This document shows, piece after piece, positions 1 through 64,000 of a DNA stretch of 64,000 nt (within the stretch, counting starts at the first letter, position 1; each line of letters begins with the position of its first letter). The stretch comes from Nitrosomonas sp. Is79A3 (lineage in GTDB: Bacteria > Pseudomonadota > Gammaproteobacteria > Burkholderiales > Nitrosomonadaceae). Below the pieces are notes generated by a model. That model made no database searches. It saw only the letters and a program-made list of their open reading frames with translations, and was not told the origin of the DNA. Where the stretch lies: contig NC_015731.1 of the NCBI RefSeq assembly GCF_000219585.1, positions 434,001 through 498,000 on the forward strand, read 5' to 3'. The translations under genes were made by a program, and so were the position numbers.

Positions 1-847
1 CGAATTCTTCCCCGCCATAGCGAGCCACAATATCACAGGACCTGACCTGTTCTTTTATTAAGCTGACCATATGCCGTAACACCAAGTCACCTGTTTGATG
101 CCCGTAGGTGTCATTTACATTTTTGAAGTGATCAACGTCAAGAAACATGCAAATGAGATCATCATCCCAGCGGATGCATCTGGCAATCTCATCTTTGAAA
201 CGCAGGTCGAAATAGCGGCGGTTATAAGCTTGTGTCAGAACATCCTGATAACTGACTTCCTTGATTCTTTGCTGGTTGAGGCAATTTTCTACTGCAACGG
301 CAGTCATAGCTGATAGCTTCTGCAGAAAAAGCGTTCCAACACCTTGTTGGTAGCGGTTAATATCGTGGCTTAGCAACAATAATGCGCCGATGATTCGATC
401 GCTACGCAGAAGCGGTAAGAACGCAGCGCTTCGAATTTGAGCTTTATTTTTTAAATTGACTGTCATCCAAGGATATTTTTTTAATACTTCAGTGCCCAAT
501 ATTGGGTGACTGACCAATGATTGGATGATTTCCGCATCTTTTAAGGTATCAAGAATCAGTAATTTGTTCTCAAAATTCAGACGCGCTTCTTCATCGTGAT
601 CAAAAAACAGGCGTTCGGTATCTCTATGATGATCGACGAGACATAACACAACATCCAGAAGTTGAAAGCGTGCTATGGTCTGGGATAGCAGTAAATCGCG
701 CAATTGTTTTGGCGTACTGGCTCCAATAATTTCGAAACCAAAAGCTTCATATAATTCCTGCTTTTTTTCATTGGCCCTAGCCTGTTTGATTAGATGATCC
801 AGCTTGCGCTGTAATTGGCGATTCTTCTCATAAATCGACTCATCCAT
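1..847 (-). CDS. diguanylate cyclase-like protein (sensor domain + GGDEF), C-terminus cut by window edge
   Basis: Partial gene. It reads from an ATG at 847 to the window edge, about 282 residues. The first 45 residues are a charged, helical stretch. They are followed by a GAF/DUF484-like sensor region and, from about residue 210, a GGDEF domain: LTQAYNRRYFD, FLDVDHFKNVNDTYGH and the signature RYGGEEF at the very edge. The GGEEF form is expected to be active, so the protein probably makes cyclic di-GMP. The rest of the catalytic domain lies outside the window. The start overlaps the yacG stop by one base (TAATG), which suggests translational coupling. There is no membrane segment in the visible part, so it is probably cytosolic. 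Confidence 0.85.
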   Translation of the reverse strand, partial: MDESIYEKNRQLQRKLDHLIKQARANEKKQELYEAFGFEIIGASTPKQLRDLLLSQTIARFQLLDVVLCLVDHHRDTERLFFDHDEEARLNFENKLLILDTLKDAEIIQSLVSHPILGTEVLKKYPWMTVNLKNKAQIRSAAFLPLLRSDRIIGALLLLSHDINRYQQGVGTLFLQKLSAMTAVAVENCLNQQRIKEVSYQDVLTQAYNRRYFDLRFKDEIARCIRWDDDLICMFLDVDHFKNVNDTYGHQTGDLVLRHMVSLIKEQVRSCDIVARYGGEEF

Positions 848-1035
848 TAGCTAGACTCATTTGTTTTGTTATCTTCCAGATCTTTCTCTGGCTCAGGAAT
901 TCGATAAGATTCTTGAGCCCATTGCGATAAATCGTTTGTTTTGCACCGTTCAGAACAAAATGGGCGAAAGCGGCTGTCCGGTTCCCAGACTACACGCTTA
1001 CCACATTGAGGGCAATTGACGATGCGTTGTTGCAT
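847..1035 (-). CDS. yacG: DNA gyrase inhibitor YacG
   Basis: 62 residues, the usual size for this small zinc protein. A CxxC pair near the N-terminus (NCPQCGKRV) and a CxxxC pair (FCSERCK) supply four cysteines for one zinc. The family, including E. coli YacG, binds GyrB and blocks DNA binding by gyrase. The C-terminal third is acidic and polar, as usual. Its stop overlaps the start of the downstream GGDEF gene by one base, so the two probably share a transcript. Upstream is a 258-base divergent gap towards the sigma-factor gene. Confidence 0.9.
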
Positions 1036-1293
1036 AAAAGTGGATCTTTGTTTTGTTGTTAGATAATAAGCGCTTTGTTCTAGCGAAAAATAAGTAGAAT
1101 AGTTATAAAATCATTGCGCGCAGGCCTTGATATTGAATAATTTGATTTAAACCCCCACCAGGATAAATGAAATCCAACGTCTATTCTTGCAGAAATTTAA
1201 TATTGTTTCAGCTTTCATTATGATATTTTTCTGTATTTTAAAAAAATTTCGCACAAGCTAGCTTTAATTTTTCAATTTACTTTTATTTAAAGG

Positions 1294-1878
1294 TTGGTAA
1301 TTCTGGCTACTCGACAAGAACTTTCAGATTTTCTGGCTGAAACCGAGAGGCGCGCATACAAACAAGCAATGTTTGCGGTTCATGACGAACATGTGGCATT
1401 GGATATTGTGCAAGATTCTATGATGAAGCTCGCGCTAAAATATGCTTCGAAACCGATCGAAGAGTTACCGCTTTTATTTCAACGTATCTTGCAGAATACC
1501 ATTCGCGATTACTATCGACGGCAAAAGATTCGCTCATTATGGACTACGCTGTTTTCAGCATTTACACCCAATGATCAGAGCAAGAACCAGGAAGACTTCG
1601 ATATTCTCGAAACTTTGCAGATAAAACCGGAATCCAATTTTGCTGAGGAGCCCGACACGCAGCTTGAGAGAGTACAGTTGATTGGTTTAATAGAAAATGC
1701 GATGGAAATTCTTCCAGCACGTCAACGAGAAGCCTTCATACTGCGTTATTGGGAAGAAATGAGTTTAGCGGAGACAGCTGTAATTATGAAATGTTCGGAA
1801 GGGAGTGTAAAAACCCATTGCTCACGGGCAGTTCATACATTAGCAACAATTCTCAGGGAGAAAGGAGTGAAATTATGA
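1294..1878 (+). CDS. RNA polymerase sigma factor, ECF/RpoE-like
   Basis: About 194 residues with sigma-70 region 2 (HVALDIVQDSMMKLALKY, then a DYYRRQKIRSLW segment) and region 4 (LPARQREAFILRYWEEMSLAETAVIMKCSEGSVKTHCSRA, a helix-turn-helix). It belongs to a betaproteobacterial group usually paired with a DUF3619 protein, as here; that partner is proposed to act as a membrane regulator. The 3' end overlaps the next gene by four bases (ATGA). The start is uncertain. The given TTG at 1294 abuts AAAGG with no spacing, while relatives as I recall them begin near the LATRQELSDFL stretch. That would put the start at ATT 1300 or CTG 1303. Confidence 0.85.
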   Translation: MVILATRQELSDFLAETERRAYKQAMFAVHDEHVALDIVQDSMMKLALKYASKPIEELPLLFQRILQNTIRDYYRRQKIRSLWTTLFSAFTPNDQSKNQEDFDILETLQIKPESNFAEEPDTQLERVQLIGLIENAMEILPARQREAFILRYWEEMSLAETAVIMKCSEGSVKTHCSRAVHTLATILREKGVKL

Positions 1879-2444
1879 ATGAGCAAGAGCTGGGAAAAGA
1901 AATTGCCAGATTTTTGGACTTTGGTGCTGATGAGACTATTAAACAGAGTACTTTGTATCGGTTGCAATCTGCCCGTAGAGCGGCTTTAGAAAATTGTCAG
2001 CCCGAATTCAAGATCATTAATTCAGGTGATGGTACTACCGTTTATGGTGGACATGACGAGCATTTTAATACTGGGAAGCTTTTATTGTTACTGTTAGTGC
2101 TGTTTGCTTTTGCTTTGGTGTCGGCAACCTATTGGCAGTTCCTGGAAAAAAGTAAGTCAGTCATAGATAATACGGTACTGGTTGATGACGTATCGATAGA
2201 TGCTCATATTGATAATGAACATGAATCGGATGATGAGTTGTCGATAGATGCTTATATTGACAACGTACTTCAACTGGTTGATGACTTATCGGCAGATGCA
2301 GAAAATGCGAGTGAGCCTGAACGTGAATTGGTTGATGACTTGCCAATGGATGTGCGTATTGATAATGAGTCTGAGCTGGTTGATGATATACCGACAGATA
2401 CTCATATTGATAATGAACTTCACGAATGGTTGGATTCCAATTAA
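1875..2444 (+). CDS. DUF3619 family membrane protein with a repeated C-terminus
   Basis: 189 residues from the ATG at 1875, which overlaps the sigma-factor stop. The N-terminal 60 residues match the DUF3619 pattern (ELGKEIARFLDFGAD, then TLYRLQSARRAAL). One membrane helix follows (about residues 74-94, LLLLLVLFAFALVSATYW). The remaining 90 residues are very acidic and consist of about five copies of a 16-18 residue unit of the form VDD(L/I/V)xxDxxIDN. In the family, as I recall it, a single DDLPxxAYxDxGFxxWL-like stretch closes the protein; here that stretch appears multiplied. Inference: a membrane partner, possibly an anti-sigma factor, of the adjacent sigma factor. Confidence 0.8.
   Translation: MNEQELGKEIARFLDFGADETIKQSTLYRLQSARRAALENCQPEFKIINSGDGTTVYGGHDEHFNTGKLLLLLLVLFAFALVSATYWQFLEKSKSVIDNTVLVDDVSIDAHIDNEHESDDELSIDAYIDNVLQLVDDLSADAENASEPERELVDDLPMDVRIDNESELVDDIPTDTHIDNELHEWLDSN
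2181..2438 (+). repeat. degenerate in-frame tandem repeat, about 48-54 bp units
   Basis: Five diverged copies encode the units VDDVSIDAHIDNEHES, DDELSIDAYIDNVLQL, VDDLSADAENASEPEREL, VDDLPMDVRIDNESEL and VDDIPTDTHIDNELHEWL. At DNA level GTTGATGAC/T recurs at each unit start, and GCTCATATTGATAAT-like runs recur within units. All copies keep the reading frame, which suggests expansion of one ancestral motif. Confidence 0.8.
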
Positions 2445-2797
2445 TTATTCTTATTGGTTTTTAATTTTTTCTTTGACGCCTTATCAGAAGCCAGTATATC
2501 TTTGTGGAAAGAATTAGAACTACAGCAGTGAGATTAAATTACAATTTAGTGCTGGCATGAAAACGAGTAATTCCGGGAGGGTTTAGAAAAAGTTCTTAAA
2601 CCTAGGCGCTAGCAGTTATCAGCTAGTATAAAATACGCGCATATTTGATTAAGCGGGAATGATGAAACATGTCATTAGGGAAGCTGCTTCTGTCAGCTAA
2701 TAGCAAATCCAGTGATCAATCCAGCTAGCAATTGATTGCATTTCTTTACTCATTTTCTAGAGAGATTCTTATCTTATCCTTACTTGCAGCTTAGCGA
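2445..2797. other. gene-free gap
   Basis: About 350 bases with no credible gene. An imperfect inverted repeat around GGTTTA and TAAACC (2579-2604) could be a weak hairpin downstream of the DUF3619 gene. The promoter of the ABC transporter gene is expected here, but no convincing -35/-10 pair stands out. Confidence 0.5.
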
Positions 2798-5092
2798 ATG
2801 CAGCAAATCCTGAATCTATCATTGAATAATCTTCCATCAATCTGGGTCGAAGCACTTTCATCGCAATTAATCGCCGAAGAAAATGTAATTGCTTGGCTTG
2901 AAGTCGATCTCAATACCCAACTCCATTTTGCTGACAGTATAGTAGTAGTGACCAATAAACGCTTACTGACCAAAATGGTAAGCGATGAGATTTGGCAAGA
3001 ATGGCGTTATCAGCAGGGCTTAGTACTGACGCAACGAGATTACGCCGGTGTCGGTTGTCTTGAATTGTTTGATACACAAGCCCGGCTAGCCTATTGGCGT
3101 TACCGATTAGGTAACGATATAGCAGTGAGTCGACTGATCGAATGCTTTACGCAACAGCTCGATTATTATCTTACCGGTAAGCTGCCGGTATCGGATCATG
3201 CACAAATTCAATGTCCGAATTGCGCTGCCTTTTTATCCCCTGAACAAGAAGAGTGTCCGGTTTGTGACAAACAAAGTCATACTCCGCCTTCTACTTGGAC
3301 ATTATTGCGTTTGTGGCGCTTCGCCAAGCCTTACAAGGGACGCTTGCTCATCGGATTTCTGTTGACCTTGTGCAGTACCGCTGCAACGTTGGTACCGCCG
3401 TATTTGACCATGCCGCTCATGGATAATGTGCTGATACCGTATCAGAACGGTCAACCGATCAATACGGATTTAGTAAAGTTGTATTTATCTGGCTTGTTAG
3501 GCGCGGCAGTGCTTGCCTGGATGCTGGGCTGGGCGCGAACGTATATGCTGGCGCTGGTTTCGGAGCGTATTGGTGCCGATCTGCGTACTACAACCTATGA
3601 ACACCTTCTCAGTCTTTCCCAGGAATATTTCGGTGGCAAACGTACCGGTGATTTAATGGCACGCATCGGCGCTGAAACTGATCGTATTAATCTTTTTATT
3701 TCATTGCATTTGCTGGATTTTGCCACCGACGTCATCATGATTGTTATGACCGCCGTGATTCTGATTTCAATCAACCCGTGGCTGGCCCTCGTGACGCTTG
3801 TGCCGCTGCCGATCATCGCGTGGTTGATTCATCTGGTTCGTGACCGGTTGCGAATTGGTTTTGAGAAGGTTGATCGTATCTGGGCTGAAGTGAATAATGT
3901 GCTTGCGGATACTATCCCGGGCATCCGGGTGGTGAAGGCATTTGCACAGGAAAAGAGAGAAGCGGCGCGCTTCCATGCCGCAAACCAGCGGAATTTGCAG
4001 ATCAATGACCGTGTAAACAGAATCTGGTCGTTATTTACACCGACCGTTACGTTACTGACAGAAGTCGGATTGCTAGTCGTGTGGGTATTTGGTATTTGGC
4101 AGATATCGAAGGATGAAATTACGGTTGGGGTGCTTACGGCCTTTCTTGCTTATATAGGCCGCTTTTATATACGACTCGATACGATGAGCCGTATTGTTTC
4201 CGTCACGCAAAAAGCCGCCGCGGGCACCAAGCGGATTTTTGATATTCTGGATCATGTTTCCAGCGTTCCAGAATCATCAAATCCGGTGCATTTGCCGGTA
4301 ATTCAAGGACAGATTGAGTTGCGTAATGTCGGTTTCCGTTACGGAACGCGCAGCATCACGCGTGAAATCAATCTGGTTATCAAACCCGGAGAAATGATCG
4401 GTTTGGTTGGACACAGCGGTTCCGGGAAAAGCACCTTGGTAAATCTGATCTGCCGTTTCTACGATGTTACCGAAGGGATGATTCTGATCGATGGGCATGA
4501 TATACGCACGTTACCGATTGCTGAGTATCGCAAACATATCGGGCTGGTACTTCAGGAACCATTCCTGTTTTACGGCACCATTGCGGAAAATATTGCCTAT
4601 GGTAAACCGGATGCCACACGCCCGGAAATTGTTTCAGCCGCTCGCGCGGCGCATGCCCATGAATTTATTCTGCGCCTGCCTCTTGGTTATGATTCGCTGG
4701 TGGGCGAGCGCGGTCAAGCACTGTCAGGCGGGGAACGTCAGCGTATTTCGATTGCTCGCGCCCTATTGATTGATCCGCGTATTCTGATTCTGGATGAAGC
4801 GACTTCTTCGGTCGACACAACAACTGAAAAAGACATTCAAAAGGCATTGGACAATCTGGTGCGTGGCCGTACAACGATTGCCATCGCGCATCGCTTGTCA
4901 ACTTTGCGCGAGGCTAATCGATTGATTGTTCTTGATCGGGGGAGGATCGTCGAAATTGGAGATCACGCCGAATTGATGGCACGCGAAGGCTATTATTATC
5001 GCTTGTATCTGGCTCAGGCGCGTAATGTCGATACTGAAGACCGGGCCATTACTTCTGTTGCGGAGCATAGCGCTGCGGGGGAGCGTATATGA
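2798..5092 (+). CDS. cyanophycin-associated ABC transporter (fused permease-ATPase)
   Basis: 764 residues in three parts. The N-terminal 135 residues are a PH-like/unknown module (SIVVVTNKRLL). A zinc-ribbon-like pair of knuckles follows (CPNC...CPVC, about 140-160). Then comes a type 1 ABC exporter membrane domain (about 175-480) and an ATPase with Walker A GHSGSGKST (about 540), signature LSGGERQRISIARAL, Walker B ILILDEATSSVD and an H-loop IAHRLST. The architecture and the DUF1854 gene directly downstream, overlapping by four bases, match the pair recurrently found with cyanophycin synthetase genes. Its substrate is not known. No cphA gene is in this window, so the cyanophycin link rests on family knowledge. 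Confidence 0.85.
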   Translation: MQQILNLSLNNLPSIWVEALSSQLIAEENVIAWLEVDLNTQLHFADSIVVVTNKRLLTKMVSDEIWQEWRYQQGLVLTQRDYAGVGCLELFDTQARLAYWRYRLGNDIAVSRLIECFTQQLDYYLTGKLPVSDHAQIQCPNCAAFLSPEQEECPVCDKQSHTPPSTWTLLRLWRFAKPYKGRLLIGFLLTLCSTAATLVPPYLTMPLMDNVLIPYQNGQPINTDLVKLYLSGLLGAAVLAWMLGWARTYMLALVSERIGADLRTTTYEHLLSLSQEYFGGKRTGDLMARIGAETDRINLFISLHLLDFATDVIMIVMTAVILISINPWLALVTLVPLPIIAWLIHLVRDRLRIGFEKVDRIWAEVNNVLADTIPGIRVVKAFAQEKREAARFHAANQRNLQINDRVNRIWSLFTPTVTLLTEVGLLVVWVFGIWQISKDEITVGVLTAFLAYIGRFYIRLDTMSRIVSVTQKAAAGTKRIFDILDHVSSVPESSNPVHLPVIQGQIELRNVGFRYGTRSITREINLVIKPGEMIGLVGHSGSGKSTLVNLICRFYDVTEGMILIDGHDIRTLPIAEYRKHIGLVLQEPFLFYGTIAENIAYGKPDATRPEIVSAARAAHAHEFILRLPLGYDSLVGERGQALSGGERQRISIARALLIDPRILILDEATSSVDTTTEKDIQKALDNLVRGRTTIAIAHRLSTLREANRLIVLDRGRIVEIGDHAELMAREGYYYRLYLAQARNVDTEDRAITSVAEHSAAGERI

Positions 5093-5562
5093 GTGATGCA
5101 GATAAATATCAATTAAGCCGGAACGCATACGGGCGATTGGTTTTTGCCGATCGATCCGGCTTGATGCAGGAAGGTGTAGTGCCCGTACGTTCATTTCCGA
5201 TTACTGATCCAGATCTGGGTATTGCTCTGATTGATTCGCATGGTCATGAGTTATTGTGGATAGAGCGACTGGCTGATTTGCCGGAAGATTATCGTGAACT
5301 CATTGAATCGGAGCTTGCGAATCGTGAATTTATGCCCGAGATAAAACGTGTTCTTAAGGTTTCAAGTTTTATTACACCGAATACCTGGCAAGTTGAAACG
5401 GATCGTGGTGAGTCTACTTTTATACTCAATGGTGAAGAAGATATTCGCCGATTAACAGCATCATCGTTAATGATTGCGGATAGCTATGGCATTCATTTTT
5501 TGATTCGTGATCGTTTGGCGCTTGATCGCCATAGCCGTAAATTGCTGGATCATTTTCTTTAA
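5089..5562 (+). CDS. DUF1854 protein, cyanophycin-associated
   Basis: 157 residues with no signal or membrane segment. The hallmark pattern of DUF1854 is visible: GRLVFADRSG near the start, VRSFPITDPDLGIALID, then GHELLWIERLADLP and a C-terminal VETDRGESTFILNGEEDIR, with ALDRHSRKLLD at the end. The start overlaps the ABC gene by ATGA. The two always seem to travel together, which argues for a joint job at the membrane, such as regulation or a peripheral subunit. The biochemical role is unknown. Confidence 0.85.
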   Translation: MSDADKYQLSRNAYGRLVFADRSGLMQEGVVPVRSFPITDPDLGIALIDSHGHELLWIERLADLPEDYRELIESELANREFMPEIKRVLKVSSFITPNTWQVETDRGESTFILNGEEDIRRLTASSLMIADSYGIHFLIRDRLALDRHSRKLLDHFL

Positions 5563-5599
5563 TACCAGCTGCTGTTTTGTAGTTAAAAAAACAGATAGT

Positions 5600-6955
5600 T
5601 CATTTGCCAATGCAGAAATGAGAAAAAATTTCTCCAAGTAGATCATCAGCAGTAAATTGTCCTGTTATTGCCGATAAGGCGTATTGTGCAAGTCTGAGTT
5701 CTTCGGCGAGCAACTCTAACTGCGACTCATTTTCAGTGAATGTTTGAGCATTATCCAGATGTGCTTTAGCCTGTTTCAGTGCTTCCAGATGGCGTTGCCT
5801 GGCCATAAAAACTCCTTCACCGGCCTGATTGAATTGCCAGCCGACGATGTCCAGTATTTTCTGGCGTAGCAATTCGATGCCTGCGCCGGTTTTAGCCGAA
5901 AGATGAATGCTGATATCAGTTTTTTCACCTTCAATTCTTGGCTGCTCATTCAGGAGATCAATTTTGTTGAATACTGTGATCAGGGGTTTGTCAAAAGGGA
6001 TACATTTCTGTATTTGATCTTTCATATCAGGCTGATGCTGGTTGCTATCCACCAATTGAAGCACCATGTTGGCATTTTTAATTGCAGCATGCGTGCGTTC
6101 AATACCTTTTTGTTCGACAACATCACTGGTTTCTCTCAGACCCGCTGTGTCAATAATATGAATGGGTACGCCGGCAATGGCGATAGTTCTTTGGATAGTG
6201 TCACGAGTGGTTCCGGGAATATCTGTAACGATGGCGGCATCATCTTCAACCAGTTGGTTCAATAAACTGGATTTGCCGACATTGGGTGCGCCTACGAGAA
6301 CGATTTTAATACCCTCCTGCAATAAGTTTCCTTGCCGTGCTGCGGCGAATATTTGCTCAAGTTGGGCATGAACATCATTCAGTCTTTCTTTAATTTGCAA
6401 TACTTGCAAGTTATCAATCTCATCTTCGGGAAAATCAAGAATTGCTTCTATGAGCATGCGTAGCGTGATCAATAAACTTACCAGTTCTTCGATCCTGGCA
6501 GAGAACTGGCCTTGCAAAGAGTTGATCGCGCAACGTGCGGCTTCATAGGTGCTGGCTTCGATGATGGCAGCCACACTCTCAGCCTGAATTAGGTCAATTT
6601 TATTATTGAGATAAGCGCGTAGTGTAAATTCACCCGGTTGGGCTAAGCGAGCACCCGCAGAAAGGCATTGATTAAGCAACAGATTCATGACTGCTGGGCC
6701 GCCATGTCCTTGCAATTCAAGTATGTCTTCGCCAGTGTATGAGTTAGGTGCGGGAAAATAGAGCGCGATGCCTTGGTCAATGATTTGACCATCGGTATCC
6801 AGAAATTTTCTGAGGCTCGCGTAGCGCGGTTCCGGGAGGTTGCCTAGTAGCGTTTCTGCCAAGTGTTTCAGATTCCTGCCTGAAATACGTATTACGCCAA
6901 TCCCGCCTTTGCCAGGAGGTGTTGCAATTGCTGCAATGATATCAGTGCTTACTAT
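5600..6955 (-). CDS. mnmE: tRNA uridine-5-carboxymethylaminomethyl(34) synthesis GTPase MnmE
   Basis: About 451 residues. N-terminal tetrahydrofolate-binding domain (TPPGKGGIGVIRISG; GEDILELQGHGG), helical domain, inserted Ras-like G domain (G1 GAPNVGKSS at about 220; TDIPGTTRDT; DTAGLRET; NKIDLL) and the C-terminal FCIGK whose cysteine is required for tRNA modification. With MnmG it modifies U34 of certain tRNAs. Family homology runs upstream of the first in-frame ATG/GTG/TTG, a TTG at 6862, back to a stop at about 6987, and no standard start exists there. The best start is ATA at 6955 (ATA GTA AGC ACT GAT), seven bases after GGAG. That would be a rare AUA start or a sequence error. Confidence 0.9.
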   Translation of the reverse strand: MVSTDIIAAIATPPGKGGIGVIRISGRNLKHLAETLLGNLPEPRYASLRKFLDTDGQIIDQGIALYFPAPNSYTGEDILELQGHGGPAVMNLLLNQCLSAGARLAQPGEFTLRAYLNNKIDLIQAESVAAIIEASTYEAARCAINSLQGQFSARIEELVSLLITLRMLIEAILDFPEDEIDNLQVLQIKERLNDVHAQLEQIFAAARQGNLLQEGIKIVLVGAPNVGKSSLLNQLVEDDAAIVTDIPGTTRDTIQRTIAIAGVPIHIIDTAGLRETSDVVEQKGIERTHAAIKNANMVLQLVDSNQHQPDMKDQIQKCIPFDKPLITVFNKIDLLNEQPRIEGEKTDISIHLSAKTGAGIELLRQKILDIVGWQFNQAGEGVFMARQRHLEALKQAKAHLDNAQTFTENESQLELLAEELRLAQYALSAITGQFTADDLLGEIFSHFCIGK

Positions 6956-7025
6956 GAATAATCTCCATGGTGGCTGCTATCATTTACCGGTTATTCATGA
7001 TGCTAAATAACCGGTAAATGATAAT

Positions 7026-8960
7026 CTATTTCTTCTTTGTTCTCTTACCAGCAGGTGCGCTTTTTGTTTTTGCCGGTGCTTTATTTTTAGCGGGTACTAC
7101 TGCTGTTGCTGCGGCAAGTGCTTGCGGTTTTTCGTGCTGCTCAGTGTTTGCTGCAGATATTACTTCTTCCTTGACTGTTTTTTCGTCATCAGTAGCAGAG
7201 GAGGAAAGCAGTTGAGGTTCTTCTGTAGCAGTTTCTGGTTTGTCCTTTCTTTTTTTCTTATTTTTGTCCTTATTAGCTTCTTCTTCAGCTTTGTTTTCGT
7301 ACATCCGCGTTATTTGCCATTGTTGGGTGATTGAAAGGATGTTGTTACAGAGTGAATAAAGTACAAGTCCAGACGGAAAAAAGAAAAAGAAAATGCTAAA
7401 TGCAATAGGCATAATCTGCATTACTTTTGCCTGCATTGGATCTGCAGGTGTAGGGCTGAGTTTAGATTGGATCCACATTGATACGCCCATAATTACCGGG
7501 AGTACATAATACGGATCGGGTACAGACATATCAGTGATCCATAATGCAAACGGCGCATAGCGCAGTTCAACAGCAGCCATTAATGTCCAAAACAAAGCAA
7601 TAAATACGGGAATCTGGACTAAAATGGGTAAACAGCCGCCCATCGGATTAATTTTTTCTTCTTTGTAAAACTCCATCATCGCTTGATGCATACGCTGGCG
7701 ATCACTGGCGTATTGTTCACGTATCCGTTGCAATTTAGGAGTAACTACCCGCAGTTTAGCCATGGAGCGATAGCCGGCTGCAGATAGCGGGAAGAATATC
7801 AATTTGACAGTCAGCGTCAGGAGAATAATTGCTGCACCCCAATTGTCTGTCCATGAATGATAAAAAGAAAGCAACCAGAATAGCGGGACAGCAAGTACCG
7901 TTAACCAGCCATAGTCAACTGTGAGCTCGAGCCCCGGTGCCAGCTCAGCAAGTTTATTTTGTTCTTGCGGGCCTGCATAAAATGGCATTGTTATGTTTTT
8001 AACTTGACCTGGTTCAATTGTACCGATGGGTGCAATAACACCAGCAGTATATTGGTTAGGCGCTAAGTGTTTTGCATAGTACTCGCGGGGTGTATTTTGC
8101 GTGGGTAACCAAGCAGTTAAGAAATAGTGCTCCAGCATGGCTATCCAGCCATTGTCTGCATTGGTAGGGTATTCTGCTTTATTTTTATCCAGGTCAGAAA
8201 ATTTTATTTTTAGGAATTTTTCCGCCTCTGTGTACATCGCTGGTCCGGTATAGGAATGAACCATTGTACTCGCACCCGTGGGATCGTTTGCATCCCGCAA
8301 CATCTGAAAATATGAGAATGGAATAATTGCGGTTTCGCTATTGTTAGAGACTTCAAATTTAACATCAATTACATAGCTGCCGCGATGGAAGGTGAAAATC
8401 TTGGCTACTTGTATGCCATCCGTTTCAGGTGCCAGGAGGCGTACTACTACCTTATCCTGACCAGATTCTAATTCATAGTCATAATTACCCGAATCTACCG
8501 TATATTTGGTTTTGTGATTAGGTAATCCGTCACCGATCAACCCTGATTGTGCGACATGGAATCGCGCAGTTTTATCCAATAATAGTTCGTAGGGTTTATT
8601 TTTATCTTCTCTAGATGGATGTTTAATTAAACCAAGTTGCCGTATATCGCCGCCGGCTGTATCGATTTCAGCGACGACCATATCCGTTTTGATATGAATC
8701 TTTTCCCCTATTGTAAATAGATTGGGGGTGACGGATGGGTGGCTGCTTTCTATTCCTGAAGGAATGCCGGATTCACCTGCTGCCGATGTAAGCTCATCAC
8801 CCGGTACCGGTAGCGGGTCATGGCGCTGATTTGAGACGTCTGAGGCCGTTCCGGACATTACTTGTGAAGTAGGCGGGTATAATTCTTTTTGCCACGCATC
8901 CCACAGAAAAAGTAACGAGGTGGAGAAAATGATAATAAGTACAAGTTTTTTTGTTTCCAT
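7026..8960 (-). CDS. yidC: membrane protein insertase YidC with a long basic tail
   Basis: 644 residues, longer than the usual 550 or so. The N-terminal anchor helix (LVLIIIFSTSLLFLW) is followed by the periplasmic beta-sandwich domain and the conserved five-helix insertase core (about 360-555: YGWLTVLAVPLFWLL, NPMGGCLPILVQIPVFIALFW, the FFFFFFPSGLVLY segment). It inserts membrane proteins alone or with SecYEG. From about residue 560 the protein carries a roughly 90-residue cytoplasmic tail with K-rich clusters at both ends (KDKNKKKRKDK and KRTKKK) and an acidic middle. It stands in the classic mnmE-yidC-yidD-rnpA-rpmH order. Confidence 0.95.
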   Translation of the reverse strand: METKKLVLIIIFSTSLLFLWDAWQKELYPPTSQVMSGTASDVSNQRHDPLPVPGDELTSAAGESGIPSGIESSHPSVTPNLFTIGEKIHIKTDMVVAEIDTAGGDIRQLGLIKHPSREDKNKPYELLLDKTARFHVAQSGLIGDGLPNHKTKYTVDSGNYDYELESGQDKVVVRLLAPETDGIQVAKIFTFHRGSYVIDVKFEVSNNSETAIIPFSYFQMLRDANDPTGASTMVHSYTGPAMYTEAEKFLKIKFSDLDKNKAEYPTNADNGWIAMLEHYFLTAWLPTQNTPREYYAKHLAPNQYTAGVIAPIGTIEPGQVKNITMPFYAGPQEQNKLAELAPGLELTVDYGWLTVLAVPLFWLLSFYHSWTDNWGAAIILLTLTVKLIFFPLSAAGYRSMAKLRVVTPKLQRIREQYASDRQRMHQAMMEFYKEEKINPMGGCLPILVQIPVFIALFWTLMAAVELRYAPFALWITDMSVPDPYYVLPVIMGVSMWIQSKLSPTPADPMQAKVMQIMPIAFSIFFFFFPSGLVLYSLCNNILSITQQWQITRMYENKAEEEANKDKNKKKRKDKPETATEEPQLLSSSATDDEKTVKEEVISAANTEQHEKPQALAAATAVVPAKNKAPAKTKSAPAGKRTKKK

Positions 8961-9140
8961 TATTTATCTGATCAGGTTGGTTTTTTTTGACAAAACTGCT
9001 TGTGCGCTTTGTGTGTCAGTTGATCGTGCAATTGAGTGCTTCGCTGTATTTTCATTTTATGCCAGAGCTACCTTGTCGATAATTTTGTAGGTATAAAGTA
9101 GTAAATTAACTATGCCGCGATGGCGGAAATTAAAACTTTA

Positions 9141-9350
9141 TCAAGGAACTGGCTCGTAACCGCCTTTACTCCAAGGATTGCATCGCAATATGCGCCAGAT
9201 ACTTAATCGTGTTCCACGGAATAGCCCATATTTTGCGTATGCCTCACAGGCATATTGTGAGCAGGTTGGACTAAAACGACATGAAGGCGCCAATAGAGGA
9301 CTGATACAGTACTGATAGAATTTTATAAAGGCAATAATTAACCGTGACAT
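9141..9350 (-). CDS. yidD: membrane protein insertion efficiency factor YidD
   Basis: 69 residues. It contains the family signature [26 protein letters not shown] and the closing [14 protein letters not shown]. It is a small amphipathic inner-membrane-associated protein that assists YidC-dependent insertion. It overlaps rnpA by 13 bases, the usual arrangement, and lies 180 bases upstream of yidC. Confidence 0.95.
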
Positions 9351-9664
9351 TGCTGTAGCTGGAGCATTAATAATCGCGTTTCAGTGGCCAGTTTTATCGA
9401 TTCATTCTTGGCAACAGAACGTCTTAATCGTATTACCCAGTCTATTTCATTTGTTTGATCGTTGAGCCGGTTTCTACGAAATGTCTCTCGCAGTATACGT
9501 TTAATCCGATTGCGTTTAACTGCGTGCCGTTCAATTTTCTTCGAAACGATTAGTCCAAGCCGCGCATAACCAAGTCGATTCGGTTTCATATAAATCTGGA
9601 TTAAATCACCACTAACCTGATATTTTAAATTAATTATTGCAGCAAATTCTGTTGCTTTATGCAA
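9338..9664 (-). CDS. rnpA: ribonuclease P protein component
   Basis: About 108 residues. The RNase P protein signature is clear ([26 protein letters not shown]). It binds the catalytic RNA and helps remove tRNA 5' leaders. The start is doubtful. The TTG at 9664 encodes LHKATEF, but the reading frame continues upstream with SLPRNCRL, which resembles the normal N-terminal LPRxxRL motif. The frame is open back to a TAA near the rpmH end with no ATG or GTG, so a CTG at about 9688 or an ATT is possible. Confidence 0.93.
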
Positions 9665-9730
9665 CCTGCAATTTCTCGGCAGGGAGTGAATTTCAACAAA
9701 TCTAAAAATAAAAAATTTTATCCAATAAAA

Positions 9731-9865
9731 TTAAACACTCAGTCGTGCACGGCCTTTTGCGCGACGAGCGCGGATAACCGCAGCGCCAGCGCGTGTTTTC
9801 ATACGTACAAGAAACCCATGTGTACGCTTTCTTCTAGTAACTGAAGGCTGATAAGTACGTTTCAT
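9731..9865 (-). CDS. rpmH: 50S ribosomal protein L34
   Basis: 44 residues, starting [20 protein letters not shown] and ending GRARLSV, a near-canonical L34. It is very basic and of standard length. It is the first gene of the rpmH-rnpA-yidD-yidC-mnmE block; the A+T-rich stretch beyond 9865 should hold its promoter. Confidence 0.97.
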
Positions 9866-10280
9866 TTTTTCTCTCTAAATTTATTTTGTCAATGGAACCG
9901 TGTATTACAACTTGTTATGGGGTCTGATGTCAATATCCTTTTTATCAATCAGCTATTATGTTCTTATGAAATTAGATGAGTAGTAAGTTTAATATAATTC
10001 CCAAGCTATTGATTGCAAGCATCTATACTTTATAAATGGAAAGAATAATACATTTTACTCGCTTGTTTATTAATAATTGTATATTGCACTAGTGAAGTGG
10101 TTCTTTATGTGACTGGAATTATCAGAAGGCGGCTTTACATTTTTATCGCGGTATGGTACTTAGAGGGGAAATAGTTGTGTGTGAAGGAAGATCTGGTGTT
10201 ATTAACCTATAAAGCTATTTAAATGTGGTAAATAAATATCTGTTTTTATAATCTTAATAATTAATGCATGCGGGGTTTGT
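9866..10280. other. A+T-rich gap upstream of rpmH
   Basis: About 415 bases without a gene. In many bacteria rpmH sits beside dnaA and the replication origin. Here neither a dnaA gene nor any clear DnaA box (TTATCCACA or its complement) is visible. The nearest word, TGTGGTAAA at about 10226, has two mismatches. It probably carries the rpmH promoter and the promoter of the DUF5658 gene. Confidence 0.5.
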
Positions 10281-10754
10281 ATGGTTAATGCGGTTGCAAT
10301 TTCTAACAATCGAAGTCAGGATCGCCGTCAAGGTATGCCGTTTTTCTGTCCTTTTCATTTGGGAATAAAAACTGGCAAGAGAGTCGGTGAACGTAGGGCA
10401 ACGGCTCGAGGGGAGCCAGTATATGTAGATTGTTATGCAGGGCATTTGATGCTATGCACTATTGCCATTCTATTCTTAAGTGCTGCCGATGCTTTTTTCA
10501 CGCTGAATATATTGGCCAATGGCGGCGAAGAACTTAATTGGTTTATGAAAATACTTATAGAAGACAGTGTAGAAAAATTCGTTGTCTTCAAGTTGGCCCT
10601 CACATCAATGGCGCTTATATTGCTTGTTATGCACCATAACGTTCAACTGGTTGGAAGAATGCGTGTAAGACACCTTCAGTATATGGTTTTAATTGGCTAC
10701 GGTGTATTAATCGGTTATGAATTACATTTGCTGGGATTAGCAGCTGTGTATTGA
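10281..10754 (+). CDS. DUF5658 family membrane protein
   Basis: 157 residues. A polar, arginine-rich N-terminal 50 residues (RSQDRRQG, GKRVGERRATAR) is followed by three predicted membrane helices: about 55-80 (LMLCTIAILFLSAADAFFTLNIL), 105-122 (FKLALTSMALILLVM) and 133-155. The stretch SAADAFFTLNILANGGEELNWFM fits DUF5658, a family of unknown function. GGGG six bases before the ATG serves as ribosome-binding site. It stands alone with no operon partner. Confidence 0.75.
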   Translation: MVNAVAISNNRSQDRRQGMPFFCPFHLGIKTGKRVGERRATARGEPVYVDCYAGHLMLCTIAILFLSAADAFFTLNILANGGEELNWFMKILIEDSVEKFVVFKLALTSMALILLVMHHNVQLVGRMRVRHLQYMVLIGYGVLIGYELHLLGLAAVY

Positions 10755-10841
10755 TGTTGATTAGACAGGGAGAGCAAAATAAGCAATCGCCGGATAGAAT
10801 CTCAGCGGTTTTTTTTAAAGAAACACATTTGCTAATTTGTC

Positions 10842-10856
10842 AGGGAATCATTCTCA
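10842..10856. promoter_or_regulatory. Fur-box-like word
   Basis: AGGGAATCATTCTCA matches 13 of 15 positions of the 7-1-7 Fur pattern TGAGAATNATTCTCA. It lies about 310 bases upstream of the secreted-protein gene, so its target is unclear. Confidence 0.3.
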
Positions 10857-10893
10857 ACGGATTTTGATTTATTTAATCTTTGCGAATCCAATA

Positions 10894-10978
10894 CCCCGCC
10901 TCTTGGTGCGAGGGCTGATTAAAAATCAGCAGATTGAGAGGCGTACTTAATACCCGCTGTTTGCGGCGGGATTCTTTA
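10894..10978 (+). repeat. REP/IS200-like hairpin cluster ending in a terminator-like stem
   Basis: Three inverted repeats lie in sequence. An outer stem CGCCTCT (10897-10903) with AGAGGCG (10937-10943) encloses a hairpin GCTGATT (10914-10920) with AATCAGC (10924-10930). Then CCCGCTG (10953-10959) pairs with CGGCGGG (10964-10970) around a TTTG loop, followed by ATTCTTTATTTT. Both GC-rich parts begin AATACCC. It may terminate the DUF5658 transcript; the shape also resembles REP elements or ends of IS200/IS605 elements. Confidence 0.5.
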
Positions 10979-11164
10979 TTTTCAGCTAACAAACATACAC
11001 TATGAGTCTGTTGGACTAAAGACTGATCTACTGCACCAGCGCGAACAGTGGTTCATAGTTTTACGATTTCTCAGATGGTTTGCTACGATCGTTCAAGTTC
11101 GGCAGGCTCCTGGCCGATTCAATATTCTTGCCGTGGGTTATTTTATTCTTTAAGTGGGTGATCA

Positions 11165-11863
11165 ATGTTTAAAAAAATAATGCTTTTATGTTTTCTACTT
11201 TGGAATATGACTGTACTAGCAATAGATGCTGATTTCTCTAAATCTTTTGTAGCTCCTGAAACATCAGGAAAGAACAGCCTAACTATCGGTGGTATTGATG
11301 CAAACGGCAATACCTATAAAGTAAATTTAAATTTACGCAGTGACTTAACATTGACTATTGCTGATGCGCAAGTTGAAAAGAATATTAATGAGCAATTAGA
11401 ACAGGAATTAAGAAATACCACTTGGAAAGGGACATACGAAGCTTCTGATAGTATTCTACAAACAACGCTACAACTTGTAGTTGTGCAATACGGTTATGTA
11501 GGTGGCGAGATTACACATAAAGGTACGGGAGATAGCTACCTTACCGCAAGAGTGACTGGCGATATAGTTACTCAATTTAAAATTAATGATGAGTTTATTG
11601 ATGAAGACAGAATTGATCCAGAAATCCTTGCAAATATATCAAGTGATACAGAGAATCGCCAACTGATTAGAATTAAACGGATGCGAGCGCTGGAGTTTAA
11701 TAGTGCTGGCTCTTCTGCCAATTCTGGGTGGAATGCTAATAGAGAATATCGCCTATTATTTGATGGTAATGTGCTATCAGGAGTAGTTGGAATTCCGAAT
11801 GAGATTTATGGTACAAATGATACAAAGACAGGCAGTGGAAGCATTACATTGGTTAAACAATAA
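11165..11863 (+). CDS. secreted protein of unknown function
   Basis: 232 residues. A signal peptide is clear: MFKK, a hydrophobic stretch (IMLLCFLLWNMTVLA) and a likely cleavage after VLA. The mature part is polar and rich in Asn, Thr, Asp and Gly, without cysteine. Its alternating pattern (YKVNLNLRSDLTLTIADAQ) suggests beta structure. I do not recognise a family. The ATG follows GTGGGTGATCA. It neighbours, on the opposite strand, the type I secretion genes, but has a Sec-type signal and so is probably not their substrate. Confidence 0.7.
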   Translation: MFKKIMLLCFLLWNMTVLAIDADFSKSFVAPETSGKNSLTIGGIDANGNTYKVNLNLRSDLTLTIADAQVEKNINEQLEQELRNTTWKGTYEASDSILQTTLQLVVVQYGYVGGEITHKGTGDSYLTARVTGDIVTQFKINDEFIDEDRIDPEILANISSDTENRQLIRIKRMRALEFNSAGSSANSGWNANREYRLLFDGNVLSGVVGIPNEIYGTNDTKTGSGSITLVKQ

Positions 11864-12064
11864 ATAATAATGTTGCAAGAAATTTTCCGGAGCTTTGCGC
11901 GGAGAAAAATATTTACGCTGGTCCTGATGAAAAAATATTGTTTTCAATCAATAGAGCGGCATACTCCAACTTGAGATTTCCCAGTATCGTTTTGTAGCAG
12001 TGGTTACTCGTCAGGAAACACTAAGGAAAGAATGGCATTTGATCAACACAGGTTGATTGCAGAA

Positions 12065-13405
12065 TCAGTTATGAGCTGTAAAATAACCGGCTATATTTCT
12101 TAAATCATCTAGAGTCAGTGTACCAGCAGCTAACTGTAAGCGAAGATATGCGAGCAGATAATTATATCTAGCTTCCGCAAGATCTCGCCGTGCGGTATGT
12201 AATTGTTGCTGCGCATCTAAAAGATTTAAATTAATGCGTATACCACCCAGAATGCTTTTTCGTGTTGCTTCCACAAGCAATTCTGCTGATTTGACAGATA
12301 GCTCCAGCGATTCAATTCTTTTGACACCGCTGAGTAAAAGATTATATTGTTTGCGTAGTTCAACAAGCACTTTTTGAGTTATGGCATCTTGATCAGCCTC
12401 AGCTTGTGCATGGCTAGCCTTTGCCTGTGCGGTAATAGCATTAACGCGGCCACCCGCGTATAAAGGAATATTAATTTCAACGCCTGCCGCTGCTAGATCA
12501 AATTCTCGATTTGCAGTAACAAATGATCCGGATTTATTATGAGTTAAGCTGGCAACGAGGTCTACACGAGGAGCATGGCCTGCGTAGCTCTTTCTGATTT
12601 CCTCTTTTCCGGAAGTTACTGCATGACGTTGTGTCACCAGCTCAGCATTGCGCTCAAGCGCTAAGGCATACCAGCTATCATAGTCTTGCAACTGGATGGC
12701 ATGAGAACTGAATTTTTCAGACAAGCTATCTAGTTTGGTTATTTTCTGACCTACGATTGCTTCAAGTTGAAGTTGTGCTCCTTCCAGTTCATCATGGGCT
12801 TCAATTGTTTTCGCCTGCGCTAAAGCGAACTTCGACTGTGTTTCGAGGACATCCGTAGTAGTTCCTTCACCTTTTTGTAACATACGCTCATTGACGTGTT
12901 TGAGTTCTTCGAAGGAGTCGCGTTGTGCTTCAGCCAGCTTTACGTGGTCCTGCGCCAGCAAAGTTTTAACATAGGCTTCTACTACTCGTACAACAAGCTG
13001 TTGGCTGAGACCGGTAAATTTTGCACGACTGGAATCAGCTTTCGCTTTTCCCTGGCGGTAACTGGCAACAGCTTCCAGATTAATCAAGGGTTGACGCAAT
13101 GATAGGGTACTTACTTGACTATCAAAATTGAGTGGTTGGGTACCGCCGACACCACTAGAAAATGCCTGTGTTCCAGTAGTTTTACTCTGTACATGGGTAA
13201 TTGATAAATTAGGTAGTAAACCTGCAAGACCAATGGCCTCTGCTTGCTGTCCCGCTTCATTTTCATGGAACGCCGAACGGTAGGTTGGGTCATTTTCTAA
13301 TGCTGCCTCATAAGCATCCAGTAGGCTAAATGCATGTGCTAGGCAAGCCTGATTGAATAGAACGATAAAAACTAAAACCGAAACCTTTTTGCAGGTGGAT
13401 ATCAT
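12065..13405 (-). CDS. TolC-like outer membrane channel of a type I secretion system
   Basis: 446 residues. A signal peptide (VSVLVFIVLFNQACLAHA) precedes a TolC fold: DAYEAALENDPTYRSA near the start, long helical repeats, LRQPLINLEAVASYRQGKA, EINIPLYAGGRVNAITAQA, and RIESLELSVKSAELLVEATRKSILGG, with TRRDLAEARYNYLLAYLRL near the end. It forms the outer-membrane exit duct for the adjacent ABC/HlyD pair, lying five bases downstream of the HlyD gene in one apparent operon. Confidence 0.92.
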   Translation of the reverse strand: MISTCKKVSVLVFIVLFNQACLAHAFSLLDAYEAALENDPTYRSAFHENEAGQQAEAIGLAGLLPNLSITHVQSKTTGTQAFSSGVGGTQPLNFDSQVSTLSLRQPLINLEAVASYRQGKAKADSSRAKFTGLSQQLVVRVVEAYVKTLLAQDHVKLAEAQRDSFEELKHVNERMLQKGEGTTTDVLETQSKFALAQAKTIEAHDELEGAQLQLEAIVGQKITKLDSLSEKFSSHAIQLQDYDSWYALALERNAELVTQRHAVTSGKEEIRKSYAGHAPRVDLVASLTHNKSGSFVTANREFDLAAAGVEINIPLYAGGRVNAITAQAKASHAQAEADQDAITQKVLVELRKQYNLLLSGVKRIESLELSVKSAELLVEATRKSILGGIRINLNLLDAQQQLHTARRDLAEARYNYLLAYLRLQLAAGTLTLDDLRNIAGYFTAHN

Positions 13406-13410
13406 CGCGA

Positions 13411-14763
13411 CTACTCTTCACTTAGGGATGAATGAACACGATCAAGTATTGGTTTGAATAAATAGCTCATTAATGACCGCTCACCTGTTTTAATAAATAC
13501 CTCTACCGGCATGCCTGCTCTAATCAGCTGATCTGACAATTGTTTCATACCTTCGGAAGTCACCTTAGCTTTCATATTGTAATAGGGAAGGCCGGTTCGT
13601 TCATCCGTTAGACGATCCGCTGATACCTGGGTTACGATGCCCGGGATATTGGGTGTTTTCTTTTGATTAAGAGCGGAAAAAATCAAATCCACAGGAAGGT
13701 CAACATGGACTTTGTCAATTAAATGAACAGGCACCTGCCCGGTAATGACCAGCACATCATCACTTGGAACGATATCCATTAACTTAAATCCTGGCCCGAT
13801 AACACCCCCTTCAGTAAACACATTCATGCCTACTACGAAGCCATCAACAGGCGCTCTAACTTCAACATTGGCCAATTCAAAATCCTGCCCGCTCAGACGG
13901 CTGCTAAGACTATCAGCTTCGCGCTGTATATCGGATAATTGCTGACGTACTTCTTTCTGGTATTCCTGTTGCCGGTGTATGCGGCGCTGTTCCAATTCTG
14001 TTATCTGGCGTTGCGTGCGGCCGATATTGCCGATATCGGAGGAAATTTCACCCGCCAGTTGCGTATAGGTACGCTCAAGATCCAGAACCCGGTTACGGGG
14101 TACAAAACCATCTTTTGCCAGTTCCCGAAGATTTACAAGTTGTTCTTCCAAGAACTTCAATTGCTGGTTTTTACTGATTTTCGTTGCTTCAAGCCCGCGC
14201 AGTTGTACTTTTAGGCCGGCAGTGCCTTCATCAAGGGCAGCTATTTCGTGTTGCAAGGCCAGTCTGCGCGATGTGAATAATTGATTTTGTATAATGAGGT
14301 TATTGGCGACACGTGGATCACTTTGTAGTGATAGTAATTCCGCAAGAAATGCAATTTCATTTTTGCTATCACGCTCAGCCAATAAACGTGCTTCCACTGC
14401 GCGCGCAGTATAAAGTTGGCTGCGGGTTATTTCGGCTTGGGCTTTTATCTGAACATCATTCATACGTACTACTACCTGGCCTACCTTAACATGATCTCCT
14501 TCCTTTACCAGGATGCGATCTATAGTGCCACCGGTTTGATGTTGTACCGCCTGAAGATTACTAGCAACAGTAACTGTGCCTGAAATCGGCACGCCTTTGT
14601 CCAACGGTGCGAAAGACGCCCACAAAATAAATCCGCCAAAGCCTGCCAGAACAATCCACCAGCCAAGTTTGGTATAGTGGGTTTCATCAGTCTCAACTTG
14701 ATTGGATAGATCCACCGGAACAGTCTCAATAATTGTCTTTTTTTCTTCTGCTGCAACCTTCAT
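13411..14763 (-). CDS. HlyD-family type I secretion periplasmic adaptor
   Basis: 450 residues. A short cytoplasmic segment and one membrane helix (about 33-51, GWWIVLAGFGGFILWASFAPL) are followed by a lipoyl-like half-domain (GTVTVASNLQAVQHQTGGTIDRILVKEGDHVKVGQ), a long coiled-coil hairpin (about 120-300) and the second half (VRAPVDGFVVGMNVFTEGGVIGPG). The C-terminal beta-barrel region includes PYYNMKAKV and IRAGMPVEVFIKTGERSLMSYL. Family role: bridges the ABC exporter and TolC. It closely resembles PrtE/AprE-type adaptors of protease and S-layer secretion. Confidence 0.93.
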   Translation of the reverse strand: MKVAAEEKKTIIETVPVDLSNQVETDETHYTKLGWWIVLAGFGGFILWASFAPLDKGVPISGTVTVASNLQAVQHQTGGTIDRILVKEGDHVKVGQVVVRMNDVQIKAQAEITRSQLYTARAVEARLLAERDSKNEIAFLAELLSLQSDPRVANNLIIQNQLFTSRRLALQHEIAALDEGTAGLKVQLRGLEATKISKNQQLKFLEEQLVNLRELAKDGFVPRNRVLDLERTYTQLAGEISSDIGNIGRTQRQITELEQRRIHRQQEYQKEVRQQLSDIQREADSLSSRLSGQDFELANVEVRAPVDGFVVGMNVFTEGGVIGPGFKLMDIVPSDDVLVITGQVPVHLIDKVHVDLPVDLIFSALNQKKTPNIPGIVTQVSADRLTDERTGLPYYNMKAKVTSEGMKQLSDQLIRAGMPVEVFIKTGERSLMSYLFKPILDRVHSSLSEE

Positions 14764-14823
14764 TATTATCCCTGCTTGATGATCGATGCTTTCTCAATGT
14801 GCAATTGAACGGTGTGCCATAAT

Positions 14824-16614
14824 TTATTCAGTTTTGGAGTCAACTACATTGGTAGTTTGAGTCGTTTGGTTTTGAGTAGCTTGCTTTTTGGCTTGTTGTT
14901 GTGCCAAAAGCGCTTGTTGTGTTTGCTGCTGTTGTTGGGTCAATGCTTCGATGACTTGGTTAGTCGGGCCAAACATTTTTGCCATGCCATCGTGTAATAA
15001 TAGCAGCTTGTTGGTTGCACTGATAATGCTGGTACGGTGAGTAATCAAGACAATGGTTTTTCCACGTTTACGCAAATCAATGATGGCTGCCAGAAGCGCT
15101 TGTTCTCCCACATCGTCGAGGTTTGAATTGGGTTCGTCGAGAACAATCAATGATGGATCATCATACATGGCGCGCGCTAAGCCGAGACGTTGTTTCTGCC
15201 CGCCAGAAAGACCGGTGCCGCCATCACCCAGTGGTGTGTCGTAGCCGGAGGGCATATTCAGAATCAATTCATGAACTCCCGCTCGTTTGGCTGCCAGAAT
15301 AACCTTATCCGCGTGCACTTCGCCAAAACGCGCGATATTCTCGGAAACAGTTCCGGCGAATAATTCAATATCCTGAGGTAAGTAACCGATATGCGGACCC
15401 AATTCATCCTTGTTCCAGAGATAAACATCCGCGCCATCCAACCTTACTTTCCCTGCAGCAGCAGGCCATACACCAACTAGCAGGCGTGCCAAAGTGGATT
15501 TTCCCGATCCGCTCGGACCAATAATGCCGAGAACCTCACCGGCAGCTAGGGAAAAAGTTAACCCTTTGATAACAGCAACTTTGCCACCGGGCGGAGCCGC
15601 TGTAATATTCTCAACTGCAATAACGCCTTTCGGTTTAGGTAACGCCATGCCTGCTTCGCGCGCCGGATTTTGTTCGAGCAATTTAGTTAAGCGCTCATAA
15701 GCACTCCGCGTGCCGCCAATTTGTTTCCACACACTGATTAATAACTGGACCGGCGCAACGGCTCTACCAAATAGTATTGAGCCAGCAATCATCATTCCGG
15801 GGGTAATGCTGTTATCTAAAACCAGTAAAGCACCTAATCCCAACATGAGTGATTGCAATGCGACTGTAAAAGATTTTGACAGCGCGGTGACAATACCGGC
15901 TTTTTCACTTGCCTCAGCTTGTAAGTTAAGAAATCGGCTATGCAGTTTATACCAGCGTGATTGAATATTGGGCAGCATACCCATGGCCTCAATCACTTCG
16001 GCATTACGCAAATTATTGGATGCCACGTTGGTCGAAGCGACAGCCATTGAATTCGCCTCGGCTAAAGGTTTGTGCGATATTTTTTCATTAATATAGGCCA
16101 AAATGAATAATAGAGTTGTACCGCATAAGGCGAAAACACCCAGAGCAGGATGAAACATGAATATAACGAATATATAAATTGGAAACCAGGGTGCATCAAA
16201 AAAGGCGAACAATGCGTTGCCGGTTAAAAATTGCCGCAAATTGGTCAGATCTTTTAAAGCTTGCCCGGCATTGTTATTGCCTTGTTTTAAGTTTTCTTCA
16301 AAAGCCGCAGTATAGACGCGTTTATTCAATTTCATGTCGAGCTGAGCACCGACGCGAATCAATACAAAACTCCGCACATATTCCAGTGCACCCATAAAAG
16401 CATAAGCACCCAGCATGATCAGTGTCAGCATTAACAGAGTCATTTCGTTGCGGCTGGTTAATACGCTGTCATAGAGCTGCAGCATGTAAATGGCTGGCAT
16501 GAGCATCAGCATATTGATAACAGCGCTAAAGACACCTATGTTTCTAAAGGTTTTCTTAAAGCTGAGCAGTACCTGAGCGATTTCATTCTGAGGCGCTTTA
16601 AATTTTAATTTCAT
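14824..16614 (-). CDS. type I secretion ABC permease/ATPase (PrtD/AprD-like)
   Basis: 596 residues. The N-terminal membrane domain (about 20-310) has six helices. The ATPase has Walker A GPSGSGKST (about 368), signature LSGGQKQRLGLARAM, Walker B LIVLDEPNSNLDD and H-loop LITHRTS. There is no C39 peptidase or C39-like domain, so it belongs to the PrtD/AprD/RsaD class that exports proteins with an uncleaved C-terminal signal. The final 45 residues are an unusual Gln-rich tail (QQQQQTQQALLAQQQ). It is first in the operon ABC-HlyD-TolC. The RTX/S-layer-like protein at 31549 is its most likely substrate, by inference. Confidence 0.92.
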   Translation of the reverse strand: MKLKFKAPQNEIAQVLLSFKKTFRNIGVFSAVINMLMLMPAIYMLQLYDSVLTSRNEMTLLMLTLIMLGAYAFMGALEYVRSFVLIRVGAQLDMKLNKRVYTAAFEENLKQGNNNAGQALKDLTNLRQFLTGNALFAFFDAPWFPIYIFVIFMFHPALGVFALCGTTLLFILAYINEKISHKPLAEANSMAVASTNVASNNLRNAEVIEAMGMLPNIQSRWYKLHSRFLNLQAEASEKAGIVTALSKSFTVALQSLMLGLGALLVLDNSITPGMMIAGSILFGRAVAPVQLLISVWKQIGGTRSAYERLTKLLEQNPAREAGMALPKPKGVIAVENITAAPPGGKVAVIKGLTFSLAAGEVLGIIGPSGSGKSTLARLLVGVWPAAAGKVRLDGADVYLWNKDELGPHIGYLPQDIELFAGTVSENIARFGEVHADKVILAAKRAGVHELILNMPSGYDTPLGDGGTGLSGGQKQRLGLARAMYDDPSLIVLDEPNSNLDDVGEQALLAAIIDLRKRGKTIVLITHRTSIISATNKLLLLHDGMAKMFGPTNQVIEALTQQQQQTQQALLAQQQAKKQATQNQTTQTTNVVDSKTE

Positions 16615-16692
16615 TTATCAACACCATGATATTGTGTAACTCATTTAATAATTGCAATATGCTGAACTAATTATGATTGCACATTGTTGGTT

Positions 16693-17568
16693 TTAACCAG
16701 GTAAATCTTCGGCCGTCAATTCAAACGATCTTGGACAATAGTTTAGATCCCGTTTTGCATCCGAGCAGTCAAATGTCAGATCCTGACTCATTCTTTCCGC
16801 CATTGCAGATGTCCAGCTGCGGTAACGTGGCAGCCAGCTAAGCCCCCGTGCCGCTATCTGAAAAAGCCAGAGCGGTATCGCCAACATGCGTGGCGGATGA
16901 TTTAGTGCCTCAAATACGCGTTTGACCATTTCGCGATAAGGTAAAGTTTCCGCGCCGGTTAGATTATAGGAACGACTGGTCAGATTTAAAGTGTCTAGCG
17001 CCGCATAACATGCTGAAGCGACATCTTCAACGTGAACAGGCTGCCGTAATCCCTTGGCTGATCCCAGCAGTGGAAAGAATCCAAAGCGGCGGATAAATCG
17101 TGCTATCTCAGCAACATTCTTATCGTGTCCGTGTCCATAAATCAGTGTCGGGCGCAAAATGATCCATTTTACCCCATGTGTGGTTGCCCATGTTTGCACA
17201 AGTTCCTCACCTTTTATCAATTGCTGTGCAATTTTTCGTTCGCTGGGGGCGGATGACGTCTCTTTGGTGAAACGGCTGGTGGAAGATAATACGACAATCC
17301 GTCGTGCGCCATAAATTGATAAGAGATCAAAGTGCTCAGGCAATACCCAAATGGGAGCGGCACATATCCAAATAGGGATATTATTTTTTTCTGTGCCGGC
17401 TCTTTGATTTGTTGTATCCAGCTGTTGCCAGGTGATTTGCGGGTGGCTTTGTGTAATCGGGCGGCGAGAAAAGGCAGTGATCTGCCAATTGTTTTGTATC
17501 AATTGTTTCAGTAAGCATTCACCAATTAGACTGGTTGCGCCGAGCAATCCGACATGTCGCTCACTCAT
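16693..17568 (-). CDS. NAD(P)-dependent SDR-family protein, epimerase/dehydratase-like
   Basis: 291 residues with an N-terminal Rossmann motif GLLGATSLIGECLL (the GxxGxxG form). It continues with VVLSSTSRF, WIILRPTLIYGHGHDKN and a C-terminal VKRVFEALN substrate region, as in extended SDR proteins. The canonical YxxxK catalytic pair is not evident at its usual place; the region reads SAPSERKIAQQLIKGEE. The protein may therefore bind nucleotide without epimerase chemistry. It overlaps the upstream glycosyltransferase by eight bases, suggesting a role in making or modifying a sugar or lipid carrier in this surface-glycan cluster. Confidence 0.75.
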   Translation of the reverse strand: MSERHVGLLGATSLIGECLLKQLIQNNWQITAFSRRPITQSHPQITWQQLDTTNQRAGTEKNNIPIWICAAPIWVLPEHFDLLSIYGARRIVVLSSTSRFTKETSSAPSERKIAQQLIKGEELVQTWATTHGVKWIILRPTLIYGHGHDKNVAEIARFIRRFGFFPLLGSAKGLRQPVHVEDVASACYAALDTLNLTSRSYNLTGAETLPYREMVKRVFEALNHPPRMLAIPLWLFQIAARGLSWLPRYRSWTSAMAERMSQDLTFDCSDAKRDLNYCPRSFELTAEDLPG

Positions 17569-18478
17569 GTTTTTGTTTCAGCGACTTATAACAATTTTGT
17601 AGCGAATAGAATATTACAGTGATACCGAAGCGGAGCCATACGGCGAAGGTGACTAGCCCCATCAGCGCGCGTGGATACTGATGTTGAAAAAATTTCCGGT
17701 AAAAACGCCGCATACCTTTATGCTTATGCCAAGCAACAAAAAATGGCCTGGCACGGCTGCAGGTTCCCTGAAAATGGGTAACCGGAGCATCCGGTACAAA
17801 AAAAATTTTCCAGTTTTTTTGCTTAAATCGCATGCACCAATCCAGATCTTCACAATGTAAAAAATAATTTTCATCCCAGGAACCGACATCATCGATGGCT
17901 TCACGCCGCACCAGCATCAGTGCGCCTGATATGGCTTCAACTTCAACGGGAGCTTGTGGCAATGGTTGTTTATCCAGATGAAAATCAAAAAACAACTGTG
18001 GCCAGTATTTCGCCAGATGATATAGCCCAAAGGCACGCACAAACGCCCGCCAGGGTGAAGGGATAGCGCGCCGCCCACCACCTTGCTCGGAACCATCCGG
18101 GTTAATCAGATATCCACCGACCATGCCGATATGTGGATTTGATTCCATTACCTGAACCACGCGTTGTAATGAACCGGCGCTCAAAATACAGTCGGGATTC
18201 AGGAAAAGTATATAGGGTTGAGTTGATGCAGAAAGGCCGATATTGCAACCAGCGGCAAAACCCAGGTTTTTACCGGTTGTAATTAAATTTAAGCGATTTT
18301 CATCAGAGAAACAATATCTTAATCGTTCCATGCTTAGATCTTCCGAAGCATTGTCGACAATAATGACTTCCTGTGCTTGTTCAAGCGCGGCGTGAACGCA
18401 CTGGGTTAATAGTTGACCGGCATTGTGATTTACAATCAGTATTGATACTGATTGCAGATTGTGTGTTTCTGTATCCAT
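17561..18478 (-). CDS. family 2 glycosyltransferase
   Basis: 305 residues from the ATG at 18478, which follows AAAGAG by six bases; upstream in-frame starts overlap the previous gene and lack this site. A GT-A fold is visible: SVSILIVNHNAG, VIIVDNASEDL, GKNLGFAAGCNIGL, ILFLNPDC (the DxD-like position), GGYLINPDGSEQGGGRR and ALMLVRREAIDDVGSWDENYFLHCEDLDWCMR. The C-terminal end has a hydrophobic segment (ALMGLVTFAVWLRFGITVIFY) that may sit in the membrane. It resembles rhamnosyltransferase-like enzymes that build surface polysaccharide. Confidence 0.88.
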   Translation of the reverse strand: MDTETHNLQSVSILIVNHNAGQLLTQCVHAALEQAQEVIIVDNASEDLSMERLRYCFSDENRLNLITTGKNLGFAAGCNIGLSASTQPYILFLNPDCILSAGSLQRVVQVMESNPHIGMVGGYLINPDGSEQGGGRRAIPSPWRAFVRAFGLYHLAKYWPQLFFDFHLDKQPLPQAPVEVEAISGALMLVRREAIDDVGSWDENYFLHCEDLDWCMRFKQKNWKIFFVPDAPVTHFQGTCSRARPFFVAWHKHKGMRRFYRKFFQHQYPRALMGLVTFAVWLRFGITVIFYSLQNCYKSLKQKHE

Positions 18479-18488
18479 TGGTAACTCT

Positions 18489-19412
18489 TTATAGTTTTCC
18501 TGTCCGCCGGTTAAATCCATCCTTCAGACCTTTTAGCATCATATGCAAATTGGCTATTCGATTGGGTGAAAATAACGTGAAAAAAAATAGCATGCATAGA
18601 ATACGCAGCTTGTCGGCCCGTTTCCACGCTTCAGGCATATAAGGACGTTGCCACAGCAATGCGCTATTTCTAAACATATAATAATAGCGGAAAGGCTGAT
18701 GAAAAGAGATATTTCGCCAGCGCCCCCACCAGATGCGAATGTGCTTGTCACCTAAGGAATGTTGCATGAAAGCGTCACATACTCCGTATAAAGCAAAGCC
18801 TTTAGACTGTGTCCGAAAACACCATTCTGTATCAATGTGATCAATAAAAAGTCCAACATCCATTTCGCCCACTTGTTCCAATGCGTGCATCGCAATGAGT
18901 GAACCAGAGGAAATCAGAAAATCTGCGCGTAGATAGTTGGTGTTTTTATCATTGAATATTCGCGCTAACCTAAATCGGGAAATGCGCACAAATTGTGATA
19001 GTTGTGAAGATGTGCTATCGCGGTAACGCGGCGCAACAGCGCCAACCAAGATACCCTGTTTTTCAAGATTTTGGTATGCGTTATGTAATTTGCTCAGCAT
19101 ATTTGATTCCGGGATGCTGTCTTGATCCATGAGTAGCACAAAAACAGCGTTCAAGTCACGCGCTTCTGCTATGCCAGTATTAAAGGCTTTTCCCAAACCA
19201 CTATTATGTGGCAGTTTGATCAGATTGATTCTATTGAAGCATTCCTCATCAAGACGTTGAATGATTTCCGTGACATCGCACGTCGAATCATTATCCACAA
19301 TAACAACGTATTGGACTTGTGAAAGCAACGAAGTGAGATTGTCAATCAATGTGGATTCATCGGGATTAAAAGTGACGACAATCGGTACAATGTCGGTATG
19401 CAATTTTTTCAA
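18489..19412 (-). CDS. family 2 glycosyltransferase, rhamnosyltransferase-like
   Basis: 307 residues. Motifs: VPIVVTFNPDESTLIDNL, YVVIVDNDSTCDV, HNSGLGKAFNTGI, VFVLLMDQDSIPE, SSGSLIAMHALEQVGEMDVGLFIDHIDTEWCFR and the H-x-x-G tail region AFMQHSLGD. The layout fits rhamnosyl transferases of O-antigen pathways. It ends ten bases before the next glycosyltransferase, probably in one transcript. The two are similar in layout and may be old duplicates. Confidence 0.88.
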   Translation of the reverse strand: MKKLHTDIVPIVVTFNPDESTLIDNLTSLLSQVQYVVIVDNDSTCDVTEIIQRLDEECFNRINLIKLPHNSGLGKAFNTGIAEARDLNAVFVLLMDQDSIPESNMLSKLHNAYQNLEKQGILVGAVAPRYRDSTSSQLSQFVRISRFRLARIFNDKNTNYLRADFLISSGSLIAMHALEQVGEMDVGLFIDHIDTEWCFRTQSKGFALYGVCDAFMQHSLGDKHIRIWWGRWRNISFHQPFRYYYMFRNSALLWQRPYMPEAWKRADKLRILCMLFFFTLFSPNRIANLHMMLKGLKDGFNRRTGKL

Positions 19413-20581
19413 TCAATTGACCTATAGAATAAAATTGAAATTATTGGGAGCTTACTCAAAAATTCTATGTTGTCATCGGGGATGTCAAGCAATAATTTTG
19501 CTGAGTATGTCGATATTGCTTACCCATAATGCCATTTCGAAAGCAAATTTTTTCGGACGAATAAAAAAACTGCACTCGTACAAGCAAGTTGATGATCAGG
19601 AAACTGCTATTGTCAGCGGTGTTCATATTAATTCAATTGCCATACCCATTTTTCGCCCGGAACAACAATCGTATTGCAGCGAGAGATAGTGAGGTGCTGC
19701 TCAGAATCGAACTCGAAGTTAAGCTTTCGGTTCGATCTACTCAAGGGCGTACTGATCCTTTCTTCTTGTCTCGCCGAGTGCGCTACGTCAAGAAAACGAA
19801 GCGCCCACTCTTGGCAACTAAATGGCAAGTAGAGCATAGTGATCCCCGTTGCCAATGCCCAGCACTTGATGTGGCAGCAGGACGTAATGGAGGTGGTAAT
19901 CAAACAATGGCTTCAATTTTTCTCGATCGCAAAGGTGGATGGACACATCACCACACAATTGAAGCGGTATTAGGGAACTAGTCAAGATAAAGCAGGGACA
20001 AAAAACATGACATCCTTGATTTGAACAGCGAAAAAAGAAACGATTTGAAACGTCTTGCAAAGCGCCTGATTGTATAAGAAATTCCCACCGCTTTGTTACT
20101 ATTTGGATTTGCGGGTATGTCGTACATAAACTTTTTCTCCAATTCACTTCCCTCTCGCCAATAAATGAACAACTCCCAGCAACAGTCATTAACGGATATT
20201 GTGAATTTCTGATCATTTGTCAATGTGTGTTTGACACTCGATTCGATTTCCAGTACTTTCATCTCCTATGAAAAAGAGTGTTTGTTTTTCCTAGACGCCT
20301 CTGGAATCAGTGTCACTGATAACGTGTTGAATTTGTTGTGGAGTTGGGAATTATTCGCTGCTTGCGTAGCCGATTGGATTATTGCCCCGAGCCACAGTGA
20401 TTTGTCTCTGATGGCGGCCGATCTTGGCATAGCCCAGATTATGGCAAACTGGCATTGTGTTTGCCATCTCCGTCCACTCATCACCAACTATGATCGTAAT
20501 GTCGCCAGAGCGCGTCTCTCAGCAAGCCAGCGAGGATTAAGAGATAATTAGAATAGATGATTTTATCAAATCAGAATCAAT
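19413..20581. other. 1.2 kb with no recognisable gene
   Basis: Short open frames occur on both strands (for example 20225-20551 plus and 19978-20262 minus), but none resembles a family I know and none has a good ribosome-binding site. The plus frame at 20285-20460 (FLDASGISVTDN...LFAACVADWIIAPSHSDLSLMA) has a protein-like texture and might be a relic of a sugar-transferase-type gene. The stretch lies at the left edge of the GC-rich insert and probably contains debris from its arrival. Confidence 0.4.
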
Positions 20582-23500
20582 ATGGCCATTGCAAACGAAG
20601 AAGAGCTATTGTCGTTAATAACGACCACATTTCCACCAGCCCAAAATGTTCTCGTTATCGCGCCACACCCCGACGACGAAGTGTTCGGCTGTGGCGCGAC
20701 CCTATCACTACTGCAAAGCGGCGGGAGCAGGATCACGACCATTATCGTGACCAACGGTGCTTTAGGCGGCGACAATGCCGATAGGAAACTGATCGAATTG
20801 CGCGCCGAGGAATCCCGCGCTGCCGCCAGGCTGCTGGGATTCAACACGCCGATATTCTGGGGTCTGCCGGATCGTGGCGTCAGCTATGGCGAGGTGTTGA
20901 TCGGACGACTGATTGAAACAATTCGCGATACCGATGCCGACCTGGTATTTCTCCCATCGCCCACTGACTGGCATCCCGATCATCAGGCCATTGCCTTTGC
21001 CGGCGCCGAAGCCGTTCGTCGTGTAGGCGGCCAGAGACAGGCAGCGTTCTACGAGGTGACCGACCCATTACCCTATCCCAACCTGATTCACGACATCGGA
21101 GCGACAGAAGAGAAAAAGCGTCAGGCGATGCGTTGTTTTCCTTCGCAACTGCAGGAACAACCCTACGACGCCCGTATTTCTGGAATCAACAGTTTTCGAG
21201 CAATGCACCTGGGAGCGCAGGTAAAAAGCGCCGAAGCCTTTATGGTGCTGACGGCCACTGATCTTGGCAAGCGCTTGTCCATTTTGCTCGACGGGCCGAT
21301 GGCCCACCGACGCAGCTTTGGCTTCGCCACCAGTGGCTGCGACATACCGCTGGTGAGCGTGATCATCCGCAGCATGGATCGACCAACCTTGACAGACGCA
21401 CTCGATTCTCTGGCCTTACAAACCTATTCAAATATCGAAGTGGTGCTAGTGAATGCGAAGGGCTCCGGACACCAACCAGTAGAGCCATGGTGCGGGCGCT
21501 TTCCTGTCAGGGTAGTCGATACCGGCGAACGCTTGCCGCGCAGCCGAGCGGCAAACATGGGGCTGGATGCCGCACAAGGCGAATATTTGATCTTCCTGGA
21601 TGACGATGATTGGTTCGATGCCGATCATATTCAGAAACTGGTGGCCGCGCTTAGGCAACACCCCGAGCTCAAGGTGGTTTACACGGGCGTCAGAAGTATT
21701 GATGAACGGGATAATCCACTCCCCAACACCTTTTCATTTCCATTTGATTCGATCAGGCTGCTGGCGGTGAATTTCATTCCGATTCATGCAATCCTGTTTT
21801 CCAGGACATTGCTTGAGCTTGGCTGTCGTATCGACGAATCCTTTGAAATCTACGAGGATTGGGACTTTTGGATACAGCTGTCCCGATTCTCGGACTTTTT
21901 GTTTGTTGATGGGGTAAGTGCGACTTATCGAATCAATCAACAGGCCGGATCGGGGGTGCATTTGAACGGTTCGATCACAGAAACTGCCAAGCTGGTCATC
22001 CTCAGGAAATGGCACGATGCGCTGTCTGACGATCAAGTGATCAAAATAATGCAGGCTGTGCAGCAGAGCCCGATAAAAGATGGCCAGATTTCCAATCTTC
22101 ACCGTGCCGTAGCCGAGCGCGACGGGCGGCTCGCCAGTCTTAATCACTGCGTGGCAGAGAGCAATCAGCGGCTCATGCACCTTGAGCATGAGATTTCCGA
22201 GCGAAACGGAATTGTTCAGGCTCAGGCACAGACCATCGCCGAACTGCAGAATTCATCCAGCTGGCGAGTAACCCGCCCGTTGCGTTATGTCGGTCGCCTG
22301 TGGCGCAAAGCTCAGGATGTAAAAAATGGGGCCCAGAGGTTACTTCAACGCGAGTCGTTGCCGGAACTTTCAAAAAGGCTGCTGAGGGTTTTGCGCCAGG
22401 AGGGGGTGAAGGGTGTGAAGGTGCGCATTCGTCAACAATATTACCTGGCAACACAGGTGACAAGCGCATCGCCGCCGGTACTGTCGCCGACCAAGCTGGG
22501 CTTCCAACTCGAACCAGCAGCCATCGTACGTGATCGGCAGGGACACTATGCCCTGGCGTCGAGGCCCGGGGGTTACACCTACATTGAGCCGCAACGCCCG
22601 GCGAATCTCAACAGCCGACTTGCGCGGCTGCAATCCCTGCCCTCTTTTTCAATCGTGGTACCGGTTTACAACACGCCAATCGAACTCCTCGATGCATTAC
22701 TCGCTTCCGTCCAGGCTCAGTGGTACCCGCATTGGCAATTGGTACTTGCTGACGATGCCAGTCCAGCCGAGGAAATCCGCAAAGCCTTGGCACGGATAGA
22801 TCACCCGCAAATCAAGGTGCTGTTTCTGGAAAAGAATCAGGGTATTGCGGGGGCGACCAATGTAGCGATTGAGGCTGCTAGTGGCGATTTCATCGTGTTC
22901 ATGGATCATGATGACGAACTTACCGTGGACTGTTTGTATGAACTCGCGCTGTGCATCGAGCGAGAGCAGCCAGACTTCGTCTATAGCGATGAAGACAAAA
23001 TCACCGAATTTGGCGATTATAGTGAACCTCACTTCAAACCGGACTGGTCCCCCGACACGATGATGAGCACGATGTTTACCTGCCACGTATCCTGCATACG
23101 ACGCAGTTTGCTTGATACGGTGGGCGGATTGCGCTCGCAGTACGATGGCTGCCAGGACTGGGATTTTGTTCTGCGCGTGTCCGAGCAGACCGATCGCATC
23201 AGTCATGTCCCTAAGGTGCTTTACCACTGGCGCATCATTCCGGGCTCGATTGCGTCTGACATCTCAGCAAAATCCTACATACTGGATGCATCCAAACGAG
23301 TTCGGGAAGACGCACTGGCCCGCCGTGGTCTTGTCGCGACAGTTGAGCCAATCGAACAGATCAGTGGCTATTTCCGCGTGGCCTACCAATTGCAAGGCAA
23401 CCCGCTGATCTCGATCATCATACCCACGCGCGACAATGTAAAAATTCTGCGCCGCTGCATCGACTCGATCCTGCAAACGACGGGCTATCGCCATTTTGAG

Positions 23501-24226
23501 CTGGTCATCTTGGACAACGGGTCTGTTGACCCGGCTTCTGTAGCCTACCTGCAGCAGATCAACGGGAAGGATGGCGTCAAAGTAATTCGGCACGATGCCC
23601 CATTCAACTTCTCCGAATTGAACAACATTGGCGCACGTACCTCTACTGGCGAGCTGCTGCTGTTTCTCAATGACGACACCGAAGTGCTGCAGCGGGACTG
23701 GCTGGAGCGCCTAGGCGGTTTTGCCCAGTTGGCACATGTCGGCGCGGTGGGCGCGAAACTTCTGTATCCGGGAAGAAAACAGGTTCAGCATGCAGGTGTC
23801 CTGAACCTCGAAGGTGGACCGGGGCACGCCTTTCTGATGCAGGACTGCGACGCTCCCGGCTACTGCATGCGCAACCTCCTGGAATACAACTGGCTGGCGG
23901 TGACGGGCGCCTGCCTGATGGTATCCCGGGATAAATTCGATGCCATAGGAGGATTCTGCGAGACCCTGCCGATTGCCTATAACGATATCGATTTGTGCAT
24001 GCGCCTGCACGATGCTGGTTTTTACAATGTGGTTTGCCAGGCGGTTCGCCTGACGCATCACGAGTCGGCATCGCGCGGCCTCGACAATACTGATCCCAAA
24101 AAGGCCGCCCGCCTGCGGCGCGATCTTGTCCAACTTTATGAGCGCAACCCCGGCTATTTCCAGCACGATCCCTTCCACAACCCAAACCTGCGCCCCAATG
24201 GAATCAATTTTGAGGTACCTGCTTGA
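20582..24226 (+). CDS. PIG-L deacetylase fused to three family 2 glycosyltransferase domains
   Basis: 1214 residues. Residues 1-245 are a PIG-L/LmbE-type zinc deacetylase: VLVIAPHPDDEVFGCGATL and the second metal site DWHPDHQA. Residues about 252-480 are a GT2 domain (PLVSVIIRSMDRPTL, LIFLDDDDWFD). Residues 500-560 are a predicted coiled coil, ending in the SSWRVTRPLRY linker common in such glycosyltransferases. A second GT2 is at about 688-900 (FSIVVPVYNTPIELLD, VFMDHDDELT, SDEDK) and a third at about 939-1180 (PLISIIIPTRDNVK, LLFLNDDTEVL, NDIDLCMRLHDAGF). Codon use is GC-rich compared with its neighbours, suggesting transfer. Probably builds and N-deacetylates a surface glycan. Confidence 0.9.
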   Translation: MAIANEEELLSLITTTFPPAQNVLVIAPHPDDEVFGCGATLSLLQSGGSRITTIIVTNGALGGDNADRKLIELRAEESRAAARLLGFNTPIFWGLPDRGVSYGEVLIGRLIETIRDTDADLVFLPSPTDWHPDHQAIAFAGAEAVRRVGGQRQAAFYEVTDPLPYPNLIHDIGATEEKKRQAMRCFPSQLQEQPYDARISGINSFRAMHLGAQVKSAEAFMVLTATDLGKRLSILLDGPMAHRRSFGFATSGCDIPLVSVIIRSMDRPTLTDALDSLALQTYSNIEVVLVNAKGSGHQPVEPWCGRFPVRVVDTGERLPRSRAANMGLDAAQGEYLIFLDDDDWFDADHIQKLVAALRQHPELKVVYTGVRSIDERDNPLPNTFSFPFDSIRLLAVNFIPIHAILFSRTLLELGCRIDESFEIYEDWDFWIQLSRFSDFLFVDGVSATYRINQQAGSGVHLNGSITETAKLVILRKWHDALSDDQVIKIMQAVQQSPIKDGQISNLHRAVAERDGRLASLNHCVAESNQRLMHLEHEISERNGIVQAQAQTIAELQNSSSWRVTRPLRYVGRLWRKAQDVKNGAQRLLQRESLPELSKRLLRVLRQEGVKGVKVRIRQQYYLATQVTSASPPVLSPTKLGFQLEPAAIVRDRQGHYALASRPGGYTYIEPQRPANLNSRLARLQSLPSFSIVVPVYNTPIELLDALLASVQAQWYPHWQLVLADDASPAEEIRKALARIDHPQIKVLFLEKNQGIAGATNVAIEAASGDFIVFMDHDDELTVDCLYELALCIEREQPDFVYSDEDKITEFGDYSEPHFKPDWSPDTMMSTMFTCHVSCIRRSLLDTVGGLRSQYDGCQDWDFVLRVSEQTDRISHVPKVLYHWRIIPGSIASDISAKSYILDASKRVREDALARRGLVATVEPIEQISGYFRVAYQLQGNPLISIIIPTRDNVKILRRCIDSILQTTGYRHFELVILDNGSVDPASVAYLQQINGKDGVKVIRHDAPFNFSELNNIGARTSTGELLLFLNDDTEVLQRDWLERLGGFAQLAHVGAVGAKLLYPGRKQVQHAGVLNLEGGPGHAFLMQDCDAPGYCMRNLLEYNWLAVTGACLMVSRDKFDAIGGFCETLPIAYNDIDLCMRLHDAGFYNVVCQAVRLTHHESASRGLDNTDPKKAARLRRDLVQLYERNPGYFQHDPFHNPNLRPNGINFEVPA

Positions 24227-26064
24227 TGAACGAGATGACAAATGGCCATGAACTCCAGTCGGCGGCCAAGGCGGGGCATTTTTTCTCCGGCCACGACGAG
24301 CTTCAGCGACTGATTGAGGTCGCTGCGGCAATCTCGTTCGACTTTTTCGACACGCTGTTTACCCGTCCCCTGGCAAACCCGGAGGATGCATTCGACATTC
24401 TGGCAATCCGGTTTGCCATTCCGGACTTTCGTGAGCGGCGCCTGGCGGCGCAAGCAGAGGCTTTCCGCCGCATGCACGCAGCAGGGCGCAAGGAAATCCG
24501 GTTGGAGGATATCTACACCTGCCTGGCTGAAACGGGTTTGCCCAGCGACGAATTGATGCGCGCTGAATACGCTCTTGAACTGGCGTTAGTTGAGCCGAAC
24601 CCCGAGATGTTCGCAGTGTTTCATGCCTTGCTTGCCGCGGGCAAGCCTGTGGTGATCACCTCGGACATGTACTTCTCAACAGAATTCTTTATCGAAGCGC
24701 TCCAGCCGCATGGCCTTGCACATGTGCCGCTGTTCATCTCGGCGGATTGCAATGCGACCAAGCGTGACAGCGGGGAATTGTTCAGCATCGTGGCTGCCAG
24801 GCTGGGCCTGCCGACAGGGAATATTCTCCATATCGGGGACAACCAACTGGCGGATGTGATGCGGCCACGCGAGAAGGGGTTGATGGTTTTTCACTATCGG
24901 GCCAGCTGGGATCGAGACGTAAAGAAAACCGCCTCGCTTTCCACCTCGATTGGACACGGCCTGTTGCGTACCAGTACCCGAGAGATCACGCCCGACTCCT
25001 ATACGGAACTTGGTTTTATCTACGGAGGCCCGGCCACCGTGGGCTTCCTGCAGTGGATCCGGGAACGTGCCCGGCTGGACGGCATCGACCACGTGTTGTT
25101 TCTCTCCCGCGATGGTTACGCGCTCGAGCGTGTCGCCCGGGCGCAGGCGGACAGCGGATTGCCCGATTTTTGCTATTTCCTCGGTTCACGCACTGCGTAT
25201 ACTCTGGCGGCCATTAAGGCTGAAAACTTCAGTCAGTTCCTGCCTTTCCTCTTGTCCGGTGCTGATGGCCTGGCACCTTGCGAGCTGTTGGAGAGAATTG
25301 GCGTACAACCGCCAGCTCCCAAAATTATGGCGGACCTGGGACTCGGCGACAAGGTTCGCGTGACCCCGGCCTTGCATGAAAAGATGGCCAGTTTCTTGTA
25401 TGCCTATCGCTGGGAAATCCTCAAGGTGTGTCAGCGTAATCGCCACGCCCTGTATCGCTACCTCAAGCAGGTGGGGATCACTGCGGGAAATCGGGTAGCA
25501 CTGGTCGATGTGGGCTGGAGCGGCACAACGCAGGAAGCATTCGAACTGGCTGTGCGCCCACTCATGGACCTGCAGGTTTTTGGATACTACTTCTGTCTGG
25601 CCGACACGCTGGAGCGCATCCAGCGCGAGCAGAAGCAACGGATGGCGGCCATGGTGAGTGCCGCCACAACATCAGTCGCGACCATTTCCAGCATTTATGC
25701 AAACCGTGTCACTGTGGAACTGTTTTTTTCCGCTCCGCATCATTCGGTGATTGGTCTGCAGGTCGGGCAGAACGGCGTTGAGCCCGTGCTGGATGCCGGG
25801 CGCGGCAACACCAGCGATTTGCTCCGGATAGCGCAGGAGGTTGGCCAGGGTGTAGAAGCTTTTTCCGAGCACTATTGCGCGCTGCAACAGCGCCTAGATT
25901 TTCGCGCATCGCCACTGCAAATTGCTTGGCCGCTGATCGGACTGGTCACCGAGAAGCAGGGCCACCCGCATCCGTTGTTGGCGCAGGTCAAGAACTTCGA
26001 TGCCTGGGGTAGTTCACGTAATCATGAGTTGACGTTGGCCAGCTATTTGTCGGCCTCGGCCTAG
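24226..26064 (+). CDS. HAD-superfamily protein with a large unknown C-terminal domain
   Basis: 612 residues from the ATG at 24226, coupled to the preceding stop by TGATG. Residues about 33-230 are HAD-like: motif I SFDFFDTLFTRP, motif II VVITSDMYFS, motif III lysine near NATKRDSG, and motif IV ILHIGDNQLADV. The remaining 380 residues have conserved-looking patches (YGGPATVGFLQWIRE, VLFLSRDGYALERVARAQ, VALVDVGWSGTTQEAFE). These recur in proteins of polysaccharide loci whose role I cannot name. GC-rich codon use matches the gene upstream, and both were probably acquired together. Role: perhaps hydrolysis of a phosphorylated sugar or glycan precursor. Confidence 0.8.
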   Translation: MNEMTNGHELQSAAKAGHFFSGHDELQRLIEVAAAISFDFFDTLFTRPLANPEDAFDILAIRFAIPDFRERRLAAQAEAFRRMHAAGRKEIRLEDIYTCLAETGLPSDELMRAEYALELALVEPNPEMFAVFHALLAAGKPVVITSDMYFSTEFFIEALQPHGLAHVPLFISADCNATKRDSGELFSIVAARLGLPTGNILHIGDNQLADVMRPREKGLMVFHYRASWDRDVKKTASLSTSIGHGLLRTSTREITPDSYTELGFIYGGPATVGFLQWIRERARLDGIDHVLFLSRDGYALERVARAQADSGLPDFCYFLGSRTAYTLAAIKAENFSQFLPFLLSGADGLAPCELLERIGVQPPAPKIMADLGLGDKVRVTPALHEKMASFLYAYRWEILKVCQRNRHALYRYLKQVGITAGNRVALVDVGWSGTTQEAFELAVRPLMDLQVFGYYFCLADTLERIQREQKQRMAAMVSAATTSVATISSIYANRVTVELFFSAPHHSVIGLQVGQNGVEPVLDAGRGNTSDLLRIAQEVGQGVEAFSEHYCALQQRLDFRASPLQIAWPLIGLVTEKQGHPHPLLAQVKNFDAWGSSRNHELTLASYLSASA

Positions 26065-27018
26065 TTCCGAGCACATGACGTGCGCCGAAAAGGCTGCCAT
26101 GACCGGCGGTAGTTCCCCATGCCGCTGAGCCAGTAAATCTTGGGCACAGCGGCACTCATCAAACCCGGACCACAGTCGCTGTCACTTATTCAACCGCCGC
26201 GAAATCTCGCTGTATGAAGCCACGTGGGCCTTGTAAATGCTAAATGTGTTGTCGTTTATGCCACATTTTTGGTAGACCCTCACAATGCGTCGCGCTTGGC
26301 GCGTAGTACCACCCCGCCATACCCGCCCCATGGCTTTCTGCGCCTGCGTTGTGCTGACGGCACCCATGAAAAGTTAGCCGCTGTTTCCTGCAAACGGCGG
26401 TTATTTTGCCCTTCGTGCGGTGGGCGGCGCGTGGGACAGACGGCTACTCACCTGATCGATCACGGTATTCCCAATGTGCCCGTGCTGCTCCGGGTGCTTT
26501 CATTGTCGATTCCACTGCGCTATATTCACACTATCTATCCGCATCTTCTTTTACCAGTATTGTAGGTCATTTCGCGCTACCGCATGCCTCAATTGCAATC
26601 AGTCCGGCTCCACGTTATGCAAAGAATTTCAGAAACTCATGCTTGCAAAACTTGTGGTTATGAGTCACGCCGATTCCGTGTGTCACCCAGAAGAGCTGAA
26701 AAACTCGCTTTGCAATATCCAAACCATGGGACGTAAAATTCATTACAGCCCCTCCCTCCGTTTGTTGAAAGATTCTATTATCTCCACCTTAGCACGTAGA
26801 TGCCGTCAGGTCCGCGAGGGGACTACCTCATTCTTTACCATCTACCCCTGTTCCCCGTGGAGAGGGGACCGTCCATAGAATCTCCGCTATTTGCACCTTG
26901 ATTACGGGTGTGGTTTTGTATGCCATGATATCTGTGAATCAAAAGCCGATTTTCTAACCTGAATATTTTGTGCAATCCTGCCAAAATAAGGGGGCGAACA
27001 AACTTGTGTAGTAACAAT
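26065..27018. other. 0.95 kb scar with transposase debris
   Basis: No intact gene. It contains the IS91-type fragment listed separately. The remainder, 26566-27018, has only short open frames on both strands that I do not recognise. Composition drops from GC-rich to ordinary across this stretch, so it marks the right edge of the GC-rich insert. Confidence 0.6.
26329..26565 (+). pseudogene. IS91-family transposase fragment (N-terminal zinc-binding part)
   Basis: The translation reads HGFLRLRCADGTHEKLAAV, then SCKRRLFCPSCGGRRVGQ and HLIDHGIPNVPVLLRVLSLSIPLRY. This matches the N-terminal signature of IS91/ISCR transposases, where an HGFLRxRC..H...SCKRRGFCPSC..R segment precedes HxVDxxxPxxPVRQWVLSxPxPLR. 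Only about 65 residues remain. The sequence before HGFL does not fit, and the protein ends soon after PLRY without the catalytic tyrosines. It is a dead relic of a rolling-circle transposon. Confidence 0.75.
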
Positions 27019-28839
27019 TTACCGAAAATCCTTATCACCACTCATTAACCACCAGTGATTCTTCAGAGTTTCTGGGGGCGTTCCATGACTCCAGGCATTA
27101 GCGGGTATGCGGATATCTAGCGGTTGTTGTTTTCCACCAGAGGTTGCGAAATATGAAGTGAAGTTTCCGGTAATATGACAAAACACCCGTGTAGCGCCGT
27201 ATATGCCAGCCAGTCGTCTCGCATGCGTAATCAACAATGGAATTTCAGCTAACGGTGCGATGAGATCAACGATTTCACAACCTTCCGGATCAAAGCGCAG
27301 TACCAAAATACCCCGCGCACGTCGATTGAAACGATTTTTCACTAGCATGATTTGATATTGCTGACTGGGATGATCGAGGTAACGATATTGCAGATAATTC
27401 CAGTCGCGAATGCCGATGATTGCGGTTTGCAGATCGGCGGCCATGCGATGCCAGCATTCGTTAACGGCGGTTATTACAAAGTCTGTTTGTTCTCTGCCAA
27501 TCAGGTACAGACGTGTTCCCCAAAGCGGGAATCGTGACCGGGTGTTCCATGAAAATTCAATCATGCGACCGACCTCAGCGTATAACCCAAGCCGTTCTGC
27601 AACTTTCATGGCGCGTTCGTTGGGGAAACCAAAACCCACCAGATAGGGTTTATTATAGCCGATGTAGCGTTCCAGAAAAGTTGCTGCCATTAGGAAAAAA
27701 GGCCCTTTTCGGGTGAGCGTGCCGCGTTCATTCGTATCCACCATCACATCCCCTATCTGCACAGCGGTTTGAGGTTGACCAAAAAACAGGATTTTCCGGC
27801 CAACGCCACCATAATGAGCGATTAATTGATTGTCCCGCCAAATACCAATTTCACGTCCTGAATTTGAGTCGTATTTCCATTGCCATGTGGCCGGCGTCAT
27901 GTCGTGATGGAATGTTTTCTTAAACAAGCCGAACATTTCCGGAGTCTGGCTTTTTTCTAGAATCTGCAGGCGCCACTTGGGCACCGTTTTTTTTCTGAAA
28001 TGTAACAAGGCATAGCCATAATGTCCGCTGGCATATTTTTTGTGATAGGTCCGGTTCGATTCATCCAGTTGAGCGAGCTGTTCATCGGTCAAGGCAAGGT
28101 CTTTGATCAGACTTTGTCGATGAGTTGCAGTAAAGCGCAATAGATAATCCAGTGTGGGTGCTGCCTGAGTGGATAGATCCATGCGCTCAACCAGCTCAAA
28201 TCCGAACCGTTCTGCAAGTGCTACCATATCTTCAAGCAGATGAAGACCCCCAATTCCTGCTTCATCATATTTCAGTGCGAATTCATCAATAATGACTAAA
28301 TCACCGGATAAGGGGAGCAGATCGAGTGCTTTATTAAAAATGACCAACGGCTCGATATATTGTGCGGATTCTTGTAATAGCACGACATCAAAGCTTTCTG
28401 GATGGGCTTTAAAATCTTGCAGCGAATGGCAGCTTACGGAAGCCCCTGAATTCAAGTTTTTTTGAATATAAGCGATTTGTTGTGCGTCGGGAGTGATGCC
28501 ATGGATATCATAACCGCGCTGATTTAATAGGGAAAGAGTGGTGCCCAGACCAACACCCACTTCCAGAATGCGGCAAGGAGGCGGCGGTAGCCTGGCCATC
28601 AACAGATCCGTAGAAAATTGCTGTGCCGTCTGCAGGCTGGTTTGGTTATCTTGGAACAACCCATAATGTAGATAGGTGGCTTTGCCTTCCTCTAACAGCA
28701 AGGCATGCGCATAGACGTTCAGCGGGAAAGTAAGATCTTTGAAAGGAGAAGGTGAAGATGTGGCAATCGAAGCGGCATAACCGGTTTGCCGATAGTATCG
28801 AGAACCTTGCGCTGAGTTGTGATTAACTGTCTTGGTCAT
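27019..28839 (-). CDS. methyltransferase-acetyltransferase (GNAT-like) fusion
   Basis: 606 residues. The first half is a class I SAM-dependent methyltransferase: motif I RILEVGVGLGTTLSLLN at about 88, acidic position GITPD, then VVLLQESAQYI and LVIIDEFALKYDEAGIGG. From about residue 310 the protein reads as an acetyltransferase-like domain (LFKKTFHHDMTPATWQWKYDS, QIGDVMVDTNERG, GFGFPNERAMKVAERLGLY). It overlaps the Wzt-like gene by 17 bases and so is probably co-transcribed with the polysaccharide exporter. Inference: it caps or decorates the exported glycan. A methyl cap that ends chain growth is known for some ABC-exported O-antigens. Confidence 0.8.
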   Translation of the reverse strand: MTKTVNHNSAQGSRYYRQTGYAASIATSSPSPFKDLTFPLNVYAHALLLEEGKATYLHYGLFQDNQTSLQTAQQFSTDLLMARLPPPPCRILEVGVGLGTTLSLLNQRGYDIHGITPDAQQIAYIQKNLNSGASVSCHSLQDFKAHPESFDVVLLQESAQYIEPLVIFNKALDLLPLSGDLVIIDEFALKYDEAGIGGLHLLEDMVALAERFGFELVERMDLSTQAAPTLDYLLRFTATHRQSLIKDLALTDEQLAQLDESNRTYHKKYASGHYGYALLHFRKKTVPKWRLQILEKSQTPEMFGLFKKTFHHDMTPATWQWKYDSNSGREIGIWRDNQLIAHYGGVGRKILFFGQPQTAVQIGDVMVDTNERGTLTRKGPFFLMAATFLERYIGYNKPYLVGFGFPNERAMKVAERLGLYAEVGRMIEFSWNTRSRFPLWGTRLYLIGREQTDFVITAVNECWHRMAADLQTAIIGIRDWNYLQYRYLDHPSQQYQIMLVKNRFNRRARGILVLRFDPEGCEIVDLIAPLAEIPLLITHARRLAGIYGATRVFCHITGNFTSYFATSGGKQQPLDIRIPANAWSHGTPPETLKNHWWLMSGDKDFR

Positions 28840-30115
28840 TATGCGTGCTAATATGGTTATTTTCCCACTGATGAGGAATTGAAAAATATCCCTGCAAACG
28901 GCTTGTTTGTTTTACCTGTAAGGTTGCCACACTTTCTGCTGCATCATAGAGATGTATGCCGCGCTCACAGAGCAGATATACATTAATCTGATACTCACCC
29001 TTTAGTAACGGTACTTGATCCAGTCTGAGACAAATCTGTCCATATCCTTCGGAATTGCGTTGCACACTAAACTGGTCTTCCCATGTTGCTGCACTGGTGA
29101 CTGTGCGGCCATCTTTTGCTTGTAATGTTATTCCCACATTGGGGCAAGGCAATGAAGGGTCGGAAGCAAAGGTGATCCATAACTTGATGCCGGATTGACC
29201 GCTTGTGATGATAGCATGCTGCGTGATGATCTCATTTGCCAGTAACTTGACTTTATCCAGATGAGCGCTACCCGATGTGTGATTCCTGGTAAATGCAGAG
29301 GCGTCAGTATGGATATCGGGTTTTTCAGGTGTTGAGTTTGTCATGCTTTGATCCAGAAATGCCTGGTAAGCGGATACCACTTGCGCCGATTCGCCATCTA
29401 AAATAATTTTTCCCTGATTAATCCAGACGGCGCGGCTGCATAAAGATTCAACCTGAAACAGCGAATGTGAGCAGAATAGAATTGTTTTTCCCGCATCGCG
29501 CATGTGCATGATGCGGTCAAATGATTTGCGAGCGAAAGCGCCATCGCCAACTGATAAGGCTTCATCAATGACTAGAATATCCGGATCGACATTAATCGCA
29601 ACAGAAAATGCCAGGCGCACATACATGCCACTGGAATAAGTTTTGACCGGTTGATCAATGAAATCACGAACGCCTGAGAAATCAATAATATCTTCTATAC
29701 GATCGGCAATCTCGGATTGACTGAATCCCATGATCGCCGCGCTCATTAGAACGTTTTCACGGCCGGTAAACTCGGGATTAAACCCGGCGCCCAGTTCCAG
29801 CAGAGCAGCAACCCGGCCATTTACCCGTACTTCACCCTGAGTGGGCGTTAAAATGCCGCAAACCAATTGCAGCAGTGTCGACTTTCCGGAGCCGTTTTGA
29901 CCTACGATACCAATAACTTCTCCTGGCATCACAGTCAAATCAATATCGTGCAGCGCCCATAACTCACGATAAAATTGACGTGACCCCCACCATTTGTGCG
30001 GCCACAAGAATTGCTTTAAACGATCCTTGGGGTGCTGATACAACTGATAGCATTTGGATAGCTTTAAGGCGCTAATGGCTGTTTTAGAATTGGCTGGATT
30101 AGAGAACATCAGCAA
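28823..30115 (-). CDS. wzt: polysaccharide ABC exporter ATPase (Wzt-type)
   Basis: 430 residues. The ATPase half has Walker A GQNGSGKST (about 72), the polysaccharide-type signature KTYSSGMYVRLAFSVA, Walker B ILVIDEALSVGD and H-loop FCSHS. It includes the LELGAGFNPEFTGRENV stretch typical of Wzt/TagH. The C-terminal 170 residues are a beta-rich domain (IKLWITFASD, QICLRLDQVPLLKGEYQINVYL) resembling the Wzt glycan-recognition domain that reads the chain end. The gene overlaps the permease by 17 bases; a second start at 30109 is equally possible. Confidence 0.9.
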   Translation of the reverse strand: MLMFSNPANSKTAISALKLSKCYQLYQHPKDRLKQFLWPHKWWGSRQFYRELWALHDIDLTVMPGEVIGIVGQNGSGKSTLLQLVCGILTPTQGEVRVNGRVAALLELGAGFNPEFTGRENVLMSAAIMGFSQSEIADRIEDIIDFSGVRDFIDQPVKTYSSGMYVRLAFSVAINVDPDILVIDEALSVGDGAFARKSFDRIMHMRDAGKTILFCSHSLFQVESLCSRAVWINQGKIILDGESAQVVSAYQAFLDQSMTNSTPEKPDIHTDASAFTRNHTSGSAHLDKVKLLANEIITQHAIITSGQSGIKLWITFASDPSLPCPNVGITLQAKDGRTVTSAATWEDQFSVQRNSEGYGQICLRLDQVPLLKGEYQINVYLLCERGIHLYDAAESVATLQVKQTSRLQGYFSIPHQWENNHISTHNDQDS

Positions 30116-30929
30116 ATCCCTTGCGTGTTTTCATAAACCACATCAAACCGACCCAAGCAATAATACAGGCAAGCATATAATAAATAACTAAGCCACTCCA
30201 ATCCGGGAGTTGGCCATATAAGGTTACTGCCCGTGCTTGTTCTATGACAAAAGTAAGCGGGTTGAGAAATAGATAATCACGAACAGATTCCGGCAATGCA
30301 GAAGCAGGATAAAAAATTGGACTCATAAACAGTAACATGGTCAATATCAGGCCAATAAATTGTCCAATGTCACGCACATAAACCCCGATTGAAGCAAGCA
30401 TCCAGGACAATCCCAAGACGAGTAATAGCAGTGGCAGTATGATAATAGGCAAACAAATCAGAGTCCAATGAATGGGGTGATCAATAACCAGTATGAAAAT
30501 AACTAACACCAAAAAACTAATTCCGGCATGAAATAGTGCGGAACCTAAAGAAACCAACGGTAAGATTTCCAGCGGGAAAATAACTTTCTTAACATAATTG
30601 ACATTGGCGAGTACCAACCCTGGCGCACGGGAAAGGCATTCGGAGAATAAATTAAATAAAATCAATCCGGTAAATAATAATAATGCAAAGGCAAATTTAT
30701 CATCATATATATCAGTGTTCTGCGGATCTAAGCGTATTTTAAATACTACGCCGAAAACAAATGTATAAATGGCCAGCATCAAAATGGGATTGACAAATGT
30801 CCATAATAATCCCAGAAACGAGCCTCTGTAGCGGCCAATCACTTCCCGCTTGATCATTTGCAAGATAAGCGGGTAGTGTTGCCGAAGGCTTAGGAAGTTA
30901 TCTAAAAAGGTAGTGGTGAACAGATGCAA
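30099..30929 (-). CDS. wzm: polysaccharide ABC exporter permease (Wzm-type)
   Basis: 276 residues with six predicted helices and an N-terminal cytoplasmic LILQMIKREVIGRYRGSFLGLLW, the signature of ABC-2 polysaccharide exporters. It continues with FGVVFKIRLDP and a C-terminal MSPIFYPASALPE and LNPLTFVIEQARAVTLYG. Together with the Wzt-type ATPase it should flip a lipid-linked glycan across the inner membrane. First gene of a three-gene minus-strand unit (permease, ATPase, methyltransferase-acetyltransferase). Confidence 0.92.
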   Translation of the reverse strand: MHLFTTTFLDNFLSLRQHYPLILQMIKREVIGRYRGSFLGLLWTFVNPILMLAIYTFVFGVVFKIRLDPQNTDIYDDKFAFALLLFTGLILFNLFSECLSRAPGLVLANVNYVKKVIFPLEILPLVSLGSALFHAGISFLVLVIFILVIDHPIHWTLICLPIIILPLLLLVLGLSWMLASIGVYVRDIGQFIGLILTMLLFMSPIFYPASALPESVRDYLFLNPLTFVIEQARAVTLYGQLPDWSGLVIYYMLACIIAWVGLMWFMKTRKGFADVL

Positions 30930-31065
30930 GAAATTGAATATGAATATTGTGCATTGAATGTAACATTATCGCAGATTTTAAACGAAAAATAACAATGGAA
31001 AAGCAGATAGGTTCCTGTAAGCTAATTATGGCGTGCGCATAGCTAATCGCATTGCACTAAATTAA

Positions 31066-31191
31066 TTAGTTAAGGAATCTCTGAATAACTCACCTTTGTC
31101 ATTCCGAACGTAGTGAGGAATCTTTGGCAATCAACAGTATAGGTTTCTCGCTCTGCTCGAAATGACAGTTATTCAGAGGTTCCTTAACTAA
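31066..31191. repeat. MITE-like palindromic element, 126 bp
   Basis: Terminal inverted repeats of 25 bases (31066-31090 and 31167-31191, TTAGTTAAGGAA...TAACT) differ at a single position. An inner pair, TGTCATTCCGA against TCGAAATGACA, extends the pairing, so the whole unit can fold into one long hairpin. TAA is present on both outer sides as a possible short target duplication. No coding content. The inner words CATTCCGA and GTAGTGAGGAATC resemble a repeat type widespread in bacterial genomes. Confidence 0.75.
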
Positions 31192-31227
31192 TAAGTCTTG
31201 TATCTTATCTGTCTGTTGATATAATCA

Positions 31228-31246
31228 AATAAGAATCATTCTCATT
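31228..31246. promoter_or_regulatory. Fur-box-like operator
   Basis: AATAAGAATCATTCTCATT differs at one position from the near-palindromic AATGAGAATNATTCTCATT, the best form of the ferric uptake regulator site. It lies about 300 bases upstream of the S-layer-like gene and about 300 bases from the divergent Wzm start, so either could be controlled. Confidence 0.5.
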
Positions 31247-31538
31247 ATTGTTGGCTTAATTATGAGGGAGTGAAAAAACACATTCTTACCCTTCATTTTG
31301 AAGTCTTGGCGTGAACAAATGCTGTTACAATGTTGTAAATAAGCAACATGCTCAATGTAAACTTCAGTCGCATACTTGCAAAGCGGTTTTGTTTTGGGCA
31401 GAATGCACTTTAACTTGGCTTTTGTGGTATCTTCTGGTAAGTGGATTATTAACCGCGCAGAAGTTACATAGAGACAAAGTGAAAAGTGAAAAACTTGCAA
31501 GTAATTTACTTTCGTAACTATTTTTAATTTTTTATCAA

Positions 31539-31548
31539 GGGAGCTCCC
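31539..31548 (+). promoter_or_regulatory. palindromic ribosome-binding site
   Basis: GGGAGCTCCC is a perfect ten-base palindrome that contains the Shine-Dalgarno sequence and abuts the ATG at 31549. It suits very strong initiation, and it could also pair between two transcripts. Confidence 0.6.
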
Positions 31549-33927
31549 ATGGCTATAACGAGTACACAGAAAACTGAAATTCTGAAGATTGTTGCAGGTT
31601 TATTCAATGCAGCACCGGGCGGTAGCAATCTAACTGAGCTGGCAAATTTGGTTTCCGGTGGAATGACCACCAGTCAATTGGCCGATGCATTAGCTGCTAA
31701 CACATTGTTCACTAACGGCATTATGGGCGGTAAGGTTACAGTAGAAGATCAAGCTGCCGTTTTGGCACATAACTTTGGTTTGGCGGCTGATAGCGATCCA
31801 GCAAGTGCGGGCTCTCAAGCTGAAGCATACTTTACACAACTAATTAATGACGGTGTTGGATTTGGTAATATCGTTGTTCAAGCAGTAACTTATCTGTCGG
31901 GCACTCCAGCAACAGAGTTTACTGAGGCCGCAACATTACTGGATAATAAAGTATTGGTATCTGATGCGTATTCGAAAGCAGCTTCTGCCAGCGATTTAGA
32001 TACTCTGCAAAAGGTTTTGAGTAATGTCACGGGAACAGCACCATATACCGATGCAGATGTGGAAGCTATATTGAAAGATAGTGGAACGGCGGGTGGTAAA
32101 ACATTTACGCTTACTAATACTACGGATGCATTTACCGGTACTTCCGGTGATGATATCTTTATTGGTGATAATGTTTCCGCTTCAGCGGGTGATACCTTGG
32201 TTGGTGGAACAGGCACTGATACTCTGAAAGTATATGGCACAAATACTGTTCCCAATATTTCGGGTATTGAACAGGTCTATTACAATGCTCCGGGTGGCGC
32301 GATTGATCTATCTTCCAAATCTGATGTGAAGTCAGTTGAGGTGGATGGGTTTGGTACAAACACCGTGACTATTGGTTCTGATCAGGCAGTCAAGCTGACC
32401 AATCAGGTGGCAACTACAACTGCAACTATTTCTGGTAATACACCGACGAGCCTGGGATTGACACTGAATAAAGCCGGTGACAAAACAGCCGGAAATGCTA
32501 CCGTTGACTTGACAGGAACAGCATTGACAACATTGAGTGTAACGGCTTCTGGAAATGATAGTTATGTTACATTGACAAATGCTGGTGCTAAGCTTGCGAC
32601 CATCAATGTGGCAGGTGATAAGAATGTTACGATTCAAGAAGTGTTGACAACAGTAAAAACAATTGATGCACACACTGCAACTGGGAATGTAACGATTGGT
32701 CCAGCCGCTGTTGCTACGTCTGATCTGACTTTTACTGGTGGTTCAGGAAATGACAAGATTGTGATGGGTGCAACCGTAACTGCTTTGGATGTGCTGAAAG
32801 GCGGTACAGGTACCGATACGCTGAGTGTTTCTGATGCAGATACTATTGATACCGCTGCTGAAGTAATTGGCATCACTGAGTTTGAAACTTTTGAAGCTGC
32901 CGGTGTAGATGCAACTGCTTATAATTTGTCTATAATCGGTGCGAAAAATACACTTTCTGGTTTGGTAGTTAGTGCAACAGGTGGTGCAGCTACGATCTCA
33001 AATCTGAACGCAGCAACAACAGGTAATATCACCATAAACGGTGCAGCACCAACAACTATTACCTTAACAGCCGCTGATTTTGTATCAGGCGGTACCAGTG
33101 ATACAGCAACCATCAGCTTGGATAACAGTGTCACTAAGAGTGGTACGGGTATTGATGTGACTTCTCTGGTGTTTGCTAATGCTGACGTTATCAACTTAAA
33201 ATCCATTGGTGACGGTTCTTCTACCAAAACAGTGGGTGGTGCGGAAGAGAACTCAGTTATTCTGACCGCAAGTGATGCTGAGAAAGTAGTTATTACCGGC
33301 GACGAAGCATTAAGTTTTGCGACTGCAGCGGGTACTAATCCAACTGAAGTTGATGCATCCGGCTTGACCAATGATGCGGCAGTAACTATCGACACCGATG
33401 CATCGGCTATCACATCGCTGCTGGCTAAAGGTACTGGTAAAAACGACACCATCGATATCGATAACGCTGCGACCGTAACTTCAACCTTATACTTAGGCGG
33501 TGGTTCTGATACTGTGACAGTCGATGGTGGTGGTACTGATGCGCATACCTTGATTTACACTGCAACTGCATTGAATGCGGGTGATATTAAAGCAGGAGAT
33601 TCTTCAACACTGGCTTTAACTGGTGTAGCGGCAGGCGATACCGTAACCATCAACTTCTCGTCTGCTTTGGAAGCACTGTTGAAGAGCGGTAGTACGCTGT
33701 TGTCGGCTACTGGTGCTAACATCAATGTTCATGGTACAACAATTAGTGCTACTACGAATATTGCTGCAGCAGAAGTTGGTGGTACCATGACCCTTCAAAT
33801 TGACGTAAATGGCGATGGAGCTTACGCTGCTGCTGATGATTATCAGTTGACGATTACCGGTACAGGTACCGATGATACGTTGATTTATAACGCTGCTGCC
33901 GATACGCTGGTCTTTACAGTGGTTTAA
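31549..33927 (+). CDS. RTX/S-layer-like surface protein, predicted type I secretion substrate
   Basis: 792 residues, acidic and rich in Thr, Ala, Gly, Asp and Val, with no Arg, Cys or Trp; 28 Lys and 4 His are the only basic residues. No N-terminal signal peptide. Residues 1-165 are helical (TEILKIVAGLFNAAPGG, QAAVLAHNFGLAADSDPAS). The rest is beta-repeat sequence with RTX-like calcium motifs: GTSGDDIFIGD, GGTGTDTLKV, GGSGNDKIVM, GGTGTDTLSV, GGGSDTVTV. The C-terminus (GTGTDDTLIYNAAADTLVFTVV) has the hydrophobic ending of uncleaved type I signals. This combination resembles RsaA-type S-layer proteins. A strong ribosome-binding site and a strong terminator flank it, as expected for an abundant product. 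Confidence 0.85.
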   Translation: MAITSTQKTEILKIVAGLFNAAPGGSNLTELANLVSGGMTTSQLADALAANTLFTNGIMGGKVTVEDQAAVLAHNFGLAADSDPASAGSQAEAYFTQLINDGVGFGNIVVQAVTYLSGTPATEFTEAATLLDNKVLVSDAYSKAASASDLDTLQKVLSNVTGTAPYTDADVEAILKDSGTAGGKTFTLTNTTDAFTGTSGDDIFIGDNVSASAGDTLVGGTGTDTLKVYGTNTVPNISGIEQVYYNAPGGAIDLSSKSDVKSVEVDGFGTNTVTIGSDQAVKLTNQVATTTATISGNTPTSLGLTLNKAGDKTAGNATVDLTGTALTTLSVTASGNDSYVTLTNAGAKLATINVAGDKNVTIQEVLTTVKTIDAHTATGNVTIGPAAVATSDLTFTGGSGNDKIVMGATVTALDVLKGGTGTDTLSVSDADTIDTAAEVIGITEFETFEAAGVDATAYNLSIIGAKNTLSGLVVSATGGAATISNLNAATTGNITINGAAPTTITLTAADFVSGGTSDTATISLDNSVTKSGTGIDVTSLVFANADVINLKSIGDGSSTKTVGGAEENSVILTASDAEKVVITGDEALSFATAAGTNPTEVDASGLTNDAAVTIDTDASAITSLLAKGTGKNDTIDIDNAATVTSTLYLGGGSDTVTVDGGGTDAHTLIYTATALNAGDIKAGDSSTLALTGVAAGDTVTINFSSALEALLKSGSTLLSATGANINVHGTTISATTNIAAAEVGGTMTLQIDVNGDGAYAAADDYQLTITGTGTDDTLIYNAAADTLVFTVV

Positions 33928-33972
33928 AAGAAGTAATCCATAAAGAGTTATTATTAAATAATAGCTTTTAAG

Positions 33973-34009
33973 AAAAAGGGCCAAATCATTTATGATTTGG
34001 CCCTTTTTT
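33973..34009 (+). terminator. strong intrinsic terminator after the S-layer-like gene
   Basis: A 17-base perfect stem (AAAAAGGGCCAAATCAT with ATGATTTGGCCCTTTTT) with a two-base loop runs into a six-T tract. Confidence 0.95.
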
Positions 34010-34173
34010 ATTGCTGAAAGAATTTGAGTTCTTAAAAGTTTTATTGAGTAAAACGTGAGAATCAGCAAGGCATTCATCAAGGCAAAACTTAAAAAAAGAA
34101 TTCACTATGCGCAAATTACGTGATGGTTTCAAATTAAATTTGACAGAAACAACAAAAGCTTCCTAAAACACTT

Positions 34174-35709
34174 ATGAACAACTGGACTGATGGTTATGTA
34201 GCGGATATTGGCTATACATACGGATACTATTCTGAACTTAATCCATTAAGGATAAAGCAGATATTTCTATATTCCGGCCTGAAATTTCCTGAGATAGGCA
34301 CTGCATGTGAATTGGGTTTTGGCCAAGGTATAAGTATCAATGTGCATGCAGCAGCTTCTGCAATTGATTGGCATGGAACGGATTTTAATCCATCACAGGT
34401 TGTATTCGCTCAGGAAATGGCTAATGCCTCAAGCTCAGGAACAAAGTTGTTTGACGATAGTTTTGAAAGTTTTGCAAGCCGTACGGATTTGCCCGATTTT
34501 GATTTTATCGGTATACACGGTATCTGGAGTTGGATTAGTGATGAGAACCGCGCAATTATAGTTAATTTTATCCGCCGTAAATTGAAAGTGGGTGGGATTT
34601 TGTATATTAGCTATAACACATTGCCCGGTTGGTCATCTTTTGCACCAATGCGACATTTATTAACCGAACATGCAAAAATTCTTGGATCGGAAGGGTATGG
34701 AATTATCAATCGAATAAATGGTGCACTTGAATTTTCAGAAAAACTATTGAAGATTGATCCAAAATTCTTAAAAAACAGTCCGCAAATTGCAGAACGCATT
34801 GATAAATTGAAAGAGCAGAACCGGCATTATTTAGCACATGAATATTTTAATCGCGATTGGCATCCTATACATTTTGCAACGATGGGGAATTGGCTTGCTC
34901 CAGCGAAACTTAGCTATGCTTGTTCGGCAAATCAGCTCGATCACCTTGATGTTTTGAATTTGTCGAGCGAACAGCAAGCTTTGCTTAACACTATTCCCGA
35001 TGCGATGTTCCGAGAGAGTGTGCGCGATTTTATAGTAAATCAGCAATTTCGCCGTGATTACTGGGTTAAAGGGGCTTGTAAGCTATCTGCTTTAGATAAA
35101 GATAATGAGTCACGCACACTTCGAGTAATTTTAACAGTGCACCGCACAGAAATAGTTCTCAAAGTAACAGGCAGTTTAGGTACAGCCACATTAAGTGACT
35201 CAGTTTATGGGCCGATTTTGGATTATTTGGCAGATCATAAGATTAAATCACTTGGTCAGATTGAGCAGGCAGTAAAGGATAAGGGGATAGCACTATCCGA
35301 GATTATTCAAGCTGCAATGCTACTAATTGGCTCGGGCCAAATTTCGTTGGCACAAGAAGAAGATATTATTGTTAAGGCTAAAAAACGTACAGATAAGCTA
35401 AACAACTTTATTATGCGAAAAGCTAACAGTAATGGGGACATCACATATCTTGCCAGTCCCGTTACTGGTGGAGGATTATTTGTCGGGCGTTTTCAACAAT
35501 TATTTCTGCTGGGGTTAAGCAATGGTTTGAAACAGCCTGGTGATTTTGCGCAGTTTGTGTGGCAAATTCTGGGAGGGCAAGGACAAAGAATCATTAACGA
35601 AGGTAAAGTGTTGGAAACTGAAGAAGAAAATATTAAGGAATTAACCGAACAAGCAATAGTATTTTTGGAAAAACAATTGCCGATTCTAAAAGCTTTACAG
35701 GTTGTTTGA
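34174..35709 (+). CDS. protein lysine methyltransferase-like (rickettsial PKMT type)
   Basis: 511 residues. Residues about 1-170 form a class I SAM-dependent methyltransferase: a lead-in DIGYTYGYYSELNPLRI typical of this family, motif I ACELGFGQGISINVHAA at about 48, then GTDFNPSQV and LPDFDFIGIHGIWSWIS. The middle carries the methyltransferase regulatory region (FNRDWHPIHFATMGNWLAPAKLSYACSAN) and the C-terminal 200 residues are helical. The organisation matches the Rickettsia enzymes PKMT1 and PKMT2, which methylate lysines of the surface protein OmpB. Position 246 bases after the S-layer-like gene suggests that protein as substrate (inference). No signal peptide: it would act before export. 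Confidence 0.8.
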   Translation: MNNWTDGYVADIGYTYGYYSELNPLRIKQIFLYSGLKFPEIGTACELGFGQGISINVHAAASAIDWHGTDFNPSQVVFAQEMANASSSGTKLFDDSFESFASRTDLPDFDFIGIHGIWSWISDENRAIIVNFIRRKLKVGGILYISYNTLPGWSSFAPMRHLLTEHAKILGSEGYGIINRINGALEFSEKLLKIDPKFLKNSPQIAERIDKLKEQNRHYLAHEYFNRDWHPIHFATMGNWLAPAKLSYACSANQLDHLDVLNLSSEQQALLNTIPDAMFRESVRDFIVNQQFRRDYWVKGACKLSALDKDNESRTLRVILTVHRTEIVLKVTGSLGTATLSDSVYGPILDYLADHKIKSLGQIEQAVKDKGIALSEIIQAAMLLIGSGQISLAQEEDIIVKAKKRTDKLNNFIMRKANSNGDITYLASPVTGGGLFVGRFQQLFLLGLSNGLKQPGDFAQFVWQILGGQGQRIINEGKVLETEEENIKELTEQAIVFLEKQLPILKALQVV

Positions 35710-35736
35710 AAATTTTTTAGAACTAATTGATCATAA

Positions 35737-35750
35737 CCATCCTAGGATGG
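35737..35750. repeat. 14-base perfect palindrome between convergent genes
   Basis: CCATCCTAGGATGG is self-complementary and sits in the 57-base gap between the methyltransferase and pyrF ends. It could be a weak bidirectional stop or a protein-binding site. Confidence 0.4.
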
Positions 35751-35766
35751 CAGAGGTGAGCAACGT

Positions 35767-36465
35767 TCATAAAATTAATTCAGATATTTCCGAATTTAAT
35801 TGCTGACACATGAGAAGTGGATCGTTTGCCTGAGTGATTGGCCTGCCGATAACCAAATAATTTGAACCTTTCTGAATAGCCTGCCGTGGTGTTGTAATTC
35901 TTTTTTGATCATCCGCTCGATCATTGAGTGGGCGAATACCGGGCGTGACCAAGCAGAAGTCTTCTCCAATTTGGTGCCGTAGATTTGCTGCTTCCAATGC
36001 AGAACAAACCACGCCATCTAAAGCACAGTCTTTGGTTAATCGCGCCAGGCGCACTACAATTTGCTCGGGATTGCCTTGTAATCCGATATCGGCGAGGTCG
36101 TTTTCATCCATGCTGGTGAGTAAAGTGACCGCGATTAGTTTGGTTGATCCTTGTGCAATGGCTTCACGAGCCGCTAATAACATTTTTCGCCCGCCCAGCG
36201 CATGGACATTAATCATCCAGACGCCTAAATTAGCCGCAACTTTACAGGCATTGGCAACCGTATTGGGGATATCGTGAAATTTGAGATCCAGAAATATGTC
36301 GAAGCCTTTCAGCATCAGTTTTTCTACCAGATTCGGTCCGGCTGCTGTGAAAAGTTCTTTGCCCACTTTTAGGCGGCAAAAGCGGGGCTCTAGTTTTTCA
36401 GCTAATCTCAACGCATCTTCAGCACTGGAAAAGTCAAGTGCCACTATGATGCGCGGGTTATGCAT
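35767..36465 (-). CDS. pyrF: orotidine 5'-phosphate decarboxylase
   Basis: 232 residues from the ATG at 36465 ([14 protein letters not shown]); the longer frame to 36507 would run into lapA. Catalytic segment [14 protein letters not shown] with the Lys and Asp of the active site, then [12 protein letters not shown], and the phosphate-binding end VTPGIRP and YLVIGRPIT. It makes UMP in the last step of de novo pyrimidine synthesis. It lies ten bases after lapA, the standard betaproteobacterial arrangement. Confidence 0.95.
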
Positions 36466-36475
36466 GGGAGGTACT

Positions 36476-36685
36476 TTATTTATGGGTGTTACAACGGCAT
36501 CGCACAAAGATTAGGGCGATAAGACTGCCCAGTGCGAAGAATATCAGCAGCGCAACACTTAAAGGAAGCTCGATCGATTTGTCCAGATAATAAAACAATT
36601 CAATTGGTTGTGCATTTTTGGAAGCGAATACAGCAAGAATTACAAAGACTACAATGCGCAAAAACCAAGCGATTATGTTCATCAT
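36476..36685 (-). CDS. lapA: LapA domain (DUF1049) inner membrane protein
   Basis: 69 residues with two membrane helices: [23 protein letters not shown] and [20 protein letters not shown]. The central [20 protein letters not shown] is the family signature. It normally stands before lapB, which helps control LpxC and lipopolysaccharide levels. LapB is absent here; pyrF follows directly. Starts at M36685 or M36682. Confidence 0.85.
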
Positions 36686-36862
36686 GATGAGTTTAGCCCA
36701 TATATGTTGATAAATGATTAATTATAAGCTTTACATAAGCTAATTGAATAACAAATTACTAAAACAGAAATGGTCAATTAAGAATTCGATATGACTATGT
36801 ATATTAGAATTATAAATTTTGTAACTTAAATACATTATTTTTTGATCATGCTGCATTAGGTG

Positions 36863-36891
36863 AGAGCACTTCTAATTTTTAGAAGTGCTCT
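36863..36891. terminator. 13-bp hairpin downstream of ihfB
   Basis: AGAGCACTTCTAA pairs perfectly with TTAGAAGTGCTCT around a TTT loop. The T-rich tail is on the plus strand, so for the minus-strand ihfB transcript it may act as a stabilising 3' hairpin more than a classic terminator. Confidence 0.6.
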
Positions 36892-36904
36892 TCCTTTGAT
36901 TCGG

Positions 36905-37201
36905 CTACTTGTTTTTTATATCCTTATAATCAACACGCTCACGCATTTCTTTTCCTGCTTTAAAATGTGGAACATATTTTTCAGGTACTTTGACTTTTTC
37001 GCCTGATTTCGGGTTGCGGCCAATACGCGGAGGTCTATAATTTAAATCAAAACTACCAAAGCCGCGTATTTCTATACGCTGACCTTGAGACAGGCTTTTT
37101 GCCATTGCATCGATAATCGTCTTGACTGAGAGCTCGGCATCTTTGGTGACTAATTGCGGAAAACGTGCCGCTAGTCGGGTAATTAATTCAGATTTTGTCA
37201 T
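36905..37201 (-). CDS. ihfB: integration host factor subunit beta
   Basis: 98 residues. The DNA-bending arm [33 protein letters not shown] has the PxxRNPxTG proline region of [21 protein letters not shown] is the usual beta-subunit start. Immediately follows rpsA (nine-base gap), the conserved order. Confidence 0.95.
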
Positions 37202-37210
37202 GAATTTTCC

Positions 37211-38923
37211 TTATTGCTCTGTGTTCTTACTATCCATTTTAGCTTTTAGTAAAGCACCCAAGCTGGTTGTTCCAGCATTAACAGGTGTTTTAATTTTTTG
37301 CATGGCACTGGATTCATCTGATTTATCTTTTGCCTTAATCGAAAGATTAATGGTGCGATTTTTGCGATCCACATTGATAATCATAGTCTCGACCTTATCG
37401 CCTTCTTTCAAGTGAGTGCGTATGTCTTCGACGCGGTCGCGTGAGACTTCGGATGCGCGCAAGTAGCCTTCTACTTCGTTAGTCAGCGCGATTACAGCAC
37501 CTTTGGCGTCAATAGACTTCACAGTGCCTTCAATAATGCTGTTTTTATCGTGTTCTGCGACAAAGCTGGTGAAAGGATCACCTTCCATTTGCTTGATACC
37601 TAGTGAAATACGTTCACGTTCAACGTCGATGGAGAGAATAATCGCTTCTATCTCATCACCTTTTTTATAATTAAGCACGGCTTCTTCACCAGGGTGATTC
37701 CAAGATAAATCAGATAAATGCACAAGACCGTCAATATTGCCGGGTAAACCGATGAACACACCAAAATCTGTAATGGATTTAATTTGTCCACGAACCTTAT
37801 CGCCTTTCTCATGATTTGCGGAAAATTCTTCCCACGGATTGGTTTGGCATTGTTTCATACCCAATGAGATGCGGCGGCGTTCTTCATCAATCTCAAGAAT
37901 CATTACTTCAACTTCATCGCCCAATTGAACAATCTTGGATGGATAAACGTTTTTGTTGGTCCAATCCATTTCAGATACATGCACTAACCCTTCAATGCCC
38001 TGTTCGATTTCGATAAAAGCACCGTAATCGGTTAAATTGGTTACTTTGCCAAATAGACGGGTGCGTGCTGGATAACGCCGTGACAGTCCTACCCATGGAT
38101 CTTCACTGAGTTGTTTCATGCCTAATGAAACACGATTCTTTTCCTGATCAAACTTGAGTACTTTGGCGGTAACCTCATCGCCGATATTGACCACCTCGGA
38201 TGGGTGCTTAACGCGACGCCATGCCAAGTCGGTAATATGCAGCAGCCCGTCAATTCCGCCCAGATCAACGAATGCGCCATAATCAGTAATATTTTTGACT
38301 ACACCTTGAACAACCGAACCTTCCTGCAGGTTGGACAATAAGGTTTCACGATCTGCACCTTGTGTCGCTTCCAGAACCGCGCGGCGTGATACCACTACAT
38401 TATTACGCTTGCGATCAAGTTTGATGACTTTGAATTCCATTTCCTTATTTTCATAAGGTGTAGTGTCCTTGACGGGGCGGATATCCACTAGCGAGCCAGG
38501 CAGAAACGCACGAATGCCATTGATCATAGCAGTCAAGCCGCCTTTTACTTTACCATTAACCATTCCGGTCACAATCTTGCCGCTTTCCATCGCTTCTTCA
38601 AGATCATGCCAAGCGGTCAGGCGTTTAGCTTTATCACGTGAAAGGTGTGTTTCTCCATAGCCGTCTTCCAGAGATTCAATGGCGACACTGATAAAATCAC
38701 CCGGCTTAACTTCAATTTCACCGCGATCATTTTTAAATTCTTCGATAGGAATGTAACTTTCGGATTTAAGGCCAGCGTTGACAACAACGATATTGTAGTC
38801 AACACGGACAACTTCGGCGGTGATTACTTCACCGGTCCGCATTTCCTGGCGTGTAAGACTTTCTTCAAAAAGTGCGGCAAAACTTTCGGGGGATTTCTGG
38901 GTTGCAGTGGCAGCTGTAGTCAT
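37211..38923 (-). CDS. rpsA: 30S ribosomal protein S1
   Basis: 570 residues from the ATG at 38923 ([23 protein letters not shown]); the frame is open 15 codons further up but only MTTA matches the family start. Six S1 RNA-binding repeats are visible (for example [64 protein letters not shown]). It brings mRNA to the ribosome. A short acidic/polar C-tail follows repeat six. Lies between cmk and ihfB. Confidence 0.95.
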
Positions 38924-39049
38924 TATAAAAAATACCTGATTGATCATTCCGGCTGGATGAATATCCAACGGACTGGGTTAATTAATAAAATGTTTGAATA
39001 ATAAACTTATTTTATCTTCTTTAAAGACAGAAGATAAAGAATGCTGTTA

Positions 39050-39739
39050 TTACTTATCCAAACGCGGGTTTTTTGCAGAGATTATATTATACCAGGAGAG
39101 AACGGCATCTTGTGCCTGGGATATGGTAAGTGAAGTCGTATCAAGCAGTTGTGCATCAGCACCCTGTTGCAAGGGCGCTATGCTGCGATTGCTATCGCGT
39201 TCATCACGTTTCTTGATATCCTGCAATAAGTCTGAGATATTAGCATTTATTCCTTTCTCTTTCAACTGCTTATATCTTCTTTGTGCGCGAACTTCCGCGC
39301 TAGCAGTTAAAAATATTTTGAGAATGGCATCGGGAAAGATAACGGACCCCATGTCACGGCCATCCGTAACCAATCCGGGTGGCTGACAGAATGCACGCTG
39401 GCGATCGGTTAGCGCTTCACGAACCTGTGGATGGGCAGCTATTTGTGAAGCCAAGAGGCCGCATTGCTCTGCCCGGATAGCGTCAGTGACAATTGTGCCA
39501 TCTAAATAAATATCTTCATTCTTAAACACTACATTCAGGTTTCTGGCGATTTCGGCGAGTTGATCAGTATTGTGAATGTTAGTGTGCGACTGCATTGTTT
39601 TCAAAGCAACCAGACGATACAGCGCGCCACTGTCGAGGTAATGGAAGCCGAGCTTTTTAGCGACCAATTGGGCAATGGTGCCTTTGCCGGATGCTGATGG
39701 GCCATCTATGGCGATAACTGGAATTTTATAAGTATCCAT
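39050..39739 (-). CDS. cmk: cytidylate kinase
   Basis: 229 residues. P-loop IDGPSASGKGTIAQLVAKKLGFHYLDSGALYR near the start, NMP-binding segments TDAIRAEQCGLLASQIA, VTDGRDMGSVIFPDA with the conserved GRDxGTVVFPxA region, and a lid KKRDERDSNR. Phosphorylates CMP and dCMP. Between aroA and rpsA as in most proteobacteria. Confidence 0.95.
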   Translation of the reverse strand: MDTYKIPVIAIDGPSASGKGTIAQLVAKKLGFHYLDSGALYRLVALKTMQSHTNIHNTDQLAEIARNLNVVFKNEDIYLDGTIVTDAIRAEQCGLLASQIAAHPQVREALTDRQRAFCQPPGLVTDGRDMGSVIFPDAILKIFLTASAEVRAQRRYKQLKEKGINANISDLLQDIKKRDERDSNRSIAPLQQGADAQLLDTTSLTISQAQDAVLSWYNIISAKNPRLDK

Positions 39740-39759
39740 TAAACAGTCTTGTTATCCGG

Positions 39760-41076
39760 TTATTCAGGATGGGCGATTTGTGAAAAAATTTCAAAATAAT
39801 CGGGGAATGTTTTTGCGACACAATCGGGGTCATTGATGCGCACCGGTACTCCTAAAGACGCCAGTGCAAAGCACATGGCCATGCGGTGGTCATCATAAGT
39901 ATCAATTGCTGCATGTGGAGTCAAACCATGGACAGGAGGAGTGATGCGCAAATAATCCACGGCCTCTTCAACAGTTGCGCCTAATTTGCGCAATTCATTT
40001 GACATGGCCGCAAGGCGATCGGTTTCTTTCAAGCGCCAGCTGGCAATATTGCGGAGCGTGGTAGTGCCTTCTGCGAATAATGCGGTGACTGCAAGCGTCA
40101 TGGCGGCATCCGGAATATGGTTGCAATCCAGATCGATGCCATGCAGAAATTTTCCGGAGCGATTGGCTTCTGCGCTGCTTGCTTCAATCCAGTTTTCCCC
40201 CATGGAGATGTGTGCCCCCATCATTTCCAATGCAGCAGCAAAACGAATATCACCTTGCGCACTGTCTCGACCGACTCCCTGGACACGTACCGGGCCATGC
40301 CCAATAGCCCCAGCTGCCAGAAAATAGGAGGCTGAGGAGGCATCACCTTCAATGCTGATATGGCCTGGGCTATAATAATCCTGGCGTGCCGGTATCATAA
40401 ATTTCTGCCAATTGATGTGTTCGACGCGCACACCAAAGCACTGCATTTGTGCAAGCGTTAATTCGATATAGGGTTGCGAGATTAAAGTACCGGATACATT
40501 GATGAAGGAATCTTTTCCGCTGAGTGGCAGCGCCATCAGCAATCCAGTTAGAAATTGACTGGAAACATCGCCTTTTACGGAAACAGAAATGGTGTCACTT
40601 TTTATACGTGAATCGGCCGGTTTGATTTCCAGGGGTGGAAAACCGGGATTGCCCAAGTAAGTGATATTTGAGCCAAATTGGCGTAATGCATCGACCAGAT
40701 CTGCAATGGGCCGCTCATGCATGCGCGACACGCCGGATAACCGGTAATGCCCTTGCATTAAAGACAACACGGCAACTAAAGGCCGGAATGCAGTGCCGGC
40801 ATTGCCGAGAAATAAATCAGCATTTGTAACGGGAAAGGTTCCTCTTTCTCCGGTGATGCAGTAAGCGTTTTTACCTGTCTGTGTGACTGAAACACCCAGT
40901 TTGGTAAGTGCATCCAGCATACGTGCGGTATCATCAGAAGCCAATAAATCATGAATCTGTGTGGTACCTTCGGCCAATGCAGCTAGCAGGAGAATTCGAT
41001 TGGAGATACTTTTTGATCCAGGTAGTTGTACAATGCCCTGAGCATTTTTAGCAAACGGGAGATCAAGCCATTCCAT
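39760..41076 (-). CDS. aroA: 3-phosphoshikimate 1-carboxyvinyltransferase (EPSP synthase)
   Basis: 438 residues from the ATG at 41076 (MEWLDLPFA). Contains [33 protein letters not shown] (the phosphoenolpyruvate site), and [18 protein letters not shown], with [12 protein letters not shown]. Sixth step of the shikimate pathway. The conserved sites look intact. Confidence 0.95.
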
Positions 41077-41370
41077 GATGTATGCAGTAGTAAAAATTGT
41101 GAGATGATATCCCATAAAAACACTCAGAGCGTAATTTTATTGATCTCTGGGAGTGTTGGATCCGGCTGGAGTTTCTTGAGTTAATCCGCTAAATTTGGAA
41201 AAATCTTTATTTAACTATCTTGTTTAGGGTAATCTATTGCAGTAAATTTGCTAGCGCAAGAATACATTATGAGCTTAAAGCACTTTTAAGAGCTATTTGC
41301 TATCTAATGCTGGAGTAAATTGGTGCAGTAAGATTTTCGTACTATTTTTAAAAAATAAGAGGTTGATTTA

Positions 41371-41619
41371 ATGGAAGATGCAGAAATTGCTTTAATGTTT
41401 TCTTTACTGACTATTCCTGTGGCTATCTGGTTGCAGTTATGGGTAAAAAATCGCAGAGAAAAACGCAGAAATGTTTTAGGTGAAGAAGAATTTGAAAACA
41501 CAGCACGGGCATTCACTTCTATCATTTTAGAGGGCACTGCCATTGTGGGAGGGCTCATCATGATTATTATGGGGTCCGGAGGGGTAATTAAGTACGTTCT
41601 CAACTTTTATGCTTCGTGA
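41371..41619 (+). CDS. small membrane protein of unknown function
   Basis: 82 residues, with AGAGG eight bases before the ATG. Two hydrophobic segments (LMFSLLTIPVAIWLQLWV and GTAIVGGLIMIIMGSGGVI) flank a basic/acidic loop (KNRREKRRNVLGEEEFE). The family is not recognised. It is a lone gene on the plus strand among minus-strand genes. Confidence 0.65.
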   Translation: MEDAEIALMFSLLTIPVAIWLQLWVKNRREKRRNVLGEEEFENTARAFTSIILEGTAIVGGLIMIIMGSGGVIKYVLNFYAS

Positions 41620-41643
41620 TCTCTGAACTTATTGGTAAAAATG

Positions 41644-41677
41644 GACATTCGGAGTGATCAAACGATGCCCGAATGTC
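41644..41677. terminator. hairpin between convergent genes
   Basis: GACATTCGG (41644-41652) pairs with CCGAATGTC (41669-41677), followed on the plus strand by TTTCCT. Shared stop for the small membrane protein and topB. Confidence 0.55.
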
Positions 41678-41735
41678 TTTCCTGTGGAGCACGCTTGTAA
41701 GTTTCCCGGCAAAAGAAAAACACTTGGTTATTTTG

Positions 41736-44246
41736 CTACGAAGCGGCTTTGCTCGCTGTTTTGCCTTTAGACTGTTTTGTTTTTGTTTCAGTTGTTTTCT
41801 TGGGAGCTTTCTGCTCAAACTCAAATCCTATTTTTCCGTCAGCATTTCTGACCAAGTAAGCTGAAAAAGGTCTGCCTTTTTTGGAAATGAATTTTGTGAG
41901 CAGGTCTGTTTTTCCGGTTTCAAGTAATTTGGTAATCTGTTCGCGCTCTATCGGGCGTGTAAGGATAATTTTTCCTGTTTTAAAATTGCATGTGCGAGTT
42001 GCTCCGACGGATTTCTCACATACATACTGCAGGCCATGTTCATAAACTGCATGATTGCATTTTGGGCATTTTCCCAAGGCGACTTGATTGCTGAAGTCGA
42101 CTTCTTCATGATTCTCGTCGTTATTGCCGAAATCAAATTTCATTTCATAAGTGTCAGTAAGCTTGATGATGGCATTAAACGACTGCCCCATTTTGCTCCG
42201 GAAACCTTGAAGTGGCCCTACTTCGCGCTGGGTAATCAAAGTTTCCATTTCATCAATCTCAAATTGACGTCCGGCCAGAATTTTCCAGAGTGCAAAGTCA
42301 CATTTTTGGCACTGGAATTTTTTATAGGTTTCATGCACGATACCACCACATTTGGGGCAGGGGGATTTAAGTAAGGAGAAATCTCCCGCAATGGTTTCCC
42401 CGCGGTGAGTTTTGGCTTGCTCCACAATATGGCTTGTCATTGCGGCGATTTTTTCCATGAACGCGGTGCGTTTTAGGTGACCTTGCTCAATCTGACGTAA
42501 CTGAAATTCCCAGTTACCTGTTAATTCGGGTGAAATAAGTTCTGGAATCTTAAGGCCACGTAATAATGTGATTAACGAAAAAGCTTTGGCAGTCGGGTGA
42601 AGCTCGCGTCCTACACGTTGTAGATAATTTTCAAACACCAGACCCTCGATGATGGCTGCGCGTGTTGCTGGCGTGCCCAAACCTTTTGCACTCATGGCTG
42701 CACGCAACTCTTCATCTTCAACGAGTTTCCCTGCGCCTTCCATGGCAGAAAGTAATGTCGCTTCATTAAATCTTGCGGGCGGACGAGTTTGATTAGCGAT
42801 CACGTTAATTTCTTCTGTGATAACCGATTCACCTGGGGTGATTGCGGCGAGTGTTGTATCATCTTCCAGATCATCCAATTTGGCTGACTTGCCATATACC
42901 GCCTGCCAACCCGGATTAACCATGACTTTCCCTTCGGTTCTAAAAGGTTCGTTTTCAACCCGGGTAATGCGGGTGGTAATCAGAAATTCGGCGGCGGGAA
43001 AGAAAATAGCCAAAAAACGTTTGGTAACCAGATCATATATTTTTGCTTCGGCTTCGTTTAATTTGGCCGGATTTAATGAAGTGGGAATAATGGCAAAGTG
43101 ATCTGAAATCTTAGCATTGTTGAAAATACGTTTGTTTGGAATTACCCAGTTTGAAGCCAGGATCTGTTGGGCAAATTTTCCATAATCCGTATTTCCCAGG
43201 CTTTGTACAGTATCTTTAACGGTGGCGATATAGTCTTCCGGAAGTGCACGTGAATCCGTTCGCGGGTAAGTCAATACTTTATGTTTTTCATATAATGCCT
43301 GAGCCAGCCCGAGTGTTGTTTTGGCAGAAAAGCCAAAGCGGCTATTGGCCTCTCGCTGTAAGCTGGTCAGATCATAAAGCAATGGACAGATTTCTTTGCT
43401 TGGTTTGCTTTCTTCATTGACTTGACCGGGCTTTCCCTGGCATTTGTCACGAATGACCTCGGCTTTCTTCTGTTCCCAGAGCCTTTCAGGCTTTAATTCT
43501 TGATTGACCTTATCCTTGCTGAATTTTTCATCAAACCACTTACCATTATAGTTGCCATTGCTGGCTGCAAACGTAGCATGAATTTCCCAATAATCCTGAG
43601 GACGGAATTTTTTGATTTTTTCTTCACGCTCGACAAGAATTGCTAATGTAGGTGTCTGTACCCGTCCAACAGTGGTTTTATGAAAACCCCCTTCCTGGGA
43701 ATTAAAGGCAGTCATGGCGCGCGTACCATTAATTCCGACCAGCCAATCTGACTCTGAGCGGCTGACTGCGGCTTCAGCCAGAGATTGTACTTCTGAGTTA
43801 TCCAGTAATTTAGTAAACCCTTCCCGGATTGCATCGGGAGTCATGGATTGCAACCAAAGGCGTTTGACCGGTTTATTGGTGCCGACATGGCGCAGGATAT
43901 AATAAAAAATGAGCTCACCTTCACGTCCTGCATCACATGCATTGATAAGAGTATCTATATCTTTACGCTTGATAAGTTTGCTGAGTAATTTTAAACGTGA
44001 GGAGGTTTTCTCAATTGGATTCAAATCAAAATGCGGCGGAATAACCGGCAGATTTGCAAAACTCCATTTGCCGCGTTTTACTTCATATTCTTCCGGAATG
44101 GCCAATTCGAGCAAATGACCTACTGCCGAAGATACGACATACTGGTCGTTTTCGAAGTAATCAGTGTGTTTGGTAAAGTTACCCAATACCCTTGCGATAT
44201 CTGCTGCAACAGAAGGTTTCTCAGCAATAATCAGAGATTTACTCAT
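41736..44246 (-). CDS. topB: DNA topoisomerase III
   Basis: 836 residues from the ATG at 44246 (MSKSLIIAEKPSVAADIARVLG), with GGGAA five to eight bases before it. Toprim domain with INACDAGREGELIFYYI, active-site tyrosine in YPRTDSRALP, DYWEIHATF and GTPATRAAIIEGL. The C-terminal third carries zinc clusters (CPKCGGIVHE..CQKC and CPKCNHAVYE..CEK) and a Lys/Thr-rich end (KKTTETKTKQSKGKTASK). Type IA enzyme that decatenates and relaxes DNA. Betaproteobacterial position next to smg and dprA. Confidence 0.92.
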   Translation of the reverse strand: MSKSLIIAEKPSVAADIARVLGNFTKHTDYFENDQYVVSSAVGHLLELAIPEEYEVKRGKWSFANLPVIPPHFDLNPIEKTSSRLKLLSKLIKRKDIDTLINACDAGREGELIFYYILRHVGTNKPVKRLWLQSMTPDAIREGFTKLLDNSEVQSLAEAAVSRSESDWLVGINGTRAMTAFNSQEGGFHKTTVGRVQTPTLAILVEREEKIKKFRPQDYWEIHATFAASNGNYNGKWFDEKFSKDKVNQELKPERLWEQKKAEVIRDKCQGKPGQVNEESKPSKEICPLLYDLTSLQREANSRFGFSAKTTLGLAQALYEKHKVLTYPRTDSRALPEDYIATVKDTVQSLGNTDYGKFAQQILASNWVIPNKRIFNNAKISDHFAIIPTSLNPAKLNEAEAKIYDLVTKRFLAIFFPAAEFLITTRITRVENEPFRTEGKVMVNPGWQAVYGKSAKLDDLEDDTTLAAITPGESVITEEINVIANQTRPPARFNEATLLSAMEGAGKLVEDEELRAAMSAKGLGTPATRAAIIEGLVFENYLQRVGRELHPTAKAFSLITLLRGLKIPELISPELTGNWEFQLRQIEQGHLKRTAFMEKIAAMTSHIVEQAKTHRGETIAGDFSLLKSPCPKCGGIVHETYKKFQCQKCDFALWKILAGRQFEIDEMETLITQREVGPLQGFRSKMGQSFNAIIKLTDTYEMKFDFGNNDENHEEVDFSNQVALGKCPKCNHAVYEHGLQYVCEKSVGATRTCNFKTGKIILTRPIEREQITKLLETGKTDLLTKFISKKGRPFSAYLVRNADGKIGFEFEQKAPKKTTETKTKQSKGKTASKAAS

Positions 44247-44410
44247 GAATTTCCCGGGAAAAGCCACTGATCGCTGATGTGAAATTAGGCATGTTTGTTA
44301 TGGCTGAGTGTTTATTTTGAATTGGGGTTGCAAGCATATATGATGAGTGTATTGGACATACGCACGCCAAGCGCTCGTCCGTTATGACTAAATAAAGATT
44401 GTGATTGGTC

Positions 44411-44869
44411 TTAATGCCGGTAATGAGAATCGCTGACAATCAACAATTTCTCAAGTATGGCATCGTCAGTAAGCTGATTCTGGATCCACAACTCTGTTAA
44501 AACAATCAGTTTGATTTTTTCAAGGCTGGAGGAATCTTCATCCATTGTCAACACACGGTCAATCAACAGTTCCCTTTGTAACGGGTTAATGATGCCAGCC
44601 TGCTCCAGAAAGAAAATGAATCCCCGGCCCTCGGTATCAATCTTTTCCATTTCATACTCTGTAAAACAGCGGAAAGAATCGTTTTCTGCAAAGCTTGCAG
44701 GGTAATTGCCGATATCGTGGCGTGCGAGCTCTGAGAGCCAGTTCAGTGTCTCGTTAATATCTTCATCTGCGAATCCGGCCATAGAGAGTTTGCGAGTCAG
44801 AGTAGCAGAGTCAGGATAACTTCCTGAGTCAAAATAATTTTCAAATAAATAAACGAGTATATCGAACAT
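44411..44869 (-). CDS. smg: Smg family protein (DUF494)
   Basis: 152 residues from the ATG at 44869 (MFDILVYLFENYF); the open frame extends 14 codons upstream without family similarity. Contains LNWLSELARHD, EMEKIDTEGRGFIFFLEQAGI and LLIDRVLTMDEDSSSLEKIKLIVLTELW, all typical of the family. Function unknown; it travels with dprA. Confidence 0.92.
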   Translation of the reverse strand: MFDILVYLFENYFDSGSYPDSATLTRKLSMAGFADEDINETLNWLSELARHDIGNYPASFAENDSFRCFTEYEMEKIDTEGRGFIFFLEQAGIINPLQRELLIDRVLTMDEDSSSLEKIKLIVLTELWIQNQLTDDAILEKLLIVSDSHYRH

Positions 44870-44933
44870 AATTGAGTTTAATAAGTTGCAAGTATGTGTG
44901 CAGACCGGCATTTCTGGTTGATCTTAACCGATG

Positions 44934-46034
44934 TTATTGAATTCTCTGATAACATCCCCCCGGCAAACTGCTGACCTGGCCGTCAAGCTCAAGCGTTAAT
45001 AGCATGGCTGATACAACTTCAGCCGTCAAGCCACTACGGGCGCATAGCGTATTAATATCTACGGCATCATAGCCTAGGTGTTTGAGTAATACGGTATTTT
45101 CAGTTGATTGTCCGGTAGCAAATTCTTTTCTTTTGTCGAGATTTTCATTGCTGATTAATGGAAAATAATTTAATTCATCTAAAATATCTTGTGTGTTTTC
45201 TACCAGTTTCGCACCTTGCTTAATCAGTGCATGGCAGCCTTTTGAGAGTGGTGAATGAATAGAGCCGGGGATCGCCATCACTTCTCGCCCTTGTTCTAAT
45301 GCCTGGCGTGCCGTGATCAGCGATCCGCTTTGTAATGCAGCCTCTACTACCAGACAACCTTGACTCATGCCACTAATAATACGATTCCTGCGCGGGAAAT
45401 TCGTTCCGATGGCGGGTGTGCCGAGAGGAAACTCGGAAATTAGCGCGCCTTCTTTCGCCAGTTTATGCGCTAAAAGATGATTCTTGGCTGGATAAACAAT
45501 ATCCAAACCAGTGCCGATAACAGCGATACTGGCAGCTGCGCCGCGCAAACCTCCTTGATGAGCCGCTGTATCGATACCTAATGCCATACCACTGATGATG
45601 CAGAATCCGGCATTGCTGGCTGCTTCGGAGAAGGCCTCTGCATTGGATAAGCCTTGCGGTGTGGCATTGCGGCTGCCAACGACTGCCAGTGCGGGTTTCC
45701 GCAATAGTTCCCGCTGCCCTTTGAAATAAAGTAAGGGAGGCGGATCGGCAATGTTCAGCAGTTGCGTTGGGTAATCCGAATCAGCCAGAGTAATGACGGC
45801 ATTGGCGGGATCTTCCAGCCATTTAAGCGCACCAGAAATTTTATTGCGATCAGCGCCTTGCTTAATGCGTTTGGCAATTGAGTTTTTTACAATGCGTTCG
45901 AGAGCGGTGATAGGTGTTGAAAGTATTGCCGAAGGACTGCCAAAAGCAATTAAAAGCCTGCGGATGGATTCGCCGCCTAGGCCGTCAATGAGATTAAGAT
46001 TCAACCAAGATTCAATATCCGGTGCGTGTTTCAT
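44934..46034 (-). CDS. dprA: DNA-processing protein DprA
   Basis: 366 residues. N-terminal SAM-like helical part, then the Rossmann-like DprA core: PALAVVGSRNATPQGLSNAEA, GMALGIDTAAHQGGL, VIGTGLDIVYPAKN, SEFPLGTPAIGTNFPRRNRIISG and EQGREVMAIPGSIHSPLSKGCH. The C-terminal 60 residues form a winged-helix-like domain. It loads RecA on incoming single-stranded DNA during natural transformation. Confidence 0.94.
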   Translation of the reverse strand: MKHAPDIESWLNLNLIDGLGGESIRRLLIAFGSPSAILSTPITALERIVKNSIAKRIKQGADRNKISGALKWLEDPANAVITLADSDYPTQLLNIADPPPLLYFKGQRELLRKPALAVVGSRNATPQGLSNAEAFSEAASNAGFCIISGMALGIDTAAHQGGLRGAAASIAVIGTGLDIVYPAKNHLLAHKLAKEGALISEFPLGTPAIGTNFPRRNRIISGMSQGCLVVEAALQSGSLITARQALEQGREVMAIPGSIHSPLSKGCHALIKQGAKLVENTQDILDELNYFPLISNENLDKRKEFATGQSTENTVLLKHLGYDAVDINTLCARSGLTAEVVSAMLLTLELDGQVSSLPGGCYQRIQ

Positions 46035-46052
46035 GAATGTGCAGCATTAATT

Positions 46053-47087
46053 TTAGGGTGTTTTAACGGCATCCAGGATTTTTATGGAGTGTGTGCTTTG
46101 TACGACAAGTGCATAGGATATTTTATCAAAAACACGAAATACAAATACCAATCCGGTTCTTTCATCCGGTAATTGTACCATCTCTCCTTTAAGGGACTTA
46201 GCCTGGCTTTTTCGATAGATAGCAAGCACATGCCCCATTTCCACGCCATCCAGTTCGCCTTTATTCAGCGTGACGATGTCGCCTCTGCCAATTTCAGTGA
46301 CGCCGCCGTAGACAGAAATGATTCGCCCGTTAATCGAAAATTCCGGTGCATGGGGTGCGTAGTTATTAAATAGGGTTTCAGGGGCGGGAACCAGACGGTC
46401 GCCTTTGAGAATTTCTTCCGTAGCGCGCGTGATGGTTACCGTGCTGACATCAGCAAAAACATTCGCCCTGGCATCTCCCAGGTAGGTTGCCTCATAGCCG
46501 AGGATCAGGCCTTCTTGGTCAGGATCTTTCAGCGCCTTGCCAGGGCGGAAGATTTGCCATGTTGTGCCTTTGTCTTTAGGTAATCCACTGACATAAACCG
46601 TATTATCTGTACTTAAAACAACCCGGCCTTCACTGGAGCCCAGTATATACGGTGCATCGGCAAGGCCATCTTTTTCAATGACTAACGGCTGACTTAGAAA
46701 AGGCTCGATGGTTGATGCCGGTATGCTGGGGATCGCTGCAGTACTCGATTGTTCTGTACGTATTTTAGGCGATAGTTTGACTGTTTTTATACCGCCGTCA
46801 TCTTCTGCAAGCCGCAATCGACTGCCATAAGGTGTCTTTTCCAAAATTACAATATCACCAGGGTAGATTTTGTGCGGATTCTTCACTTGTTCGCGGTTGA
46901 GTCCCCAGATTTCAGGCCAGCGCCATGGGTCTTTAAGAAACCGGGAGGCAATTCCCCACAGAGTATCGCCGGGTACAACCACATGGTGATCGGGTGTGTC
47001 GCCTCGCAGTATAATGTTCTCAGCTTTGACTTGCGTAACAGAAAGCAGGCTCAGGAATAAAATCATAGCTATAATAGGCTTTCGCAT
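46053..47087 (-). CDS. LysM-domain envelope protein
   Basis: 344 residues from the ATG at 47087 (MRKPIIAMILFLSLLSVTQVKA, a signal peptide with cleavage likely after KA). One LysM domain follows (about 30-85: VVVPGDTLWGIASRFLKDPWRWPEIWGLN...IYPGDIVIL). The rest is beta-rich with no recognised catalytic motif. Conserved next to dprA and divergent from def in betaproteobacteria. Probably binds peptidoglycan in the periplasm. Confidence 0.85.
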   Translation of the reverse strand: MRKPIIAMILFLSLLSVTQVKAENIILRGDTPDHHVVVPGDTLWGIASRFLKDPWRWPEIWGLNREQVKNPHKIYPGDIVILEKTPYGSRLRLAEDDGGIKTVKLSPKIRTEQSSTAAIPSIPASTIEPFLSQPLVIEKDGLADAPYILGSSEGRVVLSTDNTVYVSGLPKDKGTTWQIFRPGKALKDPDQEGLILGYEATYLGDARANVFADVSTVTITRATEEILKGDRLVPAPETLFNNYAPHAPEFSINGRIISVYGGVTEIGRGDIVTLNKGELDGVEMGHVLAIYRKSQAKSLKGEMVQLPDERTGLVFVFRVFDKISYALVVQSTHSIKILDAVKTP

Positions 47088-47194
47088 GAACGATCCCAAT
47101 GATAGGTAATTGTAGTTATAAAAGCTTAGAGAATGATTATCTAATGATACGGTCTAATTGCGATATTGAGTTTATTAAACTAAACAAATTTTTC

Positions 47195-47698
47195 ATGGCT
47201 ATTCTAAAAATATTACAATACCCGGATGAGAGGCTGCATACTGTAGCGGCTCCGGTAGCGCAAGTCACGGACAAAATCCGCTTGCTGATAAAAGATTTGG
47301 CTGAAACGATGTATGCTGCACCTGGGATAGGGCTGGCAGCGACGCAAGTGGATGTGCATGAACGTGTGATTGTTATCGATACTTCTGAAACGCATGATCA
47401 ATTGCTTGTTTTGATCAATCCTGAAATTATAGCCAGTAATGGCCTATCTGATTATGAGGAAGGTTGCTTGTCAGTTCCAGGTATCTATGGAAAAGTACAG
47501 CGTGCCGAATCTATTGCGGTAAGAGCCTTGAATACGGAAGGGGAATCTTTTGTTCTGAATGCCGATGGATTGCTGGCGGTGTGTATTCAACATGAAATGG
47601 ATCACTTGGCCGGAAAAGTGTTTGTTGAGTACTGGTCACGGCTTAAGCAGGCACGCACCCTGGCGAGATTAAAGAAAAAACAGCGAAGTGCCATGTAA
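47195..47698 (+). CDS. def: peptide deformylase
   Basis: 167 residues from the ATG at 47195 ([18 protein letters not shown]). All three metal-site motifs are intact: [16 protein letters not shown] and HEMDHLAGK. It removes the formyl group from new proteins. Followed by fmt, whose product adds that group. Confidence 0.96.
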
Positions 47699-47822
47699 AA
47701 ATTGTGCTTTTATGAAAATGTGATGTAGTTTGTTCCCCGAAATTCCCCGGATTAATGGTTTTCTTCTGTCAATGGCATTGAATTCCTGGAATCCAAACAA
47801 ATGAAAGAACGATGCGCCTAGG

Positions 47823-48782
47823 ATGAGAATCATTTTCGCTGGAACTCCCATTTTTGCTGCGACTGCACTGGATGCATTACTCAAGGCAGATCATGAGATT
47901 GTCCTGGTGTTGACGCAGCCGGACCGTCCTGCTGGCAGAGGAATGAAAACGGCCGCCAGTGCGGTTAAGTTGCTTGCCCAACAACAGGATCTTGCGCTGT
48001 TACAGCCATTAACGCTTAAATCTGCCGAAATACAAACGCAATTGCTGGCATTGTCCGCAGATGTGATGATTGTGGCGGCTTACGGCTTGATTTTACCTGA
48101 AACTGTGTTAAAAATTCCTCGCTTGGGCTGTATGAATATTCACGCTTCGTTATTGCCGCGTTGGCGCGGGGCTGCGCCGATTCAACGGGCTATTCTGGCG
48201 GGTGATCATGAAACCGGTATTACCATCATGCAAATGGATGCAGGGTTGGATACAGGTGCCATTTTATTAAAGCGTAGCATAGCGATCGCACCGGATGATA
48301 CTACGCAATCATTGCATGACAAGTTGGGTCTGCTCGGTGCACAGAGTATCGTTGAGGCTCTGGTGCTGCTGCAGCAGGGAAGACTTGTTCCCATAGTGCA
48401 GGATGAGACACTGGCTTGCTATGCCGCCAAAATAAAGAAAACTGAAGCAGAAATTGATTGGCAACAAAGTGCCGAGCAAATTGACCGTGTTGTACGGACG
48501 TTTAATCCAAATCCAGGTGCTTATACTTATTTTCGGGATCTTGCATTGAAGATTTGGCAAGCAAAAGTAGTTGCAGGGAGAGCAGCAGGTAAACCAGGGG
48601 AAATTATCTCAGTAGATCGTGAAGGCATTACTGTGGCCTGTGGTTCTAATATGTTACAAGTTGAAATAGTGCAAAAACCCGGCGGCAAGAAATTGAGTAG
48701 TGCAGATTTTCTGGCGGGGAATAATTTACAGCCAGGTGAAAATTTTTCTGCAGTGAAACATTCCACTTCAAAGCATGATTAA
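47823..48782 (+). CDS. fmt: methionyl-tRNA formyltransferase
   Basis: 319 residues. Starts MRIIFAGTPIFAATALDALL; contains the SLLPRWRGAAPIQRAILAGD segment with the formyl-transfer site and ITIMQMDAGLDTGAIL. The C-terminal domain (QIDRVVRTFNPNPGAYTYF) binds tRNA. The 3' end overlaps rsmB by eight bases. Confidence 0.96.
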   Translation: MRIIFAGTPIFAATALDALLKADHEIVLVLTQPDRPAGRGMKTAASAVKLLAQQQDLALLQPLTLKSAEIQTQLLALSADVMIVAAYGLILPETVLKIPRLGCMNIHASLLPRWRGAAPIQRAILAGDHETGITIMQMDAGLDTGAILLKRSIAIAPDDTTQSLHDKLGLLGAQSIVEALVLLQQGRLVPIVQDETLACYAAKIKKTEAEIDWQQSAEQIDRVVRTFNPNPGAYTYFRDLALKIWQAKVVAGRAAGKPGEIISVDREGITVACGSNMLQVEIVQKPGGKKLSSADFLAGNNLQPGENFSAVKHSTSKHD

Positions 48783-50052
48783 AACCCAGCTTGTTGCGGC
48801 TTCTGTAATCAGTAAGGTGCTGGCCGGAGCAAGTTTGACGGGAGTATTGCAGGAAGTTTGGCGCGCAGACCCCGCGTTATCGCGACAGCAAAGAGGTGCC
48901 ATTCAGGATTTGAGTTATGGTGTATTGCGATTTTATGGGCAATTGGAAGCAACTCTTGGTTTGCTGCTGAAAAAATCACTACGTGACAAGAGCCTGCATC
49001 ATCTACTCTTAGTCAGCTTATATCAACTGCAATACAGTAAAGCATTGCCGCACACAGTGGTTGATCAGGCTGTTTCGGCCTCGCGATCTTTTGTGCATGG
49101 TAAAGGTATGCAGGGACTGGTGAATGCGGTATTGCGCAGTTTTATCCGGCAGCGTGATAGCTTATTGAGGAAAGCTGCTGAAAATGAGGTCGGACGTTAT
49201 TCGCATCCGCAATGGTGGATTGATAAATTGCGCTGGCAATACCCGCAAAACTTTCAAGCCATATTGGAGGCAGACAACAAACGTCCTCCGATGACTTTGC
49301 GGGTCAATCAACGTAAGATCAGCGTGGAAACTTACCGTAAGCTGTTGGCAGAGAAAACGATGCATACAGAATTGCTAGATTCTGGCGCACTGCAACTGAG
49401 TCAGCCGGTTATGGTGGAAAGCTTGCCTGGTTTTGCAGAAGGTCTGGTAACCGTGCAAGACGCAGGAGCTCAGTTTGCTGCGACGTTTCTGGATGTGCAT
49501 GACGGCATGCGTGTATTGGATGCTTGTGCGGCACCCGGAGGGAAAAGCACGCATTTGCTGGAATTGGCCGATATTTCGCTGACGGTACTGGACAATGATT
49601 CAGCAAGGCTTGCTCAAGTTCAGCAGAATCTTGCGCGCTTGAATGTGACAGCAGAACGTCTGTTGTGCGGAGATGCCTCGCATCCCGATGAATGGTGGGA
49701 CGGTCAGTCGTATGATCGTATATTGGCTGATGTACCTTGTTCTGCATCTGGTGTAGTATGCCGGCACCCAGATATTAAATGGTTGCGGCGTGAAAGTGAT
49801 CTGGTCAAATTCGCAGCAAGTCAACAGGCAATTCTGAATGCATTGTGGAAAATTTTAAGCAGGGATGGTAAGTTACTTTATGTAACTTGCTCGATCTTTG
49901 CCGAAGAAAATACGATGCAGATAGAGAAATTTCTTAAACATCATCCTGATGCATGTCCACTACCACTTTCTGGGGCAGCAATGGTAGATGGACAATTGTT
50001 ACCAGATACTCAACATGATGGTTTCTTTTATACACTGTTGCAAAAAAACTAG
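48775..50052 (+). CDS. rsmB: 16S rRNA cytosine(967)-C5-methyltransferase
   Basis: 425 residues. N-terminal NusB-like RNA-binding domain, then a SAM domain: VLDACAAPGGKSTHLLEL, DVPCSASGVVCRHPDIKW with the catalytic cysteine, and YVTCSIFAEENTMQIEKFL with the second cysteine. Overlaps fmt; the DUF4390 gene starts seven bases after it. Confidence 0.95.
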   Translation: MIKTQLVAASVISKVLAGASLTGVLQEVWRADPALSRQQRGAIQDLSYGVLRFYGQLEATLGLLLKKSLRDKSLHHLLLVSLYQLQYSKALPHTVVDQAVSASRSFVHGKGMQGLVNAVLRSFIRQRDSLLRKAAENEVGRYSHPQWWIDKLRWQYPQNFQAILEADNKRPPMTLRVNQRKISVETYRKLLAEKTMHTELLDSGALQLSQPVMVESLPGFAEGLVTVQDAGAQFAATFLDVHDGMRVLDACAAPGGKSTHLLELADISLTVLDNDSARLAQVQQNLARLNVTAERLLCGDASHPDEWWDGQSYDRILADVPCSASGVVCRHPDIKWLRRESDLVKFAASQQAILNALWKILSRDGKLLYVTCSIFAEENTMQIEKFLKHHPDACPLPLSGAAMVDGQLLPDTQHDGFFYTLLQKN

Positions 50053-50059
50053 CCAAAAT

Positions 50060-50659
50060 ATGTGGCGTGTACAGTCATCTCTTGCCAATCTGATTTTTTT
50101 GCTGTTGATTACGTTGTTGCCGGTCGTGGTTGCGCAAGCAGAGGGTATTCAGATAAAGTCTGTCAGTATGGCAGCAGTTGGGCAAGGATATGAAATCAGT
50201 ATTGATTCTGATATTGCTCTCAATGCCACTTTGGAACAAGCGCTTGAAAAAAGTATTGTTTTGTACTTTGTAACCAAATTCAGTTTGGTAGATTCGCGTT
50301 GGTATTGGCTTAACGACGAAGTTGCGCGTGGTAAATTAAGAGTTGGGTTAAGATATTACGCATTGACGCGCCAATATCATTTGAACCACCCCTCATTCTC
50401 GCAAAGTTTTAATACGTTAACGGAAGCATTGCAGGCTCTGGGTCAATTGCGTGATTATCCCTTGACTGTCAAATCTGATTTAAAACATGATGTTGATTAT
50501 ATCGCGTCACTGCGTATCTGGCTTGATTTGACACGTATGCCTAAACCATTCCAGGTTGAAGCATTGGGTTCCAGCAAATGGGATCTGAGCTCAGACAAAC
50601 TGGAATGGCGTATGAAGTTACCAACACCAGAGCAGCCGTTCCAGATGAAAGGCCAATAA
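50060..50659 (+). CDS. DUF4390 envelope protein
   Basis: 199 residues from the ATG at 50060 (MWRVQSSLANLIFLLLITLLPVVVAQA, a signal peptide). The mature part matches DUF4390: YFVTKFSLVDSRWYWLNDEVARG, LRYYALTRQYHLNHP, FNTLTEALQALGQLRDYPL and a final SSDKLEWRM. It is always found before ntrY in betaproteobacteria and is coupled to it here by TAATG, so it may be an envelope partner of the sensor. Function unknown. Confidence 0.88.
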   Translation: MWRVQSSLANLIFLLLITLLPVVVAQAEGIQIKSVSMAAVGQGYEISIDSDIALNATLEQALEKSIVLYFVTKFSLVDSRWYWLNDEVARGKLRVGLRYYALTRQYHLNHPSFSQSFNTLTEALQALGQLRDYPLTVKSDLKHDVDYIASLRIWLDLTRMPKPFQVEALGSSKWDLSSDKLEWRMKLPTPEQPFQMKGQ

Positions 50660-52836
50660 TGAAGTATGTGCTCATTATTGGTGCCGGAGTGGGAGCGGTG
50701 ATGCTTTTTTTACTGGCTACAGCGGGTGCCAATACTGAGTTTTTTGAACGAAAGTACCGGTTATTGCTGGGTATCAACATTGCTTTCGTATTATTTCTCA
50801 TGGTTATCGTGGGATTTTTGCTGTGGCGATTCCGGCGCCGGCTTAAGTCGGGTGTGTTCGGATCCAGACTGGCATTACGCTTAATGCTGGTTTTCTCACT
50901 GATGGCGATTCTTCCTGGTGTTTTGGTTTATGCCGTATCTGTGCAATTTCTTGAGAAGAGTATTGAATCCTGGTTTGATGTTAAAGTGGACCGTGCGTTG
51001 GAGGGTGGCTTGAGTCTAGGGCAAACCATGCTTGAAAACTTGCTGGGAGAATTGCGAAAGAAAGCACAAGCCACTGCGTTGATGTTGTCTGAGCCTTCCA
51101 GCCAACCGTTACTAGTGCTCAATGAATTATTGTTGCAATCGCAAATTGAAGAAGCAACTCTGTTTAACCAGGATGGTAAAGTTATTGCATTTTCCAGTGA
51201 AAGTAATTTGGCATTATTTCCTGAAATGCCCAATGCGATCGTGATGCGGCACATAAGAATTCAAAAAGCCTACAGCGCGGTTGAATCCGTTGCAGATAAG
51301 GGTTTGTATTTGCGCGTAGTTGCGCCTGTCAATGTATTGAGTCTGAAAGAAGATATCCGGGTGCTTCAGCTTTTGCAGCCGGTTCCTGTGCAATTGGCAA
51401 AAGATGCCGAACGAGTGCAGGCAGGATATCAGGATTATCAGGAGCTCTCTTTGTCCCGTCAGGGATTAACCCGGCTGTATAGTGTTACATTGACACTGGC
51501 ATTGCTTTTGTCATTGTTTTCAGCATTGGCAGCCGCTTCATTGCTCAGCGAGAAATTGAGCGCCCCGCTTGGTATGCTGGCGGAAGGTACGCGCGCTATT
51601 GCGCAAGGCGATTACAGCCGCCGTCATTTGGTCCAGAGTAGCGATGAACTGGGTGTGTTGACGGAATCTTTTAATTTGATGACGCAACAACTGGAGGAAG
51701 CGCAAGCGACAGCACAGCATAACCAGCAGGAAGTGGAGAGCGCGCGTGCGCATCTGGAAAGTATTCTGGCAAATCTTTCATCCGGTGTATTGGTGTTTGA
51801 CGATCAATTGGTTTTATCCAAGGCAAACCGTAGTGCCGAGCAAATACTGCAGATCCCTATGATCAGCCTGGATGGTTCAATCATCGAAGGCTGTGTGAGT
51901 AATGAACCGCAACTGAATACTTTGGTTACTGAGATCAGGGAAGGTTTTAACTCAGGAGAAACTGGTGTTTGGCAGCGCCAATTAACGCGTTCAGGAGATG
52001 GTAATAATCAAGTCTTGCTGTTACGGGGAACACGTTTGCCCAAGATATCGGGTGGCGGCGGGGTGGTGGTCTTTGACGATATTACTAATTTATTGCAAGT
52101 GCAGCGTGCAGTTGCCTGGGGTGAAGTTGCGCGCCGGCTCGCGCATGAAATTAAAAACCCGTTGACGCCGATTCAACTCTCTGCTGAACGGGTGCAACAT
52201 AAGTTGATCAATAAACTGGACGAGGAAGATGCAAGAATTCTGCGTCGTTCGACAGAGACGATTGTCAATCAGGTCGAAGCGCTAAAAAGGATGGTTAATG
52301 AATTCAATCAATATGCGCGTGTTCCTGAATTGGAATTGCGTCAACTGGATTTTAATCGATTGGTGCGCGAAGTATTGTCACTTTACGAAACAGCAAGTAT
52401 GACAACTGATAATAGTAAACACATACAAATCAAGCCGACATTGGCAGACGATTTGCCGGTAGTCAGAGGTGATGCTGCACAGTTGCGTCAGGTGCTGCAT
52501 AATTTATTGCAGAATGCGCAAGATGCATTGATAGATACATCAGAGCCTGTAATCGAAGTAAGAACCGAGATGGTGCATGGGGGGGTGCAGCTGAGTGTGC
52601 GTGATAATGGCTGCGGTTTTTCAGACGAGATCAGATCGCGGGTTTTTGAACCTTATGTCACAACCAAATCGAAAGGAACCGGATTGGGGTTACCCATCGT
52701 CAAGAAAATTGTTGAGGAGCATGAAGGCTTGATCCATATTGAAAATATTAAGCCCCGTGGCGCTCAAATTTCAATTATCCTGCCAACGGTAGAGAAGAAT
52801 ATCTCTGCGGGGAATAACAAACTGGTGTTAAGTTGA
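50659..52836 (+). CDS. ntrY: NtrY-type sensor histidine kinase
   Basis: 725 residues from the ATG at 50659. Three N-terminal helices (about 3-25, 40-60, 80-100), an extracytoplasmic region, a fourth helix (LYSVTLTLALLLSLFSALAA), HAMP (LGMLAEGTRAIAQGDYSRR), a PAS domain (HLESILANLSSGVLVFDDQ), HisKA with the phospho-His in ARRLAHEIKNPLTPIQLSAERV, and a HATPase (LRQVLHNLLQNAQDAL; RDNGCGFSDEIRS; GTGLGLPIVKKI). Autophosphorylates and signals to the NtrX product encoded downstream. Members are linked to nitrogen and redox responses. Confidence 0.92.
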   Translation: MKYVLIIGAGVGAVMLFLLATAGANTEFFERKYRLLLGINIAFVLFLMVIVGFLLWRFRRRLKSGVFGSRLALRLMLVFSLMAILPGVLVYAVSVQFLEKSIESWFDVKVDRALEGGLSLGQTMLENLLGELRKKAQATALMLSEPSSQPLLVLNELLLQSQIEEATLFNQDGKVIAFSSESNLALFPEMPNAIVMRHIRIQKAYSAVESVADKGLYLRVVAPVNVLSLKEDIRVLQLLQPVPVQLAKDAERVQAGYQDYQELSLSRQGLTRLYSVTLTLALLLSLFSALAAASLLSEKLSAPLGMLAEGTRAIAQGDYSRRHLVQSSDELGVLTESFNLMTQQLEEAQATAQHNQQEVESARAHLESILANLSSGVLVFDDQLVLSKANRSAEQILQIPMISLDGSIIEGCVSNEPQLNTLVTEIREGFNSGETGVWQRQLTRSGDGNNQVLLLRGTRLPKISGGGGVVVFDDITNLLQVQRAVAWGEVARRLAHEIKNPLTPIQLSAERVQHKLINKLDEEDARILRRSTETIVNQVEALKRMVNEFNQYARVPELELRQLDFNRLVREVLSLYETASMTTDNSKHIQIKPTLADDLPVVRGDAAQLRQVLHNLLQNAQDALIDTSEPVIEVRTEMVHGGVQLSVRDNGCGFSDEIRSRVFEPYVTTKSKGTGLGLPIVKKIVEEHEGLIHIENIKPRGAQISIILPTVEKNISAGNNKLVLS

Positions 52837-52984
52837 ATTAATGAATCAGTGATTACAGAAAAGATGAATAAAATCTTTCATATTCGGGCACTCGTCTATC
52901 AAAAAACTTGGAATCCATAGATGATCATGAAATTTGACAGTTGTAGATAAGCTGATTAGATTTCGTTAGTAGAGAGAATTCTAA

Positions 52985-54247
52985 ATGATAACAAACAATA
53001 CAATACTTGTTGTTGATGACGAAATTGGCATACGCGAATTGCTTTCTGAAATTTTGCGTGATGAAGGCTATCGTGTGGCGCTGGCAGAAAATGCTGAACA
53101 AGCGCGGATCTGGCGAAGTCAAACGCGCCCGGATCTGGTGTTGCTGGATATCTGGATGCCTGATACCGATGGTATTACACTGCTGAAAGATTGGGCGAGT
53201 AACGGAATGCTGACAATGCCGGTGATCATGATGTCTGGGCATGGCACTATCGATACAGCAGTCGAAGCGACACGTATTGGTGCATTTGGCTATTTGGAGA
53301 AACCAATACCGCTGCAAAAGCTGCTAAGTACTGTCAGTAAGGCCTTGCGAGGGGGGCAAAATAAACAGCAATCAACACTTTCTCTCGCCAGTTTGGGTAA
53401 AGGTGCTCTGATCGCAGATCTCAGGAAAAGATTAGAGCAAGTCGCAAATCTGAAAACGCCTTTGCTGCTGATGGGAGAGCCGGGTGCCGGTGCGGAGATA
53501 TGTGCGCGTTTTATGCATCGCCAAAATACACCATGGGTGGAACCAGAGACATTGACGTCGCTGGCTGAATCGCCACTGGATTTACTCGAGCTTGCGCGTG
53601 ACGGTCTGTTATTTCTCAAGGATGTGGGTGAAATCAGCAAATTAGCGCAAAAAGGTTTGCTGTTATTGTTGAGCAAGCTGGATAAATATAACGTACGGTT
53701 GATTTGTGCGACATCTCAGCCCCTGGCAGAGTTAACGGCGCAAGGTGTTTATCATCCCAAATTATACGAAGCGCTGAGCAGCTTAAGTATAGGTATTCCG
53801 GCATTGAGAGCGCACCGGGAGGACATTCCTGATTTGGCCAGTCAAATTTTATCGCGTTTTGTTGAATCGGGGGAGGCTTCATCAGTCTTGCAGTTCAGTA
53901 CTGCGGCGCTTAATTGCTTACGGAATTATGATTGGCCAGGTAATCTTACACAGTTGACAGGTGTCGTGCATTCTTTGGCATTGACATGTACCGGTGATGA
54001 GATTTCTGCTGAAGCCGTCCAACAGGCCATGGTTTTTCCAGAATCGGCTTCCACATCTGTTACTCCTGAAATTCCGCTGGATCTTTCACTACGTGAAGCA
54101 CGTGATTTGTTTGAAAAAACATACTTCGAAAGGCTGATCGATCAAGAAAGTGGCAATATGACGCGTGTGGCTGACAGGGCTGGATTGGAGCGTACACATC
54201 TGTATCGGAAAATAAAATTATTGGGAATTAAATTGCGGGGAAACTGA
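52985..54247 (+). CDS. ntrX: NtrX-like response regulator with a degenerate AAA+ domain
   Basis: 420 residues. Receiver domain intact: ILVVDDEIGIRELL, phospho-acceptor VLLDIWMPDTDG, MMSGHGTIDTA and lysine in YLEKPI. Central region reads as a collapsed NtrC-type ATPase: Walker A is GEPGAGAE (Lys lost), Walker B is LLFLKDVGE (LDE lost), no GAFTGA loop, and the arginine-finger region is YHPKLYEALSSLSI. C-terminal Fis-type helix-turn-helix (NMTRVADRAGLERTHLYRKIKLLGI) is intact. It therefore probably regulates with ordinary DNA binding, without driving sigma-54 polymerase. Confidence 0.9.
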   Translation: MITNNTILVVDDEIGIRELLSEILRDEGYRVALAENAEQARIWRSQTRPDLVLLDIWMPDTDGITLLKDWASNGMLTMPVIMMSGHGTIDTAVEATRIGAFGYLEKPIPLQKLLSTVSKALRGGQNKQQSTLSLASLGKGALIADLRKRLEQVANLKTPLLLMGEPGAGAEICARFMHRQNTPWVEPETLTSLAESPLDLLELARDGLLFLKDVGEISKLAQKGLLLLLSKLDKYNVRLICATSQPLAELTAQGVYHPKLYEALSSLSIGIPALRAHREDIPDLASQILSRFVESGEASSVLQFSTAALNCLRNYDWPGNLTQLTGVVHSLALTCTGDEISAEAVQQAMVFPESASTSVTPEIPLDLSLREARDLFEKTYFERLIDQESGNMTRVADRAGLERTHLYRKIKLLGIKLRGN

Positions 54248-54388
54248 TTCTGTAAGAAAATTTTGCTGCTACTGGATTGGTTTTGTGCGCAAAATAATAG
54301 ATAATACTAACTTTTCCGCCGATGCATAGCATATGAATATGCAGACCGGCCATTTCTATTTGTTGAAAATATAGGGGAGTTAGTATCG

Positions 54389-56404
54389 ATGGGTACATTT
54401 AAGGATTTTGACGCGCCGGTGTTTAAAGATTTGACCAGTGCGATTCGCGCGTTGGCTATGGATGCCGTGCAAAAAGCCAATTCTGGCCACCCCGGTATGC
54501 CGATGGGTATGGCTGAAATTGCTGAAGTGCTGTGGATCCATCATCTGCGTCATAATCCTGGCAATCCGGAGTGGGTCGACCGTGACCGGTTTATTCTTTC
54601 CAATGGACACGGGTCGATGTTGATCTATGCCTTATTGCATTTGACGGGCTACGATTTGCCAATGGAAGAAATCAAACGCTTCCGTCAGTTTCATTCAAAG
54701 ACACCAGGGCATCCGGAATATGGCTATACCCCGGGCGTAGAAACCACAACAGGTCCATTAGGTCAGGGTATTACCAATGCGGTAGGCATGGCGCTGGCAG
54801 AAAAAGTTCTGGCTGCTGAATTTAACCGTCCTGGCTATAATATTGTGGATCACTATACTTATGTTTTCTTGGGTGATGGCTGCTTGATGGAAGGCATTTC
54901 GCACGAAGCTTGTTCTTTGGCGGGTACTTTGGGTTTGGGCAAACTAATCTGTTTTTACGATGATAATGGTATTTCCATTGATGGTCACGTGGAAGGCTGG
55001 TTTACCGACGATACGCCGAAGCGGTTTGAGTCTTATGGCTGGCATGTTGTGCCCAATGTCAACGGGCATGATCCGGAAGCGATTGAAGCAGCGATTGAAG
55101 CTGCTAAACAGGTAAATAACAAGCCATCAATGATTTGCTGCAAAACGGTCATTGGATTGGGCTCACCGAATATGGCCAATACCCATTCGGTACATGGCGC
55201 CGCATTGGGTGATGCAGAAATTGCGGCTACTCGTCCGCACATTGGCTGGCATCATCCGCCTTTTGAAATACCACAAGAAGTTTACAGTGCTTGGGATGCA
55301 AGAACGAAAGGCCAAAAGCTTGAAACTGAATGGAACCAGAAATTTGCTGAATACGCAGAGAAACATCCAGCTGAAGCCGCTGAATTTAACCGTCGTATGA
55401 CGGGAGATTTGCCAGCAAACTGGCGTAGTCATGTCGATAGCGTTATCAATCAGGTGAATGCGAAAGCAGAGACGATTGCCAGCCGCAAAGCCTCACAAAA
55501 CGCGATCGAAGGCCTGGCGCCAATTCTACCCGAGTTGATTGGCGGTTCTGCGGATCTGGCCGGATCTAACTTGACTTTATGGTCAGGTTCTAAGGGAATT
55601 AGCCAGAAAAACGGCGGTAATTATGTTTACTATGGTGTGCGTGAGTTTGGCATGAGTGCCATGATGAACGGATTGTCGTTACATGGCGGTTTGATTCCTT
55701 ATGGCGCCACATTTTTGATGTTTTCTGAGTATGCCCGTAACGCACTGCGCATGGCTGCATTGATGAAAATTCGCAATATCTTCGTGTTTACTCATGATTC
55801 CATTGGCCTGGGTGAGGATGGTCCGACACATCAACCGGTAGAGCAAACAGCCACATTGCGTTATATCCCTAACATGGATGTATGGCGGCCCTGTGATACT
55901 GTTGAATCAACAGTTTCTTGGGCGCGTGCCATCGAACGCAAGGATGGCCCTTCAATCTTGATTTTCAGCCGCCAGAATTTGCCGTTCCAGAAACGGGATG
56001 CAGCTACGATCAAATTAATTGATAAAGGTGGTTATGTATTATCTGAAGCGGGCAATGGGAAAGCGCATGCTATTCTAATTGCAACAGGCTCAGAGATTGG
56101 ACTGGCCGTGAATGCACAAAAAGCATTGGCGGAAGAGGGTATTCATGTGCGTATTGTATCCATGCCATGCACGAATGTATTTGATCGTCAGGAACCATCT
56201 TACAAGGACAGTGTCTTGACAAAAGGCGTTAAGCGAGTTGCCATAGAGGCGGGTGTGACAGATTTCTGGCGTAAGTACGTCGGACTGGATGGTGCTGTGG
56301 TGGGTATGGATACCTTTGGTGAGTCAGCGCCTGCAGATGTTCTATTCAAGCATTTTGGCTTTACCGTCGAGAACGTGGTCAAGACAGTAAAAGGCATTCT
56401 CTAA
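54389..56404 (+). CDS. tkt: transketolase
   Basis: 671 residues, GGGGAG nine bases before the ATG. ThDP-binding half: [74 protein letters not shown] with the Mg-ThDP GDG...E. Pyrimidine domain: [19 protein letters not shown] and [20 protein letters not shown]-terminal domain follows. Moves two-carbon units in the Calvin cycle and pentose phosphate pathway. First gene of the carbon block. Confidence 0.96.
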
Positions 56405-56450
56405 TTCAATTTATGATTAAAGCAGTTGGGTGAATTGTGTATTTACCTGA

Positions 56451-57482
<1,032 letters not shown>

Positions 57483-57560
57483 TTTTGTATTTGAAGATAC
57501 GCAGTTAAGAATAAATAAAATCTTGACTGCTGTTTGACTTAATATTCAATTCGTTAAGAC

Positions 57561-57588
57561 ATAAAGGGTAGCGCTTGCTATCCTTTAT
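57561..57588 (+). terminator. terminator-like hairpin between gap and pgk
   Basis: ATAAAGGGTAGC pairs with GCTATCCTTTAT (one G-U) around a GCTT loop and is followed by ATTTTCTT. It may end or attenuate the tkt-gap transcript. Confidence 0.65.
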
Positions 57589-57618
57589 ATTTTCTTAAAG
57601 ACAATTTTGGAGCTTGCC

Positions 57619-58797
57619 GTGTCTGTTATTAAACTTGTTGACCTTGATCTGAAAGGTAAACGTGTATTTATACGCGCTGATCTGAATGTGCCTGTGAAGG
57701 ATGGTAAGGTGACATCGGATGCACGCATTTCCGCCTCGATGGCGACGATTAATCATTGCCTTAAACAAGGCGCCAAGGTGATGGTCACATCGCATCTCGG
57801 CCGCCCTGAGGAAGGTGTGTGGGCAGAGGAAAATTCACTGAAACCGGTCGCGGATAATATTGCAGGCCGTTTAAATAAACCCGTGCGTTTAATCCGCGAC
57901 TGGGTCGATGGTGGTTTTGAAGTGGCCGATGGGGAATTGGTTGTGTTGGAGAATTGCCGCATCAATAAAGGCGAAAAGAAAAATTCAGAAGATACGGCAC
58001 AGAAGTATGCGAAATTGTGCGACGTCTTTGTGATGGATGCATTTGGTACCGCGCACCGTGCTGAAGCATCAACCCATGGCATTGCCAAGTATGCGCCAGT
58101 GGCGTGTGCAGGTATTCTGCTCACCGAAGAACTGGAAGCATTAACCAAAGCTTTGCTGAATCCGGCACGTCCTATGGTGGCCATTGTCGGGGGTTCCAAA
58201 GTCTCGACCAAGTTGACAGTACTCGAGTCGTTATCTGAGAAAGTTGATCAACTCGTTGTGGGTGGCGGTATTGCCAATACATTCCTGAAAGCAACCGGTA
58301 AGAATGTTGGCAAATCACTGTGCGAAGATGATCTGGTTCCAACGGCCAAAATACTGATGGATAAAATGGCTAAGCGGAATGCATCGATTCCCATCGCTGT
58401 CGACGTGGTGGTGGGTAAAAAGTTTGATGCCAACGAGCCTGCAGTATTGAAAGACGCAGGTAATGTAAGTGATGACGACATGATTTTTGATATTGGACCC
58501 AAAAGCGCGCAGGAATTGGTGGATATCATTATGCGTGCGGGAACAGTCGTTTGGAACGGTCCGGTGGGTGTATTTGAATTTGACCAGTTTGGTGCCGGAA
58601 CTGAGAAAATCGCACGGGCGATTGCGGAAACGAGCGCTTTTACGCTGGCGGGCGGGGGTGATACTATTGCTGCGATTCAGAAATATGATATCTATGACAA
58701 AATATCCTATATATCAACAGCAGGTGGCGCATTTCTCGAATTCTTAGAGGGTAAAAAATTACCCGCGGTAGAAATATTAGAAACACGTGCTAACTAA
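57619..58797 (+). CDS. pgk: phosphoglycerate kinase
   Basis: 392 residues from a GTG at 57619 (GTG TCT GTT ATT), six bases after GGAGC; the open frame reaches a TTG at 57607 but that lacks spacing. N-domain [17 protein letters not shown] and TSHLGRP; C-domain [27 protein letters not shown] and [11 protein letters not shown]. Makes or uses 1,3-bisphosphoglycerate. Confidence 0.96.
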
Positions 58798-58812
58798 TAT
58801 CCAAGAGAGATA

Positions 58813-60264
58813 ATGATTCGAAGAACTAAAATTGTAGCAACACTCGGCCCCGCATGCAGTAACCCAAAAATATTGGACCGCATGATCCGGGCGGGTGTGG
58901 ATGTTGTTCGGATTAATTTTTCTCACGGTACGCGAGAACAACATATTGAGTTTGCGGAATTGACCCGCTCGCTGGCACGAGCTGCGGGTCTGACTGTCGG
59001 TGTTCTGGCTGATTTGCAAGGTCCGAAAATTCGTGTTGGCAGGTTTGAGCACGGCAAAATCAGGCTGGAAGTGGGCGATCAGTTCATTTTGGATGCGACT
59101 TGTGAACTGGGCAATCAGGAAAGAGTCGGGTTAGACTATAAAGAACTGCCGAATGATCTGGAAGCCGGTGCCACGCTAATGCTGGATGATGGCCGCATCG
59201 TGCTGAGTGTTTCGCACGTGAAGGGTCATCAAGTATTCTGTATCGTTGAGCAGGGCGGGATACTGTCGAACAACAAAGGTATCAATCGCAAAGGCGGCGG
59301 ACTGGGTGCGCCTGCATTGACGAGCAAGGATCTCGAGGATATCAAAACGGCTGCACTACTGGGCGCCGATTATTTGGCTGTTTCGTTTGTCCGCTCCGGT
59401 GATGATATCCGGCAAGCTCGAGCACTGATGCAAGAAGCGGGCGGTAAAGGTATGATCATGGCGAAGATCGAACGCTCAGAAGCCATTCTTGCGCTCGATG
59501 ATATTGTCGAAGCATCCGATGCGATTATGGTGGCGCGCGGCGATTTAGCGGTTGAAGTAGGAGATGCCGCTGTCCCAGCCCTGCAAAAAAGAATGATTCG
59601 CTCTGCACGCGGCAATAATAAGTTAGTTGTGACCGCAACGCAGATGATGGAATCGATGATTACTAATCCGATTCCAACGCGTGCTGAAGTATCGGATGTT
59701 GCCAATGCTGTGCTGGATGGTACCGATGCGGTGATGTTGTCGGCAGAATCGGCAGCGGGTGAATATCCGGTGGAAGCGGTAGAAGCCATGGCGCGCGTTT
59801 GTTTGGAGGCCGAAAAGGAATATTTGGTCAGTCATGACAAGCGGATGGCGAATACAAGTCCGGGCACGATTGAAGAAGCGATTGCCCGTGCCACCATGTT
59901 CACCGCCAGCGGGCTGCAGATTCGCGCGATTGCTGCTTTAACGCAAAGCGGTGTGACTGCACTGCTGATGTCGCGGAGAAGTTCCAAAGTGCCTATTTTT
60001 GCGCTGAGTCCTAATGAAGAAACGCGTCGCAGAGTGACGCTATTCAGAGGCGTTTACCCGGTGGAATTTGGCGAAGGGCTTAATGATCCGGAGATTATTC
60101 TCAATCTGGCTGAAGAAGAATTGCTCCAGCGTGGTGTCGTGCGAAATGGTGATATCATGGTGATGACGATTGGTGAGCCGGTCGGTAAATCTGGCGGCAC
60201 CAATACAATGAAGATTATCAAAGTCGGCGAATGGAAATTGCGGCAAGGAATGGATGTCACGTAA
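58813..60264 (+). CDS. pyk: pyruvate kinase
   Basis: 483 residues, AGAGA three bases or so before the ATG. RTKIVATLGPACSNPKILDRMI, INFSHGTREQH, LADLQGPKIRVGRF, IIMAKIERSEAIL with the catalytic Lys, MVARGDLAVEVG and TATQMMESMI, then a C-terminal allosteric domain with ALTQSGVTALLMSR. The enzyme drives pyruvate formation and closes the lower pathway. 15 bases after pgk. Confidence 0.96.
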   Translation: MIRRTKIVATLGPACSNPKILDRMIRAGVDVVRINFSHGTREQHIEFAELTRSLARAAGLTVGVLADLQGPKIRVGRFEHGKIRLEVGDQFILDATCELGNQERVGLDYKELPNDLEAGATLMLDDGRIVLSVSHVKGHQVFCIVEQGGILSNNKGINRKGGGLGAPALTSKDLEDIKTAALLGADYLAVSFVRSGDDIRQARALMQEAGGKGMIMAKIERSEAILALDDIVEASDAIMVARGDLAVEVGDAAVPALQKRMIRSARGNNKLVVTATQMMESMITNPIPTRAEVSDVANAVLDGTDAVMLSAESAAGEYPVEAVEAMARVCLEAEKEYLVSHDKRMANTSPGTIEEAIARATMFTASGLQIRAIAALTQSGVTALLMSRRSSKVPIFALSPNEETRRRVTLFRGVYPVEFGEGLNDPEIILNLAEEELLQRGVVRNGDIMVMTIGEPVGKSGGTNTMKIIKVGEWKLRQGMDVT

Positions 60265-60399
60265 ACCGGCAGACTGACTGGATGCAACGCCGGAATTCGA
60301 ATAACGAAAGTTGCGGCGAAAAGAATCAAAGATTTTCTAAGAACAAGCGTTTGTACTAAATCAGGATCACATTAAGATAATTTTTTGAAGGAGATTTAA

Positions 60400-61464
60400 A
60401 TGGCACTCGTATCATTAAGACAACTACTCGATCACGCTGCAGAAAATGGCTATGGCTTACCTGCTTTTAACGTTAACAATCTGGAACAAATCCAGGCGAT
60501 CATGCAGGCGGCTGATGAATGCAATAGCCCGGTCATTATGCAGGGTTCTGCAGGCGCGAGGAAATATGCCGGCGAAGCATTTTTACGTCATTTAATTGAA
60601 GCGGCCGTTGAATCCTATCCGCATATACCGATTGTCATGCATCAGGATCATGGCGCATCGCCGTCGGTTTGCGTCAATGCAATCCGCAGCGGTTTTTCAA
60701 GTGTCATGATGGACGGTTCATTGCAAGCAGATGCCAAAACACCTTCTACCTACGAATACAACGTCAATGTTACGGCCGATGTTGTCAATATTGCGCATTC
60801 GGTGGGTGTCTCCGTTGAAGGTGAGCTGGGTTGCCTGGGTTCGTTGGAATCTGGCATGGGAGAAGCAGAAGATGGACACGGCGCAGAAGGTGTGTTGTCT
60901 CATGATCAATTGCTGACCGACCCGGAAGAAGCTGCCGACTTTGTGCGCAAAACCGGGGTGGATGCCTTGGCGATTGCCATTGGAACCTCGCACGGCGCTT
61001 ACAAATTCACGCGTAAACCGACGGGCGATATTCTGGCCATTCAACGCATCAAAGAGATCCATCAACGTATTCCCAATACCCATCTGGTGATGCACGGCTC
61101 CAGCTCAGTGCCACAAGAATGGCTGGATATCATCCGTCAATACGGTGGTGATATCAAAGAAACCTACGGCGTACCGGTTGAAGAAATCCAGCAAGGGATC
61201 AAGTATGGCGTGCGCAAAGTCAATATCGACACCGACATCCGCCTAGCCATGACCGGCGCAATCCGCCGCAGCCTGGAAAAAGACAAAAGCAATTTTGACC
61301 CGCGCAAATTCCTGAAAGAAGCAACCGCAGCCGCTAAAGATATTTGCAAAGCGCGCTTTGAAGCCTTCGGCTGTGCCGGACAGGCTGGTAAAATCAAACC
61401 GATTTCGCTGGAAAGTATGGCGAATCGCTATGCAAAAGGTGAATTGAACGCCATTATTAAGTAA
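60400..61464 (+). CDS. fba: class II fructose-bisphosphate aldolase
   Basis: 354 residues, AAGGAG eight bases before the ATG. Zinc ligands in [35 protein letters not shown] and [10 protein letters not shown], plus [17 protein letters not shown]. The long form with [19 protein letters not shown] at the end matches the Calvin-cycle subtype of class II aldolases. Last gene of the block. Confidence 0.95.
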
Positions 61465-61488
61465 GTCAAATCGCAGTAGTATTTAATA

Positions 61489-61532
61489 AATCCAAGATGA
61501 ATTGTGCAGAAAAGCACAATCCATCTTGGATT
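61489..61532 (+). terminator. hairpin after fba
   Basis: A 19-base stem with one mismatch (AATCCAAGATG... with ...CATCTTGGATT) around AGAAAA. There is no long T tract, so it is a moderate terminator or a 3' stabiliser for the aldolase message. Confidence 0.6.
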
Positions 61533-61596
61533 CAAGATCTGAGAGTATCATCAGATCTCCTAAGTTATACATTCCCTTCTCAGCATCCGAAATCAA

Positions 61597-62433
61597 ATGG
61601 CTCAAAGATCTAATCAGGATATAGAGCGACACTATTTCAATATGTTCTGTAAGCGCTATAAGTTGCCTGAAGGGACGATCATCTTTGATGATAAGCCGGG
61701 TGTGATTTTGGAAGGAGAAAGGAGAATTGGGATTGAGATTACCAATTTCTTTCTTGAGAAAGGAGATCTTGAGGAAAGTGAACAGAAACAGAGTGTTGTG
61801 CGAAAATCTGTGGTTGCTAGGGCCCATCAATCTTATTTAGAAAACGGTGGAAAAAGAATTGAACTTTCATTCTCATTCGATAAAGTTAATTACATTCGAA
61901 ACCAAAAGCTACTTGTTGAAAAAATCACTACGTTAGCAAAAAATATTGATGAATTTAGAACGGGGCTGATACACCGAGATGTTTTTAAAAACATACCAGA
62001 ACTTTCATCTGTTTATCTGAATACAGAAGAATATGAAGATCCGAAGTGGCGGATTGTTCAATGCTATTCTGGTCAGCTCATGTCAATGGAGAAGCTACGT
62101 GCAATTGTTAGCGTTAAGGAAGAAAAGTCGAATCATTATAAGCCTTGTGATGCTTACTGGCTCGTTGTAATAGTTGACTCCAGTGATCGATCTCAAGATC
62201 AAGAGATTCAGATTAATGATTTTGTAAAGATCACTTCAACAGCTTTCGAAAGAGTGATCATTTACAGAACTCATTCTGATGACGTATTATTCCAATTTTA
62301 TTTTAAAACAGCATTAATAATCCAATCCCATCCGGCAATGCTACGCATAGTTTCCTGGTTTAATTCAAAGCTTTTTAGCGCGCTTTCCAGATGTATCTCA
62401 AGCGCATCCAGACTATCGAAGGCGCGGTTATGA
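61597..62433 (+). CDS. unknown protein, 3' end altered by an IS630 insertion
   Basis: 278 residues as read, of which about the first 230 are native. Cytosolic, charged, family not recognised. The patch PGVILEGERRIGIEITNFF has a faint PD-(D/E)XK-nuclease look, with E-x-T in place of E-x-K, and is offered only as speculation. After SDDV (about 62286) the frame runs into the inverted repeat of the IS and reads antisense through its transposase to a chance stop. Across the IS the sequence resumes as GAGGCGAAATAA, so the original product probably ended ...SDDVEAK or similar. Confidence 0.6.
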   Translation: MAQRSNQDIERHYFNMFCKRYKLPEGTIIFDDKPGVILEGERRIGIEITNFFLEKGDLEESEQKQSVVRKSVVARAHQSYLENGGKRIELSFSFDKVNYIRNQKLLVEKITTLAKNIDEFRTGLIHRDVFKNIPELSSVYLNTEEYEDPKWRIVQCYSGQLMSMEKLRAIVSVKEEKSNHYKPCDAYWLVVIVDSSDRSQDQEIQINDFVKITSTAFERVIIYRTHSDDVLFQFYFKTALIIQSHPAMLRIVSWFNSKLFSALSRCISSASRLSKARL

Positions 62434-62882
62434 AAGAATTTTTCCCGCAATTCATCCCATACATGTTCCTGCGGGTTGAGTTCTGGCGAGTAAGGTGGTA
62501 GAAACAGGATTCGCATATTCTCTGCCAATTTCATGGTTTGGCTTTTGTGCCAGCCTGCACCGTCCATCACCATAATGATATTTTCATGCGGGTAACGTGC
62601 CGCGATTTCATCCACGAAAAGTTGCATGCAGTCCCCGTTCACCCAGGGCAGGATTAGGAAATCAAATCGCCCATCCAGTGGGCTGACTGCGCCATAAGCG
62701 TAGGTGTATTGTTGCGTCAGCATGGCACGTACCATGGGACGATGGGGCTTCTTGTCCCAGCGGTGCCGTACATCGCTGATGCGGCCGAAACGCGCTTCAT
62801 CCTGAAACATTAGACGCAGCGGGCGCGAGACCGCAAAAGCCGCCACTTCCTCGGTTAGCCGCTCGGGGAGTTTTTTTTCCAC
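62298..62882 (-). CDS. IS630 transposase, C-terminal catalytic part (orfB)
   Basis: About 194 residues beginning at a GTG inside the run of A. DDE motifs: LMFQDEARFGR (first D), VMDGAGWHKS (second D) and LPPYSPELNPQEHVWDELR (E), all intact. Expected to be made as a fusion with orfA through a -1 shift at A8 (62871-62878 on the complement). The stop lies within the left terminal repeat. Confidence 0.88.
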   Translation of the reverse strand: MEKKLPERLTEEVAAFAVSRPLRLMFQDEARFGRISDVRHRWDKKPHRPMVRAMLTQQYTYAYGAVSPLDGRFDFLILPWVNGDCMQLFVDEIAARYPHENIIMVMDGAGWHKSQTMKLAENMRILFLPPYSPELNPQEHVWDELREKFFHNRAFDSLDALEIHLESALKSFELNQETMRSIAGWDWIINAVLK

Positions 62883-63358
62883 GCCTCGCGCGCTGCTGGG
62901 TCGGCTTGTGGATGGCTTTTATCCGGGGCCAGTTTGCGCCAGCCATGCCGTGCCAACATTTGGTACAGAGTAGACAAAGCCAGTGGCTTGCCCAGCCTAG
63001 CTTCAACCGCCGGTTTCAAGGGCGGAACAATGACCACGCCACCGGTAGCAGCCTCACTCAGCACTTCATCCAGAATCCTGGCTTCCTGCTCCAAACTGGC
63101 CTTGGCCCGGTTACGTAATTCGCGTTTGCTGCGCGTGGCTTTCTTTTCCTCTCCCGTCGCTGGATCATACCGGGTACGCATTCTGCAGGTGACACCTACT
63201 GAACGGCCAATGGCAAGCGCTGTCTGCTCCAGACTCAAACCTAGCGACAATGGCAGCACTATCGCTTGCGCAGCTCGAAGTTCTGCCGCAGTCTTGGCTT
63301 TCTTTAACCGTTCCATCGCTACCTCAAGTTGCTCCGTCCCACTTGCCTTCCGTGCCAT
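62855..63358 (-). CDS. IS630 transposase, N-terminal DNA-binding part (orfA)
   Basis: 167 residues from the ATG at 63358 with GAGG before it. Helix-turn-helix regions: PLSLGLSLEQTALAIGRSVGVTCRMRTRY and LSTLYQMLARHGWRKLAPD. The frame ends soon after the A8 run (AWKKNSPSG). A -1 slip gives AWKKKLPERL and continues into the catalytic part. Confidence 0.85.
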   Translation of the reverse strand: MARKASGTEQLEVAMERLKKAKTAAELRAAQAIVLPLSLGLSLEQTALAIGRSVGVTCRMRTRYDPATGEEKKATRSKRELRNRAKASLEQEARILDEVLSEAATGGVVIVPPLKPAVEARLGKPLALSTLYQMLARHGWRKLAPDKSHPQADPAAREAWKKNSPSG

Positions 63359-63513
63359 GATGGCCTCTACCAAAAATAAAAGCTATATTATTACTGTTTT
63401 TATCTGTAATTGGAATTAGAGGCGAAATAAAGTGCGAGTTAAGAATTAACAAGAGCTTAGTCTAATCTCACTTTTTATTCGATTTTGTGCAACTTTTTAT
63501 TCCATAAAATGAG

Positions 63514-63792
63514 CTATGATTGGCTCTGGGGAGGAACATAACCCACCGGTTTTTCCGCTCCCGCACCAAAAAAATGCGCTTCCAGTTGTTCAGCCAAATA
63601 TTTTCGAGCCTTGATATCTGAAAGATTCAAGCGATTCTCGTTGACCAGCATGGTTTGGTGTTCGATCCATTGATGCCAGGCCTCTTTGGAGACATTTTCA
63701 AAAATACGTTTGCCCAGCTCTCCGGGATAGGTCTGAAAATCCAGGCCTTCGGCTTCGCGACCTAGTTTTATGCATTTAACCATTCTTGCCAT
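63514..63792 (-). CDS. yggX: Fe(2+)-trafficking/oxidative damage protection protein YggX
   Basis: 92 residues. [19 protein letters not shown] and [36 protein letters not shown] are diagnostic, with the conserved cysteine in KCIKLG. It protects iron-sulfur clusters and aids iron handling. Lies about 110 bases downstream of argA, its usual betaproteobacterial neighbour. Confidence 0.95.
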
Positions 63793-63901
63793 TTGTGCTC
63801 CAGATCAGTCAACAAAGATAATCGGTAAGAAAAGCCGACATTATGAAAGGTTCACCGCAATCAGTAAACCGTCGTTGTGAATTTAAGTGATTCCGATCGA
63901 A

Positions 63902-64000
63902 TCACAAGTGTTTAATCAGTACCTTCGAGCGGCGTTGATAATTGTATAAATTCTGTTTGGCTTTGGGTAATTCGGCCGGGGTAGCTTCGGTAAAGCCGTG
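63902..64000 (-). CDS. argA: amino-acid N-acetyltransferase ArgA, 3' end only
   Basis: The last 32 codons and a TGA stop at 63902. The translation HGFTEATPAELP, then KQNLYNYQRRSKVLIKHL, fits the C-terminus of N-acetylglutamate synthase (LP..R..LYNxQRxSKVxxK). First step of arginine synthesis. The rest lies beyond the window. Confidence 0.85.
   Translation of the reverse strand, partial: HGFTEATPAELPKAKQNLYNYQRRSKVLIKHL

Follow-up and report, generated by a model that had tools for sequence, protein, structure and literature searches.

Why should a gene for a predicted protein methyltransferase lie directly behind the gene for a putative coat protein in Nitrosomonas sp. Is79A3? The question arises in a stretch of 64,000 nucleotides (NC_015731.1, positions 434,001 to 498,000), referred to here as the window. 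There, an open reading frame on the forward strand starts with ATG at 34174, ends at 35709 and encodes 511 residues, with exactly the boundaries first noted for it, and a gap of 246 bp separates it from a preceding same-strand gene for an RsaA-like S-layer protein (31549-33927). From sequence, profiles and a structure model, its product is predicted to be an outer-membrane-protein-type lysine methyltransferase of the subfamily that we call A-type. A single match to the enzyme was found across the 3.78 Mb genome. The original prediction had described a Rickettsia-type enzyme of multi-part build, paired with an S-layer-like gene, and had proposed that lysine methylation of an S-layer in such a bacterium would be new.

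The predicted protein is composed of a SAM domain containing D70 and H115, a regulatory region, a middle part and a helical C-terminal part. Residues 216-299 match the Pfam family MethyTransf_Reg (PF10119) with an E-value of 1.1e-32 and 113.1 bits, against a cut-off of 25.5, while four generic methyltransferase Pfam models match within residues 44-149, each below its own cut-off. The sole sequence relatives in the PDB at E <= 1 (phmmer) are the Rickettsia enzymes PKMT1 (8.6e-19) and PKMT2 (2.7e-15). An AlphaFold2 model built from a 21-sequence alignment (mean pLDDT 91.8, pTM 0.90) matches PKMT1/2 over nearly its entire length in Foldseek (E 4.0e-23) and PKMT2 over 461 residues in VIA-align (Z 26.8, rmsd 4.3), and the build of SAM domain, regulatory region and helical C-terminus that had been proposed therefore appears to be real. 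The next-best distinct PDB entry for the model was the histone H3K79 methyltransferase Rv2067c. By alignment, D70 and H115 correspond to D102 and H146 of PKMT1 (PDB chain numbering is one higher), which Inoue et al. describe as SAM contacts (PMC11784438), and all 105 proteins in the alignment carry both residues. The full-length fold, the PF10119 region above its cut-off and the SAM-contact residues together place the protein among the outer-membrane protein-lysine methyltransferases.

At the subfamily level the label "Rickettsia-type" proved to be wrong. The PF10119 proteins that we scored fall into two groups, 50 A-type and 31 R-type among 81 open reading frames, each of which either favours one of two profiles by 88 bits or more or matches just one of them; the profiles were built partly from proteins later scored with them. 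With its own row excluded from the A-type profile, the window methyltransferase reaches 787 bits there versus 117 bits with the R-type profile, whereas PKMT1 reaches 553.8 bits with the R-type profile versus 139.7 bits with the A-type profile, which in that comparison includes the window row. Membership in the Rickettsia-type cluster, OM PKMT R, was rejected because the two enzymes favour opposite profiles. The two-way split agrees with the clusters A (with KmtA) and R that Inoue et al. 2024 describe (PMC11784438) and puts the window enzyme on the non-Rickettsia side, probably within OM PKMT A alongside Acinetobacter KmtA.

The gene upstream encodes a 792-residue protein, the presumed substrate, with 28 lysines and neither arginine nor cysteine. 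No Pfam or NCBIfam family scored above cut-off for it, and a PDB sequence search returned nothing convincing (best E 0.54). Its predicted structure (mean pLDDT 79.5, pTM 0.62) consists of a helical N-terminal domain, at about residues 1-180, followed by beta-rich repeats. Six chains of Caulobacter RsaA are its sole PDB structure matches at E <= 0.001, the best with an E-value of 3.7e-12 at about 20% identity and with a loose global superposition (TM about 0.3; 0.31). The model thus supports the earlier description of this same-strand neighbour as S-layer-like.

The pair belongs to an island that also carries an O-antigen exporter and a type I secretion system. On the reverse strand lie an ABC-2 permease of the Wzm type, part of an O-antigen or polysaccharide exporter (30099-30929), a Wzt-type ATPase with a Wzt_C domain (28823-30115) and a two-domain methyltransferase and GNAT protein that probably acts in O-antigen modification (27019-28839). 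The same strand carries a complete type I secretion system at 12065-16614, all of its components scoring above their cut-offs: a PrtD-family ABC transporter (14824-16614) and an HlyD-family adaptor (13411-14763), each the only one above cut-off in the genome, and a TolC-family outer membrane channel (12065-13405). Three further reverse-strand genes (16693-19412) encode an NAD-dependent epimerase and two glycosyltransferases, including a member of the rhamnosyltransferase family, and a forward-strand gene (20582-24226) encodes a large protein that combines a PIG-L deacetylase domain with several glycosyltransferase domains of family 2. Both the PrtD/HlyD/TolC and the Wzt/Wzm exporters may serve the S-layer-like protein. 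At the far left of the window (2798-5092), an ABC transporter associated with cyanophycin metabolism was also identified (1423.5 bits, cut-off 880).

The pairing of the two genes recurs within the genus. A profile search found PF10119 in 25 of 125 family genomes, every one of them in Nitrosomonas, and an S-layer homologue was found in 71 of the 125. Both genes are present in 23 genomes, 48 have the S-layer homologue alone and two (G063 and G085) have the enzyme alone; methylation would therefore be optional, since 48 of the 71 genomes with the homologue have no enzyme and two of the 25 carriers have no detected homologue. In 18 of the 25 carriers, counting the window, the S-layer homologue is followed immediately by the enzyme on the same strand, with a gap of 74-338 bp, so that the proposed check of co-occurrence came out favourably in the genus. 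Among the seven unpaired carriers, L064 and L075 end at contig edges, and L067 has directly upstream a trypsin-like/Calx-beta gene of surface type, a class that we define by rule of thumb (length >= 300, Cys <= 0.35%, G+A+T+S+N+D >= 45% and Arg <= 3.5%). The remaining four (L058, L060, L068 and L069) have neither an S-layer homologue nor a surface-type gene upstream, and three of these four genomes hold an unlinked S-layer homologue elsewhere. Two single loci deserve separate mention. L067:1134-6681 has a GT41 gene, the trypsin-like/Calx-beta gene and the methyltransferase in a row beside pyrF, in a genome with no detected S-layer homologue, and the S-layer gene at L059:9271-11651 (genome G024) is split over two open frames, through either sequencing error or a broken gene.

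The pair is found in either of two chromosomal contexts, one between wzt-wzm and pyrF-rpsA, where pyrF (35767-36507 on the reverse strand of the window) forms a conserved right-hand border, and the other between DUF484-like and TauE-like genes (L061, L066, L072 and L077-L079; these names come from a reading of N-termini, the flanks of L072 are covered in part, and L078 has a different downstream flank). We rejected the explanation that the pairing is a mere effect of the conserved wzm/wzt-pyrF neighbourhood because the pair is also present in this second context. The contexts also bear on the possibility that the methyl acceptor is a small molecule or a glycan, such as the O-antigen, the presumed anchor of the S-layer. 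A generic SAM domain and the wzt, wzm and methyltransferase-GNAT genes just upstream would fit such an acceptor, but the stretches examined for the second context show no wzm/wzt beside the pair, many S-layer loci with wzm/wzt have no enzyme, and the whole fold, including its C-terminal half, is that of PKMT1/2, with a histone methyltransferase as the next distinct entry. We consider a glycan or small-molecule acceptor very improbable.

Beyond Nitrosomonas, the 80 nearest loci among the matches listed included eight of the same genus; 64 of the other 72 had at least 1300 bp of upstream sequence, and a surface-type protein no more than 300 bp away was counted as an upstream partner. Among these listed matches, 20 of 64 enzymes follow a same-strand surface-type gene at a distance of 75-249 bp, none of the 64 has one upstream on the opposite strand, and downstream of 61 enzymes there is one on the same strand and three on the opposite strand. 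Other genes of the same loci served as controls, and 11 of 410 had a surface-type gene upstream (Fisher p 6e-12, with related rows not independent). Seven of the nine partners scanned, out of the 20, carry RTX repeats or DUF4214 above cut-off. Stutzerimonas kunmingensis 28M-8 (L284) and Limnohabitans sp. Rim11 (L251) are environmental carriers from outside the genus. The concern that homologues might be found mostly away from S-layer or autotransporter genes thus applies outside the genus, where 44 of 64 relatives among the matches listed are not directly behind a surface-type gene and a minority of 20 are, and does not apply within it, where 18 of 25 are paired. In even samples across classes and phyla (55 loci, with short contigs kept in and L142 having no intact enzyme open reading frame), a surface-type gene lay directly upstream in four of 24 A-type and none of 30 R-type loci, with three R-type loci having one 0.5-1.7 kb away. 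The pairing belongs to part of the A-type family and not to the whole of it. A tandem pair of R-type methyltransferase genes was seen at L157:1006-4154.

We examined nine of 32 plasmid matches, eight of which were annotated. Two of the eight (in Ruegeria and plasmid 2 of Rhizobium rhizoryzae) have an annotated surface-type gene directly upstream, two others (Sulfitobacter and Rhodospirillum) carry it upstream at a distance of up to about 1.5 kb or immediately downstream, and four have no surface-type gene listed nearby, one of these lying near the record start with an incomplete gene table. On the Ruegeria plasmid, an RTX surface gene, the enzyme, a DUF6447 gene and the type I ABC and HlyD genes form one same-strand cluster.

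Between the S-layer gene and the methyltransferase of the window, a custom scan identified a hairpin followed by a T run (33978-34003, forward strand) that resembles an intrinsic terminator. Of 38 pairs (18 from the genus and 20 from outside it), 34 have the same arrangement between the genes, the exceptions being L065, L071, L302 and L321, while 23 of 760 letter-shuffled control spacers scored positive. A standard terminator scan of the window does not list this hairpin, and our guess is that its A-T-extended stem absorbs the T run, which the custom scan permits. The hairpin sequence is alike across several genera, roughly CCCC...GGGG and then Ts (spacers of L251, L257, L264, L270, L284, L293, L299 and L308). 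A terminator at this position is likely to limit the enzyme to catalytic amounts relative to an abundant S-layer substrate.

The position behind the S-layer gene is not reserved for the methyltransferase. In a hand count of 37 loci where it is bracketed by the S-layer gene and pyrF, 24 hold no open reading frame of 120 residues or more, 11 hold the enzyme, one holds GT41 genes (L196) and one a trypsin-like gene (L209); the 24 empty slots do not represent a rate because enzyme-free loci were selected on the genome's lack of the enzyme (44 of the 48 genomes concerned). GT41 genes, of the O-GlcNAc-transferase/SPINDLY type, are the immediate downstream neighbours of the S-layer gene in three genomes (L196:5844-10420, L202:5924-8119 and L234:3211-5670). 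GT41 matches occur in 23 of the 125 family genomes, mostly on other contigs or at other places than the S-layer match.

Such varied occupancy could also mean that the enzyme is a protein-lysine methyltransferase with another main substrate (a pilin, flagellin, adhesin or different type I substrate) and that the S-layer site is merely a safe place for insertion near a strong terminator. The trypsin-like/Calx-beta cargo of L209 and the unpaired carriers in the genus (seven of 25, two of them at contig ends) would accord with this, as would the difference in substrates between KmtA and the PKMTs (AtaA and OmpB, respectively; PMC11784438). An insertion site of convenience does not readily account for the recurrence of the pair in a second chromosomal context, for the RTX/DUF4214 surface partners of other genera, which among the matches listed are upstream on the same strand in 20 cases versus four downstream, or for the observation, presented below, that the neighbour's lysine content and not its arginine content tracks the enzyme. 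We regard another main substrate as unlikely and favour the adjacent S-layer protein.

A FastTree phylogeny built from 97 enzymes requires no fewer than seven changes of the genus label and no fewer than 18 of pairing. Enzymes situated behind the S-layer gene at the wzm/wzt locus fall into three separate, supported clades, namely the window clade of 10, an 11-row clade with L062, L065, L073 and L080, and L076 together with L077-L079. A-type enzymes from Chlorobiaceae assemblies (L248, L291 and L316) sit among the proteobacterial ones, a placement that suggests either inter-phylum transfer or binning error.

Lysine content links the S-layer proteins themselves to the enzyme. The analysis covered 69 of 78 loci (seven enzyme loci lack an S-layer homologue within the stretch covered, and L191 and L226 failed the filters) and 65 of the 71 homologue-bearing genomes, four others being left out and L059 being represented by the first half of its split gene. 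Mean lysine content is 3.84% in the 18 homologues beside an enzyme, 1.83% in the 48 beside neither an enzyme nor a GT41 gene and 1.39% in the three beside GT41, which are lysine-poor. Coat proteins with a partner have roughly twice the lysine content, a pattern suggestive of methylation of the coat by the enzyme ahead of export. Lysine-rich proteins, with over 2% lysine beyond residue 200, make up 17 of 18 homologues with an adjacent enzyme, five of seven with an enzyme elsewhere in the genome and eight of 44 without one. In a phylogenetic regression (lambda 1) that used a tree built from the first 220 residues of the homologues, an adjacent enzyme adds 1.00 percentage point of lysine (SE 0.26, p 2.7e-4) and an enzyme anywhere in the genome adds 1.08 points (p 1e-5); beyond residue 200 the effects are +1.37 (p 1e-5) and +1.56 (p 6e-9), respectively. 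Arginine is unrelated to the enzyme in the same regression (0.01, p 0.94), and G+C has no effect.

Shared ancestry or base composition could in principle yield such a correlation as a by-product, with the pairing in the genus inherited from one event. Enzyme-adjacent S-layer proteins do group together on their tree, and a stricter independent-pairs test, in which the lysine effect is not significant, was low in power, its pairs being too few to reach 0.05 for either lysine against an enzyme in the genome (mean 2.8 concordant and 0.0 discordant) or lysine against adjacency (mean 1.5 and 0.2). The regression, however, retains its p of 2.7e-4 at lambda 1, is unchanged by a G+C covariate and gives no effect for arginine, and the genus enzymes are scattered over the family tree, with its seven or more changes of genus label, so that a by-product of descent or base composition seems improbable to us. 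We read the lysine link as co-evolution of the enzyme and the composition of its presumed substrate.

From the computed fold and subfamily of the enzyme, its SAM-contact residues, the S-layer-like fold of its neighbour, the pairing, the terminator-like hairpin and the partner-lysine link, we infer, with a probability of roughly three in four, a cytoplasmic lysine methyltransferase dedicated to the RsaA-like protein encoded just upstream. The SAM-dependent enzyme would transfer methyl groups to many of the 28 lysines of this protein on chains that are nascent or still unfolded, and the PrtD/HlyD/TolC system would then export the methylated chain, which would assemble on O-antigen. The terminator between the genes would hold the enzyme at catalytic amounts. 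A lysine-rich substrate fits this scheme, as the rickettsial enzymes and KmtA methylate numerous sites with no sequence consensus reported by Inoue et al. (PMC11784438). For the coat, methylation may alter charge, hydrophobicity, assembly, or resistance to phage or proteases. More broadly, the spot behind the S-layer gene could be an exchangeable "coat-finishing" slot, in which lineages gain, lose and swap cytoplasmic enzymes, either methyltransferases of several clades or enzymes of the O-GlcNAc-transferase type, with the residue content of the coat following the enzyme; we hold the odds of this wider interpretation to be about even.

Several features set the proposed system apart from those described previously. 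With Rickettsia PKMT1 and PKMT2 (OM PKMT R, acting on OmpB) the window protein shares the full-length fold, the SAM-contact residues and a PF10119-type region, but it belongs to another subfamily, has F71 in place of PKMT1 L103, and would act on an RsaA-like protein encoded near a type I system, whereas OmpB is an autotransporter. KmtA of the non-pathogen Acinetobacter sp. Tol 5 (OM PKMT A) methylates more than 130 lysines of the trimeric autotransporter AtaA, according to Inoue et al. (PMC11784438). KmtA and the window enzyme probably share a subfamily, and the methylation of numerous lysines on an abundant surface protein, which KmtA performs in an environmental bacterium, is also what is proposed here; the presumed substrate differs in class and secretion route, and no gene pairing is reported for KmtA in the sections of that paper covered here (PMC11784438). 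The predicted fold of the neighbour and the PrtD-family and O-antigen exporter genes nearby resemble the arrangement of Caulobacter RsaA with its type I exporter. We know of no partner methyltransferase for RsaA; a PF10119 gene is present in the control genome of Caulobacter vibrioides. The flagellin lysine methylase FliB represents an enzyme family different from that of the window methyltransferase. FliB also carries out multi-lysine methylation of a surface polymer, as Inoue et al. note (PMC11784438).

Lysine methylation of an S-layer is not new in principle because OmpB, itself a substrate of this enzyme family, is required for the Rickettsia S-layer (PMC13337285). What is new here is the substrate class, an RsaA-like S-layer protein that is presumably type I-secreted, together with the genetic evidence for its predicted methylation. 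In the open-access literature, we found no description of the pairing, of methylation of an RsaA-like S-layer or of an exchangeable slot.

If the proposed role is correct, multi-lysine methylation by this enzyme family would extend from two experimental cases, OmpB and AtaA, to the RsaA-like S-layers of free-living bacteria. Orphan members of the family would gain a predicted substrate through gene order, and cultured, free-living organisms, among them Nitrosomonas sp. Nm33 (L301), which has the pair, would become test systems for these enzymes. The way in which the neighbour's lysine content tracks the enzyme offers a sign, open to direct testing, that a modifier and its substrate's composition evolve together. 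Should the notion of a coat-finishing slot also prove true, multi-lysine methylation of type I-secreted S-layers would be a widespread and genetically addressed modification of bacterial coats.
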